DNA of 44,864 nucleotides, from the NCBI GenBank assembly GCA_020631155.1, contig JAHDHV010000008.1, forward strand, positions 1 to 44,864. Direction: 5' to 3'. Positions 1-44,864 of the stretch are shown here, piece after piece. Origin of the DNA: Bacteroidota bacterium. GTDB taxonomy: Bacteria; Bacteroidota; Bacteroidia; Chitinophagales; UBA2359. The first letter of the stretch is position 1. Every line of letters starts with the position of its first letter. A program made the position numbers and the translations under genes. Below the pieces are notes generated by a model that worked only from the letters and a program-made list of their open reading frames with translations, did not search any database and was not told the origin of the DNA.

Positions 1-60
1 AGAATAAACAGAATAATAAGCAGCCAATAGTTTTGTAATTCATAGGTATGTGTTTTTTTT

Positions 61-109
61 AGACGTAAGATAGGAGACATAAGACGTGAGATTTCAGACG
101 GGAGATGTA
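61..109. repeat. Heptamer array, seven AGAYRNR units
   Basis: Seven consecutive 7-bp units, each beginning AGA (AGACGTA, AGATAGG, AGACATA, AGACGTG, AGATTTC, AGACGGG, AGATGTA). This is the reverse complement of the TCTYAYR arrays found elsewhere in the window. It faces the array at 571-649 in inverted orientation. Confidence 0.8.
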
Positions 110-158
110 TAATACGCTCTTTTTTTATTAAAATCTTATAGTAAACTCAAATGTTGTT

Positions 159-475
159 GGTATGTTTCATTTTCTTCCTAACACTTTGTTTCTAAAATTG
201 CTATTTAGATATTTAGCCTTTTGGCTATTTAGCTTTTAGAAATTAGCTATTAGAGATCAGAAATTGGATTTTTTCCCTGAACCTTTTTTATATATAAATT
301 ACTGGCTATTAATTATTTGCAAGAACTATGACGGCTAAAGGCCGTCGTTACAGAACTCATTCAAAAAGAAACTAAAAAAACTGAAAACGAATCACTAATC
401 TACTAATCACGAATCCACGAACTGTTAAATAACGACAAACTGTTAGGTTGAAAACTAGAAGATTTGAAACATACC
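159..475. mobile_element. MITE copy 1 (317 bp, 11-bp TIRs, 8-bp TSD)
   Basis: Begins GGTATGTTTCA and ends TGAAACATACC, a perfect 11-bp terminal inverted repeat. The 8 bp on each side are identical (ATGTTGTT at 151-158 and 476-483), the footprint of a transposition event. The interior has no ORF. It holds 7-bp-periodic TTAGAAA-like sequence, a short GGC/GCC hairpin near 330 and a block of repeated AATCAC/AATCC units before the right end. It is presumably moved in trans by an unidentified transposase; 8-bp duplications occur in several IS families, so no family is assigned. Confidence 0.9.
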
Positions 476-510
476 ATGTTGTTTAACTCTAACAAATTTA
501 CAAATTAAGT

Positions 511-654
511 AACTAGACAAAATTAAACAACTATTAAATTTGTCATAAATCATTAATAGTGAGTTAATTATCTCAGGTCTCATGTCTCATATCTTACGTC
601 TTACGTCTTACGTCTTACGTCTTACGTCTTACGTCTTACGTCTTACGTCTAAGC
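511..654 (+). repeat. Repeat B copy, heptamer-array-bearing element
   Basis: Starts AACTAGACAAAATTAAAC, continues through a conserved segment containing GAGTTAATTATCTC, then runs into the heptamer array and ends TCTAAG. Matching sequence lies at 29013-29104 (same strand) and 31996-32096 (opposite strand). A diverged opposite-strand copy seems to lie at about 61-158 continued at 484-495, split by MITE copy 1. Confidence 0.65.
571..649. repeat. Heptamer array with eight perfect TTACGTC copies
   Basis: Eleven 7-bp units of the form TCTYAYR. The last part, 594-649, is eight perfect tandem copies of TTACGTC, so this is the most homogeneous array in the window. It may vary in copy number between strains. 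Confidence 0.9.
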
Positions 655-850
655 AAAAAAAATGGTGACTAACTTTGTTCTGTAAAACAAAATTAGTCAC
701 CACTGTAAGAGACAATTGTTAGTATTTTTGGTTAGTCTTTAGCTTTTAGAAATCAGTTATTAGAAGTTAGATTTAAAGTTTAAACAGTTGATTATCAATT
801 TAAAAACTTTAAAACCTTGCAACTTTTTAACCTTCCAAACTCTAAGTGTA

Positions 851-1525
851 TTAAATGCTTAAATAGTGCATGAGTGAGTCAAAGTGTTCTTTCAAATCTT
901 CGATGTAGTCATCCTCTTGATAGGAAGCTTTGATGGTATATTCGTAACGTTCAAATGTTGCGATAACGGGTTGTAGGTCGGTTCGGTTCACTTTGAGGGT
1001 GACCTCCATTTGCGTGCTGCTGCTGTTGGTAGAAACATACATACTCAAAATTTTGGTATCATTGGCTTCTACAATCTGTGCAATTTCGGAAAGTGCGTAG
1101 TCGTTGGTACTCATTTCCAAGATGATGATACCGCCTGGGTCTTGCATCGCATTGGCTTTGGCAAAATAATCCAATAAATTTTCCAATGTAATGACTCCCA
1201 AGTACTTATCCTCATCATCCAATACTGGCATCACTGACACACGCTGCTCGTTAATGGTTTTGAGTACCTCATAAATATGGTTGTACTCGTACACAAACGG
1301 ACGCTCAAACTGGCGATTGTGCTGGTTAAAAGGCAGTTCGCCATTGTTGTTGTCCAAGAGTTCGTATTCGGCAATCATTCCGATATATTCCTGACCTTTA
1401 ATAATGGGCAGGTGGTATACGTGAAATTCCCCCATCCAACTAAGGGCTTTGGTGCCATTATCAGATAATTTTAGTGGTGGAATAGTGTTATTAATTAGCT
1501 TCTTTGCAGTCATGTCATTAATCAA
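851..1525 (-). CDS. CBS-domain protein (AcuB-like)
   Basis: A 224-residue soluble protein with two CBS motifs (roughly residues 1-55 and 70-127, the latter with the VMPVLDDEDKYLGVITLENL core) and a C-terminal ACT-like alpha/beta segment (about 133-210). CBS pairs (Bateman modules) bind adenosyl ligands and sense energy or nucleotide state; the partner enzyme cannot be told from this sequence. The order CBS-CBS-ACT resembles AcuB-type proteins. It lies 44 bp downstream of the alpha/beta hydrolase gene on the same strand, so the two are probably co-transcribed with the hydrolase first. Confidence 0.8.
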   Translation of the reverse strand: MINDMTAKKLINNTIPPLKLSDNGTKALSWMGEFHVYHLPIIKGQEYIGMIAEYELLDNNNGELPFNQHNRQFERPFVYEYNHIYEVLKTINEQRVSVMPVLDDEDKYLGVITLENLLDYFAKANAMQDPGGIIILEMSTNDYALSEIAQIVEANDTKILSMYVSTNSSSTQMEVTLKVNRTDLQPVIATFERYEYTIKASYQEDDYIEDLKEHFDSLMHYLSI

Positions 1526-1569
1526 TTAGGTTACGGCTATTCGGCAGGCAACTGTCAGGTGTATGCAGT

Positions 1570-2325
1570 CTACCTGCGTTTTAAAAATCGGTCTAATAAA
1601 ATATTAAATTGCTCTGGTCGCTCCATCATTGGAGCATGACCACACTCCTCCATGAAAAACAAATGGGCATCGGGTAGTTTTTGTTGAAATTCTTCGGCAA
1701 CAAAGGGCGGTGTAATGCGGTCGTGCAATCCCCAAATTAAAAGGGTGGGAACTGTAATAGACGGCAAGCTATCTGCCATATTGTGCCGAATGGCTGATTT
1801 TGCAACGGACACTACTCGCATTGCTTTTTCACGGTTGTTCACGATGTCAAATACCTCATCTACTAACGCCTTAGTAGCTGTCGCTGGATTATAAAAGGTA
1901 AATTCCGTTTTTTGTTTAATAAAATCATAGTTTTTCCTTTTCGGAAATGTATCCCCAAAGGCATTTTCAAATAAGCCCGAACTACCTGTCAATACTAATG
2001 TTTGAACTTTGTTTAGGTTATTTAGAGTGTATAATAGCGCAATATGCCCCCCTAGTGAATTACCTAAAACAATAATAGACTGGTAATTTTTATGTTGAAT
2101 AAATTCCTCTACATAGGCTACCAAGTTGGGCAAAGTTGCAGCTCGAAAGGGTAATTCCAAAATTGGTAGCAATGGAACAACTACTTTATACGCTTTGTTA
2201 AAATGCTTGATGAGTGATGAAAAATTACTCAATGCACCAAACAATCCATGTAGCAACAATAGTGGAGTACCTTCTCCGGCTTCTACATACTTGAATTTAC
2301 CTTCTTTTTTGATGTCAAAGTCCAT
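1570..2325 (-). CDS. Alpha/beta hydrolase
   Basis: A 251-residue cytosolic alpha/beta-hydrolase. The oxyanion-hole motif LLHGLFGA is at about residues 24-31, the nucleophile elbow is GNSLGG with the catalytic Ser, the acidic residue lies in WGLHDRITP and the catalytic His in ECGHAPMMERPEQF. Substrate is unknown; family members include esterases and C-C hydrolases. A TAACTTTG box on the minus strand (2350-2357), 24 bp before the ATG, matches the Bacteroidota -7 element, although I see no well-spaced -33 TTG. It is the first gene of a likely pair with the CBS protein. Confidence 0.85.
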   Translation of the reverse strand: MDFDIKKEGKFKYVEAGEGTPLLLLHGLFGALSNFSSLIKHFNKAYKVVVPLLPILELPFRAATLPNLVAYVEEFIQHKNYQSIIVLGNSLGGHIALLYTLNNLNKVQTLVLTGSSGLFENAFGDTFPKRKNYDFIKQKTEFTFYNPATATKALVDEVFDIVNNREKAMRVVSVAKSAIRHNMADSLPSITVPTLLIWGLHDRITPPFVAEEFQQKLPDAHLFFMEECGHAPMMERPEQFNILLDRFLKRR

Positions 2326-3334
2326 ACCGAGTTCTCAAATTAGTGTGTACAAAGTTAGTCTTTTTACAAACTCATTGGTAATAATTATGGACTTAGTACA
2401 ACATTTTACTGTTTTATTATTTTATTAAAAAAACAATAACAGTTATTTACAAAGAACATTAGCTATAAAATTTATACGCTCCTTTTTGAGTAAAAGTATG
2501 TTTCCTAGCTTAATTTGACAATATTCTGTATCAATAGAACAGTTTGTAGTCTTGCTTTTCCCTTGCTACTATTATTTAGATGAAAAATAAGCAGTACAGG
2601 TTTACTAATCAGCTATCTAATTTGTTTATTTAATGTAAATTTTATACAAAAAATTAAACTGTAAGTTCTTGATTATTTAACTAAAATAGTTTTTAATTGA
2701 CTTTAATGAGACAATAAATTTGCATTTAAAACTAAAATATGAATCAATATTCGTAAAAAGCAATTTACTCTTTAATAAAAAACACAAACTATTATAGCTT
2801 TTAAAGCAATCTATTATATCTAAGTATAATAGCGACTACATATTCATGCACATAGAACAAGTTTCCTTCCAATGAAGTTACACATTATTCTGTACAAGAA
2901 ATACTTTGGGCGATACAAAATGACAATTGATGGGTAATTAAAAATGGTATGGCAGTGACTAAAGATAAGTCAATAAAATCATTTAATTGTCTTAAATCTT
3001 GATGTGGCAATGTGGGCACATTATAGGCTCATTGCGCTTTGAAGTACTTTTATTTTGTTAGATGTTAAGATTATGGTATGCTCTTGTGAGGTTCTGTTGT
3101 GACGTAAATTTACAAAAAATGTTACAAACTTACAGCATTTATCTTTAAAGCTTGACTATTTTATTGAATATATTTTAACTAAAAATAATAGTTAATGCTT
3201 TAGGCCTAAAGCGTTCAATTGTTGTTAGACAACTTTACCAAATAAAAAATTATTTATCCAAAAAATAAAAAATTAGCCCCATTATGAAACAACAAATTGT
3301 TGGATAGTAATAGTGAGCATTTGCTTAGGAAATG
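2326..3334. other. Gene-free intergenic region, about 1 kb
   Basis: No ORF here has coding character. It is very AT-rich. A TAAATTTG box at 2715-2722 resembles a -7 promoter element but its nearest TTG is only 15 bp upstream. The minus strand from about 3040 back to 2990 could encode a short CPHC-type zinc-knuckle-like string, but stop codons follow at once, so at most this is a decayed gene. Confidence 0.5.
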
Positions 3335-3376
3335 TCTCAAATCTCAAATCTCACGTCTCCTATTTCACGTCTCATT
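3335..3376. repeat. Heptamer array abutting the hslR stop codon
   Basis: Six 7-bp units (TCTCAAA twice, TCTCACG, TCTCCTA, TTTCACG, TCTCATT). The array ends on the base directly adjoining the stop codon of the minus-strand hslR-like gene at 3377, so it would form the start of that gene's 3' untranslated region. Confidence 0.75.
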
Positions 3377-3766
3377 TTAATCATCAAAAAATTTATCTAG
3401 GTCTCTACGCTCCCGTTTTGTTGGGCGGCCACTTCCTTTTTCTCGTTGAACAGTGGTATTCCAAAAAATAGACCGTTGAAGGTCATCTCGCTTTTCTGGT
3501 GCTGGTGATAAGTCCTCATAACAGTCTACAGCTATCTTCGCCCCTACCCTTTTTTCGATTAATTGTAAGGCTTTTAATACTTTTTTCTCGCCCGATTTCT
3601 GCACGCTCACCGTTTCATCTACTTTCAATAAATAAGACGCTTTCACGCTTTTGCCTCCTATTTTTACCCTTCCTGCCTTACATGCATCACTCGCTAAACT
3701 GCGCGATTTGAATATGCGAACAGCCCACAACCATTTGTCTACCCGTACTTTATCTACTGTCTTCAT
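3377..3766 (-). CDS. hslR: S4-domain RNA-binding protein, Hsp15 family
   Basis: A 129-residue protein with an N-terminal S4 domain: RVDKWLWAVRIFKSRSLA at about residues 8-25, then GRVKIGGKSVKAS, with a basic C-terminal tail containing GRPTKRERR. Length and layout match Hsp15 (HslR), which binds 50S subunits carrying stalled nascent chain-tRNA and helps recycle them. It could be another small S4 protein, but the WLWAVR and GRPTKRERR segments are typical. The gene stands alone, and its stop codon is contiguous with a heptamer array. Confidence 0.9.
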   Translation of the reverse strand: MKTVDKVRVDKWLWAVRIFKSRSLASDACKAGRVKIGGKSVKASYLLKVDETVSVQKSGEKKVLKALQLIEKRVGAKIAVDCYEDLSPAPEKRDDLQRSIFWNTTVQREKGSGRPTKRERRDLDKFFDD

Positions 3767-3870
3767 TTTAATTTATTAATTTATTTAACGAAATTTTGCT
3801 TTGGTATTTCTAAAGGCAGTACATTTATTCCAACGTTCTTTTTTTCAAAAAGGTTTCCTATTTTGCAAAT

Positions 3871-3923
3871 AGATGTAAGATAGGAGACATAAGTTTTAAG
3901 ACAAGACGCAAGATTTTGCGTCT
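3871..3923. repeat. Short heptamer array plus GACGCAA palindrome
   Basis: Three AGA-type heptamers (3871-3891) are followed by a 20-bp near-perfect palindrome at 3904-3923 (AGACGCAAGA / TTTTGCGTCT). A close relative of the palindrome lies at 40577-40600. It lies between the divergent hslR and ATP-grasp genes. Confidence 0.7.
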
Positions 3924-3973
3924 CTGCCTAACAATTTTCAAAAAAAGCTTATTTTTACAAAAAAAACGCGCCT

Positions 3974-4942
3974 ATGGAACCCCAAAATAAAGCCCGTCAA
4001 TTGGTCAGAATGATTCGGATTGTTGCCCAAAAACACGACATTCAATTGACCTCTATTTCTCATAATTGGATTTTAAAACTATCTAAAAACAAAACTTCAA
4101 AACATATATTTGGTTATAATTTTGAACTTAATTCGGCTACTGCTAAGGAAATAGCAGATGATAAAAGTGCAACAGCTGATTTGTTAAATATGACTAATAT
4201 TCCTGTAGCAGAATATCACTTATTTTTAAATCCTTATTTACATAAATATATTGATCAACAAGGAAATTGGCAAAAAATATTGGCTTGTGCTGAACAGCTA
4301 GGCTATCCATTAATTTGCAAAACAGCTAAAGGCACAGGGGGAAATAATGTTTTTAAAATAAATTCAATAGTAATTTTAGAGGATGTAATACATAAATTAT
4401 TTGCTAAATATCAAGCAATTTGCCTTTCTCCATTTTACGCCATCAAAAACGAATATAGAATAATTGTATTGGATGGCGAGGTCATGCTCGTTTACAGTAA
4501 ACAAATTCCGCATTTAACTGGCAATGGCAAATCTACTATACTGCAATTGCTGACTCAATATTTATCAGATACCCCTCTATCGGAAGATGTAGCACAGTTT
4601 ATTGCAAAATTAGAACTTCCAACTAATCATATTTTACCCACTAACAAACACCTGCCCCTCAATTGGAAACACAATTTGGGCAAAGGAGCCAAACCCGTTT
4701 TGGTAGCTGATAACACACTCAAACAACGCTTGTCAGATTTAGCCTTGCAAGCTGCCAAAGCCATTAATATTACCTTCGCTTCGGTAGACCTTATCGAAAC
4801 AATGGACGGGCAACTACGCGTTTTGGAAATCAACGCGGGTATTATGACCGAAAATTTTGTTCGCAATCTTCCAGAGCAATACGATACCATTCTAGCCATT
4901 TATGAAAAAGCGGTTTTGAAAATGCTGAACTTAGAGGGGTAA
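3974..4942 (+). CDS. ATP-grasp enzyme, cyanophycin synthetase/RimK-like
   Basis: A 322-residue protein with the ATP-grasp fold. ICKTAKGTGGNNVFKI (about residues 115-130) is the ATP-binding Lys and glycine-rich loop, NEYRIIVLDGEVMLVYSK the central strand pair, and LRVLEINAGI near 285 carries the acidic and Asn metal ligands. ATP-grasp enzymes join a carboxylate to an amine or thiol through an acyl-phosphate. The sequence looks most like the ligase part of cyanophycin synthetase or bifunctional glutathione synthetase, but it stands alone without their other domains, so product and substrate are unknown. No partner gene is adjacent. Confidence 0.75.
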   Translation: MEPQNKARQLVRMIRIVAQKHDIQLTSISHNWILKLSKNKTSKHIFGYNFELNSATAKEIADDKSATADLLNMTNIPVAEYHLFLNPYLHKYIDQQGNWQKILACAEQLGYPLICKTAKGTGGNNVFKINSIVILEDVIHKLFAKYQAICLSPFYAIKNEYRIIVLDGEVMLVYSKQIPHLTGNGKSTILQLLTQYLSDTPLSEDVAQFIAKLELPTNHILPTNKHLPLNWKHNLGKGAKPVLVADNTLKQRLSDLALQAAKAINITFASVDLIETMDGQLRVLEINAGIMTENFVRNLPEQYDTILAIYEKAVLKMLNLEG

Positions 4943-5149
4943 ATACTAAAAATTCTCTCTTAAACATTTACCATAAATAGATCGTTTTTAAAAAAAAATG
5001 CTGATATTAGTAGCTTATAATCAAATACTAATGGCAATATAATTGTAATCGTATTTTGTTGAAGCAATGTTTATTCAAAAGCAATAATATTTCAACAAAG
5101 TACTTTCAGATAGTATTTTTTTTGCCCAACATTTAAATAAGTTCCAATC

Positions 5150-6259
5150 ATGCGGTCAACCAAATATTTATTCATCAGTAGTTTTCTCATTGCTTTTTTG
5201 GTCATTTTCCAGATTTCTTGTTCCAAAGATGATCCGACACCTGTGATAGAGGATGATGGCAACTTAAATATTAACTTAGCTACTATACCTTTTGATAGTC
5301 TGTCTACTTATGGCTTTTTTCAGGGAAATATTGCTGCACTTGAACCAACATTGAGGGTGTTGCCCTATGATTTGAATACGCCTTTATTTTCGGATTATGC
5401 CAAAAAATCGCGATTTATCTACTTACCGCCTGAAACTTCGGCGGAATATGTAGAGCAAAAGGCTTTCGACTTCCCTGTTGGAACGGTTATTATCAAAAAT
5501 TTTTACTATGACAATGATTTTAGAGACCCTAGCAAGGGGCGGCGCATCCTTGAAACTCGCTTATTGATTCGCAAAGCTACGGAGTGGTTTCCAGCTACTT
5601 ACCTCTGGAATGAAGCGCAAACCGAAGCTACATTAACCATTATTAAACACACTCTTCCTGTGGAGTGGATTCATGAGGACGGGACAACACGCAATTTAAA
5701 TTACATTGTTCCTAATAAAAATGACTGTAAAGGCTGCCACAATATAGATAAACAGTTGGTTCCAATTGGACCGCAGGCACGTCATTTAAACAAAAATTAT
5801 ACCTATAAAACAGGAGCAATGAATCAGTTGGAGAAATGGGCAGCAATGGGCTATTTAACCAATGTACCTACCCCTGAAACTGCTCCAAAAGTTCCTGACT
5901 GGACAAATCCACAAGCTTACTCCCTAGATGAACGCGCTCGCGCCTATTTAGATATTAATTGTGGGCATTGCCATAATCCACAAGGGCCAGCCAATAATTC
6001 AGGTTTAACATTGGCTTTTTATGAAACACATCCTTATTCGCTGGGCATTTGCAAATCGCCGATTGCAGCAGGCGGAGGTTCTGGAAATTTGCGTTATAAT
6101 ATTGTACCGGGCGCACCCGATGAGTCCATCATGGTTTTCCGCATGAAATCCATAGAGCCTGATGTGGCTATGCCTGAATTAGCTCGCTCTTTATTACATG
6201 AAGAAGGCATACAGTTGATTGAAGATTGGATACTTTCTTTAGAAGGAGATTGTGAATAA
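5150..6259 (+). CDS. Diheme c-type cytochrome lipoprotein (SO2930/HNE_0200-like)
   Basis: A 369-residue lipoprotein precursor: hydrophobic signal segment ending in a lipobox with Cys24 (IFQISCS). Two CxxCH haem-attachment motifs are visible, CKGCH at 193-197 and CGHCH at 271-275, the second followed by NPQGPANNSGL. The layout matches a conserved family of lipoprotein diheme cytochromes (TIGR03806-type), whose members often neighbour a beta-helix copper or metal protein; no such neighbour is present here. It probably transfers electrons in the periplasm or at the outer membrane. It converges on the DUF2177 gene with a 15-bp gap and no visible terminator. Confidence 0.8.
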   Translation: MRSTKYLFISSFLIAFLVIFQISCSKDDPTPVIEDDGNLNINLATIPFDSLSTYGFFQGNIAALEPTLRVLPYDLNTPLFSDYAKKSRFIYLPPETSAEYVEQKAFDFPVGTVIIKNFYYDNDFRDPSKGRRILETRLLIRKATEWFPATYLWNEAQTEATLTIIKHTLPVEWIHEDGTTRNLNYIVPNKNDCKGCHNIDKQLVPIGPQARHLNKNYTYKTGAMNQLEKWAAMGYLTNVPTPETAPKVPDWTNPQAYSLDERARAYLDINCGHCHNPQGPANNSGLTLAFYETHPYSLGICKSPIAAGGGSGNLRYNIVPGAPDESIMVFRMKSIEPDVAMPELARSLLHEEGIQLIEDWILSLEGDCE

Positions 6260-6274
6260 GGTGTATTCTTAGGC

Positions 6275-6688
6275 TCAAGCAGTTCCTAGCCATTTCCCAA
6301 TTTGATAAGAGCAAAAAGCGACAGAAGTACACAAAACAATTCCCCACAAAATATCTACAATGACGACCTTTATTGGCCAATTATTGAGAGTAGCAAGGTT
6401 GGTTAAATCGTAGGTTGCATAGGTGAATAAGCCAAATAATGCTCCATACAAAACGGCTTTTTGCCAAGAAGTAGCGTCTAGGGCAGGCGCAACAGCGAAG
6501 AAGATAATGCCAACAATATAGAGGAAGTAAAAGACCATTGCAGCCGTCCAATTAACGGAGTCGCTTAGGAAATCGCTTAGTTGAGTACGGTAAAAACCTC
6601 GTGCAATCAATCCAAGCCATAATATATCTATTAGAAAAAAGACGGGAACGGTTAGTAAGTATAATTTTAGGTAGAAAGTGAAGTTCAT
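6275..6688 (-). CDS. DUF2177-family membrane protein
   Basis: A 137-residue integral membrane protein with about four hydrophobic helices and the family signature YDLTNLATLNNWPIKVVIVD near the third helix. The function of DUF2177 proteins is not established. The frame extends to a TTG at 6715, but the ATG at 6686-6688 starts the protein neatly before the first helix and is preferred. It converges with the cytochrome gene. Confidence 0.8.
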   Translation of the reverse strand: MNFTFYLKLYLLTVPVFFLIDILWLGLIARGFYRTQLSDFLSDSVNWTAAMVFYFLYIVGIIFFAVAPALDATSWQKAVLYGALFGLFTYATYDLTNLATLNNWPIKVVIVDILWGIVLCTSVAFCSYQIGKWLGTA

Positions 6689-6738
6689 TGTTGTTAAATT
6701 TGTAAAATGATTCAATTAATTAGGTCATTTCCATGAAA

Positions 6739-6829
6739 CAAAATATCATTCAAACTGTTTATAATTTTACTATTTAACTCAAGTAAATCAATGATTATCA
6801 AAACATTAAAGTGTCGAATTTATTCATCT
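6739..6829. repeat. Dispersed repeat C, copy 1
   Basis: Resembles 8670-8780 over about 90 bp: shared blocks are ATTCAAACTGTTTATAATTT, GATTATCAA and GAATTTATTC/GAATTCATTC. A third, partial copy lies at 7517-7551. Copy 1 ends just before the HAD gene and the partial copy just before the small secreted protein gene, so it may contribute leader sequence there. Confidence 0.5.
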
Positions 6830-6842
6830 AAAAAGAAAAATA

Positions 6843-7523
6843 ATGAAATTTGTCATTTTCGATATAGACGGAACACTGACAGACACAAAAGAAGTCGAAG
6901 GCAGATGCTTTATGCGCTCCTTTGAGCAAATCTTTAATATTGATATTTGGGGGCAAAAATGGGGAAACTTTAAGCATGTAACAGATTGGGGAATAACAGA
7001 AGAAATTATTGAACAAAAATTGGGTAGAAAACCACGTCAAGCGGAATATGATTTAATGGTTTCAAACTTTGCGCGCCTTCTTCAAGAGGAAAGACAAAGG
7101 GATAACACTCAATTTAGGGAAGTAAAAGGAGCAAAGACGTTTTTTTATGAACTAGCAAAAGATAAAAACATAGCATTAGGAATTGCAACAGGGGCATGGA
7201 AGGATTCAGCTAAGATAAAGCTTGATGCAGTAGGGATAAACTTAGCAGGAATCTGTTTCTCCAATAGCACTGATCACAAATCCAGAGAAGCCATCACACA
7301 GGATGTAATTGAGCAACTCAAACAAAAAACAGGAGAATTGCCCGAGGAAATCATCTATTTTGGCGATGGCGAATGGGACTTTAAAACCTGCCAAAAACTT
7401 GGTATCACATTTATCGGAATTGATGTCAGAGGTGATGGAAAATTGACAGCACTAGGAGCAAAAAATGTTTATAGAAATTTTGAAGATAAGATTGGAATGT
7501 TAAGTTGTTTTAGTAGAACGTAG
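6843..7523 (+). CDS. HAD-superfamily hydrolase
   Basis: A 226-residue HAD phosphatase. Motif I is FDIDGTLTDT (residues 5-14), with nucleophile Asp6 and Asp8. Motif II is the Thr of GIATGAW (about 116), and motif IV is the acidic loop FGDGEWD near 178. A helical cap lies between motifs I and II, as in phosphoglycolate-phosphatase-like subfamily I enzymes. The substrate cannot be deduced. The next gene begins 33 bp downstream and may be co-transcribed. Confidence 0.85.
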   Translation: MKFVIFDIDGTLTDTKEVEGRCFMRSFEQIFNIDIWGQKWGNFKHVTDWGITEEIIEQKLGRKPRQAEYDLMVSNFARLLQEERQRDNTQFREVKGAKTFFYELAKDKNIALGIATGAWKDSAKIKLDAVGINLAGICFSNSTDHKSREAITQDVIEQLKQKTGELPEEIIYFGDGEWDFKTCQKLGITFIGIDVRGDGKLTALGAKNVYRNFEDKIGMLSCFSRT

Positions 7524-7556
7524 GAGAATTTATTCGCTGACAAAAAATATTTGATA

Positions 7557-8015
7557 ATGAAAAAGATAATATTTATCCTAACAATTTTAGTTTCGACTTT
7601 TTGGGTAGCAGTTGCACAAGACAAAAAATCGTATGAGATTGACTTTACAAACCCAAAAAGTGTTGTAAATGCCATTTTTTATGCCGCACAAACAAAGGAT
7701 TTTGCCATTATGCAGTGCCTTTGCGACCCTTATGGACGTGGAGATGGGGACACAAAAAGACTCTGCGCCATTCCTAAAATTGTAAAATTGATGGAGGATA
7801 GTGATGGTGCTGGACAGACAAAAGAGAAAATTGATGAATTTGTAACAGCCTTTAAAGTGGGGCGAATAAATGGCGAGGTAAGCTATAAAGAATACAAAGA
7901 AACCCTCTATGCAAAAGTCCCTTTTTGGTTCAATCATCCTAGTGGAGCAAGCCGCAGTGACGAGACCATGAACTTGGTTAAACGATACGGCAACTGGTAT
8001 CTTTCAAGCTTTTGA
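7557..8015 (+). CDS. Small secreted protein, possibly NTF2-like
   Basis: A 152-residue protein with a clear signal peptide (KKIIFILTILVSTFWVAVAQ, cleavage likely after AVA). The mature part starts with a helix of the kind seen in secreted SnoaL/DUF4878-like proteins (PKSVVNAIFYAAQTKDF) and ends in a beta strand KRYGNWYLSSF; this fold assignment is a guess. Cysteines at CLC and RLC may be oxidised in the periplasm. The frame extends to TTG 7551, but ATG 7557 directly precedes the charged signal-peptide start. It follows the HAD gene by 33 bp. Confidence 0.7.
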   Translation: MKKIIFILTILVSTFWVAVAQDKKSYEIDFTNPKSVVNAIFYAAQTKDFAIMQCLCDPYGRGDGDTKRLCAIPKIVKLMEDSDGAGQTKEKIDEFVTAFKVGRINGEVSYKEYKETLYAKVPFWFNHPSGASRSDETMNLVKRYGNWYLSSF

Positions 8016-8050
8016 GGATAGAGAAATATTATTTGTCATTCTCAGTCTAC

Positions 8051-8359
8051 CTAATCGAATCCTAATCTATTTTTGATGTACTGTATGCCCCTTTTATTGT
8101 GAATTACAGCAATCACTTCAATTTCTTTATGCCTTTCATTTATTGTGTAAAATATTTTGAAAGGGAAACCTTTCACAAATGCTCGATATACATTAGGAAG
8201 TACTTTTTGATACAAAAAGGGGTTTTGTTGTAACAACTCACAAGCATCATAAAAGTAAGCAAAAAACTTCATGCCTAATGTAGCCTGTATTTGCTCATAA
8301 TAACCTATAATATCCTCTGTTTCCAATTCAGCAGAGTGTGACATAAACAACTTATACAT
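8051..8359 (-). CDS. ParE/RelE-family toxin
   Basis: A 102-residue basic protein with ParE-type features: N-terminal helical pair (AELETEDIIGYYEQIQATLG), central beta strands (NVYRAFVKGFPFKIFYTI) and a final strand plus HNKRG motif. Such toxins inhibit either gyrase (ParE) or translation (RelE); the sequence resembles the Bacteroidota plasmid-stabilisation group. It begins 9 bp after the antitoxin gene ends, the usual antitoxin-first operon. Confidence 0.85.
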   Translation of the reverse strand: MYKLFMSHSAELETEDIIGYYEQIQATLGMKFFAYFYDACELLQQNPFLYQKVLPNVYRAFVKGFPFKIFYTINERHKEIEVIAVIHNKRGIQYIKNRLGFD

Positions 8360-8368
8360 GTATTAGCT

Positions 8369-8629
8369 TTAGAAGTTTTTGTATTTTTTATTCATTTTTT
8401 TCTTAAAATTCTCCAAAGAAATTCGCTTATCTCTATTTTTTTCGGCATCCTCTAGGCGTTTTTGCAAGAAAATAGTCAACAATGCCTGATTTTCTTCTGC
8501 TTCTTCTAGTGGAGTAATGACCGCATCTGCTTGTTGTGCCCATAAAAATTCCACATATTGTATCAAGTGTTGTAAAGTGCTTTCTGGCAGCCCTTCCATC
8601 TTTTTTGTCAATAATTGAATGGTATTCAT
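8369..8629 (-). CDS. Antitoxin of ParE-type toxin-antitoxin pair
   Basis: An 86-residue protein with an N-terminal helical segment (LPESTLQHLIQYVEFLWAQ), similar to DUF2281 or addiction-module antitoxins, and a highly charged basic C-terminal tail that would wrap the toxin. It would neutralise the toxin and probably autoregulate. No classic DNA-binding domain is recognisable, so which part binds the promoter is unclear. Confidence 0.75.
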   Translation of the reverse strand: MNTIQLLTKKMEGLPESTLQHLIQYVEFLWAQQADAVITPLEEAEENQALLTIFLQKRLEDAEKNRDKRISLENFKKKMNKKYKNF

Positions 8630-8669
8630 AGCCTTAATTGATTAGTTATTTATACACTATTCTATTTAA

Positions 8670-8780
8670 CAAAATAAAATTCAAACTGTTTATAATTTCA
8701 CTACTGCATTTCAATAAACTACTGATTATCAAGTCATTTAGACTAAACCGTAGCGGAGAATTCATTCGCCGACAAAAAAC
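8670..8780. repeat. Dispersed repeat C, copy 2
   Basis: The most complete copy of the repeat also seen at 6739-6829 and, in part, at 7517-7551. It includes CGTAGCGGAGAATTCATTCG. It lies between the divergent antitoxin and HNH genes. The short overlapping reading frames here on both strands look like by-products of this repeat. Confidence 0.5.
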
Positions 8781-8997
8781 ATTAATTTCCTTTATACAAC
8801 CATCCATATTTTGGTTAATAATACTGAAATATAGGCGCTTTTTGTTGCTAATCAGTGTATAATAATTAAAAATCATATGATTAGGGATTATGTTTTTTTG
8901 AGGATTTGTTTGGATGGGTTGGGTTGAATAACTATTTTTGTGATTTTATTAGATGCAAGGAGAAAATAATTGAGAATAGCTCTACTAAAACAAAAAA

Positions 8998-9774
8998 ATG
9001 AAAAAAAATAAAAGAAAACCTATTTCTAAAAAGCTTAGATTTGAAATATTCAAAAGAGATAAGTTTAAATGTGTATACTGTGGAGTTTCTGCACCAGATG
9101 TTATTTTGCAAGTAGACCATATTGAGCCAGTTGCAAAAGGAGGAGATAACAACATATTAAATTTAGCAACTTCATGTTTTGAGTGCAACTCAGGAAAACG
9201 AGATAGAAAACTTAATGAGCAAACTGTGTTAAAACGACAAAAAGATCAATTAGATGAATTACAGGAAAGAATGGAACAAATTGAAATGATGATTAAATGG
9301 CAGAAAGGACTTAAAGATATCAAAGATCGAATTGTAGATGATTTAAAGGAATTTTGGGAAGAATTAGCTCCTGGATATAGGATAAATGAGACAGGTTTAA
9401 AACGAATAAAAAAACTCACTAAAGAATATGATTATGAAGAAATAAGAGAAGCTATGGAAATTTCTGCGAATCAATATCTACATTTTGAAGATAGAACTGT
9501 AACAGATAAATCTTGGGATAAAGCTTTCTCTAAAATTGGCGGTATAATAAAGGTTAGAAGAGATAGTAAGCAAAATCCAGATTTAAAAGAGCTTTTTTAT
9601 ATAAGGGGGATCCTTAAAAATCGAATTCAAAATTTTAATTCTAGTGTAGCAATTATATTGTTAAAAATGGCTCATGGAAAAGGAATATCTATTGATACAT
9701 TAAAAAAAGTAGCTTTACAAGTTAATTACATGGATGAGTTTGAATATAAAATAAATGAATTAATTGAGGAGTAA
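8998..9774 (+). CDS. HNH endonuclease
   Basis: A 258-residue protein. The N-terminal HNH domain is complete: CVYCG (about 26-30) and CFECN (about 60-64) form the zinc site, QVDHIEPVAKGGDNN carries the catalytic His and the Asn residues. A basic segment KKNKRKPISKKLRFEIFKRD precedes it. The C-terminal 180 residues are helical and charged with no recognised domain. It could act as a stand-alone mobile-element or defence nuclease. It is more AT-rich than most neighbours and follows the toxin-antitoxin pair, suggesting local acquisition. Confidence 0.85.
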   Translation: MKKNKRKPISKKLRFEIFKRDKFKCVYCGVSAPDVILQVDHIEPVAKGGDNNILNLATSCFECNSGKRDRKLNEQTVLKRQKDQLDELQERMEQIEMMIKWQKGLKDIKDRIVDDLKEFWEELAPGYRINETGLKRIKKLTKEYDYEEIREAMEISANQYLHFEDRTVTDKSWDKAFSKIGGIIKVRRDSKQNPDLKELFYIRGILKNRIQNFNSSVAIILLKMAHGKGISIDTLKKVALQVNYMDEFEYKINELIEE

Positions 9775-9892
9775 AACAATATAGAGGCAACCAAAAAAAA
9801 CACAAAAAAAAAGCCAACAGAACAACAGTGCCCCATCAGCTTTTTCTTTCTGCAAAATATATTATATTTAGTTTAGACAATAGATTATCCAG

Positions 9893-9927
9893 TCTTAAAT
9901 CTCATGTCTTACATCTTATATCTAACT
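9893..9927. repeat. Heptamer array at the aceA stop codon
   Basis: Five 7-bp units (TCTTAAA, TCTCATG, TCTTACA, TCTTATA, TCTAACT), the last running into the stop codon of the minus-strand aceA gene at 9927-9929. Confidence 0.75.
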
Positions 9928-11210
9928 CAATGATGAAACTGCTCTTCCTCTGTAGAACCAGCCAAAGCAGCCGTTGATGTTTTGCCAGAGGTAATCGTAT
10001 TTTGAATCGTATCAAAATAACCTGCACCTACAAATGCCTGATGCTTAATGGCTTTATAACCTCTTTCCTTTTCATAGGCAAATTCCTTGTCTTGCAATTT
10101 AGAATAAGCATACATGCCTTTTTCCTTATAAGCACCTGCCAATTCAAACATACTGGTATTCAAAGAGTGGAAGCCAGCCAAAGTGATAAACTGGAATTTA
10201 TAGCCCATATCTGCCAAGCTTTCGCGGAAATGCAACATCGTTTTTTCATCCAAATTTGCACTCCAATTAAAAGATGGTGAGCAGTTATAAGCCAACAATT
10301 TACCCGGAAATTCTGCGTGCATTGCCTGTGCAAAAGTACGCGCTTCCTCCAAGTCTGGTTTACCCGTTTCACACCAAATCAAATCGGCATAAGGAGCATA
10401 AGCCAAACCTCTGCTAATCGCCTGATCCAAGCCATTTTTCACTCTAAAAAATCCTTCATGAGTACGGTCGCCAGTCACAAATGGACGGTCGCGCTCGTCA
10501 ATATCGGAAGTCAGTAGGTTGGCTGCATTTGCATCGGTGCGTGCGATTAAAACGGTTGGTACACCGCAAACATCCGCCGCTAATCGGGCTGCAATCAACT
10601 TATTTTCCGCTTCTTGTGTCGGCACCAACACCTTACCGCCTAAGTGACCGCATTTTTTCGCAGAGGACAATTGATCTTCAAAGTGAACACCTGATGCGCC
10701 TGCTTCAATCATGCCTTTCATCAATACAAATGCATTGAGATTGCCACCAAAACCAGCTTCGGCATCCGCAATGATTGGCGCGAGATAGTGCGTATCAGAA
10801 TCGCCATTTAAACAAGCCACCTGATCGGCACGCAATAACGCATTATTAATTCTTTTAACTACAGACGGCACACTATCAGCAGGATATAAACTTTGGTCAG
10901 GATACATTTGCCCTGCTAAGTTTGCATCGGCAGCCACCTGCCAGCCACTTAAATAGATAGCCAATAAACCTGCCTGTACCTGCTGCACCGCTTGATTTCC
11001 CGTTAACGCACCTAAGCCAGCCACACAATTTTCGCTGTGCAGTAAGTTCCAAAAACGCTCTGCACCCATTCGCGCCACAGAGTACTCAATATCGAAAGAG
11101 CCACGTAATTTAATGACTTCTTCAGCCGTATACGGTCTTTTTATCCCCTTCCAACGGGGGTTAGTCGCCCAGTCAGTTACCAACTGGTCAATTCGCTTTT
11201 GATTTGACAT
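9927..11210 (-). CDS. aceA: Isocitrate lyase
   Basis: A 427-residue enzyme that splits isocitrate into glyoxylate and succinate, the first step of the glyoxylate shunt, in the cytosol. The signature KKCGHLGGK is at 185-193 with catalytic Cys187. The metal-binding acidic run ADAEAGFGG is at 149-156, and WCETGKPD and NCSPSFNW are present. Length fits the bacterial class. It lies 154 bp downstream of malate synthase on the same strand. The gap holds a heptamer array and a small palindrome, so co-transcription is likely but not certain. Confidence 0.97.
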
Positions 11211-11253
11211 ATGTTTAAAAATTTGTTTTTATATAAGTTTTTTATTTTGAAAG

Positions 11254-11326
11254 AGACATAAGATGCAAGATTTAAGACATGAGATTGTTGAATTAGGGGG
11301 AGATTAGAAGTTAGATTTTAATCTAA
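11254..11326. repeat. aceB-aceA spacer: AGA heptamer array and small palindrome
   Basis: Five AGA-type heptamers at 11254-11288, then TTAGATT-TT-AATCTAA at 11311-11326. They may mark an mRNA processing or attenuation site between the two genes, but there is no U-run and the function is unknown. Confidence 0.6.
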
Positions 11327-11332
11327 AAATCA

Positions 11333-11367
11333 ATTCGTAATTCGTAATTGATAATTCGTAATTACTA
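11333..11367. repeat. ATTCGTA heptamer array overlapping the aceB stop codon
   Basis: Five units (ATTCGTA, ATTCGTA, ATTGATA, ATTCGTA, ATTACTA). The last unit contains the complement of the aceB stop codon (11365-11367). Similar units follow other stop codons at 15006 and 30181. Confidence 0.75.
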
Positions 11368-12966
11368 AATGTGTTCATAAGCTCCAAGTGTTAAAAACTC
11401 TTTATACTCTTTTTCCAGCACCAACTGATCAAACAATTGAGTTGCCAGTTCAAAACGCCCGTTTTTAAAGCGTTCTTCGCCTACCAAAGTTTTGATTTTT
11501 TCCAACTCACCAGCCAAAAATTCTTTGTATAACTCCACTGTTATCGCACGTCCATCCTCTAAGTTGACACCGCCATCATGTAGCCATTGCCAAAGCTGTG
11601 TACGAGAAATTTCGGCGGTTGCAGCATCTTCCATCAAGTTGTAAATCGCTGCTGCCCCCACGCCACGCAACCAAGATTCAATGTACAAGATACCCACATT
11701 GATGTTTTTGCGAAGCCCTGTCTCCGTAATCGTACCTTCGGGCATTTTCAGCAAATCTTCGGTTGTAATATTTATATCTGTGCGTTTATTCTCAATTTGA
11801 TTAGGCTTAGGCATATGTTTATCAAACACATCCTTAGCTACTTGTACCAATCCCGGATGAGCTACCCAAGTACCATCGTGTCCGTCTTTGGCTTCGCGCT
11901 CCTTATCTGCGCGCACCTTCGCAATTGCAGCCTCATTCGCTTCGGGATTGTTTTTAATCGGAATTTGCGCTGCCATACCGCCCATCGCATGAACGCCTCG
12001 CTTGTGGCAAGTTTGAATCACCAACAATGAGTAAGAACGCATACAGTGTGTTGTCATGCCTACCTGTCCACGATTTGGGAAAATTCGGTTGGGGTGTGCT
12101 TTTAATTTTTTAATAAAACTAAATATATAATCCCATCTGCCACAGTTTAATCCTGCGGAATGATCGCGTAATTCGTATAAAATTTCATTCAACTCAAAAC
12201 TCGCCAAAATGGTTTCTACCAAGACCGTTGCCTTAATTGTTCCATTTGGAATCCCTAACTCTTTTTGAGCAAATACAAAAACATCATTCCACAAACGAGC
12301 TTCTAAATGACTTTCTAGTTTTGGCAAATAAAAGTAAGGTCCCGTTCCATTTTCCAACAATTGATGCACATTATGGAAGAAATACAAACCAAAATCAACC
12401 AAAGAACCCGAAAAAACTTGTCCATCTAACAACATATGTTTCTCCTCTAAGTGCCATCCGCGAGGGCGTACCATGAGCGTTGCAGTTGTCTCATTTAGGC
12501 GATAGGTCTTATTTTTAGTTGGATGTACAAATTCAATAGAGCCATTAATGGCATCTTTCAAATTAATTTGCCCTTCAATATTGTTTTTCCAAGATGGAGA
12601 ATTTGAGTCTTCTAAATCCGCCATAAATACGTTGGCACCTGAATTTAAAGCGTTGATAATCATCTTTCTATCAACAGGTCCCGTAATTTCCACACGCCGA
12701 TCCAATAGGTCTTTAGGTAGGGGTGCAACCGTCCATTCACTGTCGCGAATGTCTTTGGTTTCAGGCAAAAAATCGGGAAAAGCACCTGCATCAATGGCTT
12801 CCTGTCGTTTCTGTCGAGCAGCGAGCAAGTCCAAACGGCGTTGGCCAAATTGCTGTTGTAGTTTGGTCACAAAAGCTAAGGCTTCTGGTGTTAGAATCTC
12901 CTCATATCTTGGCCCTAACTCGCCAATGATACGCAGGGTTTCTATTGGAGTATCTATTGTTGACAT
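11365..12966 (-). CDS. aceB: Malate synthase A
   Basis: A 533-residue cytosolic enzyme that condenses glyoxylate with acetyl-CoA to malate, the second glyoxylate-shunt step. The family signature RDHSAGLNCGRWDYIFSF is intact, as are the active-site Arg region MVRPRGWHLEEKH and the C-terminal LWQWLHDGG segment. The length is typical of the A form. Start ATG at 12966. The 510-bp region to the divergent regulator gene contains candidate operators (see 13077 and 13246). Confidence 0.97.
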   Translation of the reverse strand: MSTIDTPIETLRIIGELGPRYEEILTPEALAFVTKLQQQFGQRRLDLLAARQKRQEAIDAGAFPDFLPETKDIRDSEWTVAPLPKDLLDRRVEITGPVDRKMIINALNSGANVFMADLEDSNSPSWKNNIEGQINLKDAINGSIEFVHPTKNKTYRLNETTATLMVRPRGWHLEEKHMLLDGQVFSGSLVDFGLYFFHNVHQLLENGTGPYFYLPKLESHLEARLWNDVFVFAQKELGIPNGTIKATVLVETILASFELNEILYELRDHSAGLNCGRWDYIFSFIKKLKAHPNRIFPNRGQVGMTTHCMRSYSLLVIQTCHKRGVHAMGGMAAQIPIKNNPEANEAAIAKVRADKEREAKDGHDGTWVAHPGLVQVAKDVFDKHMPKPNQIENKRTDINITTEDLLKMPEGTITETGLRKNINVGILYIESWLRGVGAAAIYNLMEDAATAEISRTQLWQWLHDGGVNLEDGRAITVELYKEFLAGELEKIKTLVGEERFKNGRFELATQLFDQLVLEKEYKEFLTLGAYEHI

Positions 12967-13076
12967 ATATTTGGTTCATTTTGGAGTTTGGAAAGTTTTA
13001 AAGTTACAAGGTTTTAAGGTTTTTGTTTTTTTCAAAACTTAAATCCAATACCTAATATTTTTTTAGTTAAAGATAT

Positions 13077-13093
13077 ATCATGGATTACATGAT
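13077..13093. promoter_or_regulatory. Candidate operator, ATCATG-N5-CATGAT
   Basis: A 17-bp perfect dyad (6-bp arms around GATTA), 111 bp upstream of aceB. It is the right size for a helix-turn-helix dimer. Binding is inferred only from position and symmetry. Confidence 0.4.
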
Positions 13094-13245
13094 GTGTAAT
13101 TTTTGGTAACTAATGAGCTAAAAAATAAATCCAAACTTTGAGTTAATTGTTTTGTGTAGCAGATAAATAATAATTTCTTTATTCAAAACATCTGTGCTTA
13201 AATGGTGAATTTATTTTTTAGCCACTACTTAAAAATATTGAGCAG

Positions 13246-13258
13246 AAAATTTTGCAAA
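13246..13258. promoter_or_regulatory. Candidate RamB/ScfR-type site
   Basis: AAAATTTTGCAAA differs at one position from the 13-bp RamB motif I recall for Corynebacterium (AARAACTTTGCAAA class, written AA/GAACTTTGCAAA). It lies between aceB and a RamB-like regulator gene. In such AT-rich DNA the core TTTTGCAAA also occurs elsewhere in the window (near 3862 and 20023), so chance is possible. A second symmetrical sequence, AGCGAA-TT-TTCGCT, lies at 13347-13360. Confidence 0.4.
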
Positions 13259-13476
13259 AAAAGGGGGGCGATTTCTTTAGTTATACTTTTTTTTACAGTT
13301 AAAAGTTACCTTTTACTAGACTAATCTTAGAGGCTCCGCAAAAATAAGCGAATTTTCGCTAATGGCAAATTTTTTCTTATTAAATCAATTTTATTAAAAA
13401 TAAGATTTTTATAAAAAAATATTTCTTTGTAATTTGGTTGCCTTAATCTTTTAAGCAAAACAAACAGCAGTAATCT

Positions 13477-14997
13477 ATGCAAAAAAATGGCAGTATGCCC
13501 TTAAACAGTGAGTATATTCGCATTGTTTTTGGTCTGAAAGTGAGGCAATTACGAAAAAAACAAGGCTACTCTACACAACAATTAAGTCAATTAACAGGCA
13601 TATCGGTTTCTTATTTAAATGAAATTGAAAAAGGAAAAAAATATCCTAGTAATACCAAAGTAATTGATTTAGCCAACGCTTTTAATATTACCTATGAAGA
13701 ATTGACCTCTTTAAAGGTAGACCGACAATTAGAGCCTGTAGTAGACCTCTTGAAAACCAATTTGTTACAGGAAATTCCTTTGGAAATGTTTGGAATTGAA
13801 TTAAATAAATTGGTAGAAATTATTGCAGGCGCGCCTACAAAAGTCAGTGCATTTATCCGCACTTTACTGCAAATAGCGCGCAACTATGAAATGAATGTAG
13901 AGCAGTTTTATTTTTCTGCTTTGCGCTCTTATCAAGAATTGTATGATAATTATTTTGAAGATTTAGAAAAGGCAGTACATGATTTTTGCAAAAAAAATAA
14001 TATTAATAATCAACCTGCTATAGCTATAGACCTTTTATACAAAATTTTAGAAAAAAAATATAATTATAGCTTTGATAGTGAAAAATTAAATCAATATAAA
14101 GCATTAAAAGCTGTACGCTCTATTTACATAAAAAAGAATGATAAAAAGAACATATTATTGTTAAATGGCAATTTAAACAATGCTCAACAACTGTTTCAAT
14201 TAGCCAAAGAAATAGGCTATCAGCACCTAAAATTAAAAGAACGCACTGATACGCCAACTTGGTTGAAACGTTATTCTTTTGAAGAAATATTAAACAATTA
14301 CAAAGCCTCTTATTTTGCAGGAGCTTTGTTAATCAACGAAAAACACATTAAACAAAAGTTAAAAATTATTTTTCAAGCTAAAGAATGGCAGAATGAGCGT
14401 TTTTTACAATTAATGCAGTCCTATAACGTCTCTCCCGAAACTTTTATGCATCGCTTAACCAATATTTTGCCTCGCTATTTTCAACTAAAACAATTATTTT
14501 TCTTGCGTTTTAGCAATAGCAAAGGAAGCGATAAATATCAGATTACCAAAGAGTTACACCTATCAAAACAGCACAACCCACATAGCAATGAAATCAAAGA
14601 GCATTACTGTCGCCGATGGATTGCCATTAATATACTCAAAGAATTAGCTGCCCAACAAGCGAATGGCACTTATTGTAATCCCCTAGTGCGCGTGCAACGC
14701 TCGCACTATATGGATTCGGGAAAAGAATATTTTTGCATTTCCGTAGCACGCCCCATGTACCCAACGCCTGATACGAATAGCAGCGTGACCATCGGTTTTG
14801 AGATGACAACGGACTTTAAACGCAAAGCAAAATTCTGGAAAGATCCCAATATCCCAATTCGGAAGGTGAATGAAACCTGTGAACGCTGTAGTTTGCAGCC
14901 CTGTAAAGAGCGCATTGCGCCACCAGTTGTTTTAAAAAAGAGGGAAGAAAAACGGCATATTAAGGAAGTGTTAGAAAAGATAGTTGACGAGATGTAA
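13477..14997 (+). CDS. XRE-family regulator of RamB/ScfR type
   Basis: A 506-residue transcription factor. The N-terminal HTH_3 domain (about 16-72, with GYSTQQLSQLTGISVSYLNE) would bind DNA. The middle resembles the IrrE/M78-like region but has no HExxH. The C-terminal domain ends in CERCSLQPCKERIAPP (Cys468, Cys471, Cys476), the signature of short-chain fatty-acyl regulator proteins (DUF2083). Actinobacterial RamB of this family controls aceA, aceB and acetate metabolism, sensing an acyl-type ligand. Here the gene is divergent from aceB-aceA, so control of the shunt is a strong inference. An alternative start is ATG 13492. Confidence 0.85.
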   Translation: MQKNGSMPLNSEYIRIVFGLKVRQLRKKQGYSTQQLSQLTGISVSYLNEIEKGKKYPSNTKVIDLANAFNITYEELTSLKVDRQLEPVVDLLKTNLLQEIPLEMFGIELNKLVEIIAGAPTKVSAFIRTLLQIARNYEMNVEQFYFSALRSYQELYDNYFEDLEKAVHDFCKKNNINNQPAIAIDLLYKILEKKYNYSFDSEKLNQYKALKAVRSIYIKKNDKKNILLLNGNLNNAQQLFQLAKEIGYQHLKLKERTDTPTWLKRYSFEEILNNYKASYFAGALLINEKHIKQKLKIIFQAKEWQNERFLQLMQSYNVSPETFMHRLTNILPRYFQLKQLFFLRFSNSKGSDKYQITKELHLSKQHNPHSNEIKEHYCRRWIAINILKELAAQQANGTYCNPLVRVQRSHYMDSGKEYFCISVARPMYPTPDTNSSVTIGFEMTTDFKRKAKFWKDPNIPIRKVNETCERCSLQPCKERIAPPVVLKKREEKRHIKEVLEKIVDEM

Positions 14998-15095
14998 ATT
15001 TTTTAATTACGAATTACGAATTGTTTTTTTCACAAATCACTGCTCAACAAATAACTTTTAAAAAATCTAATTTCTGATCTCTAAATTCTAATTGC

Positions 15096-16571
15096 TTAAT
15101 CATAATTCACCTCAAAGGAGATAAAAAGCCCCCATTCATTTTGGCGGTTTCGGGTGTATTCGATGGTAAAAACGGTGTCGTACATGGTAACAACATCAAT
15201 GCCGATGCCTGTGCTTGTTAGCCATTGATTGCTAAGGGGATTGCCTTTGTCGTAGTACTGATCGTTGGCATAGCCAATTTCGGCGAAAGTTTTGAAGTAA
15301 ACGGCGAGGTTAATGGTTTTGAATTGATCTATTTTGAGTATGGGGTTGGTAAATTTTGTGTTGAATAACTCATATTTTAGGGCGGTGCGCGCCATTGCAA
15401 AGTCCTGACCATCAATGATGTACAACTCATAGCCACGTACATAATCCGCACCGCCGTTTAAGCCACTTTGATTGTAATAAGGTTGCTGACTTCTGACCAA
15501 AGATGCTTTACCTCGAACATTGGTAATGCCATAAAATTTGTTGCTAAATTGGAGGTATTCCGTATAATTCGCCTTAACCCACAGCATATTTAAGTCCTTA
15601 AAAATGCCTAAACCTTGTTTTTCGACCATTACTCTAAAAAAGCGGCCTGTTAAGGGATAGGCTTGAATGTCTCTTTGATCTTTAGTAAAAATATAGGCAA
15701 GATATAAATATTTTTGTTTCGTTTTTCCCTCTAAAAAATAATCAGGATTGAGCAAAGCGAGGGTATCAGCTATTTGGTTGTGATTATACGCAAAACTAAA
15801 ATAGTGATTCGTCTGAATATCAGGGCGTTGATTGAAGTCTATACCTGTACGGAAGCGGCTGCGAAGCTTGGATTTATGGTCGTAAAATTGTGCATTATTG
15901 TTTTGGGTTCCGTAGAGTGCTTCGTTATTCGTGATGTAAGAAATAAAGGGTTTAAGTCCTGTTGTTCCTTGCTTATTTAAAAAAGGCAAGGTGTAACTGA
16001 GTTCAAATTTTTTAGTATACCCTAATTGTATAACCGCTTTTAATCGCTCCTTTCGCCCTCGAAAATTTTTATGGGTAAAGCGCATTCCGTACTCTACTCG
16101 GCTAAAATCGCGTTTCTGTTCCTTCCACCAAACGTTAAAATTTCGGTCGGCCAGCTCAAAAATCGGGGCGGGATAAATATACCAACGCTCCTCTACCGCA
16201 ATCACCACATCCACCGTATTACTCGCTCCATTTTGCAACTCAATATTTACATCATTAAACAAGCGAGTATTAAAAACTTGGTTGCGATTAACTGCTAAAA
16301 CTTCCTCTAACTGATTGACTGTCAGGGTGTCCCCAATTTTAAAATCTAGCTCTCGAAAAATAATATGGTCTTTAGTGCGCTTATTTCCCTTTGTTACAAT
16401 GTCATTGATAACAATATAATCAGCAGCTTTATTGACCGTTTTTTCGTTAGTTGCAATGGTATCATTAGGGAAAAAAGGATGTGCGATAGCCTCTACCGCC
16501 CCAAACAGGGACAGCAACAATATCACTAGGACACAATAATTAATGGGGGATTTTTTTACTATCAGGTTCAT
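15096..16571 (-). CDS. BamA/TamA-like outer-membrane protein with one POTRA
   Basis: A 491-residue protein with a signal peptide (LLLSLFGAVEAIAHPF region) and one POTRA-like domain (about 50-115: VINDIVTKGNKRTKDHIIFR, then DVNIELQNG). From about 150 to the end runs a beta-barrel of alternating aromatic strands finishing in FISFEVNYD. This is the Bac_surface_Ag or Omp85-type architecture, shorter than BamA, which has five POTRAs. A role in outer-membrane protein or lipid insertion is inferred. The gene converges with the ScfR gene across an AT-rich gap. Confidence 0.8.
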   Translation of the reverse strand: MNLIVKKSPINYCVLVILLLSLFGAVEAIAHPFFPNDTIATNEKTVNKAADYIVINDIVTKGNKRTKDHIIFRELDFKIGDTLTVNQLEEVLAVNRNQVFNTRLFNDVNIELQNGASNTVDVVIAVEERWYIYPAPIFELADRNFNVWWKEQKRDFSRVEYGMRFTHKNFRGRKERLKAVIQLGYTKKFELSYTLPFLNKQGTTGLKPFISYITNNEALYGTQNNNAQFYDHKSKLRSRFRTGIDFNQRPDIQTNHYFSFAYNHNQIADTLALLNPDYFLEGKTKQKYLYLAYIFTKDQRDIQAYPLTGRFFRVMVEKQGLGIFKDLNMLWVKANYTEYLQFSNKFYGITNVRGKASLVRSQQPYYNQSGLNGGADYVRGYELYIIDGQDFAMARTALKYELFNTKFTNPILKIDQFKTINLAVYFKTFAEIGYANDQYYDKGNPLSNQWLTSTGIGIDVVTMYDTVFTIEYTRNRQNEWGLFISFEVNYD

Positions 16572-16763
16572 GAATAAAGTTTGTATATTTACCTGATTCT
16601 TTGAACGTTAAAATGGTTTAAATGTTTTGTTGGGGCGTGAGCTAGGGGTTTATGAACTTCCACAAGATAACAAACTCTAGTTGATTGAGCAAAATTAGTT
16701 TTATTACTTGATAATGTAGTATTTTACAACTTTATTAAAAATTTTGAAAATCAATAAATTTAT

Positions 16764-16793
16764 TTGGAAATTTGGTTTTTAGTGGTATATTTG
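16764..16793 (+). promoter_or_regulatory. Bacteroidota-type promoter for the 16911 gene
   Basis: TTG at 16764-16766 (TTTG if the preceding T is counted), a 19-bp spacer, then TATATTTG at 16786-16793, matching TAnnTTTG. It would give a leader of about 110 nt for the membrane protein gene. Confidence 0.65.
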
Positions 16794-16910
16794 TTTGTAG
16801 TATATGCATCTAAATTACTCATGTTTATATGTGTATAAAAAAGTATATCTTAATTGATTTTTTTAGAAAAATTTACAAGCTGGTAATACACAAGTTAAAA
16901 AACAAAAAAA

Positions 16911-17978
16911 ATGAAATCTAGTGCCTTAAAAAAATGGAATTTCTTTAAAAAAAAGTGGATTGCTTTTTTAGGTAAATTTATTATGCCACTTGTAACGCTT
17001 TTTTTAGGACTTTCGGTTAGCCTGCTTCCTACAGAATATAAAGAAATGGGTTACTACAAAAGTTTATTTTTGATATTAATAGTATTGTGCATTGTTTTTG
17101 CGATTATGATATTGATTTATGTTGCGTTAGCGATATATGATAGGCTTGAAAATCAAATACTTAGGTATGCAGAGATAAATGATTATGTTGAGGATTTAGC
17201 AAAAGCGAAGGCAGTTTATGTTGAATCAGTAAGCCAGAATGTGCAAGATAATATAAAAAGTGAAGGTGAAAGAATAAAAGATTATTACACATCAACAACA
17301 AAATTTATTGATAAAGCAGAAAAAAGTATAATTATATTTGATTATCTCGGATGCCATGCTACATTTAATCATGTAGTAGAAAAATTAGGCAAAGAGGAGC
17401 AGGACTTAAAAAAAGCAATTATCAATAATTGTACAGAACATTACAAAACAATAGCCTCTCATTTTGAACATGACACTGTAATGAGAAGAGATAGTAAATT
17501 AAGATATACTAGAATATTGATGTTTCCTATTTCATGCCCATCAATTACGTCTCCAAATATGGAATTTGATATTACAAACTCACCAACAATAAGAGAATCA
17601 ATAAATCAAATAACACTAGAACATATTGAAGAGCTCTTCAAGAAAAAGAAAAAATTTAAAGGAAGAATTCATTTTAGAATATTACCATTTCCAATAACAA
17701 ATTTTAGCTTTGGAATTATAGACAATAAAAAACTGCTATTGGAATTAGATTATTATAATATAATTGGTAAGCCATTACCTAATCATTTGTTTATTATTCA
17801 TGATGATGAGAATGGAAATATTGTCAAACCATTTAAAAGTCATTTTTTGACATTTTATGACAAAGCAGAAGATTTAGAGGACTTGGAAATGCTTGATATG
17901 ACAATGGCAGAATTTAAAAATGAAATGATTAGAAGAAGAAAGAGAAGAATAGAAAAGAGTCTAAAAAATTATACTTAA
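16911..17978 (+). CDS. Two-helix membrane protein with cytoplasmic domain
   Basis: A 355-residue protein of unrecognised family. After a basic N-terminus come two transmembrane helices (about 20-41 and 48-74), leaving a C-terminal cytoplasmic domain of about 280 residues. This domain alternates beta strands and helices (KSIIIFDYLGCHATFN, YTRILMFP, RIHFRILPFPITNFSFGIID), an order that loosely recalls phospholipase-D or nuclease-like folds, but no HxK motif is present. The tail is very basic (RRRKRRIEKSLKN). It has its own promoter and precedes the DarG-like gene by 128 bp. AT-rich and accessory in character; a membrane-anchored effector is speculation. Confidence 0.55.
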   Translation: MKSSALKKWNFFKKKWIAFLGKFIMPLVTLFLGLSVSLLPTEYKEMGYYKSLFLILIVLCIVFAIMILIYVALAIYDRLENQILRYAEINDYVEDLAKAKAVYVESVSQNVQDNIKSEGERIKDYYTSTTKFIDKAEKSIIIFDYLGCHATFNHVVEKLGKEEQDLKKAIINNCTEHYKTIASHFEHDTVMRRDSKLRYTRILMFPISCPSITSPNMEFDITNSPTIRESINQITLEHIEELFKKKKKFKGRIHFRILPFPITNFSFGIIDNKKLLLELDYYNIIGKPLPNHLFIIHDDENGNIVKPFKSHFLTFYDKAEDLEDLEMLDMTMAEFKNEMIRRRKRRIEKSLKNYT

Positions 17979-18106
17979 CCTTTCAAACTAAATATTATTT
18001 ACTAAACCCTTCTTGCCTTTTATATATTGAAAGGTAGCACTCCTATCTCCAAATAATTCACATTCTCCTCAAAAAACTCCCCACTTCACACATAAAACCT
18101 TTCTTT

Positions 18107-18667
18107 ATGCCTAAAAAACAAATTACTTTGACTCCTGCAAGAGCAATGTTGCTAACCTCACTAAGAAATTATCAAGTACTTGGATATGATGTCAATTTGT
18201 TAGTCATTCAGAAAATTGCCTATTTCCTTCAAAGGTTTGGAGAGCCTTTAAATTTGCAATATGAAAAAGGATATTATGGTACTTATTCTCATAGGCTTCA
18301 ACATTTAGTTAAATATTTGAATGGATACTACCTTAATTTCAAACATGATGCTACTAAACCAAGTACTGTTGTTTATTTGAGAAATTTGGATGAGGTTGAA
18401 ATTTACAATAAGACAAATTTAACTCCTGAACAAAAGAATAGGCTAAAGGAATTGCAAAGCTTAATAGAGGGATTTGAGTCACCCTACGGTTTAGAGCTAT
18501 TGGCTACCGTTGATTATATATTTCAAAAAGGTAAAATAATAGATACAGACATAATTATTGAGCGTATAGGGAATTGGACGAACAGAAAGAAAAAGCTAAT
18601 GAAGCCTTTCCATATCAAAGTAGCGCACCAAAGATTGAAAGAATACTATAGTCAACAAAGGCTATAA
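18107..18667 (+). CDS. Orphan DarG C-terminal-type antitoxin domain protein
   Basis: A 186-residue protein that matches the C-terminal half of DarG as I know that family: TPARAMLLTSLRNYQVLGY at the start, VIQKIAYFLQRFGEPL (34-48), EKGYYGTYSHRLQHLVKYL (53-71), and LIEGFESPYGLELLATV (119-135). In DarTG modules DarG has an N-terminal macrodomain that reverses DNA ADP-ribosylation and this C-terminal domain that traps the DarT toxin. Here the macrodomain is absent and no DarT gene is nearby. It may be an orphan antitoxin, a decayed DarTG, or part of another system with the membrane protein upstream. The ATG at 18107 leaves no space for a macrodomain. Confidence 0.75.
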   Translation: MPKKQITLTPARAMLLTSLRNYQVLGYDVNLLVIQKIAYFLQRFGEPLNLQYEKGYYGTYSHRLQHLVKYLNGYYLNFKHDATKPSTVVYLRNLDEVEIYNKTNLTPEQKNRLKELQSLIEGFESPYGLELLATVDYIFQKGKIIDTDIIIERIGNWTNRKKKLMKPFHIKVAHQRLKEYYSQQRL

Positions 18668-18685
18668 TGGCTATTTTTCGATTAT

Positions 18686-18904
18686 CCCACATTTCGGAGT
18701 TCTTTTTTTTATTTCATATAAAATATACCTTTGTGATTTCTTATAAAAACATTACAATTAACTTATAAAACAATACTAATATTTAACATAGAAAAAGTAA
18801 ATAAATTCGTAATTTAAGCCACTTATAATTCACTAGCTTTTAATTGAATTATGCATTAATAATTAAAATTAATTGTTTTATATTTTTAACCTCCGAAATG
18901 TCGG
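18686..18904. mobile_element. Possible second MITE type (219 bp)
   Basis: CCCACATTTCGGAG at 18686-18699 is matched, with one mismatch, by the reverse complement of CTCCGAAATGTCGG at 18891-18904. The bases ATTAT flank both ends (18681-18685 and 18905-18909) as a possible 5-bp target duplication. The interior is AT-rich and non-coding, with a TACCTTTG box at 18726. It begins 18 bp after the DarG-like stop codon. The short AT-only duplication could be chance. Confidence 0.5.
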
Positions 18905-18979
18905 ATTATGAAAGTTTTCATCTTTTTAAGCAGAAAAAAATGTATTTATAAGGGTTAAATGAATTTCTCAGCCCAAAAC

Positions 18980-19278
18980 GGTATGTTTCATTATCATCCT
19001 AACACTTTGTCTTTAGAATTGATATTTAGTTATTTAGGCTTTTGGATTTCCAGCCTTCATAGATAAGAAATTATTATTTAATTATTGACATGGATATGTT
19101 GATTTGAATTTTAAATATCTGTAAATATGCAACGGCTAAAGCCTTCGCTACAGAACTCATTTAAAAAGAAACTAAAAAGTGCCAAAATACGAATCACTAA
19201 TCTACTAATCACTAATCCACGAGCTGTTAAAATAGCTACAAACTGTCTGGTGGAAAAGTACAGTATTTGAAACATACC
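18980..19278. mobile_element. MITE copy 2 (299 bp)
   Basis: GGTATGTTTCA at 18980-18990 and TGAAACATACC at 19268-19278. The flanking 8 bp CCCAAAAC are duplicated at 18972-18979 and 19279-19286. The interior contains the ACGGCTAAAGCC hairpin and AATCACTAATC units like copy 1. Sits just beyond the 3' end of the PD-(D/E)XK-like gene. Confidence 0.9.
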
Positions 19279-19329
19279 CCCAAAACAAAAAACACATATT
19301 GCATAATACTTTAACAATACGAGCTATTT

Positions 19330-19977
19330 CTAACTATTTTCTTCTTTTTCAATAAAGCCCTCAATAATCACTTTTAGCTGTTGGAGAATGGAAAATATAT
19401 CGAATAAATCATCTTTTGTAGCATCATAAGCCAAGCTAACCGCATATTTATTATCTTCTAAAACAACAAAAAACCATAATCGCCCCAAAACATAGGTGCC
19501 ATAGACAGGTAATTTGTTGTTATTTACTGCCTGAACTGCTAACATAGCTGCTAACAGTTGCCCTAATGCATCACTATCTATACCTTGCTCTTTTTTATAT
19601 TCGTGTAAGCAAAAATAAGGTGCGCGAGGTATCTGTCGCCCCGTTGCTACCATAAAATCAACACGTCCTTTTAAAGTATAGTCCTGTATAGTTGCCGACA
19701 AATAGCGTTCAACAAATGAATTGTATTTTTTTGTATCATAATTTACCAAAAACATCAATTGCCCAATAAAGTAAAATTTCAATTCTTCTTCGTTCCAAAA
19801 ATCAACTTTTTGTCTCAAAAAATTTTGTATTTCTTGTAAACGCTCTTGTTCTTTTGTATTTCGTTGATAACTAGCAGCTAACCATTCTTCCAATAAAGCT
19901 AAGTTAGTTACTCGCTCAATACCAAAAGTTAATTCTAAGTCCTCGGTATACCAGTTTTTAAAGGTTTTTTCTTTCAT
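19330..19977 (-). CDS. PD-(D/E)XK nuclease-like protein
   Basis: A 215-residue protein of a family I associate with Bacteroidota genomes. The central part has a nuclease-like core: Asp107 in LKGRVDFMVATG, then Glu126-x-Lys128 in YFCLHEYKKE, followed by DALGQLLAAMLAVQA, the helix carrying Gln140 of many PD-(D/E)XK proteins. It is probably cytoplasmic and DNA-acting, but whether it cuts DNA is unproven. No methyltransferase or transposase partner is adjacent. MITE copy 2 lies immediately downstream. Confidence 0.6.
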   Translation of the reverse strand: MKEKTFKNWYTEDLELTFGIERVTNLALLEEWLAASYQRNTKEQERLQEIQNFLRQKVDFWNEEELKFYFIGQLMFLVNYDTKKYNSFVERYLSATIQDYTLKGRVDFMVATGRQIPRAPYFCLHEYKKEQGIDSDALGQLLAAMLAVQAVNNNKLPVYGTYVLGRLWFFVVLEDNKYAVSLAYDATKDDLFDIFSILQQLKVIIEGFIEKEENS

Positions 19978-20023
19978 AGACTACTTGTTTTTAGCTATTT
20001 TAAGATAAGTAAAAAAGTGGTTT

Positions 20024-20056
20024 TTGCAAAAGATTTAACTAAAAATATTACTTTTG
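20024..20056 (+). promoter_or_regulatory. Candidate Bacteroidota promoter
   Basis: TTG at 20024-20026, a 22-bp spacer and TACTTTTG at 20049-20056, about 100 bp before the hydrolase ATG. The spacing is at the long end of the accepted range. Confidence 0.5.
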
Positions 20057-20155
20057 CATTAGTTAAACGATAACTGAATACTTGGCAATACAACAACACT
20101 TTATTTTTATTTCTAAAATCTAAACAGCCAAAAAAACACTCAAATTCTACCAAAA

Positions 20156-21031
20156 ATGAACTCAATAGATTTCTACCACAATATTCCCTTACAAAAAGTA
20201 AAAATAGAAGATGTCTCCATTGGCTTACGGCAAATTGGCAAGGGAGATGACTTGGTGTTTATTCATGGCTTTCCAACGCATGGGTATACATGGCGAAAAC
20301 TAATTCCAGAGCTATCGAAGCATTTTAGATGTCATATCGTTGACTTGCCCGGACTTGGCGATAGTGATTGGACAAATCAAACGGATTTTAACAGTTCGGC
20401 ACAGGCGCGCTATATTGTAAAATTGTTGAAGCAAGAAAATATCAATAAATACAGTCTCATTGCCCATAATTCGGGGGCAACCGTTGCTAGAGTGATGGCG
20501 ATAGAGGAAGTTGATAAGGTAGAAAATTTAATTTTATTGAATACAGAAATACCTAATCACCGCCCGCCTTGGATTCCTTTGTATCAAAAAATTGGCTTAC
20601 TACCAGCCGTTCCTTTCATCATCGGAAAGCTGTTACAGCAAAAATGGTTTATACATTCACCAATGGGACTCAAAGAATTATACACCAATAAAAATATGTT
20701 GAATGATGCAAATAATGTAGCTCCTTACATTAATCCATTGGTTCACTCAAAAGAAAAAATGATAGGCGGTTTCAGATATTTAAAAGGTATTGACTGGAAA
20801 TTGATTGATTCCTTTAAAGAAACACATGGAAAAATAAAAGCCAATGTTTTATTTATATGGGGGGCAGATGACAGAACATTTCCCATGCAATTAGCCCAAC
20901 AAATGACTCAACAATTCAAAGCTTACTACGAATTTGTTACCATAAAAAATGCCTCTTTGTTACCTCATGAAGAAAAACCAGAAGAGATTATAGCGGCTAT
21001 TTTAAAATTTGTAAAAAAAGGAATAGCCTAA
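20156..21031 (+). CDS. Alpha/beta hydrolase, dehalogenase-like, altered nucleophile
   Basis: A 291-residue alpha/beta-fold protein close to haloalkane dehalogenase and epoxide hydrolase relatives: HGFPTHGYTWRKLIPEL, VDLPGLGDSDW, LFIWGADDRTFP and a His in ASLLPHEEKPEEI. At the nucleophile elbow these enzymes have an Asp or Ser (HDWGG or HSMGG). Here the elbow reads AHNSGA, placing Asn105 at the nucleophile position with Ser106 after it. Either it is catalytically different, inactive, or the neighbouring Ser serves. Cytosolic; monocistronic. Confidence 0.75.
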   Translation: MNSIDFYHNIPLQKVKIEDVSIGLRQIGKGDDLVFIHGFPTHGYTWRKLIPELSKHFRCHIVDLPGLGDSDWTNQTDFNSSAQARYIVKLLKQENINKYSLIAHNSGATVARVMAIEEVDKVENLILLNTEIPNHRPPWIPLYQKIGLLPAVPFIIGKLLQQKWFIHSPMGLKELYTNKNMLNDANNVAPYINPLVHSKEKMIGGFRYLKGIDWKLIDSFKETHGKIKANVLFIWGADDRTFPMQLAQQMTQQFKAYYEFVTIKNASLLPHEEKPEEIIAAILKFVKKGIA

Positions 21032-21170
21032 TGTTTTTGGAAATGTTCATTCCATTGATTATGTTTGAGTTCTAAAAACAAAACAATAGTAGATACAAAA
21101 AACAAATAATGGCTTATACATAGAAATGCTATGACAATACACCTAAAATTGTTATATTGTTAAACCTCCT

Positions 21171-21190
21171 GTTTGAGATTCATCTCAAAC
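21171..21190. repeat. Palindrome interrupted by MITE copy 3
   Basis: GTTTGAGAT-TC-ATCTCAAAC, a perfect 9-bp stem. Its right arm overlaps the 8-bp target (TCAAACGC) duplicated by MITE copy 3, so the MITE landed at the edge of this hairpin. Confidence 0.7.
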
Positions 21191-21192
21191 GC

Positions 21193-21515
21193 GGTATGTT
21201 TCATTCCCTTCCTAACACTTTATCTCTAAAATTGCTATTTAGATATTTAGCCTTTTGGCTCTTTAGCTGTTAGAAATTAGCGATTAGAGATCAGAAATTG
21301 GAAGTTATTTTTTGAACTTTCTCGTAGCTATCAATTTTTGATTATTAATTATTTATAAGGACTTTAACAGCTAAAGCTGTCGTTACACAACTCACTTAGA
21401 AAATAATTGCTATCAATCAATTTGCCCGAATCACTAATCTACTAATCATGAATCCACGAACTGTCAAAGTAAACACAAACTGTTAGGTGGAAAAACTCGG
21501 TACTTGAAACATACC
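21193..21515. mobile_element. MITE copy 3 (323 bp) upstream of ridA
   Basis: GGTATGTTTCA at 21193-21203, TGAAACATACC at 21505-21515, with TCAAACGC duplicated at 21185-21192 and 21516-21523. It ends 45 bp before the ridA ATG, so ridA's original upstream DNA has been displaced by the element. Confidence 0.92.
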
Positions 21516-21560
21516 TCAAACGCTAAATTTTATTTTTTTCCAATAAAAAACACCTTATTT

Positions 21561-21950
21561 ATGTCTAAACAAGTTATTCAAACAGAGGACGCACCTGCTC
21601 CGATTGGTCCTTATAATCAAGCAGTTTGGGCAGGCAATTTGCTGTTTGTTTCTGGACAAATTGCAATTAATCCAGCCACAGGCGAGTTGGTAAGCAATAG
21701 CATTGAGGAAGAAACTCATCAGGTGATGCAAAATATTGAAGCTATTTTAAAAGCTGCTGCGCTAACTTTCGACAATGTTGTGAAAACAAGCATTTTCCTA
21801 GAGAATATGGATGATTTTAATCGGGTTAATGAAGTATATGGACAATATTTTGAGGACGGTCAAGCTCCAGCTAGAGAATGTGTAGAGGTCTCTCAATTGC
21901 CTAAAGATGTATCGGTAGAAATATCTGTTACTGCTTATCGAGGTGAGTAA
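21561..21950 (+). CDS. ridA: RidA family enamine/imine deaminase
   Basis: A 129-residue RidA (YjgF) protein that hydrolyses reactive enamines and imines from amino-acid metabolism, protecting PLP enzymes. Typical motifs: APAPIGPYNQAV, LFVSGQIAINP, IEAILKAAALTFDNVVKTSI, PARECVEVSQLPKDVSVEIS; the Arg of APARECVEV is the active-site Arg. The frame runs back to TTG 21504, inside the MITE terminal repeat; the ATG at 21561 gives the standard length. A strong terminator follows. Confidence 0.95.
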   Translation: MSKQVIQTEDAPAPIGPYNQAVWAGNLLFVSGQIAINPATGELVSNSIEEETHQVMQNIEAILKAAALTFDNVVKTSIFLENMDDFNRVNEVYGQYFEDGQAPARECVEVSQLPKDVSVEISVTAYRGE

Positions 21951-21980
21951 ATTATTTTTGCTTTTTCTCTATCCATAAAA

Positions 21981-22014
21981 AAAACCCGTTTTACAAAATT
22001 GTAAAACGGGTTTT
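21981..22014. terminator. Strong bidirectional intrinsic terminator
   Basis: AAACCCGTTTTAC, a 6-base loop (AAAATT), then GTAAAACGGGTTTTT. A 12-13 bp stem with A-runs on the left and T-runs on the right serves both converging genes (ridA and the large T9SS protein). Confidence 0.92.
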
Positions 22015-22049
22015 TGTTTTAAAGTCCTTAAAAGGCCTTATGAATAAGC

Positions 22050-25000
22050 TTATTTAGACAACATTACTTTATGATATTGTACTTCGCCAGTAGTTGTGGT
22101 TAAACGAAGCATATAAATACCAGCAGCTAAGTTGTCTGCATTGAACAGTGTTTTGTAAGTTGTATTTGCCTCAACATAGCCATTAAATAGGTTGCCTACT
22201 TGAGCACCTGTTAAGCTAAATACATCTACACTTACGCGACCGCTTTCAATTGCTGAAAATTCTACAACCGTTTGAGAATGGAATGGATTTGGTGCGGTTG
22301 TGATATGGCTTTGTGCGGCTGCACTACTTACTTTTCCTCTACCGCCACCACATTGTGGAACCCAATACCAACCAAATGTTTCATCGCCAACGGAGTCGGT
22401 TACAGTTACACTATACCAACCATCTTGTAAACCAAGAACATCTTGTGTAGTTGCGCCTGTAGACCACTGATAGCTATAAGGTGGCACACCACCAGCTACA
22501 GTAATATTAATACCTGCATTGTAAGCAAATTGTGAGCTTTCACAACTAATGACATAGCTTGGGATGTCTAAGGTTGGCGTTCCTCCACCATTATCTTCTG
22601 CAATAATAACTACACAGCCAGCATCATCAGTAATGGTTAACATCCAAGTTGCGCCATCACTTTCTAATATTTTGACAAAGCCAGGAGCTAATACAGCATG
22701 TCTTACATAACCATCTGTATTCCAAGCATAGTTATAAGGTGGTGTACCATTGGTTACAGTGATTTCATAAACATTGTAGTAGAATGGTGTTACCCCACCG
22801 CTAGTACCTTGCGTTACATCTACTAGGTCATATTCTAATATGCAATCAGAATATATACAAGAGGCAGGATCGTCAATGGTTGCTATTGGATCGAAGTTGA
22901 CAGCTGTTGCATCCATACAACCTACATAGATACAATTGCCATCATCTGTTGTAGCATCAGGATCGAAGTTATCTGCTAAAGCATCTGTACAACCTGCTAC
23001 TTCTTGTTGACAAACATATGGCACGTTAACAGTTACAGAAGCACAATTGGCAGGTGCAGCTGGATTTGTTATAGTCACATCTACAGAACCCGCCTCATTA
23101 TTACCTGCTTGATAATCGCCTGATACGGTCCATCCACAACTTGTTGTCAAGGTAGCTGGGACATCACAATCACCACTTTGTACCATGAAGTTACCGCCTT
23201 CTACCAATGCAGGATGTGCATTAACGGTTCCTACAGAGCCATTAAATACTTCGCTTCCATCAGCTTCGCAAGTAGCTAGTAAGAAGAACTCATATACATC
23301 AGCCTCACAGTTCATATTTGAACCTGTACTGTATACTCTTATAGCGGCGCCTAAACCAGAGCCAAATACGCTTGGTGCGCCACCATTAACAGACACACTC
23401 CACTCAAAATTAGTAGCTGCGTCATCTGTGGTTGAAGCAGTTAAAGTAACTGATTCGCCAGCACAAACATCTGGTGCATCTATGGTCGTATTATTGTAGG
23501 TAGAAGTACAAGTTGATTCTCCTGCACATGGAACACAAATGGCACCTGTACAATTATCTATGGTTTCCATATCATTAATGGTACCTGGATCGCCATCATC
23601 ACAAGCCTGTACAGTTGTAGAGCTACAAGCAGCTACAGCAGTACCAGCACATGGCACACAGACCGCACCACCATTACAGTTGTCTATGGTTTCCATATCA
23701 TTTTCCGTACATGGGTCACCATCATCACAAGCCTGCGTTGTTGTTGAACTACAAGCAGCTATAGCAGTACCAGCACATGGTACACAAACTACTCCATCAT
23801 CATCTAAGGTTTCCATATCATTTTCTGTACATGGATCGCCATCATCACAAGCTTGCATTGTTGCACAGTTTACGGTTGTACCAGCACAAGGCACACAAAT
23901 AGCACCTGTACAAGCATCTACTGTTTCCATATCATTGTTGGTATCTGGGTCACCATCATCACAAGCCTGTACAGTTGTTTGTGTACAAGCAGCTACAGCA
24001 GTACCAGCACATGGTACACATACAGAGCCATCACATTGGTCTATGCCTTCCATATCATTTTCTGTACATGGGTCGCCATCATCACAAGCCTGCATAGTAG
24101 GAGCTAAAGTACAAGCAGCAACAGCAGTACCAGCACATGGTACACATACAGCACCTAAATCATCTAAGGTTTCCATATCATTTTCTGTACATGGGTCACC
24201 ATCATCACAAGCTTGCATAGTTGTACATCCTACAGTAGTACCTGCACATGGCACACATATAGAACCGTCACATGGGTCAATACCTTCCATATCATTGATG
24301 GTATTTGGGTCACCATCATCACAAGCTTGCATAGTAGGTGGTAATGTACAAGCAGCAACAGCAGTACCAGCACATGGCACACATACAGAACCATCACATT
24401 GGTCAATACTTTCCATATCATTTTCTGTACATGGGTCGCCATCATCGCAAGTCTGTATAGTAGGTGGTAAAGTACAAGCAGCTACAGGGTCACCAGCACA
24501 TGGCACACATACAGTACCATCTGCATCTAATACGGTTTCCATATCATTCTCTGTACATGGATCGCCATCGTCACAAGCCTGTACAGTTGTTGGGTCTGTA
24601 TCACAGTTTGCAGCAGTACCAGCACATGGCACACATACAGAGCCATCACAATCCAAAATTGTTTCCATATCATTAATGGTACTTGGATCGCCATCATCAC
24701 AAGCCTGTACAGTTGTTGCGCCATTAGTACAGTCAATAACAGTACCAGCACATGGCACACAAACAGAACCGTCACATTGGTCAACCTCTTCCATATCATT
24801 TTCCGTACATGGGTTGCCATCATCACAAGCCTGTGCAATAGGAGCTAAAGTACAAGCAGCTACAGCAGTACCAGCACATGGCACACATACAGAACCATCA
24901 CATTGGTCTATGCCTTCCATATCATTTTCGGTACATGGGTCGCCATCATCACAAGCCTGCATGGTAGGTGGTAGACTACAAGCAGCCACAGCAGTACCAG

Positions 25001-26420
25001 CACATGGCACACATACAGAACCATCACATTGGTCAATGCCTTCCATATCATTTTCGGTACATGGGTCACCATCATCACAAGCCTGCATGGTAGGTGGTAG
25101 ACTACAAGCAGCTACAGCAGTACCAGCACATGGCACACAGACCGTTGTAGCATCACAGCCATCTAATTCTTCCATATCATTTTCCGTACACGGATCGCCA
25201 TCATCACAAGCTTGTACGATATTAGCTACAGCACCAGAACAAGCAGCAGCAGGCGTTCCTGCACAAGCCACACAAACATCACCGGTACCATTACCACCTA
25301 CATCTTCCATATCATTTTCTGTACATGGGTCACCATCATCACAAGCTTGAGTAACGACACAAGACTCTACAGTTGTTGTACCTACGACCCCATCAAATAA
25401 AGTCGTATTATCCAAAGTACAAGTAATAGTCAAACTAATTTCTACAGGCACATCCGCACAAGTTGGATTGTCGAAAGTGACCGTAGCAGTAGCTGTTGTC
25501 GCACCAGTAAGGGTTGCGTTTGCAGCCCCTCCTGTAATGCTCCAAGCGAAAGTTAAATCAGCAGAAGCATTATCACTTGTGGTAGATGCTATAGTTGCAG
25601 TACCATCACAAGCGGCGGTAGCTGGCGGCGTATCTACAGAAGTGAAAGTAGGGCAAGAAGCACAGCTTGGATCGGTAGAATCAATGATGTAACAAACATT
25701 GTTGGTAGAAGTAGCATAACAAATTGGTAATCCATCATCACATTCGCCAATACCTGTTTGACCACTCAAAGTATTGATGCTATTGTTAATGATGTCTGTA
25801 ATAGATTCTAGGGAAGCATCACCACCTAATGCAGCAACTACATCGGCAACCTGCCCAAAGCCTGTAATGTCTGCACCGGAGTTGATCCCTGCATCATTCA
25901 ATGCTTGGCAAGCATCTGTACCTAAAGTACTAACTACAGCACTACAACAATCATTAGCACCACCAAGATCAGTTACACCATTTAAAAGGGCATCAACTTC
26001 TGCTTGTACTGCTGCTAGATCATAGTTGATGGCTGTTACACAAAATTGATCTCCATCTACAAAGCCTAAGTCACCAGGAGCAAATATGCCATCGGCATCT
26101 CCCCCTACAATACTAGGTCCATCAGTAGGTGCTGTCCCTACAATATTACAGGCATTTGTAACAACATATTCAACTACCCAGCCTGCAGCAGTGGCATTGT
26201 TAAAACCATCAGTAAGAGCTGGAATTGTCACTGTTTCAGTTGGGTCACATACTACCTGAGAAACAGGAGCACCCAAAGTACCTTGATCAGTACCACAATC
26301 TTGTTGAATGGTAGGGTTAGGTTCCTCACAAGGGGCAATGGGTTGAGCCATTAAGGTAGGCATAGAAAAAATGCCTAAGCAAAAAAGGAATAATAAATGT
26401 AATAATAAACGCTTATTCAT
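22050..26420 (-). CDS. Giant cysteine-rich T9SS surface/secreted protein with 15 repeats
   Basis: A 1456-residue exported protein. A signal peptide occupies about 1-25 (LLLHLLFLFCLGIFS then MPTLMAQ). An Asp/Cys-rich N-terminal region follows, then about residues 358-965 form 15 tandem units of about 41 residues, each starting QACDDGDPCTENDME with CVPCAG near the middle. Asp-rich DDGDP loops recall calcium-binding repeats, and paired cysteines suggest disulfides. After these come two GCTDALADNFDP-type repeats near 1140 and two SprB-type repeats (GGVPPYSYQWSTGATTQ). The end (about 1370-1456, PNPFHSQTVVEF to VMLSK) is a type A T9SS sorting domain, so it is secreted or anchored at the surface. 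A role as adhesin or matrix protein is inferred. Confidence 0.9.
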   Translation of the reverse strand: MNKRLLLHLLFLFCLGIFSMPTLMAQPIAPCEEPNPTIQQDCGTDQGTLGAPVSQVVCDPTETVTIPALTDGFNNATAAGWVVEYVVTNACNIVGTAPTDGPSIVGGDADGIFAPGDLGFVDGDQFCVTAINYDLAAVQAEVDALLNGVTDLGGANDCCSAVVSTLGTDACQALNDAGINSGADITGFGQVADVVAALGGDASLESITDIINNSINTLSGQTGIGECDDGLPICYATSTNNVCYIIDSTDPSCASCPTFTSVDTPPATAACDGTATIASTTSDNASADLTFAWSITGGAANATLTGATTATATVTFDNPTCADVPVEISLTITCTLDNTTLFDGVVGTTTVESCVVTQACDDGDPCTENDMEDVGGNGTGDVCVACAGTPAAACSGAVANIVQACDDGDPCTENDMEELDGCDATTVCVPCAGTAVAACSLPPTMQACDDGDPCTENDMEGIDQCDGSVCVPCAGTAVAACSLPPTMQACDDGDPCTENDMEGIDQCDGSVCVPCAGTAVAACTLAPIAQACDDGNPCTENDMEEVDQCDGSVCVPCAGTVIDCTNGATTVQACDDGDPSTINDMETILDCDGSVCVPCAGTAANCDTDPTTVQACDDGDPCTENDMETVLDADGTVCVPCAGDPVAACTLPPTIQTCDDGDPCTENDMESIDQCDGSVCVPCAGTAVAACTLPPTMQACDDGDPNTINDMEGIDPCDGSICVPCAGTTVGCTTMQACDDGDPCTENDMETLDDLGAVCVPCAGTAVAACTLAPTMQACDDGDPCTENDMEGIDQCDGSVCVPCAGTAVAACTQTTVQACDDGDPDTNNDMETVDACTGAICVPCAGTTVNCATMQACDDGDPCTENDMETLDDDGVVCVPCAGTAIAACSSTTTQACDDGDPCTENDMETIDNCNGGAVCVPCAGTAVAACSSTTVQACDDGDPGTINDMETIDNCTGAICVPCAGESTCTSTYNNTTIDAPDVCAGESVTLTASTTDDAATNFEWSVSVNGGAPSVFGSGLGAAIRVYSTGSNMNCEADVYEFFLLATCEADGSEVFNGSVGTVNAHPALVEGGNFMVQSGDCDVPATLTTSCGWTVSGDYQAGNNEAGSVDVTITNPAAPANCASVTVNVPYVCQQEVAGCTDALADNFDPDATTDDGNCIYVGCMDATAVNFDPIATIDDPASCIYSDCILEYDLVDVTQGTSGGVTPFYYNVYEITVTNGTPPYNYAWNTDGYVRHAVLAPGFVKILESDGATWMLTITDDAGCVVIIAEDNGGGTPTLDIPSYVISCESSQFAYNAGINITVAGGVPPYSYQWSTGATTQDVLGLQDGWYSVTVTDSVGDETFGWYWVPQCGGGRGKVSSAAAQSHITTAPNPFHSQTVVEFSAIESGRVSVDVFSLTGAQVGNLFNGYVEANTTYKTLFNADNLAAGIYMLRLTTTTGEVQYHKVMLSK
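23520..25349 (-). repeat. 15 tandem coding repeats of about 122 bp
   Basis: In-frame repeats encode the DDGDPCTENDME-type units of the giant secreted protein. Several adjacent units are nearly identical at the DNA level (for example around 24,850-25,130), a setup for expansion, contraction or assembly collapse. A long open frame appears on the opposite strand only because of the repeat composition. Confidence 0.95.
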
Positions 26421-26718
26421 AAGTCAACTTTTTTAGTTAAGATTTTTTACTTTAAAGTACTTTTTTAATGATGAAATTATATAGTCGAGCTAATATAGGC
26501 AAAGATTATTGTTTTTTCTCAAAAAAAGTGAGTACATTTTTTTACGATTGTCAGTGCTTTATGGGTTGTCACTCAATGCTTTATTAGTATACTTTGCCTA
26601 ATAAAATTCTTACTATCAGATGTTTAAATACATTTTTCTTTTAGTATATTTTGTAAAATTGCAAAAAAAATTTTCTACTTATCCCTAAAAAAGCTTTTTT
26701 TTTACACAAAAATTAATA
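26421..26718. other. Upstream region of the giant protein gene
   Basis: No gene or hairpin is evident. On the minus strand, TCTTTGCCTA near 26505 is only loosely promoter-like. A stretch near 26528 (TGAGTACATTTTTTT then TTGTCA) resembles TGAGTACACTTTTTG then TTGTCA near 36342; a shared control site is possible but weak. Confidence 0.4.
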
Positions 26719-26748
26719 TTGTAAATAGCAAAAAGGGTTTTAACTTTG
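26719..26748 (+). promoter_or_regulatory. Bacteroidota-type promoter of the acyl/glycan cluster
   Basis: TTG at 26719-26721, exactly 19 bp, TAACTTTG at 26741-26748. It overlaps a possible TTG start at 26746 and so argues that translation begins at ATG 26779. Confidence 0.75.
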
Positions 26749-26778
26749 CATTCTGGAAACATCATCTTTCAAAATAAC

Positions 26779-27606
26779 ATGAGATTTTTACAAAAAAGAA
26801 GTTTAATTTTAAAAAATTCAGAGATAAATATTTTAAGTCAGACAATTACAAAAATGTTATACGGCATTTTTGCAAAACTCCAACAATCACCAAGTATATA
26901 TTTAAAGTGTATGAATCTGGGCTATTTAGGAGATACTGATTTAATTTTAAAAGAAGCAGATAAAGCGGAAAAATTACAATTTCAATTGTATCACCATATC
27001 ACTAAAACAGTTGATTTTATAGATAAAAAAGTACTAGAAGTTGGCTGTGGTACAGGTGGAGGTGTATACTTTATGCACACTTACCTACAGCCTCAAAAAA
27101 TTGTAGGGCTTGATTTAATTAAAGGGAATTTATCGCTTGCTAAAAGTCGTTATCCATCCGAAAAAATCCGTTTTGTACAGGGTGATGCTTGTGATTTTCA
27201 TTTTCCGAATGAGCAGTTTGATATAGTGGTTAATTTAGAATCTTCACATTGTTATCCTAATATGCTTGGCTTTTTAACTTGTGTTTCTAAAGTACTAAAA
27301 GAGGATGGTCTCTTTGCCTTCGCAGATATCCGAAGAGCGGAATGTGTTGCTGAACTAGAAAAACAGTTTCTGGATACTGGGTTTGTGATTATTCATCAAG
27401 AAAACATTACGCAAAATGTAGCAGACGCTTTAGTAAAGGATAATGAGCGCAAAAAACAGTTGCTTAATCAAAATTGGCTGGGAAAACGATTTTATCAAAA
27501 TTTTGCTGTTATGAAAGGTTCAGATATGTATGAAGCTTTTCAAGATGGCAGTTGTCAGTATATGCATTATTTTTTGCAAAAAACTCCTACAACACACCCA
27601 AATTAA
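26779..27606 (+). CDS. SAM-dependent methyltransferase
   Basis: A 275-residue class I methyltransferase. Motif I VLEVGCGTGGGVYF binds SAM, then an acidic strand end GLDLIKGN, QGDACDFHFPNEQFDIVVN (motifs II-III) and a hydrophobic strand FAFADIRR. It resembles phthiotriol or lipid O-methyltransferases, so the acceptor may be a hydroxyl on a lipid, polyketide or sugar. It is the first gene of the cluster and sits 9 bp before the KASIII gene, so they are probably co-transcribed from the promoter at 26719. Confidence 0.8.
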   Translation: MRFLQKRSLILKNSEINILSQTITKMLYGIFAKLQQSPSIYLKCMNLGYLGDTDLILKEADKAEKLQFQLYHHITKTVDFIDKKVLEVGCGTGGGVYFMHTYLQPQKIVGLDLIKGNLSLAKSRYPSEKIRFVQGDACDFHFPNEQFDIVVNLESSHCYPNMLGFLTCVSKVLKEDGLFAFADIRRAECVAELEKQFLDTGFVIIHQENITQNVADALVKDNERKKQLLNQNWLGKRFYQNFAVMKGSDMYEAFQDGSCQYMHYFLQKTPTTHPN

Positions 27607-27615
27607 GTACACATT

Positions 27616-28638
27616 ATGTCTATACAGGCCTATATTAAAGCCATTAGCTATTATTTGCCTCCTGATATTTTGGATAATCAAACCTTAGCAGAACAATTCA
27701 CTGACTGGACTGCTCAAAGTATTGAAAAAAAAACAGGCATTGCCGAGCGTAGGGTAGTAAAAAAAGGGGTACTAGCTTCTGATTTGGCGGTAAAAAGTGC
27801 TCATAAATTATTCGAGGAACACCATATCAACCGAAAAACAGTAGATTTTTTGCTCTTTTGTGCACAAGAATATGACTACTTTACCCCCACAACGGCTTGT
27901 GTTTTACAACAAAAACTAGAGCTTAATCAACATATAGGAGCATTGGATTATAATTTGGGGTGTTCTGGTTTTATCTATGGTCTGAGTTTGGCCAAAGGAT
28001 TGATTGTCAGTGGCATAGCAAGCAATGTTTTACTACTAACTAGTTCAACACTCACTCGTATGTTACACCCTGATGATAAAGCAACTCGCACTATTTTTGG
28101 CGATGGTGCGGCCGCTACTTTAATTAGTGCTGTTGCCTCCTCTTCTCCAATAAATAATCAGCCGCATATAGGTGATTTTATTTTGGGGACAAAAGGCACA
28201 GATGATATTATTTTAAAAAATCGCTGGGCAAGGCATCCTATGGGCAAACTAGAACCTTATGCAGATAAAAGTGGTAGTTTTAGGAGTGATGAGCATTTGT
28301 TTATGCGTGGAACGAACATCTTTGTATTTATTTTAAAAGTAGTTCCTAAAATGATACTAAGGGTTCTGGAAAAGGCTCAATTGACATTGGCGGATATTGA
28401 TTTGTTCGTTTTTCACCAAGCCAATGGCTATATATTAGAAGCTTTACGAAAAAAAATGGGAGTTCCTAAAGAAAAGTTTGTTATTCACCTAAAAAACTGT
28501 GGAAATACGGTATCTGCCAGTATTCCTATTGCTTTAGCAGAGGCTCAAAAAGCAGGAAGAGCTTATAAAGGAGCTAGAGTTTTATTAGCTGGTTTTGGCG
28601 TAGGTTTATCATGGGGGGCTACAGTGGTTGTTTTGTAA
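27616..28638 (+). CDS. 3-oxoacyl-ACP synthase III (first of two)
   Basis: A 340-residue thiolase-fold enzyme. The KASIII triad is complete: Cys116 in DYNLGCSGFIYG, His267 in FVFHQANGYI and Asn297 in NCGNTVSASIP. KASIII condenses an acyl-CoA starter with malonyl-ACP and starts chains; family members in special clusters use short starters. The clustered second KASIII, ACP and SDR suggest chain building outside housekeeping fatty-acid synthesis. The stop codon is followed immediately by a 32-bp perfect palindrome. Confidence 0.9.
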   Translation: MSIQAYIKAISYYLPPDILDNQTLAEQFTDWTAQSIEKKTGIAERRVVKKGVLASDLAVKSAHKLFEEHHINRKTVDFLLFCAQEYDYFTPTTACVLQQKLELNQHIGALDYNLGCSGFIYGLSLAKGLIVSGIASNVLLLTSSTLTRMLHPDDKATRTIFGDGAAATLISAVASSSPINNQPHIGDFILGTKGTDDIILKNRWARHPMGKLEPYADKSGSFRSDEHLFMRGTNIFVFILKVVPKMILRVLEKAQLTLADIDLFVFHQANGYILEALRKKMGVPKEKFVIHLKNCGNTVSASIPIALAEAQKAGRAYKGARVLLAGFGVGLSWGATVVVL

Positions 28639-28670
28639 CTGTTGAGAAAATTCATGAATTTTCTCAACAG
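28639..28670. repeat. Perfect 32-bp palindrome after the first KASIII stop codon
   Basis: Two 16-bp perfect arms starting CTGTTGAGAAAATTCA with no unpaired loop. It begins on the base after the stop codon. There is no clean U-run, so it could be a stabilising 3' hairpin, an attenuator or a protein-binding site. A new promoter for the ACP gene follows. Confidence 0.85.
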
Positions 28671-28706
28671 GGTTTTGGGATAAATAATCAATTATAAATG
28701 GCGCAT

Positions 28707-28739
28707 TTTGTGGACTTTAGCTTTTTAATGGTAACTTTG
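28707..28739 (+). promoter_or_regulatory. Bacteroidota-type promoter for the ACP gene
   Basis: TTTG at 28707-28710, a 21-bp spacer and TAACTTTG at 28732-28739, 40 bp before ATG 28779. It supports that start and suggests that ACP and the following genes are also expressed separately from the upstream genes. Confidence 0.6.
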
Positions 28740-28778
28740 TTATCAAACAAAATAACCGCTTACAAAAAAATAGGTAAA

Positions 28779-29018
28779 ATGCAACTAACTGAATTGGTAC
28801 AAAAGATTGCCGAAGAATTTGAGGATACACCTAAAGAGCAAATTACAGCAATAACTAAGCTTAAAGACTTGGAAGAGTGGAGTTCTATGCACGCACTTAT
28901 TATCATTGCTTTAATAGATAATCACTATGATATTATTTTAACAGGGGAAGAAATGATTGATGCTCAAACGCCTACTGATATTTACAATATCATTCTACAA
29001 AAACAGGCTAATAAGTAG
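28779..29018 (+). CDS. Acyl carrier protein
   Basis: A 79-residue ACP. The phosphopantetheine Ser lies in LEEWSSMHALIIIALID; the usual DSL is here SSM, which keeps the Ser but replaces Asp. It is acidic overall and would carry the growing acyl chain for the adjacent KASIII enzymes. The frame runs back to 28698, but a promoter box lies inside that stretch. The last codons and stop (AAG TAG) come from the end of the repeat B copy that follows. Confidence 0.8.
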   Translation: MQLTELVQKIAEEFEDTPKEQITAITKLKDLEEWSSMHALIIIALIDNHYDIILTGEEMIDAQTPTDIYNIILQKQANK

Positions 29019-29104
29019 TTGGACAAAATTAAACAACGTTTGAACTTGCCGTAAACTGTTAATAATAAGTTAATTATCTCATGTCTCAAATCTTATGTCT
29101 AAGT
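29013..29104 (+). repeat. Repeat B copy between ACP and second KASIII
   Basis: Starts AAGTAGTTGGACAAAATTAA, continues through CCGTAAACTGTTAATAATAA and ends in heptamers TCTCATG, TCTCAAA, TCTTATG, TCTAAGT (29077-29104). The outer bases AAGTAGTT and AAGTACTT (reverse) form imperfect ends. It is the minimal copy in the window and lies 16 bp before the next gene. Confidence 0.7.
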
Positions 29105-29120
29105 ACTTAATTAAAATAAA

Positions 29121-30182
29121 ATGGCTATTTTTTCAGTCCGAAATGTGCAAATAGCAGGTGTTAGTGCTTGTGTACCCAAAAATAAAGTATCTAATTTAGA
29201 CTATGATTGGATTACCCTTAAAGAGCGCAAATTATTGATTAAAACTACAGGAATCGCACATCGTCGTATTGTTCCTAAAGGCGTTTGTACTTCCGATCTT
29301 TGCTTGTTGGCAGCCGGAAAATTGCTTCAAGAACTCCACTGGCAACCACAAGATATTGATTTAATCATCTTTGTATCACAAACACCTGATTATATCTTAC
29401 CTGCAACAGCTATTATTTTGCAAAATCGCCTAGGGCTTTCTAAAAATACGTTAGCATTTGACATTAACTTAGGCTGTTCTGGTTATGTATATGGCTTATC
29501 TGTTGTAGCTAATTTGTTACAAGGTGGGCAGATGAAAAAGGCATTACTATTGGTAGGTGATACTTCTAGTGTTGGTACTTCGCCAAGAGATAAAAGTACT
29601 ACCCCTTTATTTGGAGATGCAGGTAGTTGTACTGCTTTGGAGTATTGTGATTTGCCGAATACGACTACTTTCTACAACTTACAAAGTGATGGAACAGGAC
29701 AAAATGCCATTATAATAGAAGACGGTGCCTACCGCAACCCAATTGATGAGCATTACACATTTGCTTATCAAGAGCATCAACCAGGTATTATTAGAAATGG
29801 ACAAAATTTAGCACTAGAAGGAATGGATATTTTCAACTTTACATTAAGAGAGGTTGCACCAAATATTCGCCAACTGTTGGCACATTTCCAAAAAAACTTG
29901 TCTACCATTGATTATTTTTTATTCCATCAAGCCAATTTATTGATGAATGAAAGTGTACGAAAAAAGTTGAAAATACCTAAAGAAAAAGTACCTTATAGTT
30001 TGAAAGATTTTGGCAATACAAGCTCTGCATCCATTCCCCTCACTATGGTAACTCAATTGCAAACACAGCTTACTCAACAAAAATTAAGTTTACTATTAAC
30101 AGGTTTTGGGGTTGGTCTTTCTTGGGGGTCTTGCTTATTGCAAACTGATCAAATAGCCTGCCCCGATTTGGTGGAGGTATGA
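29121..30182 (+). CDS. 3-oxoacyl-ACP synthase III (second of two)
   Basis: A 353-residue KASIII. The triad is complete: Cys119 in DINLGCSGYVYG, His269 in FLFHQAN, Asn299 in DFGNTSSASIP. It is related to but clearly distinct from the first KASIII, suggesting different starters or a heteromeric pair. Having two active-site-complete copies around an ACP is unusual for fatty-acid synthesis and suits a short polyketide or branched starter. The stop codon overlaps the first unit of a GAATTAC-type heptamer array. Confidence 0.9.
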   Translation: MAIFSVRNVQIAGVSACVPKNKVSNLDYDWITLKERKLLIKTTGIAHRRIVPKGVCTSDLCLLAAGKLLQELHWQPQDIDLIIFVSQTPDYILPATAIILQNRLGLSKNTLAFDINLGCSGYVYGLSVVANLLQGGQMKKALLLVGDTSSVGTSPRDKSTTPLFGDAGSCTALEYCDLPNTTTFYNLQSDGTGQNAIIIEDGAYRNPIDEHYTFAYQEHQPGIIRNGQNLALEGMDIFNFTLREVAPNIRQLLAHFQKNLSTIDYFLFHQANLLMNESVRKKLKIPKEKVPYSLKDFGNTSSASIPLTMVTQLQTQLTQQKLSLLLTGFGVGLSWGSCLLQTDQIACPDLVEV

Positions 30183-30208
30183 ATTACGAATTACTCGTTC
30201 CGAACTAC
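30181..30208. repeat. GAATTAC heptamer array over the KASIII stop codon
   Basis: Four units (GAATTAC, GAATTAC, TCGTTCC, GAACTAC). The first unit contains the last two bases of the stop codon. Same 7-bp family as 11333-11367 and 15006. Confidence 0.6.
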
Positions 30209-30276
30209 GAAAATATATTCCTTTTTTTAAAAAAACAAAAATCTAAGCTCTAATTGCTAACTTCCAAAAATCCAAA

Positions 30277-31029
30277 ATGTACAATCCATTTAGTTTACAA
30301 GGTAAAACTGTTCTGGTAACAGGTGCTTCTTCTGGTATAGGGCAACAAATTGCGATTAGCGTAACAAAAATGGGTGCAAAAGTTGTGATTACGGCGCGCA
30401 ATAAAGAGCGATTATTGGCTACTTACGAGCAATTAGTAGCCGAAGGACACCAATGGGTATTGGCTGATTTAGCTAAGGAGGAGGAGATAAAAAACTTAGT
30501 AAATGCTGTTCCTAAACTAGATGGTGTTGTGCATAGTGCTGGTATTATACAGCCTTTTCCTATTAAGTTTTTAAAGAAAAAAAACTTTGAGCCTATTCAA
30601 TCTATCAACTACAATGCTATTCTATTATTAACAGCAGCTTTATTAAGCAATAAAAAAATCAATCGTCAAGCTTCTTTTGTATTTTTGTCCTCTATTGCTA
30701 GTCAATATCCCTACAAAGGTGCTGCTACTTATGCAAGTACTAAGGCAGCTATAGAAGCATTTGCCAAAGTATTGGCAGTAGAACACAGTAGTAAAGGTAT
30801 TCGCTCTAATTGCTTGTCTCCGGGCATGGTTAAAACAGCCATGTATGAGCAAACAGAACAAGCCGTTGGTGCAAAGAAAATGAGCGCGTATATTGAGCAA
30901 TACCCACTAGGGGTTGGCACTCCTGAAGATATTGCTAATGCCACTATTTTTCTACTTTCTGATGCTTCCAAATGGATTAATGGCATTACTATTCGCCTAG
31001 ATGGTGGTTTATTGGCAGGTATGCATTAA
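30277..31029 (+). CDS. SDR oxidoreductase (FabG-like)
   Basis: A 250-residue short-chain dehydrogenase. The NAD(P) motif TGASSGIG (15-22), HSAGI (86-90) and the catalytic Ser138/139-Tyr152-Lys156 set are present, as is the C-terminal LSDASKWINGITIRLDGG. In this setting it would reduce the beta-keto group made by the KASIII enzymes to a beta-hydroxyl. It could instead act on a sugar. It is 94 bp after the second KASIII and 37 bp before the glycosyltransferase, so it probably shares a transcript with them. Confidence 0.9.
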   Translation: MYNPFSLQGKTVLVTGASSGIGQQIAISVTKMGAKVVITARNKERLLATYEQLVAEGHQWVLADLAKEEEIKNLVNAVPKLDGVVHSAGIIQPFPIKFLKKKNFEPIQSINYNAILLLTAALLSNKKINRQASFVFLSSIASQYPYKGAATYASTKAAIEAFAKVLAVEHSSKGIRSNCLSPGMVKTAMYEQTEQAVGAKKMSAYIEQYPLGVGTPEDIANATIFLLSDASKWINGITIRLDGGLLAGMH

Positions 31030-31066
31030 TTTTTCTGTTTATCTTTATTTTACCAAACCTCATTTT

Positions 31067-31993
31067 ATGTCTACCTCTGTTGATGTGTCTATTGTTATTC
31101 CTGTTTATCGCAGTTCCGCTACATTATTGCCTTTATATCAACGTCTTGAGACTACCTTCACCTCCCTTTCTACATCCTTTGAAGTTATTTTTGTGGATGA
31201 TTATAGCCCAGATAATAGCTGGGCAGCTTTGCTAGACTTAAAAAAAAAATACCCCAATACCATTCGCATTATACGATTGTCTAGAAATTATGGGCAACAC
31301 AACGCTACTTTTTGCGGTTTTAGGCATTGTAAAGGAAATTTGATCATTACTATTGATGATGATTTGCAAATTCCGCCAGAAGAAATTCCTAAATTGTTAC
31401 AAACTTATCAACAAACAAAAGCAGATGTGGTCTATGGGTTTTTTCCCGAAAAAAAACATACTTTTTTAAAAAGACTAGGCAGCAAAATATTGGCAAAATT
31501 GGCGCAGTGGTTGGCAAACGGACAAGGGCAAGGCTCTTCTTTTAGACTATTAACTGCCGAGTTGTTACAATCCTTAACCAAACATTATAGCAGTTTTATA
31601 TACATTGATGAATTATTATTGTGGTATACACAAAATATTGCTTTTGTTGAGGTTAAACACCTAGCCAGACAACAAGGCAGCTCAGGCTATTCTTATCTAA
31701 AACTGTTTCATCTGTTTGGCTCTTTAACCTTACTACACTCTTCCATTCCACTACGTATTCTTACTTATTTGGGCTTATTAGCCTCCTCGCTTAGTTTTGT
31801 TATTGGCATTTATTATGTGTTAATTTGGATATTTTTTGATGTCCCTGTTCAGGGTTTTACAGCCATTATTGTGAGTCTTTTTTTTATTAGCAGCCTTGTA
31901 CTATTTGCATTAGGGGTGATTGGTGAATTTTTAAGGCGAATTTACACAACTCTTAATAACCAACCACAGTACACCATTCAACAGAGTTTATAA
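31067..31993 (+). CDS. ArnC/GtrB-like glycosyltransferase family 2
   Basis: A 308-residue GT2. The N-terminal catalytic domain has VDVSIVIPVYRS, VDDYSPDNSW and TIDDDLQIPPEE (metal-binding DDD), followed by GQGSSFRLL. Two C-terminal transmembrane helices (about 230-255 and 265-290) anchor it. This is the polyprenyl-phosphate glycosyltransferase layout: a sugar from a nucleotide donor onto undecaprenyl phosphate on the cytoplasmic face. The frame extends to 31001, but ATG 31067 gives the family's normal start. It links the acyl-building genes to glycan assembly. Confidence 0.85.
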   Translation: MSTSVDVSIVIPVYRSSATLLPLYQRLETTFTSLSTSFEVIFVDDYSPDNSWAALLDLKKKYPNTIRIIRLSRNYGQHNATFCGFRHCKGNLIITIDDDLQIPPEEIPKLLQTYQQTKADVVYGFFPEKKHTFLKRLGSKILAKLAQWLANGQGQGSSFRLLTAELLQSLTKHYSSFIYIDELLLWYTQNIAFVEVKHLARQQGSSGYSYLKLFHLFGSLTLLHSSIPLRILTYLGLLASSLSFVIGIYYVLIWIFFDVPVQGFTAIIVSLFFISSLVLFALGVIGEFLRRIYTTLNNQPQYTIQQSL

Positions 31994-31995
31994 CT

Positions 31996-32096
31996 TCTTA
32001 GATATAAGACAGGAGACTTGAGATAGGAGACAATTAACTCATTATTAGCAGTTTATGGCAAGCTCAAATGTCGTTTAATTTTACCTAACTACTTAC
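31996..32096 (-). repeat. Repeat B copy after the glycosyltransferase gene
   Basis: Inverted copy of the element at 511-654 and 29013-29104. Heptamers AGATATA, AGACAGG, AGACTTG, AGATAGG, AGACAAT occupy 32000-32034, starting 7 bp after the glycosyltransferase stop codon. Then the conserved CTCATTATTAGCAGTTTATG segment and GTTTAATTTTACCTAACTAC end. Confidence 0.7.
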
Positions 32097-32319
32097 TTTA
32101 ATTGTATAATTGCTTTTTGGCTATTTAGACTTTTAGATATTTTGGAGTTTGGAAGGTTACAAAGTTACAAGGTTTTAAAGTTTTTATTTTTTTTAATGAA
32201 TTTTAAATCTAATGCTTTTTGTCTTGTTAGTCAAAAATATACAAAATTCAAAGAGGTTATTATTTTTTTTATCAATAAAATAAAAGGCGAAAAGTCAATT
32301 TAGCTCCAAACTCTAAGAT

Positions 32320-32515
32320 ATTTAGCTACTAGAAATTAGCGATTAGAGATCAGAAATTGGAAATTAATTTTTGAGCTTTCTTGTAGCTATCAATTTTTGA
32401 TTGTTAATTCTTTATAAGAGCTTTAACGGCTAAAGCCTTCGTTACAGAAATTATTAAATAAGAAAAACTCCATCAAAAAAACACCTAATTACGAATCACT
32501 AATCTACGAATCAAC
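32320..32515. mobile_element. Internal MITE fragment without terminal repeats
   Basis: Nearly identical to the interior of MITE copy 4 (GCGATTAGAGATCAGAAATT, TTTTTGAGCTTTCTTGTAGC, ACGGCTAAAGCC), but neither GGTATGTTTCA nor its complement is present. It is a decayed or deleted copy. Confidence 0.75.
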
Positions 32516-32607
32516 GTTCAAAATAATGATCGTTTAATCCAATCAGCACTTTTGAATTGAAAAAAAGCTCAATACATTATTGTCAACTTAATTTTATACA
32601 TCCATTT

Positions 32608-33282
32608 ATGAGAATCGAAAAATATGGTATTACCTTACACCGTCTGACAGCTTCCGATTTAGAATTGGTACGTCATTGGCGAAATCATCCCAAAATTCGT
32701 CAATTTATGATTTATCAAGAGCATATTACAAAAGAGATGCAGCAACAATGGTTTAAGAAAATTAATAATAAATTTAATTTCTTTTTTGTTATTGAAATAA
32801 AAGGAAAAAAAATTGGTTTGATTGATGCTAAAAACATCAATTATGAAAAAAAATGTGGAGAGTCGGGCATGTTTTTATGGGATGAACAGTTTCAAGGCAC
32901 CCATTTTACGCCCTGTATTTCTATGTGTATTTCCGACTTTGGCTTGCTTTTATTGCAAATAGAAACGGTCTACATTAAAGTAAATAGAAACAATCCTAAA
33001 GCCATTCAATATTATAAAGATTATGGACATGTATTGTATGAAGACGATTTAAGTAAGACTTATCAGCTATATACACTAAGTCAAAAAGATTATACAAAAA
33101 CATCGGATAAACTTAAACATACCCTTCAAAAAATGTTCCCTGCTCCTCCTCAAATTGTTCTTGAAGCCCATGATGCTGGTACAGATTATGCTCAATTGGT
33201 AAGCTCACAATATAAAGCACAACTTCCTGATATTCAGTCATTATTCACACTAATTGATGAATCTAAGGACAATAACACCTAA
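32608..33282 (+). CDS. GNAT N-acyltransferase, PseH-like
   Basis: A 224-residue protein. The N-terminal 160 residues are a GNAT domain (ITLHRLTASDLELVRHWRNH, FFFVIEIKGKKIGLIDAKNI, VNRNNPKAIQYYKDYGH) of the kind that acetylates or acylates 4-amino groups of nucleotide-linked deoxysugars, as in PseH and FdtC. About 60 C-terminal residues have no recognised domain. In this cluster it could transfer the short acyl chain from ACP or CoA to an amino sugar. The frame runs back to TTG 32557, but ATG 32608 is the natural start. Its 3' end overlaps the MaoC gene by 20 bp tail-to-tail. Confidence 0.8.
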   Translation: MRIEKYGITLHRLTASDLELVRHWRNHPKIRQFMIYQEHITKEMQQQWFKKINNKFNFFFVIEIKGKKIGLIDAKNINYEKKCGESGMFLWDEQFQGTHFTPCISMCISDFGLLLLQIETVYIKVNRNNPKAIQYYKDYGHVLYEDDLSKTYQLYTLSQKDYTKTSDKLKHTLQKMFPAPPQIVLEAHDAGTDYAQLVSSQYKAQLPDIQSLFTLIDESKDNNT

Positions 33283-33760
33283 GTTCAAATATGCCTTCAC
33301 AAGCGACTTGTAATGGTTCTTTGAGTTCAATGATAACTTTTAGAGTATAGTTGGCTATTTTTCCCTTTTTTTCAAATTCTAACAAAGTCACACGCCCTCG
33401 AACCCAACTATCCACAGGCACTACATTCCGAAATCGTATCTGCTCCATCCCATAAGTAATACCTAAAGTAGCACCTTTAATTTGATAGGTTTCATAGCAA
33501 AATTTAGTTACTAAAGACAAAATCAAAAAGCCATGTGCAATGGTTGTTTGGTAAAGCGATTCTTTGGCTGCTTTTGTGGGGTCTGTATGAATCCATTGCT
33601 CGTCTTCGGTGGCTTTGGCAAAACTATTGATCCGCTCTTGGGTAATGTGTATCCACTCACTAATCCCTAGTTCTTTTCCCACATAATCTTGCATCTCTGA
33701 TAATGTTTCAAAAAAAGTGCTATAGGCTTGTGTTATTTCTTCTTTGTTTTTTTTATTCAT
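33263..33760 (-). CDS. MaoC-like hydratase/dehydratase
   Basis: A 165-residue hot-dog protein. The hydratase motif is complete: Asp53 and His58 in TEDEQWIHTDP, and IAHGFLILSL following. MaoC-family enzymes add water to or remove it from enoyl or hydroxyacyl thioesters. It could process an intermediate of the acyl cluster or act in beta-oxidation. It is convergent with the GNAT gene and overlaps it by 20 bp. Upstream lies a long-hairpin element. Confidence 0.85.
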   Translation of the reverse strand: MNKKNKEEITQAYSTFFETLSEMQDYVGKELGISEWIHITQERINSFAKATEDEQWIHTDPTKAAKESLYQTTIAHGFLILSLVTKFCYETYQIKGATLGITYGMEQIRFRNVVPVDSWVRGRVTLLEFEKKGKIANYTLKVIIELKEPLQVACEGIFELRCYCP

Positions 33761-33812
33761 TTTTTATAAGAGCTTGTCTTGATTTTGTGTAGAAACTGTT
33801 AAAAAGGCTGCC

Positions 33813-33970
33813 TATACTAAACACAGGTTAATTTCAAAATATTATAACGAACTCTTTTTGCCCTTAGCCTCGTTTCAAAGCCTCGCTTTAGTTTATAGCT
33901 ATGTTTTGCGCCTTGATAAAAACAAAAATAACAACGTTCTAATAGCTAAAACTCACCTGTGTTTAGTATA
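33813..33970. repeat. Long-hairpin element 1 (158 bp)
   Basis: Perfect 16-bp terminal inverted repeat TATACTAAACACAGGT (33813-33828 and 33955-33970). The interior includes the complement of CAAGGCGCAAAAC (33903-33915), also present in hairpin element 2. No coding capacity and no clear target duplication. It lies between the divergent MaoC and TPR genes. Confidence 0.8.
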
Positions 33971-34050
33971 ATGGAGATGCTACTACAGAAGTATATTTTT
34001 AATCGTATAATGTAAAAAACGCTAAAATAAACTATATTGCAGCAATTAAG

Positions 34051-34150
34051 GGTTAAGCACTAATTAATTGAGCACAATTTTGTTCTAAAGTATTAACTTT
34101 CATTGTTTTAATCAAACAAGGAGTCCCGTTTAATTATTGTGTAGTACTTA
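34051..34150 (-). repeat. 100-bp dispersed repeat D, copy 1
   Basis: Reverse complement of 42447-42545 with few mismatches; shared runs include TTTGATTAAAACAATGAAAG and CTTTAGAACAAAATTGTG. It lies directly upstream of the TPR gene start (34191), so it may carry leader or promoter sequence there. Confidence 0.8.
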
Positions 34151-34190
34151 TTAAACAAATCTACCATCATTTTAGTAATATGTTTTTTGT

Positions 34191-36176
34191 ATGGGAACAA
34201 GAAAAAAAACAAAAAAAGAAGGTTCAAAAAAACAAGCAAAACTAAAAGTAAATACCATTCCTAAGTATCTGTTTGAGTGTATTATATTCGCTTTTTGCTT
34301 TTTGATTTATGCCAATACTTTACAACATGATTATGGCTTTGATGATGAATATGTCACCCATAAGCACCCTTATGTAAGCCAAGGTTTAAAAGGGATTCCA
34401 GACATATTAACCAACCAATATATGCAAAATGATAACTTTGAAAGAACAGGGGGCTATCGTCCTATTACCATGCTCACTTTCGCCTTAGAACACCAATTCT
34501 TTGGAGCAAATCCTCAAATTAGTCACCTGATCAATGTCATTTTATATGGTTTAGCTTGCCTTATTTTGTTTTTTATACTCAAAAGCATATTTGCCCAATA
34601 TTCTCCCCTATTTTCTCTCCTAATCACCTTATTATTTGCCGCCTACCCTTTACATACCGAAGTGGTCGCCAGTTTAAAAAATAGAGAAGAATTACTGGTT
34701 TTTATAAGTGGTATGGCAGCTACATGGTTCTTTCTACAATATTATTTACACAAATCTAATAACAAAAATCATTTGATAATAGGCGTTCTCTGCTTTATTA
34801 TCGCGTTATTTTGTAAATTAAATGCCATCGTCTTTGCTTTTACCATCCCACTCACATTGTACTATTTTGCCAATTTAAGCTTAAAAAAAAGCATGATGTG
34901 GATGGCTTTTTTAGGTAGTTTTATGTTATTAGTCGCTTTCGCCATCTTTATTACTGCTGATGAGCCTATAAGTACCAAAATTTATTACATTGAAAATCCC
35001 CTTAGTGAAGAAAAAAGTATATTCAATTATTTAGCTACTGTTTTTTATATATTGGGCTATTATTTAAAAATGCTTATCCTCCCCTACCCTATGATGGCTT
35101 ACTATGGTATTGGTAAAATAAATGTTGTTGGTTGGGATAACATATGGGTTTGGGGATCGCTTTTATTGCATCTTGCTCTAGGGGTGTACTGTTTTTTATT
35201 TTTTCAAAAAAAACAACTATTTACCTTTCTTGGTCTATATTATTTGGCTAATATTTCCCTTTACAGCAGTTTGTTTACGCCCGTACCCGGTATTGTTGCT
35301 GATCGTTTTTTATTTATCCCTGCCCTAGTGTTATGCATCAGCTTAGTCTACTTGTTATGTAAACTGTTTAAAGCTAATCTTAGCAATACCGCTACTTTGT
35401 GGACACCTCCTCAGCTTAAAGTAATTGGACTTGTTGCCCTACTCTTAATGGTATATAGCTACCTTACCATAGACCGCAACAAAGATTGGAAAGATACTTA
35501 TACCTTACTTTCTAAAGATATTCAATATTGGGATAATGCCGCAGTAGGGCAATATTTATATGCCAATATTTTGATGCTTCAAGCGCAAAATACCAACTCA
35601 GAAGTGGAAAAGAAAAAATTTGCTCAACAAGCCATTCTACATTACGACAAAACCCTAGCTTTATTTACTGGTAATGTCGAAGCTATGCGAAACATTGGAC
35701 ATATTTATTGTAAATATTTTGATAATCCCGAAAAAGGCTTGCCCTATCTCAACTTAGCCCTCAAGATTGATTCTCTTAATTTTAATACCAATTACAAAAT
35801 GGCGAGCTGCTATAGAAACAGCAAGCAAATAGCTAAGGCTCTACCACATTTTGAAATTTATTTAAAGAAAAGAAAGGAAGATATTGAAACTAGAACCAAG
35901 TTGGTTGGCGATTATTGCGGAACTGGAAATATAGCTAAAGCGGAGGAACATGCCAACACCATTCAACAGCTAAAGCCAGAAACCCTAGAAAGTTATATGG
36001 CGCAAGGCACTTTGCATCTTTGTAAGTCAGATACAATAACAGCTAATCAGTATTTTGAAAAGGCTGTGCAGTTGAACCCACAGGGACTAAAAAATTTGGC
36101 GAGAATGGTTGCTGGCTTTTATCAAAAACAGGGCAATATAGAAAAGGCACAGTACTATTGGCAACTATCAAAGTAG
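34191..36176 (+). CDS. TMTC-like membrane protein with C-terminal TPRs
   Basis: A 661-residue protein. A basic N-terminus precedes about ten or more transmembrane helices (roughly 25-430), with a first extracytoplasmic loop holding YGFDDEYVT, the acidic motif of GT-C/TMTC-type glycosyltransferases, and GGYRPITMLTFALEHQFFG. The last 200 residues form about five TPR units (AMRNIGHIYCKYFDNPEKGL, NYKMASCYRNSKQIAKALPH). TMTC proteins are protein mannosyltransferases in animals; bacterial members are uncharacterised as far as I know. A glycan role would fit the neighbouring cluster. A pair of inverted CCAATCCCAA / TTGGGATTGG arms follows the stop codon. Confidence 0.8.
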   Translation: MGTRKKTKKEGSKKQAKLKVNTIPKYLFECIIFAFCFLIYANTLQHDYGFDDEYVTHKHPYVSQGLKGIPDILTNQYMQNDNFERTGGYRPITMLTFALEHQFFGANPQISHLINVILYGLACLILFFILKSIFAQYSPLFSLLITLLFAAYPLHTEVVASLKNREELLVFISGMAATWFFLQYYLHKSNNKNHLIIGVLCFIIALFCKLNAIVFAFTIPLTLYYFANLSLKKSMMWMAFLGSFMLLVAFAIFITADEPISTKIYYIENPLSEEKSIFNYLATVFYILGYYLKMLILPYPMMAYYGIGKINVVGWDNIWVWGSLLLHLALGVYCFLFFQKKQLFTFLGLYYLANISLYSSLFTPVPGIVADRFLFIPALVLCISLVYLLCKLFKANLSNTATLWTPPQLKVIGLVALLLMVYSYLTIDRNKDWKDTYTLLSKDIQYWDNAAVGQYLYANILMLQAQNTNSEVEKKKFAQQAILHYDKTLALFTGNVEAMRNIGHIYCKYFDNPEKGLPYLNLALKIDSLNFNTNYKMASCYRNSKQIAKALPHFEIYLKKRKEDIETRTKLVGDYCGTGNIAKAEEHANTIQQLKPETLESYMAQGTLHLCKSDTITANQYFEKAVQLNPQGLKNLARMVAGFYQKQGNIEKAQYYWQLSK

Positions 36177-36202
36177 TTTGCCCGAATAATTTGTGTGTAG
36201 GC

Positions 36203-36271
36203 TGGGCACAAAAAAGCCCAATCCCAAGAAAAATTGTAACGCCTAACTACAGTTTTTAAATTTGGGATTGG
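36203..36271 (+). terminator. Hairpins after the TPR gene
   Basis: GGGC-ACAAAAAA-GCCC (36203-36218) and CCAATCCCAA / TTGGGATTGG (36218-36227 and 36262-36271, 34-base loop) follow the stop codon. No U-run is present, so efficiency as an intrinsic terminator is doubtful. Confidence 0.4.
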
Positions 36272-36912
36272 ACATCACCAACAAAAATTAAAACGTCAAA
36301 TTGTTAACCACTGTAAAAATAAACCCTTTTTTTCAAATAAAATGAGTACACTTTTTGCCGTTTGTCAAACAGTTTATTGTTTTTTCATTGGATTGAGTAT
36401 TTACTCAAAAAGCACAAAAAGCCTTTTTTTATAGTTTTAAAAAATTTTTTTTCTTTAATGTAATAAAAAATATAAGCTATTTTGCTAAAAATTGTAAAAA
36501 GTAGGCTGCTTGCAATTAGCACATCAATAAAAAATAATATGTAATATTGTTAATCATAATTAAAACAAAAAAAAATAGTTAGCTGTTTAAAAACAGTTTT
36601 TTCCATTTAAACACAGAAATCGTCACAGTACTGTCATTTTACCTTTTCCATAGCTTTTCACACAGAAAATCGCCCAATAACACATACTTTGTTAAACAAA
36701 GATTAATTTAGCTGCTAAAGGACACATTTTTCAAGCCCAAAAACGAAATCAAGACAAGCTCTTGCTTATTTTATTACTTATTCATCATTCTTTGTTACTT
36801 TTGCACTGCCTTAAATAGTCAAAACAGTTGTGAGAATTATAGCGTTTTACCCAAAAGCAATTGTTGCTTGTAGACTTGTATTCGTTAAGTAACTAAATAA
36901 AATGAATGGAGA
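36272..36912. other. Gene-free AT-rich region
   Basis: No ORF. A small CTGTTTAAAAACAG hairpin followed by six Ts (36583-36602) looks like an intrinsic terminator without an upstream gene. A TACTTTTG box is at 36796-36803. The word AATCAAGACAAGCTCT near 36750 recurs in complement near 33772. Confidence 0.4.
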
Positions 36913-36920
36913 TTTAGTTT

Positions 36921-37175
36921 GGTATGTTTTATTTTCTTCCTAACACTTTGTTTCTAAAATTGCTATTTGGCTATTTAGCTTTTAGAAATTAGCGATTAGA
37001 GATCAGAAATTGGAAATTAATTTTTGAGCTTTCTTGTAGCTATAGGTTTTTGATTGTTAATTCTTTATAAGAACTTATTCAAAAAGAAACTAAAAAGCCT
37101 AACAACGAATCACTGATCTACCAATCACGAATCTACGAACTGTTAGGTAGTAAAACACTGTATTTGAAACATACC
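36921..37175. mobile_element. MITE copy 4 (255 bp)
   Basis: Ends GGTATGTTTTA and TGAAACATACC (one mismatch between the ends). TTTAGTTT is duplicated at 36913-36920 and 37176-37183. The shortest complete copy; it lacks the ACGGCTAAAGCC hairpin region, so this part is dispensable. Confidence 0.88.
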
Positions 37176-37212
37176 TTTAGTTTTTTGTAAAAATGGATAG
37201 CAAAAACAGTTA

Positions 37213-37247
37213 TCTGTAATCTTAAATCTCTAATCTTATATCTAACT
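37213..37247. repeat. Heptamer array upstream of the SPOR gene
   Basis: Five units (TCTGTAA, TCTTAAA, TCTCTAA, TCTTATA, TCTAACT), 40 bp before the GTG start at 37287 and just after MITE copy 4. Confidence 0.65.
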
Positions 37248-37286
37248 ACTAAACTAATCAACTTGTAATTAATTAATTTGTAAATA

Positions 37287-38654
37287 GTGAAAAAAATCTT
37301 AGATACCTTTTTAGGAGGATTCAAAAACCTATGGAAGTTCATACTTGGAGCCCTACTACTCGTTTTTCTCGCCTATTTTTTCATCGGAAATGACCGTTCT
37401 AAATGGAATGAGAACAATGTGAGGTATGAACAAGAAGCAACTAAAACCGCCAATAAAGTAGATGAGCTTGCTAGAAGTTCTAACTTTCTTAGGAAAATTT
37501 TGGATCGAATCAAGCGCATTTTTTCCAGAGAGAAGGTTAGCTCTAATCGCATAGAAACTCGCCCTGAATATGACCCCTATGAAGAAGATGAACCTATTGA
37601 TCCATATGAAGATTATGACGAGGATGAGGAACTGGAAACGGTTATAGATACCATCACAGAAGCTGATGCAGAAACAGGCGATAAATACTTAGTACAACTG
37701 GCTTTGACTGCTAGGCAGCCTAGCCTAAACCGATACAAACAATTTGAAGAATATGCTGACTTGTATACTAAAGTCACTCCTAGCGGTATGTACCAAGTGG
37801 TGCTTGGCGATTTTAACGAGGCCGAAGATGCTGAAGTATTATTGGAATATGTGAAAGGGCAAGGTTTTAGAGATGCACATATTATTGTAGAATCACCTGA
37901 GTCGGATTATAGACGCACCTACGGGGAATCTCCAGTCACTTTCAATGACCCCGAACCTGAACCCGAACCAGAGCCTGAACCCGAACCGACTACTACTCGC
38001 ACTCAACGCCAAGCTCAACGCACCTATCAACCTGCTACTTATAGCGGAAGTGGTAGTGCACAAGAGTATGTGGTACGTTTGGGGGTATTTAGAAAAACGC
38101 CTTCTCGAAAAAAACTGAATCGCCTGTCTAGTCTAGGAAATATTAGTGAACATATTCGCTATGATGGCTTAACAAAGGTATTGCTTGGCCCTTACTACAG
38201 CCGAGACGAGGCAGCACGCGCCTTAAATTACGCCAAACAACGCGGTTTTAGGGATGCTTTTGTGAGTAATATGGCTCGCGAAAATGCCAATACCAACGGT
38301 CAACAGTATGCTACCCCTGCTACTTATAATACAAAAGCAACAAGCAGCAAACGCCGCCGTTCTACCGATAAAGGCATTACAGAATACATGATTCAACTAG
38401 GAGCTGCTAAAAAACCAAACCTGAAACCATTTAAGCGTTTTAGTACACTAGGTAATATTTATACAGAAGATGATCCAAACAAACGCATTAAACGCATTAT
38501 GTTGGGTCCCTTCTACACGCGCACCGATGTAGATCGTGCTTTGGCTTCTTTAAAAAATAAAGGGCATAATACCGTTTTGGTGAAAAAATATACCGCAGCG
38601 CAAAGCAATCGCTTGTTTCAGGATTACCGCAAACTTGTTTTTGAGATATTGTAA
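37287..38654 (+). CDS. Triple SPOR-domain membrane protein
   Basis: A 455-residue protein with one transmembrane helix (about 15-33) and a periplasmic part. Three SPOR-type repeats are visible: KYLVQLALTARQPSLNRYKQ, EYVVRLGVFRKTPSRKKLNR, and EYMIQLGAAKKPNLKPFKRF, each ending in a VVLGDF, VLLGPYYSRDEA or IMLGPFYTRTDV strand. A Pro-Glu linker (about 229-241) separates the first two. SPOR domains bind glycan strands of peptidoglycan stripped of stem peptides, so a role at the septum or wall is likely. Start is GTG 37287; no ATG alternative lies nearby. Confidence 0.85.
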   Translation: MKKILDTFLGGFKNLWKFILGALLLVFLAYFFIGNDRSKWNENNVRYEQEATKTANKVDELARSSNFLRKILDRIKRIFSREKVSSNRIETRPEYDPYEEDEPIDPYEDYDEDEELETVIDTITEADAETGDKYLVQLALTARQPSLNRYKQFEEYADLYTKVTPSGMYQVVLGDFNEAEDAEVLLEYVKGQGFRDAHIIVESPESDYRRTYGESPVTFNDPEPEPEPEPEPEPTTTRTQRQAQRTYQPATYSGSGSAQEYVVRLGVFRKTPSRKKLNRLSSLGNISEHIRYDGLTKVLLGPYYSRDEAARALNYAKQRGFRDAFVSNMARENANTNGQQYATPATYNTKATSSKRRRSTDKGITEYMIQLGAAKKPNLKPFKRFSTLGNIYTEDDPNKRIKRIMLGPFYTRTDVDRALASLKNKGHNTVLVKKYTAAQSNRLFQDYRKLVFEIL

Positions 38655-38656
38655 AG

Positions 38657-38691
38657 AGACGGGAGATAGGAGACTTGAGCTGTGAGATAAG
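38657..38691. repeat. Heptamer array 3 bp after the SPOR stop codon
   Basis: Five AGA-type units (AGACGGG, AGATAGG, AGACTTG, AGCTGTG, AGATAAG) starting 3 bp past the stop codon, as seen for other genes. Confidence 0.7.
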
Positions 38692-38781
38692 ATTGTTCAA
38701 ATAATTTAGAGCTTGGAGCTAAATTGGCTTTTTGCCCTTTAATCCAAAAAAGCATTTATTTTTTTTTATAAAATTGATTAA

Positions 38782-38896
38782 CAAACTCAAAAAGAAATCA
38801 ATCAGTAAAAAACGTCCAAAAACGAATCACGAATCCACGAACTGTCAAAGTAAACACAAACTGTTAGGTGGAAAAACTCGGTATTTGAAACATACC
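38782..38896. mobile_element. Right-end MITE fragment
   Basis: Matches the last part of MITE copy 3 (ACGAATCCACGAACTGTCAA, CAAACTGTTAGGTGGAAAAA) and ends TGAAACATACC at 38886-38896. The left end is missing, so it is a truncated copy. Confidence 0.75.
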
Positions 38897-38948
38897 CAAA
38901 AAAACTTCCCGTCTATATAAACAAAAAATAAGAAAGATTAGTTGTTGT

Positions 38949-40586
38949 TCATTTTTCCTCTTTTTCATAAACATAAAATACAGGCGGACTAGCTACATTA
39001 GTACTCCAATTCGACCAATATTTAGGGGTAATTTGCTGTTTTAAATGCCAGTTTTGTTCTACATATTGTCGAATGGGTTCCCAATTACCTTTTGAACGGC
39101 CATTCACAAAATGTTGATTTAGAATAGAGGCTGGCAATCGCCTTTGCCAAAACCAAAAGTCGCTGAAAATGGCATATTTCACCTCACTTTCCTGTAGTTC
39201 AGTAACAGACGCAGGGGCAGTCGTCTGGACTTTGGGGATATGCATACCGATATAACAGGCAAGACTTTTCGCTCCATCTATTTGATTATCAGCTACATAT
39301 TGCTTTAACAAACTGTAAGTGTCAGGCTTTTTGGTGAGGTTGATGTTGTAATTAATTGTGTGGTAAAATGGTCGTATACCAATCAGTAGAATGATGGAAG
39401 TGATGGCTAATATATTTGCTTTTTGATTTATTTTTTTCTTAAAAAAGAGATAAATATCCTGCAAAAAATCACTAGCTAGTAATACTAAAAAAGGACTCAT
39501 TGGAATCACCCATCGGTGTACAACTCCCTTGCTAACAGATAGATACAAGTAAAACAAAAGCAAAAATAAAATGGGTGCTGTGTAAATGTCTTTTTTTCGC
39601 CAAATCGCTTGTAAAATACCTAAACAAGCAACAATAAAAATGCCCCAATCCACTCCAAAAATAGGGTCTCCATAAAATAAGCTAACAAAAGAGCCTTTGA
39701 CAATATAAGGGTAACTTTCTACATGTGTTTGAATAACAGCCCACCACTCAAAAAAATGGATGAAATAAGGTAGATTTAATAAAATAAAGGGTAAGAAAAA
39801 AAAGATTATTAATATTTTTACAAAGTACAAAAACCTGTGAAAATCAAATTGTTGTCGAAGATAAGGAATGAATGTACTGAACGCTAAGGTAATGCCTAAT
39901 ACCATGCCTACATTGATTTTGGTAGAGGCAGTTAACGCAACCAAAACGGTGCTAATTTTGAGGTATTTGACAACTTTATAGCCACTGACCTGAAATTTTA
40001 GCCAATAAAAAATACTACTTACCAAACAAAAAGTAGACAAAGATTCTGCCACAGCATAATGGGCGGTTTCTATGTGTTTGAAAGTACAACAACATAATGC
40101 TAATAAAATGATTGTGAAGGACTTAGGTGCTTTTATTAGCTTGGAAATGCGATACAATAAATAGACTGATAAAATACTGGGTAAGCTTGCAATAAAAAAG
40201 CGCGTAAAAATTAACGCTATTGGAATGGGATAATTGATTTGTGTTATTTTTTCTACCAAAAAACCTACTGCAACAGGCAAGATGCTCATATATTTTCCTA
40301 CTAAACCATATACCCACAACTCCTCCATATATGGCTCATTGGTAAGGCCTAGTGCATTTGTAAAAAATTTAATCATATTTAAGCCACCGCCAAAATTTTC
40401 TGCTTCATCAAAAGCCCAACGCGGATACCAAACACCATAAACTCGCAATAGTGCCGCCAATGAAAATAAGACAAGAATGACGACCTTTTTATATTGTTGT
40501 TGTTGTTTCACCTGTTTTCTTTTAGCTATAAAATCAACAACACAAGATAGCTGATTTTCCGTAAACAAAATCGTGGAGAGACGCAA
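38949..40586 (-). CDS. GT-C/PMT-like membrane glycosyltransferase
   Basis: A polytopic protein of up to 545 residues with about ten helices. The first extracytoplasmic loop carries YPRWAFDEAENFGGGLN, the acidic pair typical of ArnT/PMT-type (GT39-like) enzymes, which use polyprenyl-phosphate sugars to glycosylate substrates on the periplasmic side. It may act with the ArnC-like enzyme upstream in the window, but this is inference. The start is uncertain: TTG 40586 lies in a palindrome overlapping the previous gene's stop, while TTG 40568 lies just past it. There is no ATG before the first helix. Confidence 0.75.
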   Translation of the reverse strand: MRLSTILFTENQLSCVVDFIAKRKQVKQQQQYKKVVILVLFSLAALLRVYGVWYPRWAFDEAENFGGGLNMIKFFTNALGLTNEPYMEELWVYGLVGKYMSILPVAVGFLVEKITQINYPIPIALIFTRFFIASLPSILSVYLLYRISKLIKAPKSFTIILLALCCCTFKHIETAHYAVAESLSTFCLVSSIFYWLKFQVSGYKVVKYLKISTVLVALTASTKINVGMVLGITLAFSTFIPYLRQQFDFHRFLYFVKILIIFFFLPFILLNLPYFIHFFEWWAVIQTHVESYPYIVKGSFVSLFYGDPIFGVDWGIFIVACLGILQAIWRKKDIYTAPILFLLLFYLYLSVSKGVVHRWVIPMSPFLVLLASDFLQDIYLFFKKKINQKANILAITSIILLIGIRPFYHTINYNINLTKKPDTYSLLKQYVADNQIDGAKSLACYIGMHIPKVQTTAPASVTELQESEVKYAIFSDFWFWQRRLPASILNQHFVNGRSKGNWEPIRQYVEQNWHLKQQITPKYWSNWSTNVASPPVFYVYEKEEK

Positions 40587-40600
40587 AATTTTGCGTTTCT
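40577..40600. repeat. GACGCAAAATTTTGCGTT palindrome between two genes
   Basis: AGAGACGCAAAA / TTTTGCGTTTCT with one mismatch; the central 16 bp ACGCAAAATTTTGCGT are perfectly symmetric. It overlaps the TAG of the DUF4625 gene (40599-40601) and the possible TTG start of the next gene. Related to 3904-3923. Confidence 0.8.
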
Positions 40601-41336
40601 ACCGAATCCGCAAATCAAATTCCGTTGTTGTTTGATTGTTAACCGCATCGGCAACGATGAAACGGGAACGGTATACACCACTTTCTTTGGGTGCTGGAAA
40701 GGTAATTGCTATCGTTTTTTCTTGCGCTCCTATAAAATCGGAAACAGGTACTTGGTAAACAGTGCTGTCTTTTTCAAGATGAAATAATTTAAGAATGGCT
40801 TTTCCTAGTAACACATCATCTGTGCCAGTTACTATATATACAACGTTGGGTGTGAGAATGGTAATAGGCTCTCCCATAGGCAAGGGCGCGATAAAATCTA
40901 TGGTTGGAGCTGTTTGGTCGGTGGCATTTTGAATTTGCATTTCAAAGCTTGCTTCCTCTGAACGATTATTGGAAAGGTCCATGCAGTAGGTTGTAAAATA
41001 ATATTTGCCTGCCACCGCATGAGCAGGAACTGAACCTAACTTAATATCTGCCACAGTAGATTGCCCCGACAAACTTTTGTTAATTAATGTATCCCAAACG
41101 CCTTCCTCAAAAAACTGAAACTCAAAATTGGGCTCAACTTTAATGATAAACTCCCCTAAATGCTTATTATCAGAAAAAGAAGCAAGATAAAAGAGCGAAT
41201 CGCCTGTTTGTAAATTCATATCTCCTAGCGGAAGTTTTAGCGACATATAGGGCGGAGTAGTATCTCCCCCATTTGAACAGGCAACAAAACAGCCCCCAAA
41301 ACAGGCAATCAGTATTAGAAAATAGCGTCTGTACAT
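40599..41336 (-). CDS. DUF4625-domain lipoprotein
   Basis: A 245-residue lipoprotein. The signal peptide has a lipobox at FVACSNGG. Two DUF4625-like beta-sandwich domains follow (about 28-140 and 145-245), each beginning with TPPYMSLKLPL or APTIDFIAPLP and ending with a YMCMDLSNN/VADAVNNQ-type strand, resembling Ig-like sensors. Probably exposed at the outer membrane; ligand unknown. A CAAAATTA box (41402-41409, minus-strand TAATTTTG) may be its -7 element. A TAAGTAGAT / ATCTACTTA hairpin (41358-41387) lies between it and the ATG. Confidence 0.8.
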   Translation of the reverse strand: MYRRYFLILIACFGGCFVACSNGGDTTPPYMSLKLPLGDMNLQTGDSLFYLASFSDNKHLGEFIIKVEPNFEFQFFEEGVWDTLINKSLSGQSTVADIKLGSVPAHAVAGKYYFTTYCMDLSNNRSEEASFEMQIQNATDQTAPTIDFIAPLPMGEPITILTPNVVYIVTGTDDVLLGKAILKLFHLEKDSTVYQVPVSDFIGAQEKTIAITFPAPKESGVYRSRFIVADAVNNQTTTEFDLRIR

Positions 41337-41357
41337 TGTTCAATCCTTTTATTTAGA

Positions 41358-41387
41358 TAAGTAGATTTAAGACATCCTATCTACTTA
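41358..41387. promoter_or_regulatory. TAAGTAGAT / ATCTACTTA hairpin upstream of the lipoprotein
   Basis: Perfect 9-bp arms with a 12-base spacer, 22 bp upstream of the ATG. Could be an operator or leader hairpin. The arms resemble the AAGTAGTT ends of repeat B. Confidence 0.4.
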
Positions 41388-41665
41388 ATCAAAAAATACT
41401 GCAAAATTAAAGCCAGATGATGTAGGTAGTAGCTTTTTGGATTTTTAGATATTTAGCTTTTTGGATTTTTGGCTGTTTGAAATGAGAGACTAAAGATCAG
41501 AAACTGAAAGAAAAGATTAATATACCATTGTCAAGTGTCAAGTTAAAATTCGTAATTCGTAATTAATTTTTATTTCTTTTTTGATAAACATTTTCAAGTG
41601 CCTAACGTTATTATCTTCTTCATAAATTTAAGAAAAAAATTATCAAATTTAAATATACAAATATT

Positions 41666-42190
41666 ATGTTATCTAAAAATATTCAAAAGGCTCTAAATGA
41701 GCAGATAGCAATGGAAGGTGCTGCTTCACAGAAATACTTGGCAATGGCTTGTTGGTGCGATGATGCTGCCCTTAGTGGTTGTGCCGAATTTTTGTATGCA
41801 CATTCCGAAGAGGAGCGAATGCATATGCTTAAATTAGTACGCTATATGAGTGAATCGGGCGCGAAACCCATCACACCAGCTATTGCCCAACCTCAGTTAG
41901 TGTATAACAACATATTGGACTTGTTTGAAACAGCTTATCAAAATGAACTGAAGGTGTCTAGGGCTATTAACGATTTAGTGGAGCTATGCGTTCAGGAGAA
42001 AGACAAACAAACAGAAAATTTCTTGCAATGGTATGTCACCGAGCAGCATGAAGAAGAAACGCTTTATCGAGGTTTGATAGACCGTATTAAGTTGATTGGT
42101 ACAGAGGGGCGCGGTTTGTATTTTATTGATAAAGAGGTAGAAGCAATTTGGCAAGAAAAGGAAAAAGCCGAAGCAGACACCGCCGCATAA
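41666..42190 (+). CDS. ftnA: Ferritin
   Basis: A 174-residue ferritin-like protein that oxidises and stores iron in a cage of 24 subunits in the cytosol. Ferroxidase-centre residues are visible: Glu17 (IAMEGAASQKYLAMA), Glu50 and His53 (HSEEERMHMLKL), Glu94 (AYQNELKVSR) and Glu127-type position in VTEQHEEE. The first helix reads LSKNIQKALNEQIAMEGAAS, as in bacterial FtnA rather than bacterioferritin (no haem Met). A terminator follows. I see no Fur box. Confidence 0.92.
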   Translation: MLSKNIQKALNEQIAMEGAASQKYLAMACWCDDAALSGCAEFLYAHSEEERMHMLKLVRYMSESGAKPITPAIAQPQLVYNNILDLFETAYQNELKVSRAINDLVELCVQEKDKQTENFLQWYVTEQHEEETLYRGLIDRIKLIGTEGRGLYFIDKEVEAIWQEKEKAEADTAA

Positions 42191-42224
42191 AGAAGCAAAG
42201 TTTTACTTCTCTAAGCCAAATACC

Positions 42225-42268
42225 AAAAAGGTTGACTGTTATATTATCCATAATAGTCAACCTTTTTT
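42225..42268 (+). terminator. Intrinsic terminator of ferritin
   Basis: AAAAAGGTTGACT... with the partner AGTCAACCTTTTTTT; a 12-bp stem with one bulge and a T-run ending 78 bp after the ferritin stop codon. Confidence 0.85.
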
Positions 42269-42281
42269 TATGTTTAGTGTC

Positions 42282-42450
42282 CTAAGTAGTTAGTCAATGT
42301 TAAAATGACGGGTTGATGTTGAGTGATTTTTGTTCCCTAGCAAGGCGCAAAACGTAGACATAGCCAAAGCTACGGCGAGGATTTGTAACACAGCTAGGGA
42401 GCAAAAAACGCCAAAAGTAATCGTCAATTTTATCTTGACTGACTACTAAG
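42282..42450. repeat. Long-hairpin element 2 (about 169 bp)
   Basis: Imperfect 28-bp terminal inverted repeats (22 of 28 match) starting CTAAGTAGTTAGTCAA, with an inner pair of arms GTTCCCTAGC / GCTAGGGAGC. The core CAAGGCGCAAAAC (42341-42353) is shared with hairpin element 1. It would fold into one long cruciform or RNA hairpin. Confidence 0.75.
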
Positions 42451-42545
42451 TACTACACAATAATTAAACAGGACTCTTTGTTTGATTAAAACAATGAAAG
42501 TCAATACTTTAGAACAAAATTGTGCACAATTAATTAGTGCTTGGC
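42447..42545 (+). repeat. 100-bp dispersed repeat D, copy 2
   Basis: Matches 34051-34150 in inverted orientation with few mismatches. It starts at the right end of hairpin element 2 and is followed 17 bp later by an intrinsic terminator without an upstream gene. Confidence 0.8.
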
Positions 42546-42562
42546 ACTTAACAAGGAGCACT

Positions 42563-42596
42563 ATTTCCTTTTTTGTCTCAAAAAAGGAAATTTTTT
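42563..42596 (+). terminator. Orphan intrinsic terminator
   Basis: ATTTCCTTTTTT, loop GTCTC, AAAAAAGGAAAT, then TTTTT: a perfect 12-bp stem. Ferritin already has a terminator 295 bp upstream, so this one probably ends a separate transcript, perhaps a small RNA covering repeat D. Confidence 0.75.
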
Positions 42597-43485
42597 AGCT
42601 TTTTTTTTACACAAGTTATTATTGTATTAATATCATATATGACTTTAAATGCCATTATTTTTTTATTTAAAAGTAATCAAGCTTAACAAACACATAGCAT
42701 TTAAGCAAAAAAAATAAACTCCTAACAATCAATAATTTAAACATGAAAATCTTGCAAAACACCTATTTTTCAGTCAAATAGTATCTATTGTTAAATGAAG
42801 TATTTTAAATGTACAATGTTTTGAATTTAATAAAAATAATAACATTTTAATAAAATCTTATTTATAACTGTATCCAATTTGAAAGCTAGGCTTATTTTTT
42901 GTCATAACAAAAACACAAGAACGTCAAGCAACTATCATTTATTTTTATTATTTTTACAGAGAAAGTGTTCTTAAGTACTTTGTTAGCCTTCTAATAGCAA
43001 AGCAGCTAACATTGTTCTTACTGCCCATTTCAAGAGCTTGTTTTGACTTCATACTTGGTTTAGAAAGTGCGCGTCTTTTGCTTTCAAATTTTGCCTTTTT
43101 ATTGGTACACATACGCCTGAAAAGTGCTTTATTTGACGATAAAATCCATTATTTTCGGCTTCAAAAATGCAATTCAAAACAAATTCTGAAGAAACATCTA
43201 CTACCCCATCACCTTGCCTTTTATTAACTACTGATAAAAACATAAGATTTAAACATCTTAGTAAGCTGTTTATTAACAAACACTTATGCCAAATATATTG
43301 CTAAATCTTTAGAACTACTTACTAGGCTCAAAAATAAGTACCCAAAGGTATTTAGTTTGATTTTTATGTGGGATTAACTATGCCACTAATCATTCATATT
43401 CAATGATTATAAACAGCCTTGCCTCCACATCGCCCCCTAACTTCTTTGGCATTAATGCTATTTTACTATCTATAATTATTGTACA
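42597..43485. other. Gene-free region before the thioredoxin-like gene
   Basis: About 890 bp, AT-rich. Short overlapping frames on both strands near 43012-43279 lack family features. TGTTAGC and GCTAACA arms lie near 42980-43013. I see no strong promoter of the TAnnTTTG type before 43486. Confidence 0.5.
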
Positions 43486-44742
43486 ATGAGACCATTACAC
43501 TATCTAAAAGCGATTATTATATTATTGATAGGTTGCTTATTGCTTTCGTCAAATGTGTTTGGCAAAGGCATTTTATTTGCACAAGGCAATTGGATACAAA
43601 TACAACAACAGGCACGAAAACAACAAAAACCCATTTTTGTAGAGGTTTATGTGGATGGATGTAAGCTGTGTAAAAAAATGGAGCAAGAGGTGTTTACCAC
43701 AAAGGAGGTAAGCAATTATTACAATGATCATTTTGTCAATTATAAAATAAATATTAATACAAGGGAAGGTAAAAATTTTAAGCAAACTTATCAAGTTAAC
43801 GAAACTCCTAATCTACTCTACTTTGATGCGACAGGCACTTTGCTTTATCGCGATGCAGGCAACCGAAATCCTAATGAGCTAATCGAAATCGGGCGTACCG
43901 CCAAACGAAAAGTAGTGATCACCTTAGAAAGCATGTTGCGACAATATCAAAATGGCTTCCGAAAGGCGAACTTTTTATACGACTTTGCTTATATGCTCAA
44001 AAAAAATAAACAAGCACATCAACAGGTTGTAAAGGAGTATTTGGAAAAGAAAAAAATTAAAAAGAGCAGTAAAAAAACGGAAAAAGACCTTACTTTCATT
44101 TATGACTTCGCTACACATAGCAAAAGCCCTGCTTTTAAATTGCTATTAAACACCAAAGAAGAATTTGAAAAAAAATATGGTATAGAGCACATCAACAGCA
44201 AAATTAGGCAAGTATTTATTCAGGATGCCAGCGTTATTGCAGCTAATCATCAGGAGAAAATGTTTAAGCAGTTGTATAAAATGGCCAAAAAGGTAGACTT
44301 TCCCGATCAGGCTTCTTTTTTGCTAAAATTAAAATCTATTTATTATACAACCGCCGAGCAAAAACAGCGCAAAAAAGAGGTAGAACATACAGCTTTGGAA
44401 AACAATAAACAGGCTTTATTACTCTATCAAAAAGCACAAAAACTCATTCATAATTCTAACAAAAAGCGAGATTTACAGCAAGCTAAACAATTATTACAAG
44501 AGTCTATCACGCTGTCTAATCAGTATGCAAATCACGAAACCTATGTTTACTTATTGTATCGTTTAGGAGAGCGTTCAGAAATGATAAAAATAGCTCAAAA
44601 AGCTTTAGAAATCGCTGAAAACCAATCCCTTGATGCACTTGCCCTGAAACGTTTTTTACAAAAAATAAACGTACAAATTCCCCCCACTAAACCTGCCTCT
44701 AGCCAATTTATCAACTATCAGGGGGGAGCAGTAAAGTTGTAG
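43486..44742 (+). CDS. Exported thioredoxin-fold protein
   Basis: A 418-residue exported protein. The signal segment is IILLIGCLLLSSNVFGKG (about 10-27). A thioredoxin-like domain follows: KPIFVEVYVDGCKLCKKMEQ with the redox pair Cys59-x-x-Cys62 (CKLC), then FVNYKINI and ETPNLLYFDATGTLLYRDAG with the cis-Pro position. The remaining 270 residues are helical and Lys-rich, possibly TPR-like (LLYQKAQKLIHNSNKKRDLQ). It may be a periplasmic disulfide or thiol reductase with its own protein-binding tail. No partner gene lies in the window. Confidence 0.8.
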   Translation: MRPLHYLKAIIILLIGCLLLSSNVFGKGILFAQGNWIQIQQQARKQQKPIFVEVYVDGCKLCKKMEQEVFTTKEVSNYYNDHFVNYKININTREGKNFKQTYQVNETPNLLYFDATGTLLYRDAGNRNPNELIEIGRTAKRKVVITLESMLRQYQNGFRKANFLYDFAYMLKKNKQAHQQVVKEYLEKKKIKKSSKKTEKDLTFIYDFATHSKSPAFKLLLNTKEEFEKKYGIEHINSKIRQVFIQDASVIAANHQEKMFKQLYKMAKKVDFPDQASFLLKLKSIYYTTAEQKQRKKEVEHTALENNKQALLLYQKAQKLIHNSNKKRDLQQAKQLLQESITLSNQYANHETYVYLLYRLGERSEMIKIAQKALEIAENQSLDALALKRFLQKINVQIPPTKPASSQFINYQGGAVKL

Positions 44743-44864
44743 TTTTAGCAATTCTAATAACAAGCAATTGAAATTATAGCGTGTGTCAAAAAAAGAGAGA
44801 TTTCATATAACAACCCACATTTCGCTGTTATTTTGCTATGTTAAACTAAATAAAAAAGTGTATA
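44743..44864. other. Window end, non-coding
   Basis: No gene. CCCACATTTCG at 44814-44824 matches the start of the possible MITE at 18686 (first 11 bp) and could be the edge of another copy continuing outside the window. Confidence 0.3.

Follow-up and report, generated by a model that had tools for sequence, protein, structure and literature searches.

A stretch of DNA of 44,864 nucleotides from a member of the Bacteroidota (the window) carries a gene cassette that may make an N-(3-hydroxyacyl) amino sugar and load this sugar on a lipid carrier, a reading to which we give an about even chance of being correct. In the proposed pathway two KASIII enzymes (KS1 and KS2) would condense acetyl-CoA and malonyl units on a dedicated ACP, and an SDR would reduce the keto groups, yielding 3-hydroxybutyryl- or 3,5-dihydroxyhexanoyl-ACP. 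A GNAT would acylate the 4-amine of a nucleotide sugar with this product. The likeliest substrate is dTDP-Fuc4N (dTDP-4-amino-4,6-dideoxygalactose), supplied by RmlA, RmlB and WecE, which are encoded elsewhere in the genome. An ArnC/GtrB-like GT2 would then transfer the acylated sugar to undecaprenyl phosphate. After flipping, a TMTC-like GT-C enzyme would pass it to an acceptor in the periplasm or at the cell surface, which may be a protein, and a methyltransferase would O-methylate the sugar or the acyl chain. The sequence directly shows which genes are present, what residues their active sites hold, that the operon is conserved, and that it is associated with WecE and TMTC-like genes; each chemical step and the identities of sugar and acceptor are inferred. 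One recurring cassette thereby brings together KASIII pairs, GNAT sugar acyltransferases, ArnC-like GT2s and bacterial TMTC-like GT-Cs, four families that have mostly been treated in separate studies.

Genes, active sites and comparison with known systems

The seven genes from the methyltransferase to the GNAT (methyltransferase, KASIII, ACP, KASIII, SDR, ArnC-like GT2, GNAT), which an earlier note had listed from the same DNA, were all found on the plus strand, and their coordinates were verified. The features are as follows.

26741..26748, plus strand: Bacteroidota-type -7 box TAACTTTG (TAnnTTTG), about 30 bp 5' of the methyltransferase start
26779..27606, plus strand: SAM-dependent O-methyltransferase (Methyltransf_11/25 match)
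27616..28638, plus strand: KASIII-1, KS1 (PF08541/PF08545; PRK09352 above cut-off)
28707..28739, plus strand: promoter-like TTTG-N21-TAACTTTG, 5' of the ACP gene
28779..29018, plus strand: dedicated ACP (phosphopantetheine Ser36 in WSSM)
29121..30182, plus strand: KASIII-2, KS2 (PF08541/PF08545)
30277..31029, plus strand: SDR (PF13561; GASSGIG, Ser139/Tyr152/Lys156)
31067..31993, plus strand: ArnC/GtrB-like GT2 with C-terminal hydrophobic helices (ArnC model and profile matches)
32608..33282, plus strand: PseH/FdhC-like GNAT (PseH model, FdhC profile match, AlphaFold model)
33263..33760, minus strand: MaoC, on the strand opposite to the cluster
34191..36176, plus strand: TMTC-like GT-C glycosyltransferase with C-terminal TPRs (motifs, Pfam), just beyond the interval 26779-33760

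The start of the GNAT gene at 32608 was taken from aligned relatives instead of the TTG at 32557, and a longer ACP reading frame starting at 28698 is probably spurious. KS1 starts 9 bp after the end of the methyltransferase gene. The cluster had been described as compact with complete active sites; the active sites are indeed complete, but a gap of 614 bp separates GT2 and GNAT, which lie closer together in most relatives. The pattern TTTG-N21-TAACTTTG occurred nine times in the window versus 3.6 expected, a count reached by 0 of 100 shuffles. The octamer TAACTTTG alone was no rarer than chance, and 24 of 100 shuffles reached an equal count.

The Cys-His-Asn triad was kept in all aligned sequences of both KASIII enzymes (C116/H267/N297 in 47/47 for KS1, C119/H269/N299 in 102/102 for KS2). 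KS2, with relatives of approximately 44-60% identity across the Bacteroidota and beyond, is the core gene of the cassette, and KS1 is the probable enzyme of the first condensation. Tyr152 and Lys156 of the SDR, a probable 3-oxoacyl-ACP reductase, were conserved in 74/74 sequences. Ser36 of the ACP was invariant among 24 aligned family members; it lies in a W-S-S-M motif, which replaces the D-S-L given before. The copy in the window stays below the threshold of Pfam PP-binding PF00550 (17.2 bits, cut-off 20.8), and 20 of the 24 members match this model at some level (best 3.6e-6). Two KASIII triads beside a single ACP, followed by a ketoreductase, correspond to an acyl cassette of the wfpCDEF or viosamine type.

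The O-polysaccharide glycan of F. psychrophilum carries a 3,5-dihydroxyhexanoyl amide on Qui2NAc4N, and wfpCDEF are predicted to make this group (PMC6519341). The earlier note had already invoked this precedent; the gene order KAS-ACP-KAS-KR in the window equals that of wfpCDEF (PMC6519341). As in wfpC-wfpD-wfpE-wfpF-wfpG, two ketoacyl-ACP synthases flank the ACP and are followed by a ketoacyl-ACP reductase and then a sugar N-acyltransferase. However, wfpG is PglD-like and lies in an O-antigen cluster with pglE/pglF, whereas the window has a GNAT and an added ArnC-like GT2.

The viosamine island of P. syringae offers a genetic precedent. There vioS (KASIII), acp, vioR (reductase), vioB (acyltransferase) and vioM (methyltransferase) lead to N-3-hydroxybutyryl viosamine, and vioR and vioM mutants were examined by mass spectrometry (PMC3927599). 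The island (vioA, vioM, vioT, vioS, vioB, vioR, acp) shares KASIII, ACP, ketoreductase, N-acyltransferase and methyltransferase with the window, and its product, for which mutants were tested, is the 3-hydroxybutyryl amide of a dTDP-4-amino-4,6-dideoxyhexose. It differs by its one KASIII, its VioB-type acyltransferase and the aminotransferase inside the island. Moreover, the nucleotide sugar is transferred directly to flagellin rhamnose, in contrast to the lipid-carrier route predicted here.

The GT2 is a predicted polyprenyl-phosphate sugar transferase of the GtrB/ArnC kind. It combines a GT2 domain with a C-terminal membrane region, and its acidic metal-binding residues D45, D97 and D99 were kept in 51/51 sequences. 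Its profile aligned over nearly the full length with the structures of GtrB-like sll0501 (E=2e-68) and ArnC (E=2e-67). A polyprenyl-phosphate sugar formed by a GT2 and passed on by a GT-C enzyme would match the ArnC-ArnT aminoarabinose route and GtrB-type transferases. However, the score to the ArnC model (167 bits) is far under the equivalog cut-off of 529, and the GT-C protein is TMTC-like with TPRs and not an ArnT. Furthermore, the sugar of the ArnC-ArnT route is N-formylated, whereas that of the window is predicted to be N-hydroxyacylated.

The best PDB match of the GNAT profile was FdhC (5kta, E=4e-14), the 3-hydroxybutanoyl transferase for dTDP-Fuc3N (PMC4869667). The AlphaFold model (pLDDT 89.7) had PseH (4ri1) as its closest fold (E=1e-12, TM 0.78 by target length). 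The GNAT shares fold and sequence family with FdhC and PseH, but it differs in a variable C-terminal extension, a suspected ACP donor and a PseH score of 64.8 bits, under the equivalog cut-off of 93.1. Three other GNATs, from related loci of type II (see below), scored 47-68 bits in the same comparison.

Two types of related operons

Mapping of 98 related loci revealed two kinds of operon, type I (n=24), in which a DegT sugar aminotransferase is accompanied by a PglD-like acyltransferase, and type II (n=48), to which the window belongs, with a GNAT in place of PglD that is usually translationally coupled to the GT2. The PglD-like gene was found in 21/24 type I and 0/48 type II loci, the types being defined partly on its presence. 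No hexapeptide N-acyltransferase of the PglD/VioB type lies beside the cassette of the window, which has the GNAT there as most type II relatives do. In most relatives the GT2 gene runs into the GNAT gene by 1-7 bp or lies within 10 bp of it, which indicates a shared task. SDR and KS1 are missing from several type II loci, which implies either a variable acyl chain or a contribution of housekeeping enzymes.

The earlier note had named neighbourhoods devoid of sugar genes as the outcome that would speak against its proposal. Sugar genes were present, as DegT and PglD-like genes in type I and as WecE in five loci of the GT2/GNAT type. MaoC, which had been counted as a cluster member, lies on the minus strand and occurs in 0/48 type II relatives; it was consequently dropped from the pathway. 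The remaining core of the earlier scheme, a mini-synthase whose short 3-hydroxyacyl product would be put on an amino sugar by the GNAT before the GT2 acts, survived all computational tests made, and the TMTC-like gene probably has to be added. With relatives in approximately 50 further genomes, the cassette may represent a reusable means of sugar decoration that is largely undescribed. Among the open-access papers searched, no earlier description of GT2/GNAT-type loci was found.

The TMTC-like glycosyltransferase and the acceptor

The TMTC-like GT-C probably belongs with the cassette and uses the lipid-linked sugar. It was assigned to its family by motifs and Pfam, namely DD, YRP, a conserved Lys and Arg, C-terminal TPRs and DUF1736 in the family. 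D52, Y89-R90-P91, K209 and R372 were the same in every sequence of two alignments (n=13 and n=15), and D51 was present in 13/13 of the one and 13/15 of the other. TMTC_DUF1736 was matched by 8 of 12 family members (best 3.7e-7) and below threshold by the window copy (0.017). In the fold search matches to the TPR part dominated the list, and the N-terminal profile gave no PDB match. The GT-C N-terminus with its DD, YRP, Lys and Arg motifs and the C-terminal TPRs resemble the TMTC O-mannosyltransferases (PMC7801869); in contrast to these, the protein is bacterial and linked to a predicted acyl-amino-sugar donor. Prokaryotic TMTC homologues are typically not yet well characterised (PMC7801869), and the cassette is a candidate donor source for one group of them.

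A family member was found near 14/48 type II and 0/24 type I loci, versus approximately 1.6-3% per locus expected from genomic density, a comparison uncorrected for phylogeny. Against this, the gene in the window is parted from the cassette by MaoC, by about 0.9 kb in all. The protein shares only about 25-32% identity with the block-linked copies, and its closest relative (34% identity) is encoded in genome G002 on a contig other than those bearing KS2.

ArnC works together with ArnT on lipid A. By this precedent the lipid-linked sugar may decorate lipid A or a polysaccharide in an ArnT- or GtrC-like manner and not a protein, the TMTC-like neighbour in the window being a coincidence. We regard this as unlikely, though still a sizeable possibility. 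Genes for Wzm, flippase-like proteins, sulfotransferases and acyltransferases adjoin some type II loci, the genome of the window holds five TMTC-like copies, and most type II loci carry none nearby, all of which is in keeping with such a use. The enrichment far above genomic density and its restriction to type II loci argue against a coincidence. Extending the lipid-carrier pathway to protein, we tentatively propose bacterial glycosylation of the TMTC type with undecaprenyl-phosphate-linked Fuc4N bearing an ACP-built hydroxyacyl amide as donor. How long and how hydroxylated the tag is would depend on the number of KASIII genes, with further tailoring by optional Fe-dependent hydroxylases, sulfotransferases and methyltransferases. 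This extended version is speculative and in our judgement improbable as a whole.

The amino sugar

No nucleotide-sugar gene is adjacent to the cassette of the window. The missing gene is probably WecE, the maker of dTDP-Fuc4N, and this lead allows a sugar to be proposed for those GT2/GNAT-type loci that lack a nucleotide-sugar gene. All genes of the dTDP-Fuc4N pathway are present in the genome of the window: RmlA (contig C381, 467 bits, cut-off 361), RmlB (C36, 462 bits, cut-off 365) and WecE (C304, 573 bits, cut-off 375). Six DegT genes lie within or close to GT2/GNAT-type loci, and five of them are WecE orthologs with 44-61% identity to this WecE. These five come from separate lineages, including an Alcanivoracaceae MAG, and type I loci contain none. 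The presence of Pfam DegT was uninformative, all 16 genomes carrying several copies, and WecE was scored by an ortholog-level search instead. Among 197 genomes, WecE was found in 30 of the 42 with the GNAT versus 42 of the 155 others (p=4e-7, uncorrected for phylogeny). In 30 relatives the WecE genes were mostly unlinked to the cassette within approximately 1.5 kb on each side.

WecE is not universal, as 12 of the 42 GNAT genomes lack it at the threshold used; some may therefore use another sugar. Thus, the same cassette could act on a different amino sugar, such as UDP-Qui2NAc4N, a pseudaminic-type intermediate or lipid-carrier glucosamine, the link to WecE being incidental. PseH, the closest fold of the GNAT, acts on UDP-4-amino-AltNAc, two further DegT gene groups are present in the genome of the window (C632 and C36), and type I aminotransferases score best to DesI, LegC or PseC models. 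Nevertheless, the repeated occurrence of WecE in GT2/GNAT-type loci from separate lineages speaks for Fuc4N, and we consider a different sugar rather unlikely.

Two explanations that depart further from the N-acylated lipid-linked sugar fared worse. Antibiotic pathways include KASIII-ACP-KASIII sets in which a KASIII member serves as acyltransferase, and one KASIII could likewise hand on a finished acyl group (CerJ/ChlB6-type) while the GNAT does something else; this is very unlikely, given the condensing triads kept in all relatives of both KASIIIs and the dedicated N-acyltransferase (GNAT or PglD-like) that accompanies most typed loci. A free lipid, pigment or signal unrelated to glycans (a small polyketide or an N-acyl amine, which KASIII, ACP, SDR and GNAT could in principle yield) is hardly credible in view of the GT2/GNAT coupling, the sugar aminotransferase and PglD-like genes that type I relatives have in their place, and a conserved set without KAS II, chain-length factor or aryl-polyene-type dehydratase. 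Aryl-polyene, flexirubin and resorcinol readings were rejected, as only very weak DarB/StlD-type scores were obtained and the partner genes are absent.

The methyltransferase is an accessory enzyme that probably methylates a sugar or an acyl hydroxyl. It was present in one of the 48 type II relatives (L057), the only other related locus with this gene. It distantly resembles the mycobacterial phthiotriol/Mtf2 O-methyltransferases (172 and 153 bits, under the cut-offs), and its best PDB match was a D-glucose O-methyltransferase (E=7e-11).

Gene content and boundaries of the cassette

Contig C218, which is the window in its entirety, belongs to a draft Bacteroidota genome of 6.5 Mb. All genes from the methyltransferase to the GNAT named in the earlier note were found on one strand. 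Judged from sequence, the cassette is predicted to be a variant of a known acyl-sugar mini-pathway, in which a GNAT and an ArnC-like GT2 replace a PglD-like enzyme and a TMTC-like transferase is often added. No prior description of this GNAT and ArnC-like GT2 variant was found in the openly accessible literature. What was computed are the cassette genes, their residues and their associations; the chemistry is inferred.

26779 to 33282, plus strand: methyltransferase, KASIII (KS1), ACP, KASIII (KS2), SDR, ArnC/GtrB-kind GT2 and GNAT, in this order
28779, plus strand: start of the ACP gene, serine within W-S-S-M
32608, plus strand: start of the GNAT gene, set by comparison with relatives
33263-33760, minus strand: MaoC gene, outside the cassette
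34191-36176: TMTC-like gene, just beyond the interval of the earlier note, with DD, YRP, Lys and Arg motifs (PMC7801869) and TPRs

The Pfam score of the window ACP was slightly under the cut-off; PP-binding was matched by 20 of 24 family members.

From a search with KS2 (61 relatives and a named genome collection), 18 stretches were retrieved alongside 80 named loci, and the genes of all of these were labeled using HMMs built in this analysis and Pfam and NCBIfam scans of representatives. Duplicates and fragments removed, these comprised 48 type II loci (GT2 and/or GNAT beside KS2, as in the window), 24 type I loci (DegT and/or PglD-like gene without such a GT2), 2 mixed, 16 untyped (several at contig ends) and 2 without a KS2 call. 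MaoC had to be removed from the cluster because of its opposite orientation and the lack of a counterpart in type II relatives (0/48). The cassette had also been called compact. Most type II loci indeed have GT2 and GNAT genes that abut or share 1-7 bp, but the window is an outlier with 614 bp between them.

Short intergenic runs, for example TCTTACG and TACGAATCACTAATC, recur in the window (570-650, 11332-11363, 19188-19222). Similar-looking text in the cassette spacers (near 29080, 30180 and 32000-32500) may account for the wide GT2-GNAT gap. The Bacteroidota promoter pattern TTTG-N18-22-TAnnTTTG occurs at nine window sites, 2.5 times more often than in shuffles, one of them directly upstream of the ACP gene.

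Predicted formation and transfer of the acyl group

The active sites had been described as complete, and the comparison agrees: the Cys-His-Asn condensing triad of the KASIII enzymes was kept in 47/47 and 102/102 sequences, the SDR Tyr-Lys pair in 74/74, and the ACP serine was invariant. The key acidic residues of the GT2 were likewise kept. Some KASIII homologues act as acyltransferases. The conserved triads, Tyr-Lys pair and ACP serine argue for decarboxylative condensation and ketoreduction over such a role. For the chemistry we infer that the KASIII pair, ACP and SDR would form a hydroxyacyl group by one or two condensations. Some relatives (L103, around 6964-12000; L081; L098) have at least three KASIII genes and more than one copy of the SDR or ACP gene, which suggests that KASIII gene number may determine condensation number.

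The F. psychrophilum precedent invoked before extends to gene order: wfpC-wfpD-wfpE-wfpF is arranged KAS-ACP-KAS-KR, as is the cassette. The O-polysaccharide of this organism carries 3,5-dihydroxyhexanoyl on Qui2NAc4N, for which the authors of that study put forward a fatty-acid-like pathway (PMC6519341). The P. syringae viosamine island contains vioS (KASIII), acp, vioR (reductase), vioB (acyltransferase) and vioM (methyltransferase); its product is N-(3-hydroxybutyryl) viosamine, and vioR and vioM deletions altered the flagellin glycan (PMC3927599). VioM parallels the window methyltransferase, an accessory gene of the cassette which stops 9 bp short of KS1 and probably shares a transcript with it. 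This protein is a distant relative of mycobacterial lipid O-methyltransferases; in the PDB, it matched a D-glucose O-methyltransferase best.

The GNAT is, as proposed, PseH-like: PseH is the nearest structure to its AlphaFold model (pLDDT 89.7), though its sequence scored under the PseH cut-off. With a profile of 28 sequences, the best solved relative was FdhC, named as the 3-hydroxybutanoyl transferase of dTDP-Fuc3N (PMC4869667). From this match and the PseH-like fold, N-acylation of a sugar with the hydroxyacyl group is expected. Since an ACP gene is linked to the GNAT, the donor would be acyl-ACP and not acyl-CoA.

Probable sugar and lipid carrier

As noted earlier, the window contains no nucleotide-sugar gene; RmlA, RmlB and a true WecE are encoded elsewhere in the genome. 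The DegT genes of five GT2/GNAT-type loci (L050, L053, L093, L105, L109) are WecE orthologs with 44-61% identity to this WecE. The NF008687 cut-off was passed by all except L050, whose gene is incomplete at a contig end. A sixth such DegT gene, in L058, is not an ortholog, and type I DegT genes (24-33% identity) match other models. Co-occurrence with WecE, uncorrected for shared ancestry, was 14/16 vs 18/45 for the KS2 block (61 relatives, p=0.0012) and 30/42 vs 42/155 for the GNAT (197 class-level genomes, p=4e-7). Consequently, dTDP-Fuc4N is the best guess for the sugar and WecE its likely source. This guess is not certain, because ancestry was uncorrected and 12 of the 42 GNAT genomes had no WecE at the threshold used. 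Next to the WecE gene of the window's genome (contig C304) lie a sulfotransferase-like gene and a divergent KASIII gene, PRK09258-like with a score below the cut-off.

The GT2 family aligned with solved GtrB-like and ArnC structures across nearly the full length; thus, sugar transfer to undecaprenyl phosphate is expected. TMTC-like enzymes would draw on a polyprenyl-phosphate sugar supplied by the GT2. TMTC_DUF1736 was matched by 8 of 12 aligned members of this family. At about one such gene per 1.15 Mb (16 genomes), 1.6-3% is expected per locus, far below the observed 14/48 type II loci. The window's own TMTC-like gene is not tightly linked to the cassette, and a structure search with its product gave mostly matches to the TPR part.

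Partner genes of the two locus types

Because the types were defined by GT2, GNAT, DegT and PglD-like genes, frequencies of these genes are not independent evidence. Among other genes, the TMTC-like protein (14/48 type II vs 0/24 type I, p=0.003), Asp/Asn beta-hydroxylase (13/48 vs 0/24, p=0.003) and sulfotransferase (15/48 vs 0/24, p=0.001) marked type II, and the Rieske oxygenase (2/48 vs 16/24, p=2e-8) type I. Both types clustered in the KS2 tree, yet each with several gains or losses. Thus, partner genes were probably exchanged more than once. The type II blocks of L089 and L109, which come from MAGs of Moraxellaceae and Alcanivoracaceae, have KS2 sequences nested among those of Bacteroidota, which suggests inter-phylum transfer or misbinned contigs.

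Genes for Fe-dependent oxygenases are repeatedly seen beside the cassette. In L093 and L105, five oxygenase genes that belong to a single cluster and match PhyH in Pfam stand in tandem beside the WecE-linked GT2/GNAT block, downstream of GNAT, c12 and Wzm; AspH, Cupin_8/JmjC and Rieske genes occur elsewhere. Cluster c12, a conserved protein of about 300 residues beside type II blocks in 12 loci (e.g. L055:14781-15686), matched nothing in Pfam but contains a sequence, TNVDI, that may be a DxD-like motif; it is possibly an undescribed glycosyltransferase.

Apart from the cassette, the window encodes a secreted protein of 1456 residues (22050-26420, minus strand) with about 13 copies of a Cys-rich 126-bp tandem repeat (CDDGDPCTENDME...) and a C-terminal domain resembling a type IX secretion signal.
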